64,000 nucleotides of DNA from Platanthera guangdongensis (lineage: Eukaryota; Streptophyta; Magnoliopsida; Asparagales; Orchidaceae): the NCBI GenBank assembly GCA_039583875.1, contig CM077155.1, forward strand, positions 5,940,043-6,004,042, read 5' to 3'. A program made the position numbers and the translations under genes. Below the pieces are notes generated by a model. It was not told the origin of the DNA. It did no database searches and saw only the letters and a program-made list of their open reading frames with translations. Every line of letters starts with the position of its first letter. Positions within the stretch are counted from its first letter, which is position 1. Of this stretch, positions 1-64,000 are shown in pieces.

Positions 1-795
1 TGAGTGTCGATGCTAAAACGCGAGCGTAGGAGAAAACGTGTGCCCCAGTGAGTTCGCTATTCCAGAATGCTTAATCTCAAAACAACGACATGTCCTAAAC
101 ATTCAATGGAGTGTTTTTGTAGGATTCCATTTAGAATTATGTCGCTTCTTCAAATATATGATCAACTAAAGGTGACCCTTCTACCTTAGAAAAATTCCGT
201 ACTAATTGGGAGTTTTAGTAGGATTCAGGAGCATCTCTGGAATGAATTTTAAGGCATATAGAGTAATATTTATAAGGTTTGCACCACACATTGTGTATTG
301 AGGATTAACGGTTAGCACCATTCAATAGAATGTGTCCTTAAGGGTAGACTTTAAATTATGGTCTTATGAGTGGATCCTAATTGATTTAGTGATATAATTG
401 GGGTGTCATGGACTTCTGGTTGAAGTCCTAATGGGTCACCAAGAGGTGCCAAGTGTTAGTGTACACGGACATTAAGGAGAGTTGTTAGTGTTAGAGTTTG
501 GCAATAGACCGTCACTCCCCTGTAAGTATAAAAATCCATCTTAGGATAGTTCAAGAGTAATAATGAGAGTAGGACTTAATGCTGGGTAGTCACCAATAAA
601 AGTAAATATCCTGGAATGAAAATTTGGGCTTCAACCCATCGTATTCTCTAGTACCGTTGCGAGCCTTCACCGGGTAGAACTCAGGAAGTCCAAGATTCAC
701 CTTAAACATTTATGTTCAATTAAACAATAGACAAGAATAGTCTAAGTGAGTAAAGATAAAGTAAACCTCATCCTGTATTGGGGGATGGAGTGGTT
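1..795. other. Unclassified non-coding flank left of G1
   Basis: No coding region, RNA gene or clear repeat structure is visible here. The sequence is AT-rich with unrelated short ORFs only. It is interrupted by the G1 insertion and resumes at 24178, as shown by the CAAGG duplication on both sides of G1. It may be an older retroelement LTR or leader, but I could not match it to anything else in the window. Confidence 0.5.
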
Positions 796-800
796 CAAGG
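796..800. repeat. Target-site duplication of G1, left copy (CAAGG)
   Basis: CAAGG lies directly before the TGTACA start of the G1 5' LTR and is repeated at 24173-24177 directly after the TTTCAACA end of the 3' LTR. A perfect 5-bp duplication fixes both ends of the element. Confidence 0.9.
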
Positions 801-1197
801 TGTACAACCCCATGTCCGGCGAGCAAGACCACCAGGGGGCGAGCAGATCAGGCTAGGAGCAGCAGACGAGCTTGGCAGCGGCAGGGGCGAGGCTGAGCTC
901 GGAAAACGTCGACTAGAGATCGACGATCGGCGACCCCCGAGCTCGGCGTTCCCCAGGCGAGCCACAGCTCGCGTCCTCACAGTGGAGCTCGGCAGCGATA
1001 GACGAGCAGTACATGCCGAGGGGGCCAGAGCTCCCAGCTCGCCTGGGTGTCAGAGGTACTTTTTACTGTTTTACCCTTGCTGGTCTGCCCATAGCCCTTC
1101 AAAACAGTTGAGTTTGGTTGTTGCCAGACCCGGCCGAGGGTTTTCTGGTAATTTCAGGTCAGTTATTTTGGTTATTGGCAGTCCGGATTTCAAAAGC

Positions 1198-1205
1198 TAT
1201 AAATA
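1198..1205 (+). promoter_or_regulatory. TATA box of the G1 5' LTR
   Basis: TATAAATA lies in the LTR about 400 bp from its start and is repeated exactly in the 3' LTR at 23895-23902. Transcription would be expected to begin some 30 bp downstream. This is inferred from the motif only. Confidence 0.6.
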
Positions 1206-1311
1206 GGATCCAAGGGGTACCCCAGAAGGCAGGTTCTTCCCTGTGCTCTTCTCCCCAAAATCTTTAAGTGCTTTCTGAGGGTACCTTAGCTCGGCTTCAG
1301 GCTAAGGAGGG

Positions 1312-1316
1312 GAAGC
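1312..1316. repeat. Target-site duplication of the TRIM/SIRE chimera, left copy (GAAGC)
   Basis: GAAGC before the insertion is repeated at 12480-12484 after it. The intact 3' LTR of G1 has a single GAAGC at the equivalent place (24009-24013), which shows the pre-insertion state. Confidence 0.92.
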
Positions 1317-1437
1317 TGAAGGATCAAGCGCATAACCAACTGTTCCAAAAGCCCGAACTGTTGGAAAGGGTGCTACTTAATTTCTTAAATAAGTAGAAGA
1401 GCGCCACGGGTCAAGTGAAGGAACGCCGGACCTAACA
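1317..1437 (-). repeat. TRIM LTR, 3' copy
   Basis: This 121-bp repeat reads TGTTAGGTCC...GATCCTTCA on the minus strand and has TG/CA ends. It matches 12359-12479 at 119 of 121 positions. Confidence 0.9.
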
Positions 1438-1687
1438 ATGCCCCCCCACGGCGTCCAGCACAACCCGTCAGCTCAGAGGTGGAGTTACCACATGGCCCAC
1501 ATGGCTCAGAGGTGGGGTTACCACATGGCCCACACGGCTCCGAGGTGGGGTTACCACATGTCCACGGTTTCACGGCTCAGAGGTGGGGTTACCACATGTC
1601 CACGGTTGCCTGACCCGCCGGACCCACACAGGTAGAAGGGAAAAATCAGGATTTAATAGCGCTCCCCCGATCTTGAACCCGTGACCT
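1438..1687 (-). other. TRIM internal domain, non-coding
   Basis: About 250 bp lie between the TRIM LTR and the primer site and hold no credible ORF. A G-rich tract (minus strand, 1440-1449) next to the LTR is a candidate polypurine tract. Such a short non-coding body with short LTRs is the definition of a TRIM. Confidence 0.75.
1471..1610. repeat. Imperfect tandem repeat, four 33-38-bp units
   Basis: Units start with gctcagaggtgg at 1471, 1504, 1537 and 1575, and each contains ggttaccacatg or a close variant. Spacing is 33, 33 and 38 bp. The repeat lies inside the TRIM internal domain. Confidence 0.85.
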
Positions 1688-1699
1688 GCTCTGATACCA
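1688..1699 (-). promoter_or_regulatory. Primer-binding site (tRNA-iMet) of the TRIM
   Basis: The minus strand reads TGGTATCAGAGC, the standard initiator-methionine tRNA primer site. Here it follows the end of the SIRE LTR (1702) and leads into TRIM internal sequence (AGGTCACGGG). Confidence 0.85.
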
Positions 1700-1701
1700 A
1701 T

Positions 1702-3221
1702 TGAAAGTGCAACTAGATCTGATATACTCTAGAGGGGGTGAATAGAGTATATGGTGCCTTAAAAACTTTTACAAGCTTTTACAACAATTGTTGTAATATG
1801 TGTGAGCAGGGAAGCAATAAAAAATTTAACCACACTACTAAGTTAAATAAAACACTAAGCACAGACAAATCAAGGCCAGAAACAAAAATGAAAGCAAGCA
1901 GAACCAGAAGACACAAGGAAATATAGTGGTTCCCCAAACTTGGGTACATCCACTCTTCTACCACCCTAGGTAGGAATCCACTGCAGGATGAGTTGATCAG
2001 GTGTCCTGGGCACCAATGAGCTTTTGATAAGGTGCTCAAAAACCAAAGCAGATTTTTTGATCAGGTGTCTTGCCACCAATGAGCTTTTGACAAGGTGCTC
2101 AAAAACCAGATTCAAACTTTTGAAGGGAGTTTGAAAAACCCTTTACAGAGTGGGGGTGAGAGAGTGATGGCAGTCTTCTCTTTCTCAAACAACTGAGAAG
2201 ACTATGTGGATTGTTGTCAAAGCTCCCCCTGAATCCTTGAAATCTTCAGGAAGAAAAGCTTTGCTGAGGGTGATAAGCCTTCAAATATTGAACTCCAGCA
2301 ATGGATGATTTCAGCAATAGCTGAAATGTTGAGTGTCTGAAGTCTTGAAATGATGTTGGCCTTGAACACTTTGAGAGCTGAAGAGATATGAAGATTTTTG
2401 AAAGCTTGATCTCTTTGGATGAGTGTTCTTCAGAATTCTTTTTGACAGAAGATTTTGAATGAGTCTCTGTAATCTATCTTGTGTGTGCTCTTTTTCTTGT
2501 TCTTCTTCTTGATTCAAAAAACATTCTGTCTTTTATTCTTTAGTGCTGAATAGAATATCATTCTCTGTCAAGGATAGCCGTTGGTATGCATTGATTGCAT
2601 CCTTAATTGCATAATCTCTTCTGGAGGAAAGTCCACAGAATTATTCCTTGAAAAGTCCCTTGAAACTTGGTCCAGAATTGAATGAAAACGGCTAGCAAAT
2701 CTCTGAATTAATTGCAGAATAACTCCTAACTGATTTGAATTTGAATTCTGGAAGTTATCTGAAATCGTCGAACTGAGCTCTGCTATCATCGAGCTGAGCT
2801 CAGCGATCAGGAAATCTTAAGCAGCAAAAAAATCGTCGATCTGAGCTCAAAGATCGTCGAACTGAGCTCAGAGATAAAGATCTAATGCAGAGTCAAAATC
2901 GTCGACCTGAGCTCACCGATCGTCGAATGGAGTTCGACGATATTATGAAGTTGAGCTCAGCGATCGTCGAATGGAGTTCGACGATCTGTCAAAGTTGAGC
3001 TAGACGATCGTCGACCGGAGTTCGACGAATCGTCGTGCTGAGCTCGACGATCAGACTTAGTCTCTAGACAGAAAAACTTGGTCTTCAGGGCAGCTTCCAA
3101 ACCTAGACTTCTAACCCTTAGACTCAATTCTAATTGACCTTTTAAGCTATACAGGAGGTCAAACAAAGGTTCCTAGAGACATAGTGATCCTGACCCAAAT
3201 TAGTAATAGGGTGTTCCAACA
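1702..3221 (-). repeat. SIRE element A, 3' LTR
   Basis: This 1520-bp LTR runs TGTTGGAACACC...GCACTTTCA on the minus strand. It is closely related to the LTRs of element B. It is the only SIRE LTR in A; the matching 5' LTR is replaced by the TRIM LTR at 12359. Confidence 0.88.
2763..3053 (-). repeat. CGTCGA inverted-repeat array in the LTR of A
   Basis: There are about ten imperfect units of the form atcgtcga, 5-8 bases, tcgacgat. They sit 170-460 bp from the start of the LTR (minus strand). Some units are decayed (GAGCTCA in place of TTCGACG). Equivalent arrays sit in the same place in B and C. Confidence 0.85.
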
Positions 3222-3234
3222 ATCTCCCCCTATT
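3222..3234 (-). other. Polypurine tract of SIRE A
   Basis: The minus strand reads AAATAGGGGGAGAT directly before the TGTTGG of the 3' LTR. This is the plus-strand primer of reverse transcription. Confidence 0.8.
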
Positions 3235-3388
3235 TGGGTTAGGATTACTATTTACAGACTTTGGAAAATTCAAATAATAACATACAATCAGTAAAACAAG
3301 AAAACAGCAGCTAGACATTGCAGAAACACAGAGATATATATATGTCATCCAGATAATCAGAAATTCCAGAAATTGTCACCTTACAATG

Positions 3389-6300
3389 TCACTTCTTCTC
3401 TTTGCCTTTAACCATTTTGATTTCTCTGTTTGGATTTAGAGCTTCCTTGTTGGACCTGGTGTCATCTGCTGCACCCAAGTAAGTTTGCTTTGAAGGCCTG
3501 GGAACCACAACAGCAGGATGTAACTCCATGTATCTGTCAGCATCAAAGAATTTGCTGGAGGCATATCTGTCTAATTCTTTCTGTCTTTGTTCTGACATTG
3601 TAGAAATGTTGGAAGAATCTAATCCTTGTTCTTTGGCCTTCTTAATCTGATCCAGTGCAGCCAATTCCTTCATCCTGGCAGTCCAAGCAGCTGGATTCTT
3701 TTCAGGGTCCTCAAATGGTACATGTGGCTCATACCTGTTGGAAGAATTGTCTTGAGGAGGCCTGGTAGACACTGTCTCTTTTAACTTGTAGGGGAAAGGA
3801 CCAGAAGTTGTATCAGATGAGACATGTCCTCCCCTAAAATATGGGTGCTGCCTGGAATACCCTTTAGAATAAACTTGAGTATCTCTCTGATTACCCCTGT
3901 ATCCTCCTCTCCTAGAATATGAACCCCTAGATTGGCCTTCCCTTTGGTAGGATCTGGCATGGGGTTGATAGGGAGCCTGGCTTCTAGCTGGGGGTTGACT
4001 TGCAGAGCTTCCACCTACACCTGCATCAGGAGGAGGTGGTGGAGGAGGATGAGGGTGCTGGAATTGGGAAGAGCCCTTCTCATATTTTCTCTTTTTTTTT
4101 CATGGCTTTCAGCTGGTTTTTGGAATATTGCATCCAGTGCTCAATAATTTGGCAGTTATGAAGGATATAATAAGGGATATCATTATTATCTTTGACTTTT
4201 GCAGGAGGAACCCTTTTCATTGCCTTGCTCCTTGCCTTCCTTTTCCTGGCAATGGTAGCAGATGAGTCATCAGAGTCTGTTTTGAATTCATCAGATTCAG
4301 AGCTCTGGTCATCATATATAGCATCTATTTTCTTCATCAATTCTTTCTTCAGCTGAACAGCAGCAGATACAGGAGGTGAAGCAGGAACAACAACAGCAGC
4401 AGTAGAGGTGACAGCAGCAGATGGAGCAGCAGATGGAGAGGGTCCAACAGAAGCAATTATAGCAGCAGCAGCAGATACTGGACTGGTGACAACAGCAGCA
4501 ATTGTCTCACTATCATCAGCAGAAATTTCACTAACAGCAGAAATAACATCAAAAACTGCAGCAGGCTCAAAAACAGTTGCCTCTGTCATAGGACAATCCT
4601 TAGATATTTGTGCAGCAGAAACAGTTGGAACTTCAGCATCAATAAAAACAATCTCAGCAGCAGTATCAACAATCCTTTCTTCAACAGCAGTAGCAGCAAC
4701 AACTTCAGTAGCAGCAATTACTGAGAGTACAAAAGAAGAGATAATGTTAGGGTCACAGTAGGAGAAGGGCACCAGTGCCTTGGATAGGTCTTCTGGGGGC
4801 TGGACAGCATTACTCTCTGGCAGACAGCTATAGAAGGCAGAATCAAAAGCAGAAAGCAAAGACCTTAGGTCAATTGCAAGAACTGCAGTAGGAGTCTGAC
4901 ATTCTGGAGGCACAACAACAAGAGCAGAAGGAGCAGCAGACACAGAAATATCAGCAACAGCAGCAGTATCATCAGCAGCAGGAGCAGAAACAGCAGCAGC
5001 AACAGCATAAAAGCTTGCTTCATATGACATCTCCCCCTGCCTAGATGCAGAAACATCTGGATCAAGGCACACTGCTGGAGGTGCTGCCTGAGGAAGGAGG
5101 GAGGAAAGCCTGGCAGAGAGGGCTGCCACTGACAGGTGTAGAGGAGCCAAGGAGGTCTCCAAGAGTAGAGAGAGCCTGGGGGCAATTAGCTCATACAACC
5201 TGTCAGCTAGGGCTGAGAGGTCTACTTGCTCAACTGCTGGAGCAGAGGTAGATGGAATAGGAGTGGCTGAAGATGCTGGAAGTGGAGGGCTGGAGAGTGG
5301 TGGTATGGATGGCTGAGGTGTTGGGATGGTGGATATGGAGGACAAGGGGATGGATATGGATGGAGTGAATGTTGGTTGAGCAATGATGTGGTGTAGGAGG
5401 TCTTGGAAAGAAGTGGAGGAGGAAGGTAATTCAGGAGGAGAGGATGGGGAATCATCCATATAGGAATCATCCAGGAGGGTGAAGGATGGAATGGATGGTG
5501 AAGAGGTGATATCTGGTGGAGGGTATGAGAACAGTGGTTGGAATTGGTCTGCTGGTGGAGGTAGAATGGGGTCTGGAGATGGAGTTGATGTTGGAGATGG
5601 GCTAGATATGGTAATGGTGGGTGGAGCTGGAGTGGTGGATGGTAGGGGAAGGGTTGGAATTGGAGGAGGAGGAGAGGCAGCAATAGCAGCAGCCAGGTCT
5701 TCTGCAGGAGCAGTGACCTGTGGGAGAGTGACTCCTTGAGTCCTTGTGCCTGAAGGAGCACTTGAGGAGGGCCTGCCAGGCTTGCTTATTTGCCTGTCCC
5801 ACTTGCCAAAGAGGGCACAGGTAAGTCTCTTGGAGGCATTTATGTGAACTCCAGAGGAGACCAGCAAGGCAGGGCACCTGGTCTGCAGGAAAACTCCAAG
5901 AATCCTTCCAAAATTAACAAAACTTTTGTTTATTTTCTTCTTGATGAGGTCAAAGAACACCTCTCCCCAGTTCAAACTTTTCTTATCCACCAGAGCTCCC
6001 ATGAGGCAGAGCTGATGTCTGGAGATAGTATCATGAGCTGAGTGCTTTGCCAACAGCACTTTCCCTACCACATCTGCCAGGAACCTGTATTCAACAGACA
6101 GATTCCTCTTGAATAGCTTGCTAGGGTTTCCCTCTGGATGACCCATCCTGGCAAGCAGGTCAGAAAATTCTTCTCCTGATAACTCAGCAATATCTTCTCC
6201 ATTTCTCAGTCCAAAGACTTCTGTTAAAACTGTGGGGGTCAAGGGTACCTGGTTTCCAGCAATAGACCCAACTATTGTGTTGTTGTCTTGATTATGAGCA

Positions 6301-6491
6301 GTGTAGACCCACTCCTTTATCTCATCTGAAGCCAGCTTGATTCTAGTGGTCATGAGGGCAGACAGATTCTGGTCTTTGAACAAACCCAGTATGTCTTGGA
6401 AAATCTGATCAGTGGTGTTGAAGGATTCCAGATCAATGTCGAACCCAGCATCGAACTTCATTGCGGCAAGAACTGCAACTGACACAGCCAT
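3389..6491 (-). pseudogene. SIRE A ORF3 (third ORF after pol), frameshifted
   Basis: An 803-residue frame starts at 6491 (MAVSVAVLAAMKFDAGFDID). It is followed in other frames by pieces at 4014-3781 and 3772-3389. A run of T at about 4088-4096 marks one frameshift; a second lies near 3780. The N-terminal 230 residues are well conserved with B and C and resemble the 'putative plant transposon protein' domain as I remember it. A Pro/Ser/Thr/Ala-rich middle follows, then a basic segment with YYILHN and MQYSKNQLKAMKKK. I see no signal peptide or membrane segment, so the usual label 'envelope-like' for SIRE ORF3 is not supported here. A splice-acceptor-like sequence (TTTTTGCAG, boundary 6497/6496) ends 5 nt before the start codon. 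Confidence 0.75.
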
Positions 6492-6639
6492 TGTACCTGC
6501 AAAAACTCAACAAACAAAACCACCAAGCGTAGAACTGTTTGGAGGGAAAGAAAATCCTGCAGAGAAATCGAAAGCGCAAGAGAGAACTACGACGAAAAAT
6601 GAGTTTTATATTAGGGTTCGACGCAGAATTGGAAAGATC

Positions 6640-6908
6640 GTTGAACTCAGTTCGACGATCGAGGCTCCTAAAGGAATCTGAAGAGACTCCAACATCGTCG
6701 ATCTCCGTTCGACGATCTTGGAAAGCGTCGAGCTCCGTTCGACGATCATTCAGTGACCATAATCGTCGAGCGTCGTTCGACGATCGTTGACCGGAAGAGA
6801 TAGTTCATACTATCTGAGAAGCGCTGAACTCAGTTCGACGATTTGGGAAATCGTCGATCTCCGTTCGACGATCTTAGGGGAAATCGTCGAGCGCAGTTCA
6901 AAGATCAG
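6640..6908 (-). repeat. CGTCGA inverted-repeat array between pol and ORF3 of A
   Basis: There are about eight units such as atcgtcgatctccgttcgac. They lie in the leader between the end of pol (6985) and the ORF3 start (6491). Arms of 8-9 bp with a 5-8-base spacer could form hairpins in RNA. Confidence 0.87.
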
Positions 6909-6984
6909 AAAAATTCTAGACACTAAAAAAAATCAGAATTTTTGCCTAGTCTTGGTCAATTTTGAGCTTTCAAAATCTTGGATA

Positions 6985-9900
6985 TTATTTAAGGCTTCCT
7001 CCATCTAACATTCCTAACTGATTTAGGAAGAAGGTGTGTTTCTTTTCATCCAAAGGCTTGGTGAAAATATCTCCCCTTTGTAAATCAGTTGCGATATATT
7101 GTAATTTAATTTTATTCTTTTCAACATTATCCCTTAAGAAATGATGCCTAATCTCTATGTGTTTTGTCCTACTATGGAGGACTGGATTTTGAGCTATGGA
7201 AATAGCACTTGTATTGTCACAAAAGATTTTAGACTTCTCTAAGTTGTAACCATAGTCTAGGAGTTGGTTTTGAATCCACAAGATTTGTGAACAACAACTG
7301 CCTGCAGCCATATATTCAGCTTCAGCAGTTGAAGTTGACACAGATGTTTGTTTCTTACAAACCTAAGAGACAAGTCTGTCACCAAGGAACTGACAAGTTC
7401 CACTGGTGCTTTTCCTGTCAATTCTGCATCCAGTATAATCAGCATCTGAGAATCCAGTTAAATCAAATGATGAATCTTTTGGATACCAGAGACCTAGATT
7501 TGGACAACTCTTAACATACCTGAGAATCCTCTTTACTAAAGTGAGGTGTGACTCTCTAGGGCTTACTTGGAACCTAGCACATATACATGTAGCAAACATT
7601 ATATCTGGTCTACTAGCTGTAAGATACAGTAAAGAGCCAATCATTGCTCTATATATTGTCTGATCAACAGCTTTCCCATGTTCATCAGCATCTAATACAG
7701 CATTGGTAGGTATGGGTGTTTTCATACAAGATGCCTCAGACATACCAAATTTCTTAACCAGTTCATTAGCATATTTGGTTTGAGAAATAAAGATGCCTTC
7801 AGCATGTTGTTTGACTTGCAATCCTAGGAAGAAGGATAACTCACCCATGCTACTCATCTCAAATTTAGAATGCATTAGGTTAGAAAACCTTCTGCACAAT
7901 TTTGAGTCAGTAGAACCAAAAATGATATCGTCTACATAAATTTGTACTAGTAGGGTATGGGACTTATGGGTTCTAATAAAAAGAGTTTGGTCTACTCTAC
8001 CCCTTATAAAACCATTTTCCAAGAGAAAGCATGCTAGGGCCTCATACCATGCTCTAGGAGCTTGCTTGAGACCATATAATGCTTTGTTTAATCTAAAAAC
8101 ATAATCAGGATAAGTTGAAGAGATAAAACCTGGAGGTTGTCTGACATAAACTTCCTCTTTGATGTCTCCATTCAAGAAAGCACTTTTGACATCCATCTGA
8201 TATACTTTGAAGCCTTTGTGAGCTGCATAAGCTAGAAAAATCCTAATGGCTTCTAATCTTACAACTGGTGCAAAGGTCTGGTAGTAGTCAATTCCTTCTT
8301 CTTGAGAATATCCCTGAGCAACTAGCCTTGCCTTGTTCCTTATAATTACTCCTTGATCATCCAGTTTGTTTCTGAATACCCATTTAGTTCCAACAATGGA
8401 ATTATCCTTAGGCTTTGGCACTAGTTCCCATACTTTGTTCCTCTCAAATTGATGCAACTCCTCTTGCATTGCAATGATCCAGTGTGGATCTTGCTCTGCA
8501 TCTTGAATGGACTGAGGTTCAATTTGAGATAGGAAGCAGGTGTGCAACAGGTTTTGGTTGACCTGATTTCTGGTTTGCACACCAGCTGAGATTTCTCCAA
8601 TTATTTGGGAAATTGGATGGTCTCTTGATGTTACTAAATCAACAGGGGGTGTTGATTGTTCACCAACCTGTGTTGTTGTTTCCTCTTGTGGTACAACAAC
8701 TGGCTCTTCAAGTTGAGCTTCAATGTGTTGAGCATTCCCTTCATCTTCACTGCTTTCATCCTCTTGAGTAACATGTAACCTGTTCAAGTCTTCAACTAGA
8801 GAATGTTCCTGCAAAGGTTCTATGGTAGAAGAAATCTTCTCCTTGAAAGACATGTTAGTTTCATCAAATGAAATGTGAACAGATTCCTCAATTTTCAAAG
8901 ATGATTTATTATAGACCCTGTAGGCCTTGCTAATCATGGAGTATCCCAGAAACACTCCTTCATCAGCTTTGGCTTGAAATTTTGCTAAATATTTCTTGTC
9001 ATTATTGTGAATATAGCAAATACAACCAAAAATTCTAAAATAGTCAACTTTAGGTTTCTTTCCTTTGAGTAATTCATAGGGAGTCTTTCCCTTTAGTTTA
9101 TGTATCAGACTTCTGTTCAGCACATAGTTGGAGGTGTTCACTGCCTCTGCCTAAAAGGATAGAGGAAGATGAGCATCTGACAACAATGTAGTGGCAGATT
9201 CAATAAGGGTTCTATTTTTCCTTTCAGCTACCCCATTTTGTTGAGGAGTTCTAGGAGCTGAGAAAGTATGCCTGATCCCTTCACTCTGACAGAACTCTTG
9301 CATAAGAAGAGAATCAAACTCTGTCCCATGATCACTTCTGATCAGGGCAATGTGAGTATTGAACTCAATCTGTATACATTTGAGAAACTCTGTCAGACAC
9401 TTAAAGTTATCAGACTTCTTCCTTAGAAAGAACACCCAAGTGAATCTAGAGAAGTCATCTATAATTACTAAAGTGTAGGATTTCCCTCCTAGGCTTTATA
9501 CTGTGATGGGTCCAAAAAGATCCATGTGTAACAGATATAATATCCTAGGTGAATCACTCTTATTAAGTGACTTAAAACTGTTTTTAGTTTGCTTGCCTAA
9601 TTGACAAGCCCTGCAGAGTCCTTCCTTCTTGTAGGGACCAGAAGGTAGTCCTCTAACAAGGTTGTACTTGGATAGCCTAGCAATAGTTCTAAGGTTTAGG
9701 TGTCCTAGTCTCTTATGCCATAACACATTTGATCTACAGACTGAATTAAACAAGCAGATATCTACATTGGTTGAAAGAAAGTCTACTAGGTAGATGTTAC
9801 CTTTCCTTTTACCTGTCAACACTGTTGTGTTGTCCTCTGACTTGATTTTGCATAAGGCTTTGCTGAAGGTCACCTGGTAGCCTTCATCACACAGCTGACT

Positions 9901-10149
9901 GATGCTGATTAGGTTGTACTTCAGTCCTTCCACATATGCTACCTTCTTGAAGGTTACTGATCCAATCTGGACTGCACCATATCCTTTAGTTTGTCCAAAG
10001 TTGGAATCACCAAAGATAACTATGGGTCCAAGCTTGGCTCTGAAGGATGTGAGGTTGTCCTTGTTCCCTGTCATGTGCTTAGAGCACCCACTATCCAAGT
10101 ACCAGTGCTGGTTAGATGTTGGATAGGTCTTCACCTGCATATAAAACAA
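6985..10149 (-). pseudogene. SIRE A pol: protease, integrase, RT, RNase H
   Basis: One frame of 1055 codons is interrupted by three stops: TAA at 9496-9498 (a Gln codon in B), TAG at 9151-9153 and TAG at 7363-7365 (both Trp codons). Domains in order: aspartic protease with [15 protein letters not shown]-pre-integrase zinc region, DDE integrase ([10 protein letters not shown], then [13 protein letters not shown]), RT with YVDD near 7925-7940, and copia RNase H with SDADYTGCR and TSTAEAEYMA. The order PR-IN-RT-RH defines Ty1/copia. Pol begins in a different frame from the end of gag, after the gag stop, next to a CAG|GT at 10135-10137. All motifs are intact, so the damage is limited to the stops. 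Confidence 0.9.
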
Positions 10150-10150
10150 T

Positions 10151-12225
10151 TTACTTGTTTTTGACCCAGTTTACCTTGGGCCTAGGTTGATAACCTTTAA
10201 ATTCAGAAATGAAAGACATCCCAGGTTGACTCTTATATCCTTCAGGATGATATATCCTTGGAGGTAAAATCCATTCACTATAAGGGTTAAAGGTTTGGGA
10301 TGAAGAACACTTAGGATTCAATTTTGATTTGCCTTTGAAAAGGTTTCCAGAGCTCTGACCTCTGTTCGACGATCTTGGAGCTGCGTTCGACGATCGTGGG
10401 TCAGATCGTCGAGCTCCGTTCGACGGTCGACTATGGCTGAGGTCAGGTATATGAGATCGTCGACCTGCGTTTGACGACTTTGGCTGAGATCGTCGATCTG
10501 CGTTCGATGATTTTTCCTGAGATCGTCGAGCTGCGTTCGGCGATCGTCGATCTACGTTCGACGATCGTCGATCTACGTTCGACGATTTCTGCTGGGACTT
10601 AGTTTTCTGAGGCAGATCAGAATTTTTCCTAGCAACCTCTACAACTCCCTTTCCCTTGTCAGAAATAAACTTGATGGGAGTTGTTAGAACAATAGGTTGG
10701 CTGGATGAGGCACCCAAGCCCAGTGTACTGTTAAATCTAGAGTTCACTGTGCTTGTGATGTCCATCAGCTTGATGCTTCTCCCATTAAGGGATTCTTCAA
10801 GCTTCTTGGCCTCAGAGAGCTCACTTTTCAGTGTAGCTATCTGTTCCCTACAGTTCTCCAACTCCTGAGAGAGTTTGAGGTTTTCTGACTTTAAACATTG
10901 TGTTCAGATAATTGATTTCTGAGAGAGATAATCTCTTTCTCAGACTTTAGCAGGTCTAAACACAGTGCTTTAAATTCAGATTTAAAATCTTCTGAACTAA
11001 AATCAAAAGAGCTAATTACCTGATCTTCTTCAGGTTGAGTCTCTGAGTCTGACTCTGACTCCTCTTCCTCTGAGTTGTGTTGTGAGGCATTGATTGCCAT
11101 CATGCAGAACTCCTTTTCTTCTGCATCATCCTCATCATCACTGGAGCTGGATGAGGCTTCTGACTCCTCTTCTGTCTCACTCCAGGATTCAGCAACAAAC
11201 CCTTTTCTTGTATGCTTATTTTTACTTGAAGAAGGTTTGCCATTTCCATTCCTTTTGGAGTCTTTCTCCTTTCTTCTTTCTTTTCTGTCCCTTCTGTCCT
11301 TGGTCTTGTTCTCTGGACAGTCAGGAACTATGTGCCCTGGTTTCCTGCAACCAAAGAAGATAATGTCTTTATTGTTGCTAATGGACTTGTCATACCTTGG
11401 CTTGTCCTGCTCCTTGTATGATCTTCTTCTGAAGTCCTTTCTGACCATCTTGTAGAATCTTTTGGCCAACAAGCTGAGTAGTTCATCATTTCCTGTGCTC
11501 TTATCTTCAGGCAGATCCTCAGTTGCCTTAAAGGCTATGGTCTTCTCTTTCCTTGTGGCTGGTGAAGCAGCCTTCTGTTCTTCCTCTCTATTCTTGATAA
11601 GTAGCTCATAAGATTTGAGCTTACCCAGTAAAGCTTCAGTGGTGATCTCATTTAGACTTCTGGCATCCTTAATTGGCCAGATTCTTGAATCCCAAGTGCT
11701 GGGGAAGCACATTAGGATCTTGTCATTAAGTTCTGTCAGAGAAATCTCTTTGTCCAATGTCCTTAGTTCACTGACAATTAGACTCAGTCTGTTGTACATG
11801 TCTCTCACTGACTCAGTCTCTCCCTTCTTGAAGTTCTCATATTGGGAGATGAGATGGGATCTTCTATCCTTTCTCTCATCAGCTGAGCCTGAGACAATTT
11901 TTGAGAGCTTGTCCCAAATTTCCTTGGCTGAATTGCATTCAGCTACCTTTTGAAATATGTCATCTGACATTGTCTGGGCTAGAATGTTCATAGCCTTGGC
12001 ATCAGCTACCTTCCATTTCTTGATGTCAGAATCTGTTCCTGATTGAGGTGGAACAGCATTTGTACTTGTGCTCTCTGGGGGTCTTGGACATACTGTCAAA
12101 ACAGAATTAAAAATGTCTTCGTCAATGGAATTCATGTAAAGTCTAATCCTTGCTTTCCAAAGTGCAAACTTTGACAGATTGCACACTGGAGGTCTGGTGC
12201 TAGCATAATCTTTGTTTTGGGCCAT
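10151..12225 (-). pseudogene. SIRE A gag
   Basis: Gag starts MAQNKDYASTRPP at 12225. The gag fold region (residues about 15-230) is like that of copia UBN2-type gags. The zinc knuckle is damaged: FFGCRKPGHIVPDC replaces CFGCRKPGHIVPDC of B, so the first Cys is lost. Acidic Ser/Glu-rich and coiled-coil stretches follow. A frameshift near 10890 separates the first 450 residues from the C-terminal 236. The C-terminal part holds an SSN-x-D/A-R-R-S peptide repeat encoded by the inverted-repeat array, and ends PKVNWVKNK. Confidence 0.87.
10365..10590 (-). repeat. CGTCGA inverted-repeat array inside gag of A (translated)
   Basis: About nine units lie here. The sense strand reads atcgtcgaacgtagatcgac or close variants. 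In frame these give repeats such as SSNVDRRS, SPNAARRS and SSNADRRS. The array sits between the coiled-coil part of gag and its conserved C-terminus. Confidence 0.88.
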
Positions 12226-12344
12226 GATTTGTGCAAACAAAAACTAATAATAAAATACAGAAGAAAAGCAGATCTAGTTTGGGATCTTGGGGTTCAGGTG
12301 TTAGCCTGTACAACCAATCAGATATGGTATGTTTAACCAACCTG

Positions 12345-12356
12345 GCTCTGATACCA
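12345..12356 (-). promoter_or_regulatory. Primer-binding site (tRNA-iMet) at the 5' junction of the chimera
   Basis: The minus strand reads TGGTATCAGAGC, two bases after the end of the TRIM LTR. The bases that follow (CAGGTTGGTTAAAC) are SIRE leader, as in B and C, not TRIM internal sequence. Confidence 0.9.
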
Positions 12357-12358
12357 AT

Positions 12359-12479
12359 TGAAGGATCAAGCGCATAACCAACTGTTCCAAAAGCCCGGAC
12401 TGTTGGAAAGGGTGCTACTTAATTTCTTAAATAAGTAGAAGAGCGCCACGGGTCAAGTGAAGGAACGCCGGACCCAACA
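12359..12479 (-). repeat. TRIM LTR, 5' copy
   Basis: 121 bp, TG...CA. It occupies the place where the SIRE 5' LTR would be. It differs from the other copy at two positions (A/G and T/C). Confidence 0.9.
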
Positions 12480-12484
12480 GAAGC
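12480..12484. repeat. Target-site duplication of the chimera, right copy (GAAGC)
   Basis: This matches 1312-1316, and the G1 LTR continues immediately with GCTCTGAGATC. Confidence 0.92.
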
Positions 12485-12643
12485 GCTCTGAGATCTTCCG
12501 GGTTTGTGGTGGGACCTCCCTGCCGAGCCCTTGGGTCTGTATCCCCTTGTTTTGTTGTTTTTCTTGCAGGAGCGAAGTAGGCGCGATACCACCCCTCTTC
12601 CCCAAGGGCGAGCTCCACAGGAAGCCGGGTTCCAGTTTCAACA
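12485..12643 (+). repeat. G1 5' LTR, second part
   Basis: This completes the 675-bp LTR (516 + 159 bp) and ends CAGTTTCAACA. It matches 24014-24172 with five differences. Confidence 0.92.
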
Positions 12644-12662
12644 TTTTGGTGCGATGAGCGTG
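12644..12662 (+). promoter_or_regulatory. Probable primer-binding region of G1
   Basis: TTTTGGTGCGATGAGCGTG follows the LTR end. The homologous place in G2 reads CTTTGGTGTAGTGAGCGTG (minus strand, 63903-63885). Conservation and position support a primer site, but I cannot name the tRNA. Confidence 0.6.
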
Positions 12663-12769
12663 GACAGTGGTCAGTACAGAAAAGTGCCTGCGAGCTCAAT
12701 GACGGGACAAGGATCCGATAGGCCGAGCTCGCCGCCCCCCCCCCCACCCCGCCTCTCGCAACGGTGGGG

Positions 12770-15190
12770 ATGTTTGAAGACTTCAGAAACGAGGTGCTGA
12801 CCCTGATCAAGTTCGCACTCGGCACGCGGGCCGAGTGCTCGACTCCGGCAATCCAGATCGCGGCTGCCCCCTCCTTGGGTGAGGACGCTCCTGGCAGGCG
12901 AGCTGGGAAGGAAGTGGCCGAGGAAGGCCGAGGGTGCGAGCTCCCCGGGAGCGAGCTCTTCCCCGGCTCGGCAGGCCGAGGTTGCTTCGGCGAGCTGGGC
13001 TCGCGAGACTCGCCAGCTCGCCCAGTGGGGGGAGAGAGCCCTTTCAGCGAGCTGGTCTCTTCAGCTCCAGTTCCAGATGGGTTCAGGGAGCCCGAGATGT
13101 CCTATTACACTGGGAAGGGAGACCCGGTCCAGCATGTCCAATGGTTCGAGGACGTGGTCTCCATCCGTCAGATGTCAGACGGATTCAAGTGTCGGCTCTT
13201 CGCCATCACCCTCCGAGAAAAGGCGAGAGAGTGGTTCCACCAGCTATCGGCCAGCTCCATCTACTGCTTCGAGGACCTGCGCCGAGGGTTCATGCTGAGA
13301 TTCACCACCTCGAAGAAGAGGAAGAAGGAGTCCGAGTATCTGTTTCACATTAAGCAAGGGGTGAACGAGACGTTGGGGAGCTACGTGGACCGATTTCAGG
13401 AGGAGGTTACTCAAGTCCAGGAAATGCCGGGCCATAGTCTGATGATGGCCTTCACCCTGGGCCTGCAGCAAGGTTTCTTCCGAATGGAGCTGAAAAGAGT
13501 TCCTCCCCTCTCCTATGAGGAGTTGATGGAGAAGGCGGCGAGAGAGGTCGACCGGGAGGCGTCAAACCCGGAGTTTGCAAGGAAGTTGGCCAGGTGGGCC
13601 ACAGAGGAAGAGAGGGAGTCAAAGGGAGGAAGAGGACAGGAGGAGAGAAGAGGGGAGTCCAGGCAGAGGGAGCAGAGGCAGCTCCAAGGGCCGCAGCAGC
13701 CGGGGTGGGGGCGTCAGGAGCCCGACCGTCGGTTGGGCTGGAGGCCTGAGTGGCAAGGGCAGGTGCCACAGAGAGGGAACTTCGGAAGGGGTCACATTCA
13801 GGGGAGGCAAGACCAATTCCACCCCCCGGGCTGGAGGCAGGGCCAGAGGCCCCGGCTCCCCAATCAAGAAGAGGCCATGGCCATAGCCTTGGGGGCCAGG
13901 AGAGGAGTGTGGAGGAGGAGGAGAAGAGAGGTCAGGGTGGAGCTGCCCTATTGCGACTTCCATAAGGAAGAGGGGCATGCAACGGCCACCTGTCCGGAGT
14001 TCCTCGAGATGAGGGGGAATAGGGAGCAGCAGCAGCAGCAAGGGAGACAGGAAGTAAAGATTGAGGAGGTCCTACCTCGGGCGGAGGAGGATCGTTGCGA
14101 AGACCGGGTGGATGTGGGGACCCGAGGGGGGATCGGGGTGATCCACGGGATAGTAGGGATCGAGGCCTCCGGCAAGGCCAGTCTCCACACCATGTACCGG
14201 CGGAGCGTCGCCTCTACATCCCAAACCCCACCACCGGAGGAGAGGATCACCTTCTCCAGGAGTGATATGCCAGACCACGAGGATCCGTTCTGCGATGCGC
14301 TGGTCATCAAGGTGGCCATCGAGAACTTCACCGTCTCTCGGATCCTCGTGGACAACGGGAGTTCCGTCAACGTCGTCTTCAAAAAGGCGTTCGATGCGAT
14401 GAAGGTGGAGGCAAAAAGGGTGCTGGCCTCGGATGGCCCCCTGTTCGGGTTTTCAGGAGAGAGGAAGGAAGTAGAAGGAGTTGGACTCCATGTCACCTTG
14501 GGGGGGCAGTCCCGAAACTGTAAGTTCGTCATTGTGGACGCCCCCAGCAGCTACAGTGCCATCTTCGGGAGGCCTCTTATCAGCGCCTTCCGCTGCGTCC
14601 CCTCATCTTTTCATCAGTGTTTGAAGTTCAACGCCGAGGGGGTCCAAGTCAGGGTTAGGGGAGACCCGAAGGTGGCGCTGGAGTGTTATGTCACTGCGGT
14701 GAACACCATCTCCTGGCAGGAGGGAGCCGAGGAGATGGGGCGAAGGATGGATGAGGTCAAGCAGGAAGCAGGAGGGGAGGAGCTGGGAGTGAAGGACTGC
14801 GCAGAGGAGGCGGCAGGAGGAGATCTGGAGGAGGTGACCGAGGTGAGGGCCGAGGGGGAAGAGATGGAGGTAGAGGTCCCCGTTCCGGAGGAAGGGGATG
14901 CCGAGGGATGGGGGGAGCAATCCAGGCTGGAGGCAGCAGAGGAAGTGGTGGAGCTGGAAGTGCTCACCCAAGGAGGAAGGATGGAGAAGATCCGCGTCAG
15001 CGGGGGGCTGACCCCGGAGGACCAAGGCAGGATGCTGGAGTGCATCCAGAAGAATGTGGACATCTTCGCCTGGAACACCGCGGAGATGTCGGGGGTTGAT
15101 GCGGATGTGGCTTGCCACCGCCTCAACCTGGACCCGGGAACACGCCCCGTTCAGCAGAAGAAGAGGTCCACTAGGGACAAGCTGGCGTAG
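12770..15190 (+). pseudogene. G1 gag and aspartic protease
   Basis: An open frame of about 806 codons runs from MFEDFRNEV. The capsid-like core is the retrotransposon-gag region (EWFHQL, FTTSKKRKKES, about residues 125-215). A long Arg/Gln/Gly-rich basic stretch comes next, then a zinc-knuckle variant CDFHKEEGHATATC (C-x2-H-x4-H-x4-C) near 13955-13996, typical of Tat gags. The protease follows with ILVDNGSSVN (about 14340-14370) and IFGRPLISAF. The C-terminal part leads into RT in the same frame and is ended by TAG at 15188-15190. A C-rich run at 12736-12746 upstream may hide a longer N-terminus; the start chosen is the first ATG of the open frame. Confidence 0.85.
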
Positions 15191-18153
15191 CCCATCAGGG
15201 AGGAGGTGGCAAAACTCCTCAAGGCCGGCTTCGTCTCTGATATTCAGTACCCCGGCTGGGTCTCCAACGTGGTTATGGTTAAAAAAGGGGACGACCGATA
15301 GAGGATGTGTATCGACTTTTCCTTACTTAATAAAGCTTGACCTAAGGATTGTTATCCCTTGCCTCGGATCGACACGCTGGTCGACTCAGCCGTCAGTTTT
15401 TTTGTAATGAGTTTTTTAGATGCTTTTTCAGGTTATCACCAGATCAGGATGCACCCCCCAGACATCAAGGATGTCTCGTTCATCACAGGGGATGGATGCT
15501 ACTGCTACCGGATGATGCCCTTTGGGCTGAAGAATGCTGGGGCTACGTACCAGAAAATGATGGACAGGGTCTTCAAGGAGCAGAGGGGAAGGAATTTGGA
15601 GGTGTATGTAGATGACCTCATGATCAAGAGCCGGGATGTGGACTCCCACCTCCGGGACCTGGAGGAGACCTTCGCCACCCTGCGCAAATACAAGATGCGA
15701 TTGAATCCACTGAAATGTGTCTTTGGGGCCAGCAGGGGAAAGTTCTTGGGACACCTCCTCACCCCCGCAGGGGTTGAGCCGAATCCAGACAAGGTCAAAG
15801 CTATCTTAGAGCTGGGGTCCCCGCGGAATGCAAAGGAGGTCCAACGGCTGATAGGGAAGCTAGTAGGGCTGAGTCGCTTCCTTTCACGGGCAGGGGAAAA
15901 GTGCTCCCCCTTCTTCAAAACTCTAAGGGGGGGGGGGGGGGGTCATAGGTTTGAATGGACCAAGCAGTGTGAAGAGGCATTCCAGGCCCTCAAGGTGCAG
16001 TTGACACAGGCTCCGCTGCTCCAAGGGCCGAAGGAGGGGGAGGACCTGTTCTTATATCTGGGGGTCGGGACGGAGGCCTTGATCTCGGTCCTGGTTCGTG
16101 AAGAAGGGAAGAGGCAGCTCCCAATTTATTACGTTAGCCGGGTCCTAAAGAAGGCCGAGCTCAGGTATCCGATTTTAGAAAAGTTAGCCTTCGCACTGAT
16201 CATCTCGGCTCGGAGGCTGCGACCTTACTTCCAGACACACTCAATCCGAGTGGTGACCGATCACCCCCTCCGCAACATCTTCGACGGGGTGGAGCATTCA
16301 GGCAGGTTGGCTAAGTGGTCGGTGGAGATGAGCGAGTTCGACATCTCCTTCATTCCGCGGCTCTCAATCAAAGCTCAGGCGATGGCCGACTTTCTTGCTG
16401 ACTACGTGGTTGAAGTGGCGGAGGAAGAGATCACTCGCCCGGCTCCTTGGAAGGTGAGGGTGGATGGAGCCTCGGGAAGACATTCCCTAGGAGTGGGGGT
16501 GATCCTAGAAAGCCCTCAAGGGACCCGAATCGAGCAGACTATGGTGGTACACTTTCCCATTACCAACAACCAGGCCGAGTACGAGGCCGTGATAGTAGGG
16601 CTTCGCCTGGCCAAGGAGCTTGGAGTGTCGGATGTGGAGGTCCTCACGGACTCCATGGTAGTAGCCTCCCAAATCAACGGGGAGTTCGAGGCAAGGGAGC
16701 CCACCCTGCGATCATACTTGGCCAAAGTAAAGGGGATCATTGGCACTTTTCAAACTTTCACCATCCGACATGTGCCCAGGGAAGAGAATGAGCAAGCCGA
16801 TCAGCTGGCCAAGCGCGGTCCCCAGGCGGGGGGCACCATTACCGACCTGTTCCGCCCCTCCATCGAAGAAGGAGAGATCATGGAAATCGATCAGCAAACG
16901 TCATGGATGAATCCAGTCATGGCTTTCCTCTCCACGGGTGAGTATCCGGAGGGGGTTGATAAGAAGAAATTGAGGCACAAGTCAGCATATTACCTCCTCT
17001 AGGACGGGCAGTTATACAGGAAAACCCTCTCAGGGATGCTGGCTCGTTGTGTGACCGAGGGAGAAGTACGGAGGATCGTGGAGGAAGTCCACTCCAGGGA
17101 ATGTGGAAGTCACTCCGGGAGTCGGACCCTGGAAGGGAGGATAGTCAGGCAAGGGTATTTCTGGCCCACCCTAGGCCGAGATGCTGTAGAGTTCGCAAGA
17201 AGATGTTATAAGTGCCAGATGTTTGCCCCTCTCCAGCTGCAGCCGGCCCAGCGACTCAGAAGTATCACGGCCCCATGGCCCTTCGCAATTTGGGGAATGG
17301 ACTTGGTAGGACCATTCCCCCAAGCCAGCGGTCAGAGAAGGTTCCTCCTGGTGATGATTGACTACTTCTCAAAATGGATGGAGGTGAAGGTGTTGGCCAA
17401 GGTGACCTCCCAGGTGATCAGGAACTTTGTTTGGGGAGAGATCATCTGTCTCCATGGGCTACCCCAGGCCATCGTCGCGGACAATGGGCCCCAGTTCGCC
17501 AATGCCGAGTTCACCAGCTTCTGCGAGCAGCTTGGAATCGACCTCAGGTTCGCCTCGGTCCACCACCCCAGGAGTAACGAGCAGGTGGAGGCCGCGAACA
17601 AGATCATCGTCAACCTCCTCAAGAAGAAGGTGGAGAATCTGAAGGGGAGCTGGGTGGAGCAGCTTCCTGCGGTTCTTTGGGCCCTAAGGACCACCCCCAA
17701 CACGGCTACGGGAGAGACTCCCTTCAAACTCTCCCACGGGTGCGAGGCAGTGCTCCCCATAGAATTTGAAGTCCAAATGCCGCGAGTCGTTGCAGAAAAA
17801 GAAGGTCGTGGGGAGTGGCAAGCAGAGAATGAGGAGGAACTGAGGTTCTCCCTAGACATGGTGGAAGAGGTTAGGGACCTTTCCGCTATCCGACAGGAGG
17901 GGGTAAAAAGAAGAATGACCAAGTACTTTGACAAGCATGTCAGGGTCAAGCAGTTCGTGGAAGGGGACTTGGTACTAAAGAAAGTAGATGCAGCAGGGAG
18001 GTCAGCATCCGTGGGGAAGCTCAATCCCAGCTGGGAGGGACCATCATTATAAAGGTAGCCTTGGGGTCAGGGGGCTATCGACTCCAAAATGTAGAAGGCG
18101 AGACCCTGAGTCTCACCTGGAGTGGTGACGACCTCAAACGATTTTTCCCCTGA
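15191..18153 (+). pseudogene. G1 pol: RT, RNase H, archaeal-type RNase H, integrase
   Basis: This is the same reading frame as gag, with in-frame stops at 15188 (TAG), 15299 (TAG at the Trp of the K-W-R-M-C region), 15338 (TGA at a Cys) and 17000 (TAG). RT has FLDAFSGYHQIRM and YVDD (about 15604-15615). RNase H includes PIYYVSRVLKKAELRYPILEK. A second RNase H begins near VDGASG and continues with NNQAEYEAV and LTDSMVV; this domain marks the Tat clade. Integrase has an H-H-C-C finger (HSRECGSHSG...CYKCQ), GMDLVGPFP, VADNGPQF and VEAANK. A frameshift near 18040 moves the last 35 codons, which end with DDLKRFFP before TGA at 18151. No chromodomain is present. Confidence 0.88.
15927..15942 (+). 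repeat. Homopolymer of 16 G inside G1 pol
   Basis: The run lies between RT and RNase H and keeps the frame as a string of Gly codons. Such runs are prone to slippage or sequencing error. Confidence 0.9.
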
Positions 18154-18245
18154 AACATGTAAGCAGCACTTTGATTATAATAAATTCCTTCAAGCTCTCT
18201 GATATTGTTGTAACTAGCCTGCATGGTGGAATGTGATGTATTTTG

Positions 18246-19121
18246 GACCCCGAGCAGATCCCGCTGTCAAGCTATCACCTAGCTGGCAGGGCTGGAAGTC
18301 ACTCGGTGTCATCCTTGGCCTCGAGCAGATCCCGCTGTCAGGCTCTCACCTAGCTGGCAGGGCTGGAAGTCACTCGATGGTGGTAGTAGCGGACCCCGAG
18401 CAGATCCCGCTGTCAGGCTCTCGCCTAGCTGGCAGGATTGGAAGTCACTCGGTGTCATCCTTGGCCTCGAGCAGATCCCGCTGTCAGGCTCTCACCTCGC
18501 TGGCAGGGCTGGAAGTCACTCGATGGTGGTAGTAGCGGACCCCGAGCAGATCCCGCTGTCAGGCTATCACCTACCTGGCAGAGCTGGAAGTCACTCGGTG
18601 TCATCCGTGGCCTCGAGCAGATCCCGCTGTCAGGCTCTCACCTAGCTGGCAGGGCTGGAAGTCACTCGATGGTGGTAGTAGCGGACCCCGAGCAGATCCC
18701 GCTGTCAGGCTCTCACCTAGCTGGCAGGGCTGGAAGTCACTCGGTGTCATCCTTGGCCTCAAGCAGATCCCGCTGTCAGGCTCTCACCTAGCTGGCAGGG
18801 CTGGAAGTCAGTCGATGGTGGTAGTAGCGGACCCCGAGCAGATCCCGCTGTCAGGCTCTCACCTAGCTGGCAGGGTTGGAAGTCACTCGGTGTCATCCTT
18901 GGCCTCGAGCAGATCCCTCTGTCAGGCTCTCACCTAGCTGGCAGGGCTGGAAGTCACTCGATGGTGGTAGTGGCAGACCCCGAACAGATCCCGCTGTCAG
19001 GCTCTCACCTAGCTGGCAGGGCTGGAAGTCACTCAGTATCATCCTTGGCCTCGAGCAAATCCCGCTGTCAGGCTCTCACCTAGCTGGCAGGGCCGGAGGT
19101 CACTCTATGGTGCCGGCCTTG
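18246..19121 (+). repeat. Tandem array, six 146-bp units, in the G1 3' region
   Basis: Units begin gaccccgagcagatc at 18246, 18392, 18538, 18684, 18830 and 18976, exactly 146 bp apart. Each unit is itself a duplicated ~73-bp half: both halves share cagatcccgctgtcaggc and gctggaagtcactcg but differ in the tail (ggtgtcatccttgg versus gatggtggtagtag). No conserved protein is implied because 146 is not a multiple of three. Arrays like this in the untranslated 3' region are known in Tat/Ogre elements and can seed satellites. Confidence 0.95.
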
Positions 19122-19704
19122 AAGTCGTCAGGTACAGGTCAAAGTCTGTGGCAGGGAGCAAAGGGGAAGGGTCCTGTCAGGGCGAGTTCGGGCTCGGCAA
19201 GCTCAGCTCGGCATAATCAAGAAGGCAAGCCGGGCAGGAGGGCTCTGCATGGGCGAGTTCGGGCTCGTCATTCCCGGCTCGGCATTGGCGAGTAGTCCGC
19301 AATGCGGGCCTCGCCAAAGAAAGACAAGATAGGCTGGGGGATCCCGCCCCCTTGGCCCATTACACTTCAAATATTTCCTCTTTGACGGGCCCAACCTGGA
19401 TGGCTTGCGTGCGAGTAATAGTGGCGTGATAAGGGCGGAGAGAAATTTGCCACAAAATCGTTTGGGGCTCGGCGAACACTCAAAACGCGTCTCGCTCGCG
19501 TGCGCGCTCTCATAATCACTCTACTCGCGGAACCTGTCTCTACGAGGTCGCGGGAGGAAGCACTCGCATACATTCAGAACATAATAAGCATAGTAAAAGG
19601 AAATGACACCGGTATGATCAAAAAACTTTCATTATTTACAAAGTTACAGGGAGCTCGCCTCAGCGAGTAATCAAAAAAGAAAGAAAAAAGAAAATACAAG
19701 GCTA
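19122..19704. other. Non-coding spacer of G1
   Basis: This GC-rich stretch contains repeated 'gggctcggc' and 'cgagttcgggctcg' words and no credible ORF. It separates the tandem array from the end of the antisense gene. Confidence 0.6.
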
Positions 19705-21913
19705 TCAGCTGGCCTCGCCCCCTCCACCGGACTGGTCCTCGCCGTCGCCCGAAGGATCCTGGAAGCTCTTCCCTAACATTGCATATAGGCTATCTTCCTT
19801 CTCGCTGGGCGGCGTCGCCGGAAACAGACTCGGCATCAGGTCCCGAGCCGAGATCCCCCCGCACCCTTCCACCAGCACCTTGGAGTCCTTCATCATTGAG
19901 AGGGTGCACTCGGCGGTCTGGATTGAGTTGATCCGCAGTCTCTCGACGAGGTCGGCCTCGCCGAAGATACGCGGGCTCTTGTAGGGGAGTATGGGATCGA
20001 TGTCGTGCGACGGGAAGAAGATCTCCGCCTGGCGACGCACTTCGCCGAGAAGGTGCTGGTTCTTCCCCTTCAGCTTTGCGTTCGCGCCCTCCAGCTCGCC
20101 AAGGCGTGCGCGCAGTCGGCCGATCTCCTCCCCTTGCTCGGCGTTGCGAGCCTGGAGCTCCCCAGCGGCGTCGGCATCCGCGGCCAGTTGCGCGCGCATC
20201 CGGCTGACCTCCTCCCCCAGCTCAGTGTTGCGAGCCTGGAGCTCGCCCGCCGCCTTGGCATCCTGGAGAAAAGCCCATTTAGCAGCAACACAAAGCTTTC
20301 TAAGTAAAAGAGAGCGGTGTGTAACACTTACCAACCCACCGGCGGCCTGGGCGAGAAGACCATCCGCGATGCCGAGCCGCCTCGCCTGATCGGCGATCTG
20401 CTCCTTGGCGAGGTCGCGAGCCTGCTCGGCCTTTTCGAGCTATTGGCTGGCGAAGCTGCGGGGTGCCAGCATGTGTTGCAGCTCCAGAGTCCGCAGGTGG
20501 GACTGCAGACCCTCATGGCCGAGCTGCCGGAGGGTCGTCCTCTTGTAGGCCTCGGCATCCTCCCGGCCATAAAGGCCGAAGCCGAGGGCATAGGCGTGAC
20601 CGGTGGCGGGCTCGCGGTCGTGCCAGGACGGGTGTAGAGTGGACATTGAGACTCGATGAGCGAGCTCGTACCACTGCAGCATGGGCTTGCCCGCGGAATC
20701 CTTCCAGCGCGCGCCGAAGTTGAAGAGGGGGTGCTGCTTCGGCGGCGCGCGCTCGCGGGCAGCCCTCTTCGCCGAAGGAGGACGGGAGATCGCAGCCGAG
20801 GAAGAAGGGCCCTTGCCACCCTTTCGGCCCTTGCTGGTTGTCTCCTTCAGCGGGCTCTCCGGCGACGCGTCGGGAGGAGTCTCCGAGGAGCTGATATACT
20901 TGGGGCTGGGCTGATGTTGTTATTGTTGTTGCCCCCGCGGGGCCAGTAGGGCTCTCCGCATCTTTTTCATCTGACGGTGGCCGGATGGCGGGTTCGACCC
21001 CGCGTCCTCAGATCGCCTCTTGCTGGAAGAGGGCTGTGAGAGGGTCGCCTCATCTCGGCAGGCCAGAGCCGCCGCCCTCTCGCGAGCAAGCGGGTCAGTA
21101 TCGAGCCCCGGGTCCGCGAACAGCGGGTTCGCGGGGATTATTCGCTCCCCTGCAGGAAAACACTTGGAAAGGTTAGGAGTTCAGATATGATGATGTGCCG
21201 AGTTCGGCGAGTAGGCGAGCTCGACAAGATGAGGAGAGTATACCTTCGCCGGGCAGAACCGGGGGGAGCGCGTCAAGGCCCCTCCGCAGGAAGGCGACCT
21301 CGAAATCCTTGTGGAGGAAAAATTTATGGAGCTCGGCGTCGTTGCCGGACACGGCGGGCGGGCGGTACACCTCCTCGCCTTTTTGTTGCGGCGAGTAGGG
21401 GATGTTGCCGAGATCTCCCTTGACGAAGGCGATCTTGGTCATCCAGGTATGGTGCTTGTTCGCGATCTCGCGAACTTTGATCAAGGAGCCGCCGAAGTAG
21501 GCGACCCCGTCCGTCGTCGCCTTGTAGGAGAAGAGCTTCCTGAACACCGTCAGGTTGAACTTGATCCTCTCCCGCTGGAGGTAGCTCGCGAACGCCGCCA
21601 TCATTGCGATGGCGTTGGAGTTCAGCTACGCGGGGACGGCCCCGTAGTACTTCAGGATCTGCCGGATCTCCGGCCACAAGGGAAGTCGCAACCCCACCTC
21701 GAAGTGCGAGATGGGGAAGGCGAGCTCGTTCTCGTAGAACGTGTTGATGGCCTCGCCCGGCCCCGGCCTGCGTGCCTCAAAGCCCGGCGGCACATACGCG
21801 GCCTTGAATTCCGCGAGCTCCTCCTCGCCGGTGTGGCCGTCGAAGAAGCAATAGTCTGCGAAGTGTTGCGCGCATTTGGAGCGGCCGTCGGCGTCCGGGT
21901 TGGTCTTGCCCAT
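19705..21913 (-). pseudogene. G1 antisense gene 1 (gypsy-type 'Transposase_28'-like protein), with two probable introns
   Basis: Start MGKTNPDADGRSKC at 21913. The exons I infer are 21913-21244, 21149-20332 and 20262-19705. The introns 21243-21150 (GTATAC...TTTCCTGCAG) and 20331-20263 (GTAAGT...TTTTCTCCAG) both keep the frame, giving 682 codons. Three in-frame stops remain: TAG 21628-21626, TAA 20922-20920 (inside a CAA run) and TAG 20442-20440; each could be a C-to-T change of a Gln codon. The N-terminal third resembles the plant 'putative gypsy type transposon' domain. A coiled coil follows (ELQARN-E-GEE repeats), then an acidic/Gly tail. Antisense ORFs between pol and the 3' LTR are known in Tat elements; function is unknown. 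Confidence 0.7.
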
Positions 21914-22289
21914 GATCGCAGAGGAAAAGCACGACGCGAGCAGGGAAAGAAGAAAGCAAAGAAAGGAAAGCACAGCAATAAAGGCAGTACGGGGGTAGGT
22001 GAGGGGGGGGGCTCTTTGTAGGAAAAGGAATCTGAGACAGGCTGTCACATCGGCGCAGCTCGCTGCCCCAGCTCGCCACCCAGCTCGCCACCCCAGCTCG
22101 CCGACTTCCATCGCATCCCAACCAAGGCTAAGTCAAACATTGCAGCTTTTTATTTAAGTAACATAATTAAGAATGTTCTAAGAATTATTCATCACAGAAG
22201 TAAAAAGTTCATAATTGAAAGCAGGGCGTGCGAGCAGGGAGGGCACCGGGATGCGAGCGCCGGTCGGCTCGGCAGAGGAGCCCGCAGAC
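21914..22289. other. Intergenic spacer between the two G1 antisense genes
   Basis: About 380 bp without a coding frame that fits either gene. It should hold the 3' end of antisense gene 2 and the promoter of antisense gene 1. An AT-rich patch at 22145-22175 is the only promoter-like feature I see. Confidence 0.45.
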
Positions 22290-23322
22290 TTACCTACCCC
22301 GCCCTCGCGACCCCCGCCCCCTAGGCTGCCGCGCGCGGAGTAGCTCGCGGATCCTTCCAGAATTCCTTTGCGCAACCAAGAGACCGTCGTCTATCTCGTC
22401 CAGGAGTCGGGAGGGGGACATCAACTCGCCAGCTTGACCGAGGCGCACCTCCTCAGCAAGACGCACGTAGTCACGCTGCAGCGTCTCGTTGTCCCCCTGC
22501 ACCTCGCGCAGTCCGCACACCAGCTTCTTGAGGAGCTTGACCTCCCTCCTCGTCAGCTCGCCTTGATCCACCTCCGGGCCCAGGTAAGAGTCCAGCGAGC
22601 TCGGAGACAGGAGGGGAGAGTGGTGGGCTGCCCGCGAGGACTCCTCGGCAGCCGATTGACTGGGAAGAGCTGTAAAGGCAGATATCAGTAGAGCAAAAAC
22701 TTATGAAGCACAGGGTTGAGCGAGGCTGACCTGAAGAGCTCGGCGGCTCAAAGGAGATGCGAGGAGGGATGAACCTCAGGTCCTTCCCGCGACCTGGGCC
22801 GCGAGCCCCCGGCGAGATGAGCTCGAAGCCCGGGGTGGGAATGGACCCCAGACCTTCCCCGGCGGCCGCGTCAATTTGCCGAGGAGGAGAGCCCGGTGGT
22901 GATGCTGGCCTCTGCGAGCTCACAGGCAGGATCCCGAAGAGGGGCGGCGGATCCCGGGGATGGTTGTCCGGTGCCGAGAATCGCGAAGTGGCGAGCGTGA
23001 CCTCGCCTCGCGGCGTGGGGACCCGCGGCGCGGTGCCCTCGCCATCTGGTTGGCCGTCCTGATCGTCGCCGACTACGACGACCTCCCTATCCTTCACCAG
23101 AATAGTTCGAGTAGAAGAGCCGGTCTCGCGAGCCAGGGTGGTCCTCAGGTCGTGGAATATGGGCTCGGCCTCCTCGGGGAATGGCTTTGTCCTCTTGGAG
23201 CTCGGCTCGGCAGAATCAATTTGGGGAACTTTCGCGGGGACCGCCGTCAGCGCGGCAACGCGAGCCGCGGAAGCCTGGCGAGCTCGGTCTATGCGCTCTT
23301 GGATCTCCTTAGGGAGGGGCAT
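22290..23322 (-). CDS. G1 antisense gene 2, one probable intron, unknown function
   Basis: Start MPLPKEIQERIDRARQ at 23322. Exons 23322-22731 and 22669-22290 are joined across a 61-bp intron (GTCAGCC...CTTTACAG). The join restores one frame of 324 codons with no internal stop. The N-terminus is helical and basic, the middle is Pro/Gly/Ser-rich and probably disordered, and the C-terminal 95 residues form a likely coiled coil (TRREVKLLKKLVCGLREVQG) ending in an Arg/Gly tail RGRGSRGRGR. I recognise no family. Without the intron the reading frame would run out in low-complexity sequence, which favours splicing. G2 has a related antisense region with an intron (25766-25848). Confidence 0.55.
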
Positions 23323-23370
23323 CTTGGCAAGACAACATGAATGGCAAGAGCAAGGCAGCAGAGCAGGTGC

Positions 23371-23378
23371 ATATATAT
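23371..23378 (-). promoter_or_regulatory. Possible TATA box for G1 antisense gene 2
   Basis: The minus strand has an ATATATAT stretch about 50 bp upstream of the ATG at 23322. It would drive transcription antisense to the element. Weak evidence: motif and spacing only. Confidence 0.3.
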
Positions 23379-23480
23379 TGCCGCAGGTGGCCCCCACCAA
23401 AAGACTCCCTCCAACTCACCAGCCAGAGCTCGCCACACACTTCGGGTTGGATGTTTCTTTCCGAGCTTTTTGACAAGCTT

Positions 23481-23497
23481 GAAAAGAGCAGGGATTG
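23481..23497 (+). other. Polypurine tract of G1
   Basis: GAAAAGAGCAGGGATTG lies directly before the TGTACA of the 3' LTR. G2 has a similar purine tract at the same place (minus strand, 25225-25211). Confidence 0.75.
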
Positions 23498-24172
23498 TGT
23501 ACAACCCCGTGTCAGGCGAGCAAGACCACTAGGAGGCGGGCAGATCAGGCTAGGAGCAGCAGGCGAGCTCGGCAGCGGCAGGGGCGAGGCTGAGCTCGGC
23601 AAACGTCGACTAGAGATCGACGATCGGCGACCCTCGAGCTCGGCGTTCTCCAGGCGAGCCACAGCTCGCGTCCTCACAGTGGAGCTCGGCAGCGATAGGC
23701 GAGCAGTACATGCCGAGGTGCCCAGAGCTCCCAGCTCGTCTGGGTGTCAGAGGTACTTTTTACTATTTTACCCCTGCTGGTCTGCCCATAGCCCTTCAAA
23801 ACAGCGGAGTTTGGCTGTTGACAGACCCGGCCGAGGGTTTTCTGGTAATTTTAGGTCAGTTATTTTGGTTATTGGCAGTCCAGATTTCAAAAGCTATAAA
23901 TAGGACCCAAGGGGTACCCCAGAAGGCAGGTTCTTCCCTGTGCTCTTCTCCCCAAAATCTTTAAGTGCTTTCTGAGGGTACCTTAGCTCGGCTTCAGGCT
24001 AAGGAGGGGAAGCGCTTTGAGATCTTCCGGGTTTGTGGTGGGACCTCCCTGCCGAGCCCTTGGGTCTGTTTCCCCTTGTTTTGTTGTTTTTCTTGCAGGA
24101 TCGAAGTAGGCGCGAGACCACCCCTCTTCCCCAAGGGCGAGCTCCACAGGAAGCCGGGTTCCGGTTTCAACA
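23498..24172 (+). repeat. G1 3' LTR
   Basis: 675 bp, TGTACAACCCC...GGTTTCAACA. It is uninterrupted and serves as the reference for the split 5' LTR. TATAAATA is at 23895-23902, and a CGTCGA...TCGACG inverted repeat is at 23604-23622. Confidence 0.93.
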
Positions 24173-24177
24173 CAAGG
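24173..24177. repeat. Target-site duplication of G1, right copy (CAAGG)
   Basis: Identical to 796-800. Confidence 0.9.
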
Positions 24178-24849
24178 ACTTGTTAGTCCTGCGAGTTGTA
24201 GGCTCGGTGTGATAGTGATTGGAGTACTGGTTAGTCCTGGGAGCTGGAGGATCGATTATGAAAAGTTGTGGTGACATCGATGGGTGAAGGACTTGATAGC
24301 CCCGCGAGCTATAGGATAGAAAGATTGAGATGATACACTTCTATGTGCGTAACATGTGGCGGGTCTTTGTTACTGCCTTAGTCGTCACGCCTATAGGAGT
24401 ACGTGGACTTGGCGAGTCCATGCGACCTAGCGGAATAGATTAGTCTAGTGTCTTTTGGCATTTCCCAGAAGCCCCTCACTCAACCCAAAAGACTGGGATT
24501 CCCCCAAGCAATATTACGCAAAGACTCTAGAGTGCACCTGAGATGTGTACATAGGAGTATGAGAGGTCTAGGCCAGGTAGTGTGTATACCCGCCTAGTAG
24601 TGGAGAGGCTCACTTCATTGCCACTGTGAGCCATGACGGTTGGTACCGGAGCGGTTAGCTGCCTCCAAAAAGTGGAAACTAAAGGTCTGTGTGTATAGAG
24701 TCATGTGTGTGAGTTTCACTTGTATAAAACATAACATAAGCATTGCATTGCATAGCATAATATTCATTTCTCGCAGATTCTCATCATATAAATTAGTATG
24801 GACTCTTTAATATGTTGAGTTATATTACCAGAAACATTAACTTATATGT
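24178..24849. other. Unclassified non-coding flank right of G1
   Basis: Continuation of the sequence at 1-795. No coding frame is present. Words such as 'ggacttg.tag..c.gcgag' recur (24176-24310). The composition is like an LTR or leader of an old retroelement, but no partner is present in the window. Confidence 0.45.
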
Positions 24850-25210
24850 TTGTATGGGCCAAAGGCTCAGCTCGATGTCCAGAAGAAAAGGTGGTCGAGA
24901 TATTTTGCTAGATTACAAAGTCCATATCCATGCACCCACGAGGTCCTATTTATAGGTAAATCCAAACGGAGGGGGGTCTTATTTATAGCCCCACCCCCGA
25001 TGACTTGGCGACTTCTGAGGGAGCTCGCTGGGCAGCAGGCAAATAACTGCCCTAGTCACCTACCTGGTGAGTATGTGATGGGAGCTCTCCATACTCGCCC
25101 AGTCCTTCTACTATCTCGAAAGTTGACTCTGACCCCTACTGGGTGTTGAATTTGACTTCTTGTTGACCTGGCTCTAGAGGGGCCCACCCTCGACGAATAT
25201 GATTTGTACA
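24850..25210 (-). repeat. G2 3' LTR, partial
   Basis: On the minus strand it starts TGTACAAATC after a purine-rich tract, and the sequence just outside (GGAAAGAAACATCC on the plus strand, 25234-25258) matches the region before the G1 3' LTR. Two CTATAAATA motifs lie near 24947-24956 and 24981-24990. The LTR is shorter than 675 bp, and its far end does not match the G2 5' LTR end at 63904. Confidence 0.6.
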
Positions 25211-26514
25211 CAATCCCCACTCTTTACAAGCGATGCAGGAGCTCGGAAAGAAACATCCAAACGCGTATTCAATGAGCTACATCTGTCGTGTATCTGTACT
25301 ACTCGTGACTTGTAGATACTAGTTGACCCCTGTAAATGGGGGTGGCTCTCTATTATTGTACTCCTTCAGAACTCACATACTATGTAGAAATCTACCGAGT
25401 AAGTCTACAACACGAGTATTGCTGCTCTGTCAGGTTTCTTGGAGCCTAAGAAGCCAAAAAGGTCGCGGGAAGGCGACGACGCTGCTAACCTTCCCCAATC
25501 GAAGAAGAAGAACTGAAATCGAAAAAAAAGTCGCTAGCTTTGAATAAAAACAACCCACATCCGGACGCATAGGATGTCTCCCCCCCCCCCCGGCTGACCA
25601 TCCTGAACTTCCTGCTCACACCCAACGAATCCTCGAAGATCTCAGGTTAAGCGACATCCCCAAGCAGACGGCACCTGAAACTTCTCGCCCTCTTCGGCTG
25701 ACTTCTCCACCTGCTCCGAATCTCTCTGGATCCCAAGCCCAAATGCAATCGGATATTACTGCTGCGTAAGGTTACCATCTCGCCGATGATTCCTTGAGTT
25801 GTTGAACAATTCTATTCAATATTGCTTACCCTTATGCTTTACTCGCAGCTCCTCTGCCATCTACCTCTAGCGATCATCTGAATTTCGCTCCCTTTGCGAT
25901 CTATTCTGTTGGTCTCCCTTGGAGCTCATCAAAAGCCGCGATCTGGGCACACCGTCTGGATCAATATCAGCTCCAAGAAGAGGCTGGAAAAACAAGTTCT
26001 CGAGGCAAGGAACATAGATCCTCCCGCGTCAAAGAACATCGTAAACTAGGGCGAGCAAGGCCCCTCCTCCTTCTACTGGCTTGTCATAACCGATGGCGAG
26101 CACCCCTTTGCCATCACCTCCTCCATTGTTGCCATCTCCTCCTTTCCATCGGCTCATCCTTTGACGTCGAGTATTGAAGCTCACCCTAAAGTCTGTCCGG
26201 AGAAAACAAAGGCCCTTCAAATCTGCCTAAGAGCTCGTCACAAGATCGGGATGGAAGGCGCCCGAACAACTTCCCGTCAAGGATCGGTAGTCATGATCCT
26301 GGAGATCGCGGCCAGGGGTAGGCCACCGAGCGCCCAGGAGGCTCATCATCGGGCTAGTGAGAATCATCTCTCCGCAGCCCTTCCCCTCACCAATCTCGAT
26401 CTTCTCGCAAGCTAACTTGCCTGACGAAGAACTGGTTGGCTGCTGTTACACTACGACTTATACTGACTTATCGACTTCTTCTTTGCTTTACAGCTCGCCC
26501 TGTAATCCTGGGAG
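25211..26514 (+). pseudogene. G2 3' region with remnant of an antisense gene
   Basis: This is homologous in position to the antisense-gene region of G1 but decayed, so the gene would read on the plus strand. Translatable Pro/Ser-rich patches occur at about 25590-26415, broken by stops. A good intron candidate is 25766-25848 (GTAAGG...ACTCGCAG). A run of 12 C lies at 25580-25591. I cannot define a protein. Confidence 0.4.
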
Positions 26515-26718
26515 TGGTTTTCTAAAATTTATTTAACTTTACGTTAGCTAATCACCTAGAGGGGGGTGAATAGGTCTTTGAGCTTTTAATATATCTTTTG
26601 TTGTTGTCAACTTGGTCTATCTAGAGCTTGTCCTTAAGTCCTGCAATCAAAGATAAAAACAAGCACACATAGCAAACAATAGAATTTATTGTGGTTCCCC
26701 AATTGGGTACATCCACTT
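26515..26718 (-). repeat. Element D (SIRE-like) LTR, distal piece
   Basis: The minus strand reads ...GACCTATTCACCCCCCTCTAGGTG..., the usual end of SIRE-type LTRs, and contains the AACCACAATAAATT motif seen in A, B and C. It is cut at 26718 by element B and continues at 38896. The outer end (26515) is uncertain. Confidence 0.6.
26714..26718. repeat. Target-site duplication of SIRE B, left copy (CACTT)
   Basis: Repeated at 38891-38895 after the 3' LTR. Confidence 0.9.
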
Positions 26719-28321
26719 TGTTGGAACTCCCTATTACTAATTTGGGTCAGGATCACTATATCTCTAGGAAACCTATTTTTGACCTCATTGTATAGATCTA
26801 AAGATCAATTAGAATTAAGTATAAGGGTTAGTAGTTAGGTTTGGAAGCTGCCCTCAAGACCAAGGATTTTCAGTTTGGAGACTAAGTCATATCGTCGAGC
26901 TCAGTACGACGAATCGTCGAACTCTAATCGACGAACGTTGAGCTCACTTCGACGGATCGTCGAACTCCATTCGACGATCGCTGAGCTCAACTTCTACAAA
27001 TCGTCGAACTCCATTCGACGATCTTCGAGCTCAGTTCGACGATCTTGACTTCGGTATTGATTCTTTATCTCTGAGCTCAGTTCGACGATAGTTGAGCTCA
27101 GATCGACGATCTCTGTTGCTGTCTAAGTCCAAATCGCTGAGCTCAGTTCGACGATAGTGGAGCTCAGTTCGACGTTTTTCTGAAGAGTTAAATGATTTTC
27201 AAGATTCAAATTCAGAACAGTTAGGGAGTTATTCAGCAATTAATTCAGAAGATTTTCTAGCCGTTTTCATTTATTATGGACCAAGATTCAAGGGATTATC
27301 AAAGAATGTTTCTTTGGACTTCCCCCCAGAAGACAATTGCAATTAAGGAAGTCATTTAATGACAGGATAACGGCTATTCTGGACAGGGATCATTTTCTAT
27401 TCAGAACCAGGGAATAAAAGACAAGATTTTTTGAATTTTCACAACACAGATAAGCAGAACAAGAACAAAAATTTTTCTCTAGAACAACATCTTTCTGAAC
27501 ATCAACTGTTCACAAGAGAAAAAGAAAAGAAAACGAACTGTTGACATTCTTTGTCTAAAAGAATTCATACAGAACACACATCTAAGGAGATCAACCATCT
27601 GAAATTTTCAGATCTCTTGTGATTCAAGTGTTCAAGGCCAACATCATTCAAAGACTCCAGACACCTAACATTTCTGCTGTTGCTGAAATCATCAATTGCT
27701 GGAGATCATTTTCTGAAGGCCTATCACCCTACAGCAAAGCTTCATTTCCTGAACTCTCAAGAACGCAGGGGGAGCTTTGACAACATCAAATCCACATAGT
27801 CTTCTCAGCTGCTTTGAGAAAGAGAAGACTTCCATCACTCTCTCATCCCCATCTCTGTAAAGGGTTTTTCAAACTCCCTTCAAAAGTTTGTGCTTGGTTT
27901 TTGAGCACCTTATCAAAAGCTCATTGGTGGCAAGACACCTGATTAAAAAAATCTGATTTGGTTTTTGAGCACCTTATCAAAAGTTCATTGGTGCCCAGGA
28001 CACCTGATCAACTCATCCTGCAGTAGATTCCTACCTAGGGTGGTAGAAGAGTGGATGTACCCAAGTTTAGGGGAACCACTATAGCTCCTTGTGTCTTCTG
28101 GCTTGCTTGTCTTTATTTTTGTTTCTGGTTGTGATTGATCTGTGATTAGTTAGGATCTGTGATTAGTTCCTTTTGTAGATTGTAATTAGATAACTGCTGT
28201 GTTTAGATTTATTATTTGCTTCCCTGTTCACTCAGATTGCAACAATTATTGTAAAAACATTTTAAGCACCATACTATATTCACCCCCCCTGTAGAGTATA
28301 TCAGATCTAGCTGCACTTTCA
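26719..28321 (+). repeat. SIRE B 5' LTR
   Basis: 1603 bp, TGTTGGAACTCC...GCACTTTCA. Near its end it carries the typical CACCCCCCCTGTAGAG box. Confidence 0.93.
26890..27176 (+). repeat. CGTCGA inverted-repeat array in the 5' LTR of B
   Basis: About ten units, for example atcgtcgaactccattcgac followed by gatc, alternate with gagctcagttcgacgat. They begin 170 bp into the LTR, the same place as in A. Confidence 0.9.
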
Positions 28322-28334
28322 ACTAGTGTCAGAG
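28322..28334 (+). promoter_or_regulatory. Primer-binding site of SIRE B, diverged
   Basis: ACTAGTGTCAGAG follows the LTR. It resembles the tRNA-iMet site ATTGGTATCAGAG of A with three changes. Either this copy has decayed or its subfamily uses a variant primer site. Confidence 0.6.
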
Positions 28335-28479
28335 GGAGGTTGGTTAAAAACACCACATCTTCGAGGTTGGTTAAATATACCACATCTCAGTGGTTGCACA
28401 GGCTAACACCTGAACCCCAAGATCCCTAGTTAGATCTGCTTGTTTTGATCTTGTTATTAGAATTAGATCTTCACAAATC

Positions 28480-30493
28480 ATGGCCCAAAACAAAGATTAT
28501 GCTAGCACCAGACCTCCAGTGTGCAATCTATCCAAGTTTGCACTTTGGAAAGCAATGATTAGACTATACATGAATTCTATTGACGAGGATATTTTTAATT
28601 CTGTTTTGACAGTTTGTCCAAGACCTCCAGAGAACACAAGCACAAATACTGTTCCACCTCCATCAGGAACAAATGCTGATATCAAGAAGTGGAAGGTAGC
28701 AGATGCAAAGACTATGAACATCTTAGCCCAGACCATGTCTGATGAAATCTTCCAAAAGGTGGCTGAATGCAATTCAGTAAAGGAAATCTGGGATAAGCTG
28801 TCTGAAATAGTCTCAGGATCAGCTGATGAAAGAAAGGACAGGAGATCCCACCTCATATCCCAATATGAGAACTTTAAGAAGGGAGAAGCCGAGTCAGTTG
28901 GAGATATGTATAATAGACTCAGTTTGATAGTCAGTGAACTCAAGACTTTAGATAAATAGATCTCACTGACTGAACTTAATGACAAAATCCTAATGTGCTT
29001 CCCAAGTACTTGGGACTCAAGGATCTGGCCAATCAAGGATGCCAGAAGTCTGAATGAGATCACAACAGAAGCTCTTTTGGGCAAGCTCAAATCTTATGAG
29101 CTGCTCATTAAGAACAGAGAAGAAGAGCAGAAGCTGCCTCACCATCCACAAGAAAAGAAAAGACAATAGATTTCAAAGCAACTGAAGATCAGCCTGAAGA
29201 CAAAGTCACAGGCAATGATGAGCTGCTCAGTCTATTGGCCGAAAGATTTTACAAGATGGTCAGAAAGGACTTCAGAAAGAGATCATACAAGGAGCATGAT
29301 AAGCCAAGATATGATAAGTCAAACAATAAAGAAATTGTTTGCTTTGGTTGCAGGAAGCCAGGACACATTGTACCTGACTGTCCAGAGAACAAAAACAAGG
29401 AAAAAAAGGATAAGAAAGAAAGAAGAAGAGAAAAGGACTTCAAGAAAAGTTGCAATGGCAAACCCTCCTCAAGCAAGAACAAACACACAAGGAAGGGATT
29501 TGTTGCTGAATCCTGGAGTGAAACTGAAGAGGAGTCAGAAGCTTCATCCAATTCCAGTGATGATGAAGATGATGCTGAAGAGAAGGAGTTCTGCATGATG
29601 GCAATCAATGCCTCTCAACACAATTCAGATGTAGAAGACTCAGAGTCAGACTCAGAGACTCAACTTGAAGAGGACCAGGTAATTAGTTCTTTTGATTTCA
29701 ATTCAGAGGACTTTAAGTCTGAGTTTAAAGCACTGTGTTTAGACTTACTAAAATCTGAGAAGGAAATTATTTCTATCAGAAATCAATTGTCTGAACATAG
29801 TTCCTTAAGATCAGAAAACCTTAAACTCTCTGAGGAGTTGGAGTGTTGTAGGGAGCAGATAGCTTCACTGAAAGGTGAGCTATCAGAGGCAAGAAGCTTG
29901 AAGAATCCCTTAATGGGAGAAGTATCAAGCTGATGGACATCACAAGCACAGTGAACTCCAGATTCAATAGTACACTGGGCTTGGGTGCTTCATCCAGCCA
30001 ACCTATAGTTCTAACAACCCCAATCAAGTTCATTTCTGATAAAGGAAAGGGAGTTGTAGAGGTAGCTAGGAAAAATTCTGATCTGCCTAAGAAAACTAAG
30101 TTCCAGCAGAAATCGTCGAACGGAGCTCGACGATCGCCGAACGGAGATCGACGATCTCAGGCAAAATCGTCGAACTCAGGTCGACGATCTCTATTTCCTG
30201 AACTCTACCACAATTGACCGTCGAATGGAGCTCGACGATCTAACCCAAGATCGTCGAACACAGCTCCACGATCGTCGAACAGAGATCAGAGCTCTGTAAA
30301 TTCTTTCAAGGGCAAATCAAAATCCAATCCTAGGGGTCCTTCATCCCAAAGCTTTAACCCTTATACTGAATAGATAATACCTCCAAGGAGATATCATCCT
30401 GAAGGTTATAAGAGTCAACCTGGGATGTCTTTTATTTCTGAGTTTAAAGGTTATCAACCTAGGCCCAAGGTAAACTGGTTCAAAAACAAGTGA
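28480..30493 (+). pseudogene. SIRE B gag
   Basis: Start MAQNKDYASTRPPVCNLSKF at 28480. Damage: TAG at 28957, a frameshift near 29130, another near 29900, TGA at 30215 and TAG at 30371 (a Trp in A). The intact zinc knuckle CFGCRKPGHIVPDC lies at about 29341-29382. Acidic Ser-rich and coiled-coil parts follow, then the SSN-x-x-R-R-S repeat region, then the conserved end PRPKVNWFKNK before TGA at 30491. Pol starts in another frame within about 20 bases. Confidence 0.87.
30112..30294 (+). repeat. CGTCGA inverted-repeat array inside gag of B (translated)
   Basis: About six units such as atcgtcgaacggagctcgac. They encode SSNGARRS and SSNSGRRS-like repeats, as in A and C. Confidence 0.88.
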
Positions 30494-30506
30494 ACTGTTT
30501 TATGTG

Positions 30507-33500
30507 TAGGTGAAGACCTATCCCACATCAAACCCACAATGGTACTTGGATAGTGGGTGCTCAAAGCACATGACAGGAAACAAGGACAACCTCACATCCT
30601 TTAAAGCCAAGCTTGGACCCAAAGTTATATTTGGTGATTCAAACTTTGGACAAACTAAAGGATATGGTGCAGTCCAGATTGGGACAGTGACATTCAAGAA
30701 GGTAGCCTATGTGGAAGGACTGAAGCACAACTTGATAAGTATCAGTCAGCTATGTGATGAAGGCTACCAAGTGACTTTCAGCAAAGCTTTATGCAAGATC
30801 AAGTCAGAGGACAACACAACTGTGTTGACAGGTAAAAGAAAAGGTAACATCTACTTAGTAGATTTTCTTTCAACAAATGTGGACATTTGCCTGTTTAATT
30901 CTGTTTGTAGACCAAATGTTTTATGGCATAAGAGACTAGGACATTTTAACCTTAGAACCATTGCTAGGTTATCCAAGGACAACCTTGTTAGAGGACTACC
31001 TTCTGACCCCTACAAGAAGGAAGGACTCTGCAGGGCTTGTCAATTAGGCAAGCAAACTAAAAATAGTTTCAAATCACTTAATAAGAGTGATTCACCTAGG
31101 ATTTTGTATCTGTTACACATGGATCTTTTTGGACCCATTACAGTACAAAGCCTAGGAGGGAAATCTTACACCTTAGTAGTTGTAGATGACTTTTCTAGAT
31201 TCACATGTGTGTTCTTTCTGAGGAAGAAGTCTGATAACTTTAAGTGTTTGACAGAGTTTCTCAAATGTATACAGATTGAGTTCAATACTCACATTGCCCT
31301 GATCAGAAGTGATCATGGGACAGAGTTTGATTCTCTTCTTATGCAAGAGTTCTGTCAGAGTGAAGGGATCAGGCATACTTTCTCGGCTCCTAGAACTCCT
31401 CAACAAAATGGGGTAGCTGAAAGGAAAAATAAAACCCTTATTGAATCTGCCACTACATTGTTGTCAGATGCTCACCTTCCTCTATCTTTTTGGGCAGAGG
31501 CAGTGAACACCTCCAACTATGTGTTGAACAGAAGTTTGATACATAAACTAAAGGGCAAGACTCCCTATGAATTACTCAAAGGGAAGAAACCTAAAGTTGA
31601 TTATTTTAGAATTTTTGGCTGTACTTGTTATATTCATGATAATGACAAGAGATATTTAGAAAAATTTCAAGTTAAAGCTAATGAAGGAGTGTTTCTGGGA
31701 TACTCCATGATCAGTAAGGCTTATAGGGTTTATAATAAATCATCTCTTAAAATTGAAGAATCTGTTCACATATCATTTGATGAATCTAACATGTCTTTCA
31801 AGGAGAAGAATACTTCTACCATAGAACCTTTGCAGGTACATTCTCTTGCTGAAGATTTGAACAGGTTACAGGTCACTCAAAAAGATGAAAGCAATGAAGA
31901 TGAAGAAAGCATTCAACATATTGAAGAGAAACAACTTGAAGAGCCAGTTGTTGTACCACAAGAGGAAATAACAACACAGGTTGGTGAACAATCAACACCC
32001 CCTGTTGATTTAGTAACATCAAGAGACCATCTAATTTCCCAAATAATTGGAGACATCTCAGCTGCTGTGCAAACCAGAAATCAGGTCAACCAAAAGCTGT
32101 TGCACACTTGCTTCCTATCTCAAATTGAACCTCAGTCCATTCAAGATGCAGAGCAAGATCCACACAGGATCATTGCAATGCAAGAAGAGTTGCATCAATT
32201 TGAAAGGAACAAAGTTTGGGAACTAGTGCCAAAGCCTAAGGATCACTCCATTGTTGGAACAAAGTGGGTGTTCAGAAACAAATTGGATGATCAAGGAGTA
32301 ATTGTAAGGAACAAGGCAAGGCTAGTTGCTCAAGGATACTCAAAAGAAGAAGGCATAGACTATGACCAGACTTTTGCACCAGTTGCAAGATTGGAAGCCA
32401 TCAGAATCTTTTTAGCTTATGCAGCACACAAAGGCTTCAAGGTATATCAGATGGATGTAAAGAGTGTATTTCTCAATGGAGACATCAAGGAAGAAGTCTA
32501 TGTCAGACAACCTCCAGGTTTTATCTCTCCAACTTATCATGATTATGTTTTTAAATTGAACAAGGCATTATATGGTCTCAAGCAAGCTCCTAGAGCATGG
32601 TATGAGACCCTAGCATGCTTCCTTCTGGAAAATGGATTTATAAGTGGTAGAGTAGACCAAACTCTTTTCATTAGAACCCATAAGTCCCATACCCTACTAG
32701 TACAAATTTAAGTAGATGATATTATTTTTGGCTCTACTGATTCAAATTTGTGCAGAAGGTTTTCCAACCTAATGCATTCTAAATTTGAAATGAGTAGCAT
32801 GGGTGAGCTATCCTTCTTTCTAGGATTGCAAGTCAAATAACATGCTGAAGGCATCTTTATTTCTCAAACCAAGTATGCAAATGAATTGGTCAAGAAATTT
32901 GGTATGTTTGAAGCATCCTGTATGAAAACACCCATGCCTACCAATGCTGTATTGGATGCTGATGAATATGGGAAACCTGTTGATCAGACAACATATAGAG
33001 CAATGATTGGCTCCTTACTATACCTTACATCTAGTAGACCTGATATAATGTTTGTTACATGTATATGTGCTAGGTTCCAAGTAAGCTATAGAGAGTCACA
33101 CATAACACTAGTTAAAAGGATTCTCAGGTATGTTAAAAGTTGTCCAAATCTAGGTCTCTGGTATCCAAAAGATTCAGCATTTGACTTAACTGGATTTTCT
33201 GATGCTGATTATGCTGGATGCAGAATTGACTGGAAAAGCACCAGTGGAACTTGTCAGTTTCTTGGTGACATACTTGTCTCCTGATTTTGCAAGAAACAAA
33301 CATCTGTGTCAACTTCAACTGCTGAAGCTGAATATATGGCTGCAGGTAGTTGTTGTTCACAAATATTGTGGATTCAAAACCAACTCCTAGACTATGGCTA
33401 CAACTTAGAGAAGTCAAAAATCTTTTGTGATAACACCAGTGCTATTTCTATAGCTCAAAATGCATTCCTCCATAGTAGGACAAAACACATAAAAATTAGG

Positions 33501-33677
33501 CATCACTTTTTAAGGGATAATGTTTAGAAGCATAAAATTGAACTTCAATATATCCCAACTGATTTGCAAAGGGAAGATATGTTCACCAAACCCTTGGATG
33601 AAAAGAAACACACCTTCTTCCTAAATCAGTTAGGAATGTTAGATGGAGGAAGTCTAAAAAAATATCCAAGATTTTAA
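30507..33677 (+). pseudogene. SIRE B pol: protease, integrase, RT, RNase H
   Basis: A single frame from about 30510 to the stop at 33675-33677 has four internal stops: TAA 32709 (the Tyr of YVDD), TAA 32838, TGA 33282 (the Trp of LVSW) and TAG 33525. Protease has [12 protein letters not shown]; integrase has [10 protein letters not shown] and [13 protein letters not shown] has [12 protein letters not shown] and (Y)VDD; RNase H has SDADYAGCR and STAEAEYMA. Losing the Tyr of YVDD to a stop would truncate the polymerase in the middle of its active site, so B cannot make functional RT. The frame starts next to GTAG|GT (30506-30511). Confidence 0.92.
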
Positions 33678-33749
33678 AACTTTGAAAATTGACCAAGGCT
33701 AGGCAAACATCTTGATTTTTCTAGTGTCTAGATTGTATTTCTGGTCTCT

Positions 33750-34014
33750 GAACTGCGCTCGACGATTTTCCCCCAGATCATTGAACGGAGATCGACGATT
33801 TCCGAAATCGTCGACCTGAGTTCAGCACTTCTCAGATAGTGTTCAACTATCTCTTCCGGTCAACGATCGTCGAACGGCGCTCGACGATGTCGTTCTCTGA
33901 ACAATCGTCGAACATAGCTCGACTCTCTCCAATATCGTCGAACGGAGATCGACGATATTGGAGACTCCTCAGATTCCTTTAGAAGCCCCAATCGTCGAAC
34001 TGAGTTCAACGATC
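33750..34014 (+). repeat. CGTCGA inverted-repeat array between pol and ORF3 of B
   Basis: About eight units, for example atcgtcgaacggagatcgac, lie in the untranslated stretch before ORF3, matching the arrays in A (6640-6908) and C (50490-50757). Confidence 0.88.
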
Positions 34015-34151
34015 TTTCTTTTTCTGCGTCGAACCCTAATATAAAATTCATTTTTCGCCGTCGTTCTCCTTTTGCGCTTTCGATCTATCTGCAAAAATTC
34101 TCTTTCCCTCCAAACATCTCTACACTTGGTCGTTTTGTTTGTTGATTTTTG

Positions 34152-34155
34152 CAGG
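34152..34155 (+). promoter_or_regulatory. Splice-acceptor-like site before ORF3 of B
   Basis: TTTTTGCAG|GTAACC precedes the ATG at 34161 by 6 nt. The same arrangement is at 6497-6499 in A and 50376-50378 in C. Confidence 0.5.
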
Positions 34156-34160
34156 TAACC

Positions 34161-37124
34161 ATGGCTGTCTCTATTTCCGTTCTAGCCGCAATGAAATTTG
34201 ATGCTGGATTTGATATAGACATGGAGTCCTTTAGCACCACTGATCAGGTTTTTCAAGACATTTTGGAACTATTCAAGGAGCAAAAATTAGCAACCATCAT
34301 GTCCACCAGAATCAAGCTGCCTACTGATGAGATTAAGGAGTGGGTCTATACTGCCCACAACCAGGACCAAAGCACAGTGGTTGGTTCAATTTCTGGAACC
34401 CAGGTACCCTTGACTCCTGCTATTCTGACAGAGGTTTTTGAGTTAAGTTCTAGAAGAGATTCTGCTGAGTTATCTGGAGAGGAATTTTCTGATTTACTTG
34501 CAAGAATGGGTCACTCTGATGCTAACCCTAGCAAGCTGCTGAAAAAGAACCTAGCTATGGAATACAGGTTCTTAGCTGATGTAGTAGGAAAGGTTTTGCT
34601 GGCCAATCATTCAGCACATGATACTATCTCTAGGTATCAGCTGTGCTTGATGGGAGCCATTGTGGACAAGAAACAGTTGAACTGGGGAGAGGTCTTCTTT
34701 GAACTGATTAAGAAGAAAATAAATAAGAATTTTGTGAATTTTGGGAGGATCCTAGGGCTCTTTCTTCAGAACAGATGCCCTACCCTGCAAGTCTCTTCTG
34801 GGATGCACATCAATGCATCAAAGAGATTGTCATGTGCCCTCTTTGGCAAATGGGACAGGCAGATAACCAAACCCAGCAGGCCTTCTGCAAGCATAACTTC
34901 AGGCACAAGGACTGTAATAGTCTCTTCCCCTCAAGTCTCTGCCCCTGCAGAAGACTTGCCTGCTGCTTCTTCTCCTTCTCTAACTCATATCTCATCTCCA
35001 CCAGTAACCTTCACCATTCAAACTCCATCCACTATCATCATCTCCAGCCCATCTCCAACATCAATTCCATCTCCAATCCCCACTCTTCCTATGACAGAAG
35101 AAGTATTCCATCCATTACACCACTACCCTCACCCAGATATTGACACATCATCCACCATTCCCTCATTCAATCTTCTAGATGATTCCTTCATGGATGACTC
35201 ACCTTCATCTCCTCCTGAGCTACCCTCCTCCTCCACATCTTACCAACAGCTTCTACAAGATATTATTGATCAACCCTATTTCACACCCTCTATCTCAATA
35301 CCACTGTCTTCCATTTCCACAATACCCACACCTCAACCTTCACTTCCCCCATACACCAGCTCTCCTCCACCATCACTAGTTGCTCCTCCATCCCTCTCTA
35401 CCTCTGCTCAAGTCCCTACTGAGCAAGTAGACATTCCTGCCCTAGCTGACAAGTTATATGAACTGCTAGCCCCCAGACTATCACTTCTATTGGAGACCTC
35501 CTTGGCTCCACTTCTTCAGTCAGTGGCAGCCCTTTCTGCCATGCTCTCCTCTCTCTTTCCTCAGTCAATCCCTTCATCAGTGTGCCTTGATCCAGCATTC
35601 TCTGAATCTTGGCAGGGGGAGATGCCTAATGAAGTGGTGAGATTGCCTGCTGCTGCTATTTCTTCAATTCTTGTTGCTGCTGCTGCTGTTACCCCAACTC
35701 AAACTCCAGTTCCACCTCAAGTTGCTATCTTTTCAGTAGACCTCAGGTCTCTGCTCTCAGATTTTGATTCAATTTACTTCAGCTGTCTTCCATAGAAAGT
35801 TGCAGTCCAGTCCTCAGAGGATCTCTCCAAGGCCATTATGCCCTTCTCAAGCTGTGACTCCAGCTTAATTAGCTCTTACATAAATTCCCTCTCTACTGCT
35901 GATCCTTCTGGTTCCAGTGATGCTGCTGCTACTCCTGCTGAAAATATTGTTATTGTTTCTATTGCTGCTACTGTCATTACTGCTGCACCCCCTGCTAATG
36001 CTGAACCTATTGTCTCTGAAAGTAGTGTATCTGAAACTGCTGATGTTTTTGTATCTGAAACTTCTGTATCTGTTGTTACTACTGCTACTGCTACAACTTC
36101 TGTTGTTACTAGTACTGTATCTGCTACTGCTGTCACTGCTGTCTCATCTGCTCCAACACAACAACAAAAAGATTATTTGAAAAATATTGATGCTTTATAT
36201 GATGAGCAAAGCTCTGAAAGTGATGAATTTAGGACTGATTCTGATGATTCCTCTGCCACCACAGCCAGGAAAAGAAAGGCAAGGAGCAAAGCTATGAAAA
36301 GGGTGCCTCCAGCCAAAGTAAAATACACCAATGACATTCCTTATTACATTCTTCATGACTGCCCCAATACTGAACATTGGATGCAGTATTCCAAGAACCA
36401 ACTTAAAGCCATGAAGAAGAAGAGTAAGTATGAGAAAGGATCTTCTCAGTTTCATCATCCTCATGCTCCTCCACCACCTCCTCTTGATATAGGTGCAGGT
36501 GGAAGCTCAGCTACTCATCCCTCTGCCAAAAGCCAAACTCCCTATCAGCCTCATGCAAGATCTCATTATAGGGGAAGCCAGTACAAAGGTTCTCAATCTA
36601 GAAGAGGAAACTACAGAGGAAGCCAAAGGGAATTCCAGGTCTACTCCAAAGGCTATTCAAGGCAACATCCTTACTCTAGGGAAGGAAAAGCTTCATCAGA
36701 TATAACTTCAGGTCTTTTTCCCTATAAGCTGAAAGAAGTAGTCTCATCCAGAGCTCCTCAAGATAATCCATCCAACAGATATGAGCCTCCAGTGCCCTTT
36801 GAAGATCCAGAAAATAACCCTACTGCATAGACTGCCAGAATGAAAGAACTAGCTGCCCTGGATCAAATTAAGAAAGCTAAAGAGCAAGGCAGAGATACCT
36901 CCAACATTACTACATTGTCTGAACAAAGAAAGAAGGAACTTGAAAGATATGCCTTAAGCAAATTTTTTGATTCTGAAAGATATATGCAGCCGCATCCTGA
37001 AGCTGTGGTACCAAGGCCTAAACAACAAACCTCTTTAGGTGCAGCAGATGACAGAAGATCCAAAAAGGAAGCTCTCAACCCCAATAGAGAAATTAAACTT
37101 ATAAAGAGCAAGGAGAAAGAATAA
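34161..37124 (+). pseudogene. SIRE B ORF3
   Basis: One frame of 988 codons from MAVSISVLAAMKFDAGFDID, with TAG at 35793 (a Glu in A) and TAG at 36828 (a Trp in A). It has a globular N-terminal region of about 230 residues with EIKEWVYTAHNQD, YRFLADVVGKVLL and HINASKRL. A Pro/Ser-rich middle and a Thr/Ala/Val-rich stretch follow. The basic C-terminal half holds RKRKARSKAMKRVPP, YYILHDCP, SRRGNYRGSQ and a conserved end NPNREIKLIKSKEKE. I see no signal peptide, membrane helix or glycoprotein cysteine pattern. The basic RGS/RY-rich part suggests nucleic-acid binding. The role is unknown; 'envelope-like' is only the traditional name for this position. Confidence 0.8.
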
Positions 37125-37265
37125 TTCTGTAAGGTGACAATCATTCTGATTTCTGAATTCTGTCTGGGATAATATATCTGTGATTCTGCTTTATTGATGT
37201 TTATTGTTGCTTTGTATGTTGTTCTTTAATTTTTTCCAAATTCTGTAAATAGTAATCCTAACCCA

Positions 37266-37278
37266 AATAGGGGGAGAT
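37266..37278 (+). other. Polypurine tract of SIRE B
   Basis: AATAGGGGGAGAT lies directly before TGTTGG of the 3' LTR. Confidence 0.85.
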
Positions 37279-38890
37279 TGTTGGAACACTCTATTACTAA
37301 TTTGGGTCAGGATCACTATGTCTTTAGGAAACCTGTTTTTGACCTCATTGTATAGATCTAAAGGTCAATTAGAATTAAGTCTAAGGGTTAGTAGTTAGGT
37401 TTGGAAGCTTCCCTCAAAACCAAGGATTTTTAGTGTGGAGACTAAGTCATATCGTCGAGCTCAGTACGACGAATCATTGAACTCCAATCGACGATCGTTG
37501 AGCTCACTTCGACGGATCGTCGAACTCCATTCGACGATTGCTGAGCTCAACTTCTACAAATCGTCGAACTCCATTCGACGATCTTCGAGCTCAGTTCGAC
37601 GATCTTGACTTCGGTATTGATTCTCTATCTCTGAGCTCAGTTCGGTGATAGTTGAGCTCAGATCGACGATCTCTGTTGTTGTCTAAGTCCAAATCGCTGA
37701 GCTAAGTTCGACGATAGTGGAGCTCAGTTCGACGTTTTTCTGAAGAGTTAAATGATTTTCAAGATTCAAATTCAGAACAGTTAAGGAGTTATTCTGCAAT
37801 TAATTCAGAAGATTTCCTAGCCGTTTTCATTTATTCTGGACCAAGTTTCAAGGGATTATCAAGGAATGTTTCTTTGGACTTTCCCTTAGAAGACAATTAT
37901 AATTAAGGAAGTCATTTAATGACAGGATAACGACTATTCTGGACAGGGATCATTTTTTATTCAGAACCAGGGAATAAAAGACAAGATTTTTTTAATCTCT
38001 CACAACACAGATAAGTAGAACAAGAAGAACAAGAACAAAAATTTTTCTCTGGAACAACATCTTTCTGAACATCAACTGTTCACAAGAGAAAAAGAAAAGA
38101 AAAAGAGCTGTAGACATTCTTTGTCTAAAAGAATTCATACAGAACACACATCCAAGGAGATCAACCATCTGAAATTTTCAGATCTCTTGTGATTCAAGTG
38201 TTCAAGGCCAACATCATTCAAAGACTCCAGACACCTAACATTTCAGCTGTTGTTGAAATCATCAATTGCTGGAGATCATTTTCTGAAGGTCTATCACCCT
38301 ACAGCAAAGCTTCATTTCCTGAACTCTCAAGAACTCAGGGGGAGCTTTGACAACATCAAATCTACATAGTCTTCTCAGCTGCTTTGAGAAAGAGAAGACT
38401 TCCATCACTCTCTCATCCCCATCTCTGTAAAGGGTTTTTCAAACTCCCTTCAAAGGTTTGTGCTTGGTTTTTGAGCACCTTATCAAAAGCTCATTGGTCG
38501 CAAGACACCTGATCAAAAAATCTGATTTGGTTTTTGAGCACCTTATCAAAAGCTCATTGGTGCCCAGGACACCTGATCAACTCATACTGCAATGGATTCC
38601 TGCCTAGGGTGGTAGAAGAGTGGATGTACACAAGTTTAGGGGAACCACTATAGCTCCTTGTGTCTTCTGGCTAGCTTGTCTTTATTTTTGTTTCTGGCTG
38701 TGATTGATCTGTGATTAGTTAGGATCTGTGATTAGTTCCTTTTGTAGATTGTAATTAGATAACTGCTGTGTTTAGGTTTATTATTTGCTTCCCTGTTCAC
38801 TCAGATTGTAACAATTGTTGTAAAAAGTTTTTAAGCATCATACCCTATTCACCCCCCCTCTAGAGTATATCAGATCTAGCTGCACTTTCA
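37279..38890 (+). repeat. SIRE B 3' LTR
   Basis: 1612 bp, ending GCACTTTCA, followed by CACTT. Its CGTCGA array is at 37451-37735. Confidence 0.93.
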
Positions 38891-38895
38891 CACTT

Positions 38896-41189
38896 TCCCT
38901 CTCCACCTATCCAATATTATTTTTTGGACTCGGCACAAACTCCTCCAAACTGCTCCTAAGAGCTTACACCTCAGATCCCGCAGGATCTTCAAGTCTCCTC
39001 AAAGCCTCACTTCTCAGCCACAAGGGCCTACACTCAGTGGTAAGCATACCACCTACCTCAAGCTGTTAAGCCCTACACTCTGGCTACGAGGACAGCCCTA
39101 CCTCCGATCCCAAAGGTCCTACCTTAGAGCTCTGCAGTGTTCCTACACTCAGTGACCCGCAAGCCACCTACCTTATCCTTATCTCTAAGGCATACCGCTC
39201 GGGCTTTTCATCCCTACAACTTCAGGCACAAGGCCCTACTCTCAGAGTGCTGCAACACTCCTACAACTCAGTACGCCTCTAGGTACCTACCTTAGTGCCC
39301 CTCCAGGCACCTACAACTAGGTGATAAGATTGTCAACTACCTCAGGCACAAAGTCCCTACACTCAGAGAGCAACACTCTCCTACCTTAGACACTTAAGCC
39401 CTACAGCTCAGATCCTCACTTGGATCCTACCTCAGTGCCCATCCAGGCACCTACCTCAGTGACAAATTTGTCACTTACCTCAGGCACAAAGTGTTCTACA
39501 CTCAGATTCAGGAAATCTGAATCCTATAGGAAATAAAACAGTAATTAAAGAAAATGAATTAACTGACTCAGAGAATTAAGTCTGAGTCAACTTTGCTGGA
39601 CTAAGCAGATTTCATTCCAGCTCACATGATGTAGAAGGAATCAGCCTTCTTCTACAGCTATCACGTTTATACTGCTGCACTCATGAGCAGCTTCCACCTT
39701 GCTGAGAGATGAATTAGCTAAACTGTTATATAGAGAACAACCTTGCTGAGCTTGAAGAGCTTCAGCTATCCTTCTTTTCCTTCAGGCTATCATGGCTGGA
39801 CTTCAGTTTCAAGTTTGATCAGAAATAAATGTCCAGCCGCCTCTATCAGTTTTTCTTTCTGTTCCTTTTATTCATTAACCCTAATCCTTTACTGTTTACC
39901 CTTTTATATGCATTGATTTGAATGTAACCATAGTATGTGGACCCACCAAGGATTGGTGAGCGCCAACTCTATCAGAAAGGGACAAAACATCTTTCGGCAC
40001 TGTAGCAGCTTTCCCTCAACGGCTTCCTACAATTTTGACTTTGATGACGCCAGCAGTGGTCATTAACATCTGGACTTAGAAAATATTTCAGAATCCCATC
40101 AAATGTTGAGTGATGTTGAGACACTTAATGCCATCAGCCTTGGGTCTCAGCGCTTCTGCACTTAGAACATTCCCTGGCTTTATCTCAGTGGTTTTGTCTT
40201 AGTGGTCTCAGCGGTCTCAGTGGTTTTCCATTATTAGCTGAGACGAGCCTTTGTCTCAGCACTTTCCTCTTATCTGTTGTCTCGGCGGTTTTTGCACTTT
40301 AACTCTCTCAGCGATTTTTTTCTCAGCGGTCTCATTGATTTTTCATTTATCAGCTGAGATAATTCTTTGTTTCAGCGCTTTCATCTTCATTAGAAGCTTT
40401 TAGTGAACCTGCTTCACTCAATGCTTCTGGACTTAGAAAAATTCCAGCTAATTTTGTTCTCAGTTGTTTACCTCTTGACTGTCTCAGCGCTTCCAGCTTT
40501 ATTTAGAAGCGTTGAGTGAACTTGTTTTACTCAACGCTTCTACACTTAGAAAACTTCTGGCTAACTTTGTTTCTGTTGTCTCAGCTATCTCAACGCCATC
40601 TTCTCAGCTGTCTCGGTTGTCTCAACGCCATATTCTCAGTTTTCTTCAGCTGTCTCAAAGCTATCTTCCCAGCTGTCTCAGCTGTCTCAGCGGTCTCAAT
40701 GCCTTCTTCTCAGTAGTCTCAGCGCTTATGCCTTAGACATATTTTCTGGCTTTAGCTTGACAAACTTTGAGCTGAGCTCGATGATCCGCAAACTGAGCTC
40801 AACAAACTTTGATCTTCTCAGCGCTCGCAGCACTTTTTTGCCTTAGTCAATTTTTCTCTTGCTTCAGCTTGGCAAGCGTTGGTATGAGCTCGACGAACTG
40901 TAACCGGAGCTAGATGAACTTTGAGCTAAGTTCGATGAATTTTGTATCCTGATTTCTTAAGCTTATGTTGAGTTGAGCTCGATGATCAGCAAGTTGATTT
41001 TGACGAACCTTGAGCTGAGTTTGACGAAATTTGAGTTTGTTTCTCAACTCATTTTTTTCTTTACTTGACCAATCATGGACTACTTGTATGCATGAACTAA
41101 AGCACACATCAAATACATTATGCCCCTTAGCATGATTGGTGATTCCACTTCAAATCCCTAGGAACATTGTATGGCACAATTCCCAACAA
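38896..41189 (-). repeat. Element D LTR, proximal piece
   Basis: The rest of the D LTR (minus strand starts TGTTGGGAATTG at 41189). With 26515-26718 it is about 2.5 kb. It carries three repeat zones: diverged gagctcgatgaac motifs (about 40770-41035), TCTCAGCGGT-type words (about 40195-40735) and a degenerate ctacctcag/cctacactcag series (about 38960-39510). Confidence 0.72.
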
Positions 41190-41385
41190 TCTCCCCCTAT
41201 TTGAAGTAGGCAGAACACACATCTATACTAAGGTGCATCAACACAGAAAAAATATCATGATAGGTCTAATGATATATTATCATGACAACTAGCCATCAAA
41301 GTATAGGGTAACTCCCCCTAGATGAGATGGTTTAACACTATGATTGATAAACTAATGGTACCGGTGAATTAACAATCATTGACAA
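41190..41385 (-). other. Element D polypurine tract and internal remnant
   Basis: AATAGGGGGAGAT (minus strand, 41202-41190) is the polypurine tract of D. About 180 bp of non-coding internal sequence follow, then G2 RNase H sequence begins near 41386. The rest of D is deleted. Confidence 0.6.
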
Positions 41386-41441
41386 GAGACTCTGCGCTCA
41401 AGTCACCAAGGTGAAAGCTAGCTTCACTAAGATGGGATACC
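41386..41441 (-). pseudogene. G2 RNase H remnant beyond solo LTR E
   Basis: The minus strand translates as YPILVKLAFTLV, then a damaged SAQSL, matching G1 YPILEKLAFALIISARRL. It joins directly to the G2 piece ending ...AEIRY at 42975 when E is removed. Confidence 0.75.
41437..41441. repeat. Target-site duplication of solo LTR E (ATACC), left copy
   Basis: Repeated at 42975-42979. Confidence 0.85.
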
Positions 41442-41579
41442 TATTGGGTACACTGTTAATATGTACCAGATTTGGAGAAGCCTCATCTTAATCAATGATA
41501 TACATCAATTTGTATTTGATGTATGTTTTAGTTTCATTGTGCAGGTTTAAGAATTGGAAGAAAATTTTCTAAGTACAAG

Positions 41580-42000
41580 TGTCGACACTTGTGAAGAATT
41601 ATGTCGACACTTGTGAAGAATTATGTCGACACTTGTGAAGAATTGCGTCGAAACCCAGGAGTTATGTCGACACTGAAAGCAGAAGCTGTGTCGACACCCA
41701 GGAGTTATGTCGACACTGAAAGCAAAAGCTGTGTCGACACCCAGGAGTTATGTCGACACTGAAAGTAGAAGTTGTGTCGACACCCAGGAGTTATGTCGAC
41801 ACTGAAAGCAGAAGCTTTGTCGATATCTAGGAGTTATGTCGACACTGGAAGCAGAATTGTGTCGACACACAGGACTTGTGTCGACACATTTAACAGATGC
41901 TGTGTCGAGTACCAGAAGAATGACTATGTCGACACATGGAGTGTTGTGTCGACATCATCAAGACTTGTGTCGACACTTAGTCCATTTGTGTCGACACATG
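41580..42000 (+). repeat. GTCGACAC repeat array in LTR E
   Basis: About 18 copies of tgtcgacac, itself a palindrome around GTCGAC, spaced about 20-25 bp in units such as aggagttatgtcgacactga. The position in the LTR is the same as that of the CGTCGA arrays of A, B and C. Confidence 0.9.
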
Positions 42001-42537
42001 TGAAGCAGTTTGCTGAGTGGTTCATGCCGAGTTGGAAAGTTTTTTGAAGAATCAGCTGTCATAACCAACCGGTCTGACACCTTTGTCAGAACTGTCAAAA
42101 GATTATTTCAAACCGGATCAGTTAGTAATCAGGAGGAAACTCTATATAAAGGACTGCTTTGATACAACAGAAACAAGACACACAACACTAAGAAGTGAAT
42201 CCTTCGGAGAGAGTTTTCTACAACAAGAAAAGGGGAAACCCTTATGAAGGCAGATCCTGAACTGTCTGCAATGAAGATTCAGATCTCATTCTGAATTCAA
42301 GGAGGAAGCCATCGGAAGATCAACTCCTACATCAAGTAAAGATCAACCTTATTTTGTTCTATCAAGAAGCTTTGAAACGGCTAAGTTGGGTTGGATGAGA
42401 AGATCAGTTTACTCAAGAACTGATCAAGAAGCTCACACCAATGAAGAAATTTATCTGGTGAAATTTTTGTATCTCTTAATCAAACAATTTCTGGTAGGAT
42501 CTGTTGTAAGATCTGAGTTGTAAGCCTGTAATTATAA

Positions 42538-42715
42538 AGGCTGAGGTAGGGCTAAGTGCCTGAGGTGTAGGACTTGTGAAAGTCTGAGTTGTAAGCCTAG
42601 TGACATAGGCTGAGGTAGGGTTGAGGCCTGAGGTAGGGTTCTTGGGGAAGAATCTGAGGTAGGACTTGTATAAGTCTGAGCTGTAGGAACCAATCTGGTT
42701 CTGAGTTGTAAGATC
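42538..42715 (+). repeat. CTGAGGTAGG repeat zone in LTR E
   Basis: Several copies of ctgaggtagg and ctgagttgtaag alternate. The complementary words (cctacctcag) form the matching zone of LTR D at 38960-39510, so D and E LTRs share this layout. Confidence 0.75.
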
Positions 42716-42974
42716 TATGGATATGAGTAAGTGGAGGGAAGTTATGCCGAATCCAGTTCACTACTGGATAGGTTGAGGGGGAAGTGGATGTACCCAGACC
42801 TTGGGGAACCACTATAAATCTGGTGTATGATGTGCTGTGTTAATTGTTCTGTGGTTAACATTTTTTCTGTGCTAAGATAGATTTTACTATTTGCATAAAA
42901 TTTTGAAGGAAAAATTAGAACCTGTTCACCCCCCCCCCCTCTAGGTGTCTAGGCTCTTGAAATCAAGTCTTTCA

Positions 42975-45627
42975 ATACCTTATCTCCGCCTGACTCAATA
43001 ACCTACTCACATAGTAAATGGGGGAACTTCCTCTTCCCGTCTTCTTTGACGAGCACAGAGCTAACTGCCTATACTCCCACTCCTTGGTAAAGGATGAGAT
43101 CTTCTCCTTCTTGTTGTCCTTGGAGTAGAAGAGCTTGTACTAGCTGCTACTTGAGCTTTCCAAAATCCTCCTCACACTTCGCGATCCACTCAAACTTCTG
43201 GTTGCCTCAAAGACTTTTGAAAAATGGAGAGAACTTCTCTCCTATCTTAGATAGGAAGCAGCTAAGACCTGCCAGCCTTTCGGTCAGCCTTTGAACTTCC
43301 TTTGAACTCTTAGGGGATGCCATCTCAAGGATGGCTCTTACTTTGTTGGGATTAGGCTCTACCATCTTGGAGTGAGGAGGTGACCTAATAACTTTCCCCT
43401 ACCTACACTAAAGACTCACTTTGCCGAATTAAGCCGCATCTTGTACATTTGCAGAGTTTCAAAGGTCTCCACCAGATCCATAGTATGCTCCATGATGCTT
43501 CTTCTCATGACTAGGAGGTCGTCCATGTACACTTCCAGTTTACGCCCCTTTTTCTCCTCTAATACTTGGCCCATCATTCTTTGGTAGGTTGTTCCCATGT
43601 TCTTTAGTCTGAAGGGCGTCATTTTGTAGCTATAGCGGTCGTCGCTGGTGATGAAGGGTATGTCGTGCCAGTCTGGGGGATGCATCCGAATCTGGTGATA
43701 CCCTGAAAATGCATCAAGGAAACTCATCTCGGGAAAGTCGGTGAGTGAATCAACCATTGTTTCGATTAGAGGCAAGGTGTAGCAATCCTTCTGGCAAGCT
43801 TTATTCAAAGTAGAAAAGTAAATACCTTGACTCAAGAACCCTCCGGACTTCTTAAGTATTATAATATTGGAGACCCATCATGGATACCTGATCTCCAAAA
43901 CAAAAACCACCTTTAGTATCGTCTTCACCTCCTCCCGTATCGGCTCGGCTAGCGCAGCTACACTCTTTCTTTGCTTCTAACGAATGAGGGAAATCTTGGG
44001 ATCCAGGTTGAGGCAATGGAAGAAAACCTCTGCGCCAGTCCCTAGCAACTTTATGGTGCTCCATGCAAAGATGTTTACGTTTTCTTGCAGAAAGGTAGTC
44101 ATCTCCACCTTTCTCTCCAGCGACACAGATCCTCTAACCTTCAGCAGCCCAGGTTCTCCTACCTTGGAGATCACCTCAACTTCCTCCGGCTCCTTGGCAG
44201 CTCTCAACCCGTCTTCTCTGTCCAGGATCTTCTCAAGCCTCTCCTCATCCTCCATCTAGCTGCTAGTACTGGCGACACTGAAATAGATCTCCCTGGCAGC
44301 TTTGGGATCGCCTGGACCTCACTTGGACATCACCCCTGCAGTACTTGAAGCATAGATGATCTATTAATGGGACCACCTTGAAGTAGTTGATGAGGGGTAT
44401 TTTAAAGATCGCGCTCTAGAAGCTCGACACGGCCATGATGACGAACCTGCATCATATCGAGGAGCCTCCAAGGGTCACCAGAAGATTCGCTCCTCCTTTC
44501 ACCTCCTTCTTCTCTGTAGAGAAGCTAAATAGGGGGTAGTCTGCTGCTAGGTATCTGGACGCTTCCACCTGCAATCTAACAAATGTCTTGTTGAAGATGG
44601 AATTCACCGAGCTTTCGCAGTCCGCCAGGATTCGGCCAACGGTGAAGTTCTCGATGGCGGCTTGGATGACGAGTGAATCATGAAAGGGATTCTCATTCAA
44701 CATGTCCTCCTCAGAAAAATTGATCTCCTCCAATGACGGCTGTGCTTGAGAGGTCGAAATGACGCTCTTGCGGTAAATCTGATGGAGACTTCCCTTGCGG
44801 GAAGCTCTAAGCTCAGCTCCTCCGTGGATCACTCCTAAAATCCCTCCTCCTGGGACTTGGACCACCTCCCTGCGACCTCCTTGGTCGACCCTATCCTCAT
44901 TCCTCCTCCTCCTTGGAGCTTGGAATGTTATTGGTCCTTTGGGGGCCTCTTTCCTTGGCTTCTCACTCTCTGTCGCTCTTGCTTCCAGCCTCCTCCTCGC
45001 TTCCCAAAAATCAGGATAAGCCAAGGTCCCATACCCCCTACTTGATGTAGATCGGAGTAAAGGGGAATCTCCTCCACCTAATTCCTTGCTGGTTGATTTC
45101 TCACCGACTGGTTTCTCCTGTGATGTATATTCCCTTGTTGGGAAATAGTCATCACCTCCTCCTAGGCTCTTCCTTGCCTCCTCTCTGGTTGGTTGTCATT
45201 CCCCCTCTATTGGTTAGATACTGGGGTATTCCTAGAGGTCTCCACTGGGTATGGTTTACGGAATATTGGAATCGTTGTGCCTCCTCCCTTTTCTCAGGAG
45301 CCGCTCCGGGCTTCCGCTACTCTTTTCTGTGAGTCCTCCCCTTCCTCCTCTACTCACCATCCTGTGCTCTTCTCTTATCATCGGCTACTCTCTCCTCCGC
45401 TCTTCATGCCTCTCCGACACGACTCTGACCCTTACTTCTGAATGTCCTCCTCTTTCCCTGCCTCTCAGGTTCTCCCCTTCCAGTCTCGCCAAGAAGACGT
45501 GGTTCTACTCCTCTCCCTACACAAACTTGTTCGCCTTTTCGATCATCGCCTCAAAGGATCTCGGGGTTTTGGAGACTATTTCCAGACTGAAGAGACTCTG
45601 CTTTAGGAAAAACTTTAGGATCAGCTG
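42975..45627 (-). pseudogene. G2 gag (part), protease, RT and start of RNase H
   Basis: Decayed minus-strand gypsy coding sequence. RNase H start with FPIYYVSRLL-type reading lies at 43080-42975. RT at 43835-43416 has FLDAFSGYHQIRMHPPD and YMDD in place of YVDD. The linker at 44255-43977 has NVNIFAWS. Protease at 45024-44452 has AAIENFTVGRILADCESSVN, in which the catalytic D-T/N-G is changed to D-C-E. Upstream of 45024 is poorly preserved gag. Frameshifts separate all these pieces. Element C interrupts gag at 45628. Confidence 0.82.
45623..45627. repeat. Target-site duplication of SIRE C, left copy (AGCTG)
   Basis: Right copy AGTTG at 57974-57978; one mismatch. Confidence 0.7.
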
Positions 45628-47367
45628 TGCAAGTGAAAGTTAGATCTGAAATACTCTAGAGACGGGGGGTGAATAGAGTATTGTGTTCACTACAAACTTT
45701 TTACAGCTTTGCTGTAATCCTAAGTGAACAGATTAATGAATAAAGAAATAAGCACAGCAATCCTAACAAATCACAGATCACAGCCAAAACAAAAGAAAGA
45801 TGGCAACCAGACGACACAAGAAATTTATAGTGGTTCCCCATCCTAGGTACATCCACTCTTCTACCACCCTGGTAGGAATCCACTCAGGTTTTTGATCAGG
45901 TGCCTGACACCAATGAGCTTTTGTTCAGGTGCTCAAAAACCAAAACCTCAAGTCTTTTGGTAGGAGACTTGTAACCAGGAATAATTTTGAAGGGAATTAA
46001 AACCCTATATAGAAGATGGAAAAGGGGGTGATGGGGTCTTCTCTTTCTCAATAACAACTGAGAAGACTTGTGGATTGATTTCAGCAGATTGCTCCCCCTG
46101 AGATCTTGAATGAATCAGGAATTCTGGAGCACTGCTTCAGGGTGACAGGTCTTCAAAGAGTTTGAGTTCCTGGACCAGAGATTGATTCAGGAACTTCTTT
46201 GACAGATAGAATAATTGTTGTCCTTTAGAAGTTATCCTGTAGGGTTGAAGGAAGAAGACTCTTGATAGTGATTGAATGTTCTTCTTCTTCTTGATGATGT
46301 TCTCTGGCTTAGGCTGATTGCAGTATGAAAACTTTAGATTTCTGTGTGATTGTTCTTGAGTGTACTGTCTGTCTGTGTGTCTGTAACACTGCTTCAATCT
46401 TTTTTTTTTGTTTTACTGACTGAAGACTGGCTGAAGAACATTCGAAATTTGAAACCTAGAGCAGTAAATGCAGTCGACCTGGGAACGAAGCGGCAATCAA
46501 TGATTTCTCTAACTGTCCCATGAAAAATGGCATGAAATAATCCATGATCAATGCTCATTCCAACGGTAACATTCCGAGAAGATTGAGCATTAATTACTCA
46601 GGATTCATCGCCAAGAAAAGGGACGGAAAACTGGAGAAGACCTATGTCTGGAATCGTCGAACAAAGAACAGGAATCGTCGAGCTGAGTTCACAGTTCGTC
46701 GAGCTGAGCTGATGAGTTCGTCGACCAGACAATAGCAATTAGTCTTCAAGGGAAACTTGTCAATTCTGCTACAATCTTCGTCGAACTGACAATCTTCATT
46801 CGCCGAGCTGAGATCCAAATTCGTCGACCGAAGAATGATTGTGGACTTAGAATCTGAGAAGTCTCTGACTGGGAAGTATTCAAATCGTCGACCAGAAATC
46901 GTTGAGCAGAGTACTGAATTCGTCGACCTGACAAGTTGACTTCGTCGACCTGAGAAGTAGTGAACTTGAGGTCCAAGTTCGTCGAGCTCAGATTCTTGTT
47001 TGTCGACCAAAGCCTGAAGCTGGACTTAGAAAAATCTGGAGTTAGCTTGACTTTAGCTTGTTGAAGTATCTCAGTCTTCGTCGACCAGAGAACAAAGATC
47101 GTCGAGCTTAGCACAGAGAAATGTCTCAAGATCGTTGACCTCAGAACACCTTTCGTCGACCTGAGTTCGACGAATGTCGAACTCATTTTACTTAGCCTGA
47201 AATCTTCTAATTCTTGAGTCTCTGATAGGTTTGTTGATAGCTAGTCCATCTGATGTTGACTCTAAGGACTTGGCCTAGATTCTAGGACACAAATTTGACC
47301 CTGGCTATACATGTTGGGTCACATCCAAAGCTAGTGAACCAAGCCCAAATCAACTAGCGATCCAACA
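45628..47367 (-). repeat. SIRE C 3' LTR
   Basis: 1740 bp. The plus strand starts TGCAAGTGAAAG where the other LTR has TGAAAGTGCAAG (two substitutions). The CGTCGA array is at about 46655-47180. Confidence 0.88.
46655..47180 (-). repeat. CGTCGA motif array in the 3' LTR of C
   Basis: About 20 single arms (tcgtcgacc, tcgtcgagc, tcgtcgaac) occur with only a few complete inverted repeats, for example ttcgtcgacctgagttcgac at 47153-47172. Repeats here are spaced more widely than in A and B. Confidence 0.82.
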
Positions 47368-47381
47368 ATCTCCCTCTATTT
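47368..47381 (-). other. Polypurine tract of SIRE C
   Basis: The minus strand reads AAATAGAGGGAGAT directly before TGTTGG. Confidence 0.75.
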
Positions 47382-47553
47382 GGGTGAGGTCACTAAGAGA
47401 CTCAACACAGATAAACAAAGCAATAAAAAGAAATATATCTAGCAGAGAATTACCAACACATGCAACAGATATATATATATATACATAGGCTTTGTTTAAA
47501 CAAGTAACATAGTTTGAAAACAAATGCAGAAGGAAATTGAAACAAAATAAAGA

Positions 47554-50368
47554 TTACTTCTTCTTTTTCTGCATAGACTTGTCTTCTGTTGTCTTCTCTC
47601 CTGGCTTTTTGAAGATAATTTCTCTTTTAGGATTTGAAGCCTCTGTATGTGTCATTGTCATGTCAACTGCCCCAATGATATTCAGTGATGTAGCTATGGG
47701 GACAACTGCTTCAGGATGGAGCTTCATATAATCATCAACATTGAAGAGCTTGTTGCCTTTGTCAAACCTTTTTAGTTCTTCCTTCATGTACTTTGACATA
47801 GTTGTGAAACCTGAAATATCTTTACCTTCAGCTTTAGCTTTATTGATCAAAGATAGGACAATTAGTTCCTGGAACCTAGCCATTCTTGTAGTGTTGGCTA
47901 TTTCAGGATCTTCAAATGGAATAGGAGGAGTGTAAGGTCTTTCAGGATTGTCAGCTTTCTATTCTTCAGATATATGTTGTTGTTGTTGTTGATGCTGATT
48001 ACCTAAAGATTGTTGCCTCTGCTGGCTGCTTCCAGAGGATCTCCCTGACTGTCTCTGATAGATTTGCATGGGGGCAGATCTTTGAGAGCTAGAGCCAGTG
48101 GCACCAGCTATTGGAGGAGGAGGAGGTGGATCCTTTCATTATCTGTGAACTGGGGGAGGAGAATATCTCCTACTTCTTTTCCTTTCCTTCTGCTGATTCT
48201 TAGACAACCACATCCAAGCAGACATTCCCTTATAAGGAGCAACATTATGCAAAATGTAGTAAGGAGTGTCAGCAGTTGGATTAGGCTTAGGAGCTGGAGG
48301 AGGAGGAGCCTTCCTTTTCTTTGACAGCATTTTCTTCTTTTTCTTTGCAACTTCTTCATCTGAATCATCATCATCATCATCTTCATCATCACTGTCAGAA
48401 CCCTGAGGGTCATCATATAAAGCATCCAATGCTTTCAGAGTTTTATCATCAAAAGCAGTCTTTTCTGGAGGAGGGGCAGAAGGTTCAGAAGCTGGAGTTT
48501 CAGAAACTATACAGGAATCAGAAATGATTAGGATAGAGCTTTCAGCTGCTGCCTTATTTTTCTCTTCAATATTAGGCAAGATTAACTCATCCAGATCTGG
48601 CATAGGAGAGTCATCCAAAATAAAAACTGGTACTGAGACATCTTCTGGAATAACTGGAGAGGTTGGAGAAACAACAGGAATTGCAAAAATGTCACAGATT
48701 TGCTTAGCAACTGCTGGACTTATTGGAGATGTATAGGGTACAATAGCCAACTGTGGCTTAATGAAGTCTTCTGGAAGAGACTGCATATATACATTATCAA
48801 AATTTCTCAACAAAACAGTCAAATTAACTGTGGGATTTAAATGGAAATCACCAACATGCTTGATCTGCTCTGGAACTGACTCATCTAAGTCAATGTCAGT
48901 AACCATAAAATGAATCAATTCAATCACATCTGAATCAAATTCTGGCAAAATTTCTGCATCTGTATCTGAAACTGTTGTATCTGCTACTATATCTGCTGCT
49001 GCATCTGCTGCTGCTTCATCACAGAGGATCTCCCCCTGCCCGGGTTCAGGAGAACCTGGAGCCAGGCCCCTGAATGAAGAGGGGGCAGCAGAGAGGAGAA
49101 AACTTGGGTAGATAAAGAATTAATATAATTCACAAGAGGTGTAATGGCCTCTGTGATTAGGGATTTGATGATGGGAGTGAGCAAGGATAATATTGTAGAT
49201 ACATTGGAGGAGTCCAAAGATGGAGAGGGAGTTGATGTTGAAGGTAAAGAAGTAGATGAAGGAAGGGGAATAGATGGAGGGGATAGAGGTGGAATTGCAT
49301 CTGTTATGGTGGTATCTGGTGGAGGAGGAGAAGGGGAAGGTATATGAAAATGTGGAATGGTAGATAGATGAGGTGGAATAGGTGATGCTGGAGGAGTTGG
49401 GTGTGGATTCTCTTGAAGGGGAGAAGATGGACTATCAGTGATATCAAGAGGTGGGGATGGAGGAGGAGTAGGGACAGAAGTATGCTGTGGAGATTGAAGT
49501 GTTGAAGAAGGAATGGGAGAGGAAGGGAGTTGTGTTGCTGGAAAGGGTACTGGAAGAGATTGTGGAGATGGAATTGCCTCTTCTGCAGGGTGGGGAGTGG
49601 CCTTCACAGCCCTGGTTCTCTCAGAAGCTGGGATGGAAGAGGAGGAAGACTTGGATGGCTTGGATATCGTCCTCTCCCATCTGCGAAAAAACCGCATGTG
49701 AGACGCTTGCTAGCATTGATGAAGATGGTCGGGGAGACCATGAATTCACCAACTTTTTCTTGAAGGAAAATCCCCAAGATTCTTCTGAAGCATACCTCTT
49801 TCTTACTATTCTTCTTCTTGATCAACTCTAAGAAAATCTGGCCCCAATCAACTTGTCTCTTGTTGACCACTACGCACATGACAAGGAATTGATGTCTTGT
49901 TATGTAGTCGTGCGCAGAGTGCTTGCCCATCAGCACTTTTCCCACAATATCCGCCAAGAACTGGTAGGCGGCAGAGAGTTGTTTCTTTAAAAACTTATTA
50001 GGGTTACTCCCAGTAAACCCCATAAATTTCAGCATCGAACTATATTCTTCAGAATCTATCTCCAAATCATCTTCTCCATTTACCAACACAAAAATTTCAG
50101 AAAGAACGGCGGGAGATAAAGAAACAGCATTACTCCCGATATTTCCTGTCAACACATTTTCTTCAGAAACAGAAGAAGTGTATACCCATTCTCTAATCTC
50201 AGTGGCATGCAGTTTAATTCTTCTGGTCATAAAGTCCTTGAGACCAAGTTCTTCTAGTAGTTCCAGAATATAGAGAAATATTGGGTCAGAGTGCTGGAAT
50301 GAATCAAAATCCATGTCAAAACCGGTGTCGAATTTGATGGCAGCTAAGGTGCTCGCTGGAACCACCAT
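47554..50368 (-). pseudogene. SIRE C ORF3, frameshifted
   Basis: Start MVVPASTLAAIKFDTGFDMD at 50368. The first about 255 residues match A and B (EIREWVYTSS, YQFLADIVGKVLMGKHSAHD, INASKRLTCGFF). A frameshift near 49690 leads to a Pro/Ser-rich part (49697-48987), then an acidic part with YYILHNVAP and MWLSKNQQKERKRSRR (48948-48139), then the conserved C-terminal end (47883-47554: MARFQELIVLSLINKAKAEG, NPKREIIFKKP). Divergence from A/B is high in the middle and low at both ends, which argues that the end domains are functional. An acceptor-like TTGCAG|GT lies 7 nt before the start (50376-50378). Confidence 0.78.
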
Positions 50369-50489
50369 TGATGACCTGCAAGAGAAACATAGAAAATAGC
50401 GATCAAGAGCAAGAGAACAGACAGCGCGGGATGGAGGTAGAAGAAAACCTAGATATAAGGTTTTCCAGAAAATGAATCGACAGCCTTCG

Positions 50490-50757
50490 TTCAACGAAAA
50501 AGAAACAGTTCTTCGAACTGAGGTCGATGAAATAAATTATAGATAAATAATTCGTTGATCTCATCCAGAAGAATCAAAAACAGTTCGTCGAACTCCGTTC
50601 GACGAAATTTCTTCTGAAGCAAAGCTCGTCGATCTCCGGTCGACGAAAGTTGTTTCCACACACAGAGAATTCGTCGATCTCCGTTCGACGAGCATCTCTC
50701 AAACTTTCCCAAATTCGCCGAACTCCGTTCGACGAACTCTGGAAATTCATCGAATGC
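50490..50757 (-). repeat. CGTCGA inverted-repeat array between pol and ORF3 of C
   Basis: About six units, for example ttcgtcgaactccgttcgac followed by gaa. Same place as in A and B; here the arms are TTCGTCGA/TCGACGAA. Confidence 0.87.
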
Positions 50758-50809
50758 AGACAGAAACTAATTAATTCTTCTCCATTGATCATTCCCAGTT
50801 AATTTATAA

Positions 50810-53800
50810 AGAACAGATGATTTTTCTCATCCAAGGGTTTGGTGAAATTGTCTGCTCTCTGTAAATCAATAGGAATATGGATTAGGGTAATTTTCTTTTT
50901 ATCTACATTATCTCTAATGAAATGATGTCTTATATCAATATGTTTAGTCCTACTATGGTGAACTGGATTCTGTGTTATAGCAATAGCAATAGTATTATCA
51001 CAAAATAATGTTAAATTATTTAAGTTGACACCATAGTCTAGGAGTTGGTTTTATATCCATAACATTTATAAACAGCAGCTGCCAGCAACCATGTATTCTG
51101 CTTCTGCAGTTGATGTAGACACAGATGTTGCTTTTTACAAAACCAGGAGACAAGTCTCATACCCAGGAACTGTCAATTTCTAGAGGTACTCTTTCTGTCC
51201 ACTCTACATCCAGCATAGTCAGCATCTGACTATCCAGTTAACTCAAACTCTGACTCTACAGGATACCAGAATCCTAGATTAGGACAACTTTTTATATATC
51301 TCAAAATTCTTTTTAGGAAAATAAGGTGAGATTCTTTGGGGTTCACTTGGAACCTAGCACAAAGGCATGTGGCAAACATGATATCAGGCTTGCTAGCTGT
51401 TAGGTATAATAGGGATCCAACAATTGTCCTATAATGCTTCTGATCTACAGGTTTCCCTGCTGCATCAGAATCCACAACAACATTGGTAGCCATAGGTGTT
51501 TTCATTCCTGAAGCATCACCCATCCCAAACTTCTTAATAAGCTCTTTAGCATACTTAGCTTGGGAGAGGAAGATACCATCAGGGAGCTGCTTCACTTGGA
51601 GACCAAGTAAGTAGGAAAGCTCACCCATGCTACTCATCTCAAATTTGGAATGCATGAGGTCAGCAAACCACTTGCATAATTTGGGATCAGTAGACCCAAA
51701 GATGATGTCATCCACATATATTTGTACTAATAAAATTTGGTCCTTATGATGTCAAGTGAAAAGTGTTTTATCTATGGTTCCTCTTGTAAATTTATGATCT
51801 AAAAGAAAGCTTGCTAAGGTCTCATACCAAGCTCTTGGAGCTTGCTTTAAACCATAGAGAGCTTTATTCAATTTAAACACTAAAGAGGGTTGAGTTAGAG
51901 AGATAAAACCTGGAGGTTGGTCCACATAAACCTCTTCTTGAAGCACTCCATTCAAAAATGCACTTTTGACATCCATTTGGAAAACTTTGAATCTCCTGTG
52001 AGCTGCATAGGCAAGGAATATTCTTATGGCCTCCAACCTTGCAACAGGGGCAAAGGTTTGGTCATAGTCAATTCCTTCCTCTTGTCTGTATCCCTGAGCA
52101 ACAAGCCTAGCATTGTTTCTCACAATATTTCCTTGAGCATCTAGCTTGTTTATGTAGACCCATTTGGTTCCAAAAACTGGGTAGTTATGGGGTCTTGGAA
52201 CCAAATGCCAAACTCTACATCTCTCAAACTGATTTAGTTCCTCTTGCATTACAATGATCCAGTGGGGATCTTGCTCAGCTTCATGGATGGAGAGAGGTTC
52301 AATCTGAGAGAGAAAACAGGCATGCATCAAGTCTTGGTTGAGTTGATGTCTTGTATGAACACCTACTGAAATGTCCCCAATCACTTGAGATCTGGGGTGA
52401 TCTCTAAGTGTGACAAGATCAGTTGGTGGAGTTTGTTCAGCAACAGCTTCTATAATTAATTCCTCTTGGTGAATGTTATTAGCTGTTGAGGGAAGTTCAG
52501 CCACTTCCACTTGAATTTCTTCTTCACTGTCTTCAGAAACCTGTGGAGAAGGATGGGCTGACACCTCTTGGGTATGGTTTAGTCCATCCATAGACTCACA
52601 CAGTTGTGGAACCTACAAAAATCTATTGGTAGAAATTTATTTCTCCTTATAAGATATGTTAGCTTCATCAAAAGATACATGGACTGATTCTTCAATTTTA
52701 AGAGAGGATTTATTAAAAACCCTATAGACCTTGCTTACTTGGGAGTATCCTAGAAATATACCTTCTTCAGCCTTAGCCTCAAACTTTCTAATGTATCTTT
52801 TGTTGTTTGTGTGAATATAACAAATACAACCACAAACTTTAAAATATGTGATTTTAGGTTTCTTCCCTTTAAGCAATTCATAGGGGGTCTTATTTTTCAG
52901 CTTACGTATAAGGCTTCTATTCAAGATATAGTTAGCAGTGTTTAGAGCTTCTGCCCAAAAGGATAGAGGCATGTAAGCATCTGTCAATAATGTGTCGGCA
53001 GATTCAATGAGTGTCCTATTTTTCCTTTCAGCTACCTCATTCTGTTGGGGAGTTCTAGGAGCTGAGAAGCACTGACTGATACCTTCCTTATCATAGCACT
53101 CATGCATAAGAAGAGACTCAAACTCTGTGCCATGATCACTTCTGATCAATGCAACATGAGTAGAGAACTCAATCTGTATGGTCCTGAGAAAATCTGTAAG
53201 AACCTTGAATGTATCTGACTTAGTTATCAAAAATGCTACCCAACTGAATCTGGAGAAGTCCTCAACAATCACTAAAGTATAAGACTTCCCTCCTAGGCTT
53301 TGTACTGCAATGGGTCCAAATAGATCCACATGAAGCAAATACAAAATCCTAGGTGAATCACTCTTATTAATGGATTTGAAATTAGTTTTAGTTTGCTTGC
53401 CTATTTGACAAGCCCTGCATAGGTTTTCCTTCTTGTAGGGGCCAGAAGGTAAACCTCTAATAAGGTTGTCTTTAGATAACCTAGCTATATTCTTAAGGTT
53501 TACATGACCTAATCTTTTATGCCACAACTCATTTTGGTTACTAGTGATATTGAGTAAACAAATATCAGTTTTGGCAGAAATAAAATCTACTAGATATATG
53601 TTACCTTGTCTAATTCCAATTAAAACAGTTTTATTTTCATTATTAATAAAGAACAGGAGGTAGAGTTAAAGTGTACCTGATAACCTTCATCACATAATTG
53701 GCTTATGGATATTAGGTTATGTTTGAGTCCTCTTACATATGTTACTCTCTTGAAGGTAACTGTTCCAATCTTTACTGCTCCATATCCTTCAGACTGGCCA

Positions 53801-53950
53801 CTATTTGAATCACCAAAGATCACCTTTGGTCCTAGCTTGGACTTGTAATTGGATAGATTGTCCTTGCTGCCTGTCATATGCTTGGAGCAACCACTGTCCA
53901 AGTACCAAGTCTGACTCACCCTTGTACAGCTCTTTACCTGTACCTGTAAT
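50810..53950 (-). pseudogene. SIRE C pol: protease, integrase, RT, RNase H
   Basis: Protease at 53919-53620 has [19 protein letters not shown] frameshift near 53640 follows, then GAG-pre-integrase and integrase at 53527-52637 ([21 protein letters not shown], where the usual Gly is Glu). RT is at 52591-51230 with stops near 52634 and 51752 and VDDIIFGST at about 51705. RNase H down to about 50810 is badly damaged. The frame begins next to TTACAG|GT at 53944-53946. It is more decayed than A or B. Confidence 0.87.
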
Positions 53951-53962
53951 GAAAAACAAAAT

Positions 53963-56086
53963 TCAATTGTTCTTGACCCAGGTTACCTTGGGTCCTTTAT
54001 TTGGTTGAAAAGAAAAGCTGGAAATAACTGACAAAGTAGGTTGAGATTTATAACCTAAGGGGTGATATCTCCTAGGTGGAATAACCCAATCAGCTACTAG
54101 ATTGAATGGTTTATTAGCTGGCTTAGAATTTTTGTAGGAGAAATGATTTATATTTGGTCCTTCTGGGTTCGACGAATTCTTGTAAGTTCGTCGACCAGAG
54201 TTCAACGACTAGGGCTGAGATCATCGATCACTACTCAGCGAATGACAATAGTCATTTTCTGCGCCCCATGTTTGTCGACCTCTGCTCGACAAACCATACA
54301 AAGTTTGTCGATCGCAGTTAGACGAATTGTTATAGCTGAAGTTTGCGTTCAGCGTTCGTCGATCTGTGTTCGACGAACTGGCCACATTTCGTCGATCTGA
54401 GTTCGACGAATGTTGCTGAACCTTGTTTTTATTAGCAGTTTTATGATTTTTATTTCTCTTGTCTATGGGTTTTGGGTTATTTTCTGACATTGGTTTGTCT
54501 ATTATCTTTTCTTTTCCCTTGGCAGAGACAAATTTAATGGGTGTGGTAAGAATATTTTTCTTAATTATGGGGGGAAAACCTGATGATGCACCCAAGCCCA
54601 GCTTACCATTTAATATGTCATTTACTGTGCTTGTTATGTCCATCAGCTTGAGACTTTTCTCATTGAGAGACTGCTCAAGTTGTTTAGCCTCACATAAATC
54701 AGATTTTAATTTAATTATCTGTTCATTTGCTAAAGTTAGTTGATCTTTAAGTTTAATATTTTCAGAGTTAACAGATTTAAGATTTCCTAGTCTTTCTCTA
54801 AGGGTTTTTATTTCTTTCTCTGAATTAATTAAATCTAAACACATAGTTTTGAATTCAATTTTAAATAAATTAGAATTAAAATCGAAGCTTGAAAGAACCT
54901 GATCTGCCTCTGAGTCTGAGGCTGCCTCATCTTCAGATTCTCCTTCTGATGCTGAACTGCTCCTGGAGGCATCAATTGCCATAAGGCAAACCTCCTTGGA
55001 TCTTGCTTCTTCCTCTTCTTCACTTGAGCTGGAGGAAGATGATTCTTCTTCAGTATCACTCCATGTTTCAGCAACAAAGCCCTTGTCTTTCTTTTTGTAC
55101 TTGCTTGAGGAGGGTCTGCTGCTGTGTTCTCTCCTGGAGTCCTTTTATCTGCTTTTCTCCTTATTCTGATTTTCTGGACATTCTGAGATGTAATGTCCAG
55201 GCTTTCTGCATCCAAAGCATACAACCTCCTTGGTTGCTATCTTGTCAAATCTGGGCTTATCATCCTGCCTGGATGATTTTCTTCTGAAATCCTTTCTAGC
55301 CATCTTATAAAATCTTTTTGCAAAGAGGCTCATGAGTTCCTCATTGGATGTTGAGGTCTCACTTTCCTCAGATGCCTTGAAGGCTATGCTGTGATCCTTT
55401 CTTACTGGAGTTATTGACTTCTATTCAGCTGCTTCTCTTGATTTTATCAACTGCTCATAAGACTTTAATTTGCCTAGCAGAGATTCAGTGGATATCTCAT
55501 TTAGGCTTCTGGCTTCTTTGATAGGCCAAATTCTTGAATCCTAAGAGATAGGGAAGCACATCAAGATCTTATCATTCACCTCTGTCAGGGTGATATTCTT
55601 ATCCAAGGTTTTGAGCTCATTGATGATTGAACTAAACTTGTTGTACATTTCAGCCACTGATTCAACCTCATCCTTCTTAAAATTCTCATACAGGGATATG
55701 AGATTTGATCTCCTGTCTTTCCTTTCATCTGCTGATCCAGCTACCATTTGGTTGAGAGAATCCCAAATGGCCTTGGCCGAGGTACACTCAACCACCTTCT
55801 GAAATATATCATCTGACATAGTTTGAGCCAAGATGTTCATTGCCTTTGCATCTGCAATTTTGGCTTTCTTGTAGGAATCATTATTCTCTGGAGGAGGTAC
55901 TGCAGTCATGTTTGTAGAGGTGCTTGTAGAAGCTGCGGGTGCTGGAGGTACTCCTGTCAAGATAGAAGCAAAAATATCCTCATCAATAGAATTCATATAT
56001 AACTTGATTCTTGCCTTCCAGATGGCAAATCTGTTAAGATTGCATGCTGGAGGTCTGATGCTTGTATAATCTTTGTTTTGAGCCAT
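53963..56086 (-). pseudogene. SIRE C gag
   Basis: One frame of 708 codons from MAQNKDYTSIRPPACNLNRF. Internal stops: TAG 55543-55541 (a Trp in A), TAG 55423-55421, TAA 55147-55145 and a stop at 54223-54221. The zinc knuckle CFGCRKPGHYISEC is intact. An acidic Ser-rich region and a coiled coil (RERLGNLKSVNSENIKLKDQ) follow, then the SSNSDRRN/SSNTDRRT repeat zone and the conserved end PKVTWVKNN. Because all parts share one frame, only nonsense changes separate it from an intact gag. Confidence 0.87.
54165..54415 (-). repeat. CGTCGA inverted-repeat array inside gag of C (translated)
   Basis: About seven units with TTCGTCGA/TCGACGAA arms give SSNSDRRN, SSNTDRRT and SSNCDRQT. Same place in gag as in A and B although the DNA words differ. 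Confidence 0.86.
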
Positions 56087-56213
56087 TTCTGTGAAAAAAT
56101 AAATCTAATAACAAAAACAAAACAATCAGATCTAACAAGAGGGATCTTTATGGTTCAGGTGTTAGCCTGTACAACCAATTAACCTCTTAAGGTGTGGTAG
56201 ATTAACCAACCTG

Positions 56214-56225
56214 GCTGTGATACCA
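56214..56225 (-). promoter_or_regulatory. Primer-binding site (tRNA-iMet) of SIRE C
   Basis: The minus strand reads TGGTATCACAGC, one mismatch to TGGTATCAGAGC. It is two bases from the LTR end at 56228. Confidence 0.85.
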
Positions 56226-56227
56226 AT

Positions 56228-57973
56228 TGAAAGTGCAAGTTAGATCTGAAATACTCTAAGTGGGAGGGGGGGGTGAATAGAATATTGTGCTCACTACAAA
56301 CTTTTTACAGCTTTTGCTGTAATCCTAAGTGAACAGATTAATGAATAAAGAAATAAGCACAACAAGCCTAACAAATCACAGATCACAGCCAAAATAAAAG
56401 AAAGAGGGAAACCAGACGACACAAGAAATTTATAGTGGTTCTCCAACTTGGGTACATCCACTCTTCTACCACCCTGGTAGGAATCCACTCAAATTTTTGA
56501 TCAGGTGCCTGACACCAATGAGCTTTTGTTCAGGTGCTCAAAAACCAAAACCTCAAGTCTTTTGGTAGGAGACTTGTAACCAGGAATAATTTTGAAGGGA
56601 ATTAAAACCCTGTACAGAAGATGGAAAATGGGGTGATGGGGTCCTCTCTTTCTCAATAACAACTGAGAAGACTTGTGGATTGATTTCGGCAGATTGCTCC
56701 CCATGAGATCTTGAATGAATCAGGAATTCTGGAGCACTACTTCAGGGTGACAGGTCTTCAAAGAGCTTGAGTGCCTGGACCAGAGATTGCTTCAGGAACT
56801 TCTTTGACAGATAGAATAATTGTTGTCCTTCAGAAGTTATCCTGTAGGGTTGAAGGAAGAAGACTCTTGATAATGATTGAATATTCTTCTTCTTCTTGAT
56901 GATGTTCTCTGGCTTAGGCTGATTGCAGTATGAAAACTTTAGATTTCTGTGTGATTGTTCTTGAGTGTACTGTCTGTCTGTGTGTCTGTAACACTGCTTC
57001 AATCTTTTTCTTTTGTTTTACTGACTGAAGACTAACTGAAGAACATTCGAAATTTGAAACCTAGAGCAGTAAATGCAGTCGGCCTGGGAAGGAAGCGGCA
57101 ATCAATGATTTCTCTAACTGTCCCATGGAAAAACGGCATGAAATTATCCATGATCAATGCTCGTTCCAACGGTAACATTCCGAGAAGATTGAGCATTAAT
57201 TACTCAGGATTCATCGCCAAGAAAAGGGACGAAAAACTGGAGAAGACCTAAGTCTGGAATCGTCGAACGAAGAACAGGAATCGTCGAGCTGAGTTCACAG
57301 TTCATCGAGCTGAGCTGATGAGTTCGTCAACCAGATAATAGCAATTAGTCTTCAAGGGAAACTTGTCAATTCTGCTACAATCTTCGTCGAACTGACAATC
57401 TTCATTCGTCGAGCTGAGATCCAAATTCGTCGACCGAAGAATGATTGTGGACTTAGAATCTGAGAAGTCTCTGACTGGGAAGGATTCAAATCGTCGACCA
57501 GAAATCGTCGAGCAGATTACTGAATTCATCGACCTGACAAGTTGACTTCGTCGACCTGAGAAGTTGTGAACTTGAGGTCCAAGTTCGTCGAGCTCAGATT
57601 CTTGTTCGTCAACCAAAGCCTGAAGCTCGACTTAGAAAAATCTGGGGTTAGCCTGACTTTAGCTTGTTGAAGTATCTCAGTCTTCATCGAACAAAGAACA
57701 AATATCGTCGAGCTCAGCACAGAGAAATATCTCAAGTTCGTTGAGCTCAGAATGCCTTTCGTCGACCTGAGTTCGACGAATGTCGAACTCATTTTACTTA
57801 GCCTGAAATCTTCTAATTCTTGAGTCTTTGATAGGTTTGTTGATAGCTGGTCCATCTGATGTTGTCTATAAGGACTTGGCCTAGATTCTATTACACAAAT
57901 TTGACCCTGGTTATACATGTTGGGTCACATCCTAACCTAGTGAACCTAGTTCAAATCAACTAGGGATCCAACA
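56228..57973 (-). repeat. SIRE C 5' LTR
   Basis: 1746 bp, closely similar to 45628-47367. The CGTCGA array is at about 57258-57790. Confidence 0.9.
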
Positions 57974-57978
57974 AGTTG

Positions 57979-58792
57979 TAGGGCGAACCCATTCACTTCC
58001 ACGACTTCTAGAACCTCCTCCTAGAAACTGTCGATATAGTGGCCAAGACTCTTGTGCTACCCTTACTTGAACTGGAAAAAAGTAGTTGTCACCTTATTCT
58101 GCTTCTTGGACGTCGTGAACCTCACCATCAGGCCCAGACGTAGGCCTTTGAAGTGGTAGATAGAACCTTCGGGCAGCTGGTGGAACCAGTCTCTCTCCTT
58201 CCCCTGGAAGGTAATGGAGATGAACCTGCATTTGAATGCATTAATCATGTTGCGGATAGACACCACGTCCTCGAACTATTGGAGATACCTGACCGAGTCA
58301 TCTCTGTCGGAGTAGTAGCTCGGGATGGGCTCTCTAAAGCCATCAGAATCTAGGGTTGTTAGTACTTCATCACAGAAGGGGATCCTCCCTCCTTGGCGAT
58401 GATGGTCTTCATACTTGCGAGTATCCTCCTCATACTAACTTCCCGGCCGAGTATCCTAGAACCTCGTCAGTTGTTCAGCATCTCTGAGCCTAATCCCCTG
58501 GCAGCTCGCCAGATAGTACTGCGACTGCATTGGTCGCTCCCGCTCCACACTTACTCGTTCCATCCCGGGTCTCATAGGCGGCTCCCCCTCTTCCGACGGT
58601 GTCACGCGATGAGGCGAGGTCGCCGTGACATCAGGATTAGGAGGGAGCCCAGCTAGGATGCTCCTCTCGATCCACCTTGCAAACTACTCGAACACTGCTA
58701 CAATCACAAAGCCGCATCCACTTGTCGAGTTGCTAGCGATATCCTTATTCTTGCCTCCATCCATCATCTCGTCTACTCATGAAACTTTCTTC
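57979..58792 (-). pseudogene. G2 gag, N-terminal part
   Basis: The minus strand translates as GFREPIPSYYSD, then (after a Trp-to-TAG change) FEDVVSIRNMINAFKCR and WFHQLPEGSIYHFKGL, then FTTSKKQNK. The match to G1 gag is residue by residue (GFREPEMSYY, FEDVVSIRQMSDGFKCR, WFHQL, FTTSKKRKK). Upstream, toward 58792, the leader of gag is less conserved. Element F lies immediately beyond. Confidence 0.82.
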
Positions 58793-58797
58793 CTCGG
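58793..58797. repeat. Target-site duplication of F, left copy (CTCGG)
   Basis: Right copy CTCAG at 63872-63876; one mismatch. Confidence 0.7.
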
Positions 58798-59149
58798 TGT
58801 AAAAGCCGAACAAAAAACAAACCGAAATGGTTTTAAACTGAACTTTATTATCCGAAAAAGGTATCTATTACAAAGGTATGCCCTCCCTTATATAGAATGG
58901 AGGAGAGATGAGAGAATACAAATAAGAGATGTGGGACTAAAAATTTACAAGTTAAGCGAACTATACAAAACAAACCGCACAAGCCGCGCGGTTAGATAGA
59001 AGGGCTAACCGCACGGCTACCACAAGAGAAGAAGAGAGGTCTCCTGTGAAGACCGCTAGACCACCCGGTCTACAAGCCGGTGACACAAACCGCCAGACCG
59101 CGCGGTCTTCAAACCGCCAAGACAGACCGCCCGGTCACCAACTTCAACA
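58798..59149 (-). repeat. F 3' LTR
   Basis: 352 bp, TGTTGAAGTTGG...GGCTTTTACA on the minus strand. TATATAAG lies at 58895-58888. Several near-palindromic words of the type gaccgcNcggtc lie at about 59048-59135. Confidence 0.93.
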
Positions 59150-59156
59150 CTCCCCC

Positions 59157-62100
59157 TCAAGCTGGAGCATATATATCGATCATGCGCAGCTTGTCGCAAA
59201 CATGAAGAAACGAGGCGAAAACTGGCTTGGTGAAGATGTCAGCCAGCTCTTTATCAGAAGTGACAAAAAGAGTGCAAATTTGTTCTTTTAAGATCTCTTC
59301 ACGAATGAAATGGCAGTCAACCTCAATGTGCTTCGTTCTTTCATGGAATACCGGATTTTTGGAGATGTATATGGCGGCCTTGTTATCACAGAACATAGGT
59401 AGAGGATGGTTGTACACCTCTCCTAAATCTAGCATGAGAGCCCGCAGCCATTTTAACTCACAAGTGGTTGATTCCATACTGCGATACTCAGCTTCTGCAC
59501 TGGACCTAGAGACAACAGACTGCTTCTTGCTCTTCCAGCTCACCAGATTTCCCCCAACAAAGGTGCAAAAACCTGAGGTTGACTTGCGATCCCCTTTGTC
59601 ATCAGCATAACTTGCATCTGAGTAGGCTTCAATCCTCAGATGACCATTCTTTTGAAAAAGTAATCCTTTCCCAGGCGCTGCTTTGACATACTCCAAGATC
59701 CGCAAGGCAGACTGTAGATGGCACTCCCTAGGTGCTTGCATGAGTTGACTCACCTTGCCCACAGCATAGGAAATGTCGGGTCTGGTCACTGTGAGATATA
59801 TGAGCTTACCAACCAGACGCCTGTACCGCGAACTATCTGAAAGAGGAGGCAAATCATCTGTCCAGGTTTTGTCTTCTCCAGTTGCCATGGGGCATCGGGC
59901 AGGTTTTGCTCCAGTCAATCCTGCCTCTTTTAAAAGATCAAGGGCATACTTACGCTGAGAGAGAACTAAGGAGTCGGGCTTCCGAGAGATTTCGATCCCC
60001 AAAAAGTACTTTGGAGAGCCCATATCTTTAGTGATCAGATGTTGGCGAAGATGTCGCTTTGTCAGGGCTACCCCTTCCTGGTCATCGCCAGTGAGAAGGA
60101 TATCATCGACGTACACAGCAAGAACAACCAGCCCAGAAGGAGTTTTGCGAATAAAGATAGAGTGATCAGCAGAGCTTCGCACAAAACCAACAGCCGCCAC
60201 AATGCCGCTGAACTTGTCAAACCAAGATCGAGGACTCTGCTTGAGGACATAAATTGCCTTCTGCAGCTGGCATACTCGTGTCTCCCCCTGAGCAACATAC
60301 CTAGGAGGTTGCTCCATGTAAACGGCCTCGTGAAGATCACCATAAAGGAAGGCATTCTTGACGTCCAGCTGAGAAATCGGCCAATCCCGATTGACGGCCA
60401 CAGAGAGAAGGACTCGGATATTGCTGAGACGAGCCACGGGGGAGAAGGTATCAAAGTAATCAACCCCATAGGTCTGAGTAAAGCCCTTAGCAACAAGGCG
60501 AGCCTTATACCGATCCACAGTGCCGTCGGGGCCAAATTTGACCACAAAGACCCAGCGACAGCCAACAACATCAGTACCGAAGGGAGGAGGAACAAGAGTC
60601 CATGTACCCCGCTCCGTGAGGGTTGCCATTTCCTCATCCATGGCCAGCTTCCAGTGGGGAATAGCAAGGGCCTCCTGATAGGAATGAGGCGTGGCAGTGG
60701 CAGAGATAGCCAGCGCAAAGGCCCTGCGAGAAGGTGTAAGACGATCATATGAAACAACAGCAGCAAGGGGGTGTAGGGTACATGTCCGCACCCCTTTGCG
60801 AAGAGCCACAGGGAGATCCAGGTCGGCAGCCCCCTCGGGATCCGGAGCGTCCGTGGCAGAGAGAGCTGGCCCGGGAGAAGAGAGCGACGGCGGCGGAGAG
60901 GGTGGAGATGGAGGTGGAGAAGTGGGAGAGAGAGGTGGAGGGAGAGGAGGGGACGGAGAGGGCGGAGGGGTGGGTATCTCGGTAGGAGACGAGGGAACGA
61001 AGTGAATAGCAAGAGAGTCAGAAGGCGGGGAAGGAGGAGAGGGAGAAGCCGAGAAGTAGGAGGCATTCTCGAAGAAGATAACGTCAGCAGAGACGAACTG
61101 CTGACGAAAAACAGGGTTAAAGCAACAATAGCCTTTCTGAGTGGTGGAGTACCCCAGAAAGACACATTTGGTGGAGCGAGGGGAGAGCTTGTCACGGGTG
61201 GCAGATGGGGTATGGACAAAAGCAGTGCATCCAAAGATGCGGAGAGGGAGAGGAAAAGGCTCCTTGCCCGGATACAGAATGGAGAAGGGTGTTTTCCCGT
61301 GGAGAATGGTGGATGGAATTCGATTGATGAGGTAGCAGACGAGGAGAACGGCATAGCCCCAATATGAGCGAGGGACATGCATCTGGGTCATCAATGTGCG
61401 AGCCACATCGAGGAGGTGACGGTTTTTGCGTTCCGCCACCCCATTTTGTTGGGAGGTGTAAACACAGCTAGTCTGATGAATAATGGCATGTTGCACACAA
61501 AAAGAAGTAAAAGCATGACTCAGATACTCTTTAGCATTGTCGGAACGAAACGTTTTAATACAAATATTGAACTGAGTTTTAATCAACTGATAAAAGGATA
61601 TCCATACATCAAGAAGTTCAGAGCGATCTCGGAGGAGATACACCCAAGTACATCGAGAAAAATCATCTATAAAGGTTACAAAATAAGAACTACCCCGACC
61701 AATGGTGAGGGTAGGAGCAGGTCCCCAGATATCAAAGTGGACAAGATCAAAAGGACTAGTAGAGCCCCGTCCGTGCTTCGGCGGGAAGGAAGAACGGTGA
61801 TGCTTGCCGAGTTGACAGGCGTCGCATTGGAGAGGAGTACTGTATGGAGGGAGGTGCGGCAGGAGCTGATGTAGAAGACGTGGTGGAGGATGACCGAGGC
61901 GGAGATGCCACTGGAGAAGGTCCGTACAGGAAGACGAGAAGGCGGACAAGGCGGAAACATTATCGAGGAAGTAGAGGCCGCCGCTCTCAGTCCCAGTAGC
62001 AATCGTCCGGTGGGAGCTCGGATCCTGAAAAGAACAAGAGGTTGGTGTAAATGTCACAGAACACTGAAGCTGTTTGCATAAAGAGGTAACAGACAATAGA

Positions 62101-63206
62101 CTGCACGGAAACTTGGGCACATATAGAGTGTCCGCTAGGCGTAGTGACGGAGTAACATGAACCACTCCCGTCCCATGAACCGGGGAGGGAGAACCATCCG
62201 CAACTAGGACCGGGGGCAACCGATCATGTTGTTCGAGCAAAGAGAAGCACTGAGGATTGCCCGTCATGTGATTAGTGGCACCAGAGTCGATGAGCCATTT
62301 ACCTTGAGTCTCCATGTGGGCACTACCTGAAGAAGTTACAACAGAGGCAGACGGCTTGGAAGAGTCACCGGAGGGGCGAAGATGAGGATGCTTCGTCCAG
62401 CAGCGTTCGAAAGTATGGCCGGTTCGGCCACAATGAGAACAGAGGTAGCGGGAAGAAGCACGGCCGCCGGACTGGTGACTGCGACTACCAGAGCCACTCC
62501 GCTGAGTGTGATGAGAATAGTTGTCCGGTGGCGGAGAAGGAGCGGGCAAAAGTGGGCGCTGAAGGAGGGAGGTGACAGCAGCGATGCGGGCAGCGGTGGC
62601 ATCTAAAGTAGGAGATTCGGCCTCACCCAGAATTTGCTGGCGAATCATGTCATAAGTATCAGGAAGCCGGAGCAGATAACACACAACCAGAATCTCCTGG
62701 AAGTGCTTGTGTTGTTGAGCCAAATCCGCAGAAAAGGGGCAATTCTGAAGAATCTCAGCCCCAAGAGCCTGAACCTGTTGGTATGCAGCCGCAGGAGACA
62801 AGGTAGGACGGGCAAAGAGGTCCGCATACAACATCTAGATGCGGGAAGTCTGAGCCCCTTTGGAGTATAGAGCGGCAAGATGAAGCCAAGCGGCCTTGAC
62901 CGTCTCATCATGACGGATGACGGGAAGGCACTCATCGGAAAGACTATTCGCGAGTCAAGTACGCACAAGCGCGTCACTTGCATCCCAGTCATCAAAGAGA
63001 GGTGAAGTGATAGGAGGTGGGTCATCAACGAGATGGTTGCGTTTGCGTTGTGAGCGAAGAAGAAAGGTGAAAGAGACGCTCCAATCCGGGTAGTTGGAGC
63101 CAACAAGCTTGGAAACGGTCCCAAGGTTACCGGAAGGAGTAGGAGGAAGAGGCGGAGCCGGATTGGTGACAGGGGTGGTGGCAGTAGAGGCATCAGAAAA
63201 AGCCAT
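59157..63206 (-). pseudogene. F gag-pol polyprotein, two nonsense codons
   Basis: Start MAFSDASTATTPV at 63206; one frame of 1350 codons. Stops are TGA at 62957-62955 and TAG at 62837-62835, consistent with C-to-T changes of Arg and Gln codons. The last 1225 codons are fully open. Domains: gag with KLVGSNYPDWSVSF; zinc knuckle CSHCGRTGHTFERC; protease with WLIDSGATNHMTG; integrase zinc region (WHLRLGHPPP); DDE core with FRSDNAKEY and [15 protein letters not shown] with YVDDILLTGDD (YVDD at 60113-60102); RNase H with SDASYADDKGDRKSTSGF, SRSSAEAEYRSM and CDNKAAIYISKNP. Length and order are those of a normal copia polyprotein. Upstream of 63206 to the primer site is an untranslated leader. Confidence 0.93.
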
Positions 63207-63507
63207 AGGAGCTGGAAACAAAGGAAGCCGGGCGGTTAGGCAACAAACCGCGCGGATAGGAGAAAGAAGGGCGGCAACGGTCACAAGGAGAGAAAACCAG
63301 CGGCCAGAAAAGCCACAACCCAGCTGCAGACACAAACAGAGGGGAAGAAGTCGAACGGCTAGAGGGCAGGCCGCGCGAACAGAAGCAGGACAAAACAAGT
63401 CGCTATGATGATAGGAGAAAGAAGGGGTTACAGCGGTCAAGGGGCGCAAACCAGCGCAACAAGCCGCGCGGACAGCAAGACACAGAATCAGGAGGAGTAG
63501 ATCGAGT

Positions 63508-63519
63508 CCTCTGATACCA
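63508..63519 (-). promoter_or_regulatory. Primer-binding site (tRNA-iMet) of F
   Basis: The minus strand reads TGGTATCAGAGG directly after the LTR end. Confidence 0.88.
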
Positions 63520-63871
63520 TGTAAAAGCCGAACAAAAAACAAACCGAAATGGTTTTAAACTGAACTTTATTATCCGAAAAAGGTATCTATTACAAAGGTA
63601 TGCCCTCCCTTATATAGAATGGAGGAGAGATGAGAGAATACAAATAAGAGATGTGAGACTAAAAATTTACAAGTTAAGCGAACTATACAAAACAAACCGC
63701 ACAAGCCGCGCGGTTGGACATAAGGGCTAACCACACGGCTACCACAAGAGAAGAAGAGAGGTCGCCTGTGAAGACCGCTAGACCGCCCGGTCTACAAGCC
63801 GGTGACACAAACCGCCAGACCGCGCGGTCTTCAACCCGCCAAGACAGACCGCCCGGTCACCAACTTCAACA
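63520..63871 (-). repeat. F 5' LTR
   Basis: 352 bp. TATATAAG at 63616-63609 would start the element's transcript. Confidence 0.93.
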
Positions 63872-63884
63872 CTCAGCTACGATT

Positions 63885-63903
63885 CACGCTCACTACACCA
63901 AAG
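63885..63903 (-). promoter_or_regulatory. Probable primer-binding region of G2
   Basis: The minus strand CTTTGGTGTAGTGAGCGTG matches the G1 primer region TTTTGGTGCGATGAGCGTG in position and sequence. Confidence 0.6.
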
Positions 63904-64000
63904 TGTTGAAACCGAGAAAATCCCTACTCTAAAAATCGGATCAAGACAGCATAATGTTACTAGTCTAGCAGTCGAGCTTGACGGCTTAACTGGCTAGAAT
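63904..64000 (-). repeat. G2 5' LTR, end only (runs off the window)
   Basis: The minus strand ends ...CTCGGTTTCAACA, like the G1 LTR end CCGGTTTCAACA. Beyond that the similarity to G1 is weak. The rest lies outside the window. Confidence 0.6.

Follow-up and report, generated by a model that had tools for sequence, protein, structure and literature searches.

The 64,000-nucleotide stretch of Platanthera guangdongensis DNA analyzed here (hereafter the window) contains a Ty3-gypsy element on the plus strand (801-24172), bounded by the target-site duplication CAAGG (796-800 and 24173-24177), with a chimeric retrotransposon inside its 5' LTR. The chimera is flanked by its own duplication, GAAGC, at 12480-12484 on the element's 5' side and 1312-1316 on its 3' side; the paired gypsy 3' LTR (23498-24172) preserves the unoccupied site, in which GAAGC occurs once. 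Read on the minus strand, the chimera consists of a TRIM LTR, a primer site, a SIRE (Sirevirus) internal region, a complete SIRE LTR, a second primer site, a TRIM internal region and a second TRIM LTR. The outer TRIM LTRs (5', 12359-12479; 3', 1317-1437) are each 121 bp long, begin with TG and end with CA, and differ at two positions, both transitions.

Both joins lie at the primer site. At the first (12345-12362), TTCA is the end of the TRIM LTR and the SIRE leader follows inward, with no 5' SIRE LTR between the primer site and that leader; at the second (1688-1705), which reads TTCA/ATTGG TATCAGAGC, TTCA is the end of the SIRE LTR. These two 18-mers are identical, and at up to three mismatches the 18-mer has three matches in the window, versus 0.09 on average and never more than 1 in shuffled sequences. 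The single SIRE LTR (1702-3221) is complete: it starts directly after its polypurine tract (AGGGGGAG-AT/TGTTGG) and its TTCA end abuts the primer site. ARAGORN found no tRNA genes in the window. The preliminary description of this DNA had named the outer LTRs with their two differences, the GAAGC duplication, the order of the parts with a SIRE lacking its 5' LTR, and the 18-base identity at both joins; all of these held, and it was right to treat the primer site as the pivot. Simple nested insertion was rejected: it would leave a pair of LTRs on the inner element and a separate target-site duplication around it, and only one SIRE LTR is present.

Several features identify the inner part as a Sirevirus. 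The junction between 5' LTR and internal region, CA/ATTGG/TATCAGAGC, is present as an exact 16-mer at 12345-12360 and 1688-1703 on the minus strand, and the 16-mer common to the two joins, CAATTGGTATCAGAGC, is the one that PMC2829016 describes for Sirevirus junctions. The same paper places a Sirevirus polypurine octamer, AGGGGGAG, with its first base 10 bp ahead of the 3' LTR; the octamer is found at 3224-3231, where AGGGGGAG-AT-TG precedes the inner LTR. Pfam places copia domains in the expected order on the minus strand: gag (PF14223, 10891-12243), the gag_pre-integrs region (PF13976, 9496-10170) and reverse transcriptase (PF07727, 7363-9150). The integrase core (rve) had no match among the five stop-to-stop ORFs scanned. 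An envelope-like ORF after pol is optional in this group, and ORF3 (4080-6506 on the minus strand, 808 codons from stop to stop) has a Pfam match only below the family cut-off.

The outer part has the properties of a TRIM: short LTRs, a short non-coding interior, a total length of about 0.5 kb, a primer-binding site, a polypurine tract and a 5-bp duplication. Its internal region (1438-1687) carries four repeats of 33-38 bp (1467-1607) and also occurs in the plain TRIMs L002-L007, and its polypurine tract, GTGGGGGGGCAT (1438-1449), is likewise found in plain copies. Among the six plain copies examined, L002, L003, L006 and L007 have 121-bp LTRs, lengths of about 505 bp and perfect duplications; the duplication of L004 matches at 4/5 positions, and L005, in which a third LTR is present, has none. 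Part of the TRIM LTR had no match in a collection of viral contigs, which are not plant sequences.

The preliminary description had proposed searching the genome for further TRIM-LTR/SIRE junctions. Patterns that included the primer site, and so count only chimeras joined there, recovered 37 TRIM-LTR/SIRE joins and also 20 SIRE-LTR/TRIM joins, alongside 5,679 plain SIRE-SIRE and 1,398 plain TRIM-TRIM joins; backwards versions of all four patterns gave no hits. Assembly error was rejected, since the joins recur at many sites and reciprocal products exist.

Target duplications flank products of four types. Elements that, as in the window, begin and end with a TRIM LTR were found at eight loci, with a perfect duplication in seven and a 4/5 match in one; for L031 and L053 the 3' side is known from (part of) the TRIM 3' LTR and not from the inner SIRE LTR. 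Elements running from a SIRE LTR to a TRIM LTR (L068, L072, L077 and L079) were read end to end, and all four have perfect duplications. The opposite arrangement, from a TRIM LTR to a SIRE LTR, is represented by one locus (L036), read at its ends only and perfectly duplicated, and reverse nesting, in which a TRIM unit lies between an outer SIRE LTR and the rest of a SIRE with its second LTR, by L049, also with a perfect duplication. Interiors were read in the window chimera and the four short SIRE LTR...TRIM LTR elements, and the other loci were read by their ends; of the 24 loci whose 5' terminus is a TRIM LTR, 9 were also read at the 3' end, and 16 of the 20 SIRE-LTR/TRIM joins were assigned to a product type. 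L074 was considered as a join to an unknown leader and rejected, because its continuation is SIRE (91% to window positions 5936-7045); judging from this match, it is a reverse nesting with a deletion. Altogether, both ends were read at 14 loci; the 5-bp duplication is perfect in 13 of them and matches at 4/5 positions in the other, and no match was found in 182 comparisons of duplications between different loci. Since each of these chimeras has its own duplication, each was inserted as a unit.

TRIM LTR divergence tracks the point at which the SIRE part branches off on the SIRE tree (rho -0.90, n=7), and only 24 of 5,040 permutations reached a rho as low. At one young locus, C9:5.11 Mb, the TRIM LTRs are identical. 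On this tree the 5'-end labels cluster no more than shuffled labels do, and the reverse-nesting label requires 10 changes, at least nine of them forced by well-supported branches; the tree contained only two plain SIREs and cannot by itself decide on a self-propagating composite. When 40 of 5,790 candidate relatives of the window SIRE leader and gag were scored, none of the 39 closest relatives among the matches listed belonged to the 37 joins, and the window chimera therefore seems to be a new product and not a copy. The preliminary description held that many identical chimeras with different duplications would mean that the chimera moves as a unit: each chimera read at both ends does have its own duplication, but the chimeras are not identical and the window copy's listed relatives are absent from the 37 joins found.

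The matching and mirror-image joins suggest that DNA copies of the TRIM and SIRE were repeatedly joined during their synthesis. Very probably, the chimera arose while cDNA was being made: TRIM and SIRE DNA strands became joined through the tRNA-iMet primer site that the two elements have in common, and the product was then integrated. This site lies within a stretch found in both, TTCA-ATTGGTATCAGAGC. In the second strand transfer, the 3' end of the plus strand bears a copy of the primer site and has to pair with the complementary site that terminates a minus strand. A single misplaced jump onto the minus strand of the other element would yield either TRIM LTR-SIRE-SIRE LTR or SIRE LTR-TRIM-TRIM LTR, and a second jump would yield the two nested types, that of the window included. 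One integrase would then insert the joined product, creating the 5-bp duplication. We infer the order of the jumps and their venue, which may be the particle or a later completion of the cDNA by host end joining. If the strands were linked by end joining in the nucleus, TRIM and SIRE RNAs need not have been packaged together.

The preliminary description had offered joining during reverse transcription as one of two routes, and the mixed-LTR elements with perfect duplications, together with the correlated ages, support it. Because the TRIM and SIRE present an integrase with identical terminal sequences (AT/TGTTGG and TTCA/ATTGG), the acting integrase was most likely that of SIRE. SIRE, the sole iMet-primed partner compared, is thus the likely helper of this TRIM, which lends support to the earlier suggestion that it mobilises the TRIM.

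The other route suggested earlier was recombination by homology of a one-LTR SIRE circle into a resident TRIM at the 18-bp identity, with reverse nesting as the converse event, a TRIM circle entering a SIRE already in place. Taken alone, the window structure fits this exactly, and the outer element's target duplications are as predicted. Elements with two different terminal LTRs nevertheless argue against a circle entering a resident element: five loci have a SIRE LTR and a TRIM LTR as the ends of one duplicated unit, which a circle leaves unexplained. Nor does this route explain why TRIM-LTR ages track SIRE-part ages at seven loci, and only 18 bp of identity would have been available, making this origin very unlikely. 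Alternatively, the composite could be a self-propagating, two-state element whose RNA holds two primer sites and two polypurine tracts, the tRNA-iMet site used setting the outer LTR pair. Both nesting orders do exist, interleaved on the SIRE tree, and priming at the inner site would presumably yield the other order without extra recombination. If true, such a composite would alternate from one generation to the next between TRIM-LTR-driven and SIRE-LTR-driven forms with helper genes aboard. This is very unlikely, however, given that TRIM LTR-SIRE joins amount to less than 1% of plain SIRE joins and that the 39 listed closest relatives of the window copy include no known join.

It is highly improbable that the large element is an autonomous parent and the TRIM its internal-deletion derivative, as has been proposed for rice OsajLTRA10 and OsajRetroS10. 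The two have TRIM LTRs and a TRIM interior in common, and the primer-site duplication described for the rice element in part of PMC4717578 is the same, but the inserted part holds a complete LTR of another family, one with 5,679 plain SIRE joins; moreover, reciprocal mixed-LTR products occur and plain TRIM joins far outnumber TRIM LTR-SIRE joins. A SIRE insertion at the boundary of TRIM LTR and primer site, with ATTGG as its duplication and the 5' LTR subsequently lost or dropped in assembly, would account for ATTGG following the LTR end at both joins. Identical joins recur at many sites, though, and reciprocal products accompany them, so as a general account boundary insertion is extremely unlikely.

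LTR swapping was reportedly described in soybean by Du and colleagues in 2010. Complex LTR retrotransposons formed by template joining during reverse transcription were described by Sabot and Schulman in 2007 (four complexes; PMC1950507), and the window chimera resembles them in its inner third LTR, two cores, single target duplication and near-identical outer LTRs. Their partners were similar, however, and the switch was proposed between R regions. Here the LTRs of the two partners, a Sirevirus and a TRIM without coding sequence, are unrelated, the elements are joined at the primer site, single units with mixed LTRs occur as well, and more loci fit. A search of the window with the TRIM matched nothing in the SIRE LTR apart from the primer-site stretch.

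As described in part of Gao et al. 2016 (PMC4717578), rice OsajLTRA10 is a copia element that, like the window element, has LTRs the size of a TRIM's (115 bp in rice) and a TRIM interior; a 25-bp repeat with TGGTATCAGAGCC flanks the breakpoint on both sides, as the primer-site duplication does here. It was read there as the autonomous parent of the TRIM OsajRetroS10, and the section consulted does not mention an inner copia LTR; on our reading, OsajLTRA10 would be a primer-site chimera. In maize (PMC4528315, in part), an intermediate with TRIM LTRs and interior was similarly used to name Sanzang as the copia partner of the Wukong TRIM, and TRIM tandem arrays also occur; for this intermediate, the section consulted reports neither a junction at the primer site nor a reciprocal product nor target duplications. 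During Onsen bursts in Arabidopsis, co-packaged RNAs likewise recombine often, which the part of PMC5668417 consulted assumes to happen during reverse transcription, although recombination there is within one family and products within LTRs mostly fit a first template switch in R. Pairing of plus- and minus-strand cDNA through microhomology at the primer site, as reported by Yang et al. 2023 (cited in parts of PMC12786077 and PMC12426944), is the step that would be misjoined here, but that work concerned fly and mouse elements and circles of one element. In the literature searched, mostly outside subscription journals, we found no description of TRIM/Sirevirus primer-site chimeras or mixed-LTR units.

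How TRIMs are mobilised is an open question: for 278 of 289 TRIM subfamilies, Gao et al. (PMC4717578) detected no relative that codes for protein, and a paper on Cassandra (PMC7215508) refers to autonomous partners as unknown. A TRIM LTR and a helper LTR inside one target duplication imply that both ends passed through a single integration complex, and mixed-LTR elements thus provide genomic evidence for a TRIM's partner. Published 'autonomous parents' of TRIMs that have a duplicated primer site may merit re-examination. Our data indicate that the second strand transfer can misjoin elements with little in common beyond the primer site, and since short patterns suffice to look for the junction types in any genome, the helper of an orphan TRIM could be identified without relying on sequence similarity.

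The window chimera, a minus-strand composite of a miniature non-coding retrotransposon (TRIM) and a Sirevirus (SIRE), has the TRIM/SIRE/TRIM structure claimed in the preliminary description. Its outer 121-bp TRIM LTRs (1317-1437 and 12359-12479, minus strand) differ at 2 of 121 sites, as had been counted, and are flanked by the target duplication GAAGC (1312-1316 and 12480-12484). Read along the minus strand, the chimera begins with a TRIM LTR and a primer site, continues through the SIRE leader, the gag-to-RT stretch, ORF3, a polypurine tract and one full SIRE LTR, and closes with a second primer site, the TRIM internal region, another polypurine tract and the other TRIM LTR. The 18-mer said to be identical at both joins, TTCAATTGGTATCAGAGC, matches exactly at each. 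The chimera was inserted in the 5' LTR of a host gypsy element (801-24172, own duplication CAAGG), whose 3' LTR preserves the empty site with a single GAAGC. LTR ends were referenced to two further SIREs in the window with two LTRs each, at about 26719-38890 (plus strand, duplication CACTT) and about 45.6-58.0 kb (minus strand). In the former, a complete element, the primer site adjoining the 5' LTR (28322-28340) is strongly altered (ACTAGTGTCAGAGGG).

The SIRE LTR (2763-3052) and the stretches before ORF3 (6622-6912) and downstream of gag (10336-10592) contain palindromic repeats around GATCGTCGA...TTCGACGATC, and similar repeats are present in the host gypsy LTR (882-927 and 23579-23624). 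They resemble the repeated motifs reported for Sireviruses, although most of those have a different core, CGG-CCG (PMC2829016). The host gypsy element also carries 146-bp tandem repeats at 18099-19128 (six overlapping copies listed).

A pattern search of the same assembly (4.25 Gb, 274 contigs; up to 3 mismatches) for more TRIM LTR-SIRE junctions showed that the window chimera is not an isolated case: 37 joins of TRIM LTR, primer site and SIRE leader were found, together with 20 of SIRE LTR, primer site and TRIM internal region. The figure of 37 is the more conservative, since its pattern deviates by one letter from every copy, the window included, and effectively allowed just 2 further mismatches. 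Plain joins numbered 5,679 for SIRE and 1,398 for TRIM in the same kind of search, but the patterns are unequal in length and each was drawn from one copy, so ratios between counts are rough. All patterns were built on the primer site, and the counts are of primer-site joins only. Control patterns read backwards gave 0 matches across the assembly for each of the four joins.

The joins resolve into several arrangements. When 3 kb upstream of all 37 TRIM LTR-SIRE joins was read, 24 had non-element DNA directly 5' of the TRIM LTR, while eight were reverse nestings, with a SIRE LTR (partial in one), primer site and TRIM internal region upstream; one more had the TRIM internal region without a recognised SIRE LTR, two had additional TRIM units (one in L029, two in L052), and two could not be placed in a class (L054 is a rearranged TRIM locus, and L056 has no recognised TRIM LTR). 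Half of the 20 SIRE LTR-TRIM joins are of the window type, with TRIM LTRs outside; six of these lie 8.0 to 17.6 kb from a TRIM LTR-SIRE join of the same contig (four at 10.6 kb), and four were recognised by the SIRE polypurine sequence preceding the LTR. The remainder comprise four short mixed-LTR elements, with a SIRE LTR at one terminus and a TRIM LTR at the other, two reverse nestings (L074, whose SIRE interior is deleted, and L081) and four unclassified loci (L075, L078, L080 and L082). A window-type copy of about 8 kb at C17:55798942-55806989 retains both joins and the duplication TAACC; its inner SIRE LTR was not recognised by sequence comparison.

Target duplications were compared at 14 loci with both ends read, most of them at the ends only. 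Each locus carries a perfect duplication except L038 (ATGCA/ATGCC, 4 of 5 letters), and none of the 182 between-locus comparisons match. Loci with TRIM LTRs at both ends are the window chimera (GCTTC, as read on the element strand), L064 (TAACC), L048 (AAGGT), L033 (ACATG), L039 (TAGTA), L038, L031 (CTTGT) and L053 (ATAGT); in the last two the stretch read stops short of the inner SIRE LTR and holds, respectively, only the last 16 bases and the whole of the 3' TRIM LTR. One is a reverse nesting (L049, TGAGC). Four have a SIRE LTR 5' and a TRIM LTR 3' (L068, GAATT; L072, AGCGT, its SIRE LTR shortened; L079, ACCTC; L077, GGTTT) and, at 1.0-1.9 kb, were read end to end, while L036 (ACATC), with the opposite polarity and a spacing of about 11.1 kb, was read at its ends only.

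Two unlike terminal LTRs within one target duplication are most simply explained if both ends were present before integration, which argues against chromosomal recombination. Plus-strand strong-stop DNA of one element could transfer to the other's minus strand at the primer site, yielding the two mixed types, and one additional jump of the same kind would yield the two nested types. Furthermore, divergence of the TRIM LTR pair (0, 1, 2, 3, 5, 5 and 7 of 121) is predicted by the point at which the SIRE part branches off the main lineage of the SIRE tree (rho -0.90; 24 of 5,040 permutations as low; n=7, a small number of loci, L031 left out), as it is in the first six loci alone (rho -0.93, 6 of 720). 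This correlation, at seven loci, fits a single synthesis of the TRIM and SIRE parts. Of the two routes originally proposed, joining during cDNA synthesis is thus favored; a one-LTR SIRE circle recombining into an older resident TRIM is unlikely, as such a correlation would then be unexpected. For joining during cDNA synthesis, the strands could have met in a particle or later; in animal elements, host end joining at primer-site microhomology is reported in reviews as the second-strand step (PMC12786077, PMC12426944). Tandem TRIM arrays could come about by the same kind of primer-site jump. L008 holds four shared TRIM LTRs with three internal regions (701-2003, element orientation), and L052 three shared TRIM LTRs leading into a SIRE (2123-3015, element orientation).

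The tree was built from about 1 kb of leader plus gag sequence. Its 37 rows comprise 34 join loci (the other three, L044, L046 and L054, lack leader or gag), the reverse nesting L081 and the two window SIREs, its only plain SIREs. The reverse-nesting label ('F1', including L043, where no SIRE LTR was recognised) requires 10 changes, of which well-supported branches force 9, and the other 5'-end label ('F2', TRIM LTR at the 5' end, including L036) requires 11, with 8 forced. Shuffling the labels gives similar numbers (means of 9.0 and 10.2), so the 5'-end label is not clustered. None of the 37 join loci is among the best 39 other matches to the window leader and gag (97-98%; 40 of 5,790 candidates scored), and the nearest chimera on the tree shows 95% identity; the window copy therefore most likely derived from the plain SIRE pool, these relatives being judged by absence from the join list. 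Each of the five mixed-LTR elements is probably a separate event, since unmatched end repeats should prevent normal replication, while some nested copies may have replicated after formation. More than one SIRE subfamily may take part, because the reverse-nested L065 (C19:45063955-45063997) is more diverged in leader and gag, at 75-80% to the window, and sits near the window's minus-strand SIRE on the tree.

Complex elements made by template switching are already known, but there the partners are similar and the switch is proposed in R (PMC1950507); new here are the unrelated partners, the role of the primer site as pivot, the range of four product types and the recurrence. A rice copia element of 8.5 kb that has TRIM LTRs, and in which a 25-bp repeat with TGGTATCAGAGCC lies on either side of the breakpoint, was interpreted as the autonomous parent of the TRIM (PMC4717578); from the present data, we predict that it may be a primer-site chimera. 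Maize Wukong was tied to its proposed partner via an intermediate element (PMC4528315).

TRIM and SIRE have both terminal contexts in common, polypurine tract-AT followed by TGTTGG and TTCA followed by ATTGGTATCAGAGC, though the 3' TRIM LTR of the window chimera reads TGTTAGG. We take the primer to be tRNA-iMet, from the published Sirevirus assignment and the plant tRNA sequence. In the plain TRIMs L004 and L005 the primer site varies (TGGTATCAGAGC-AGGTC versus TGGTATCAGAGCCAGGT(T/C)); the longer form, presumably the better match to the tRNA-iMet 3' end, may have been copied from the tRNA. For Sireviruses, the primer is assigned to Met-tRNA, and the 16-base junction contained in the TTCA-ATTGGTATCAGAGC end is reported as conserved (PMC2829016). 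Every mixed element requires a single integration complex that joined one TRIM end and one SIRE end, and this, with the common terminal contexts, suggests that SIRE is likely the helper of the TRIM.
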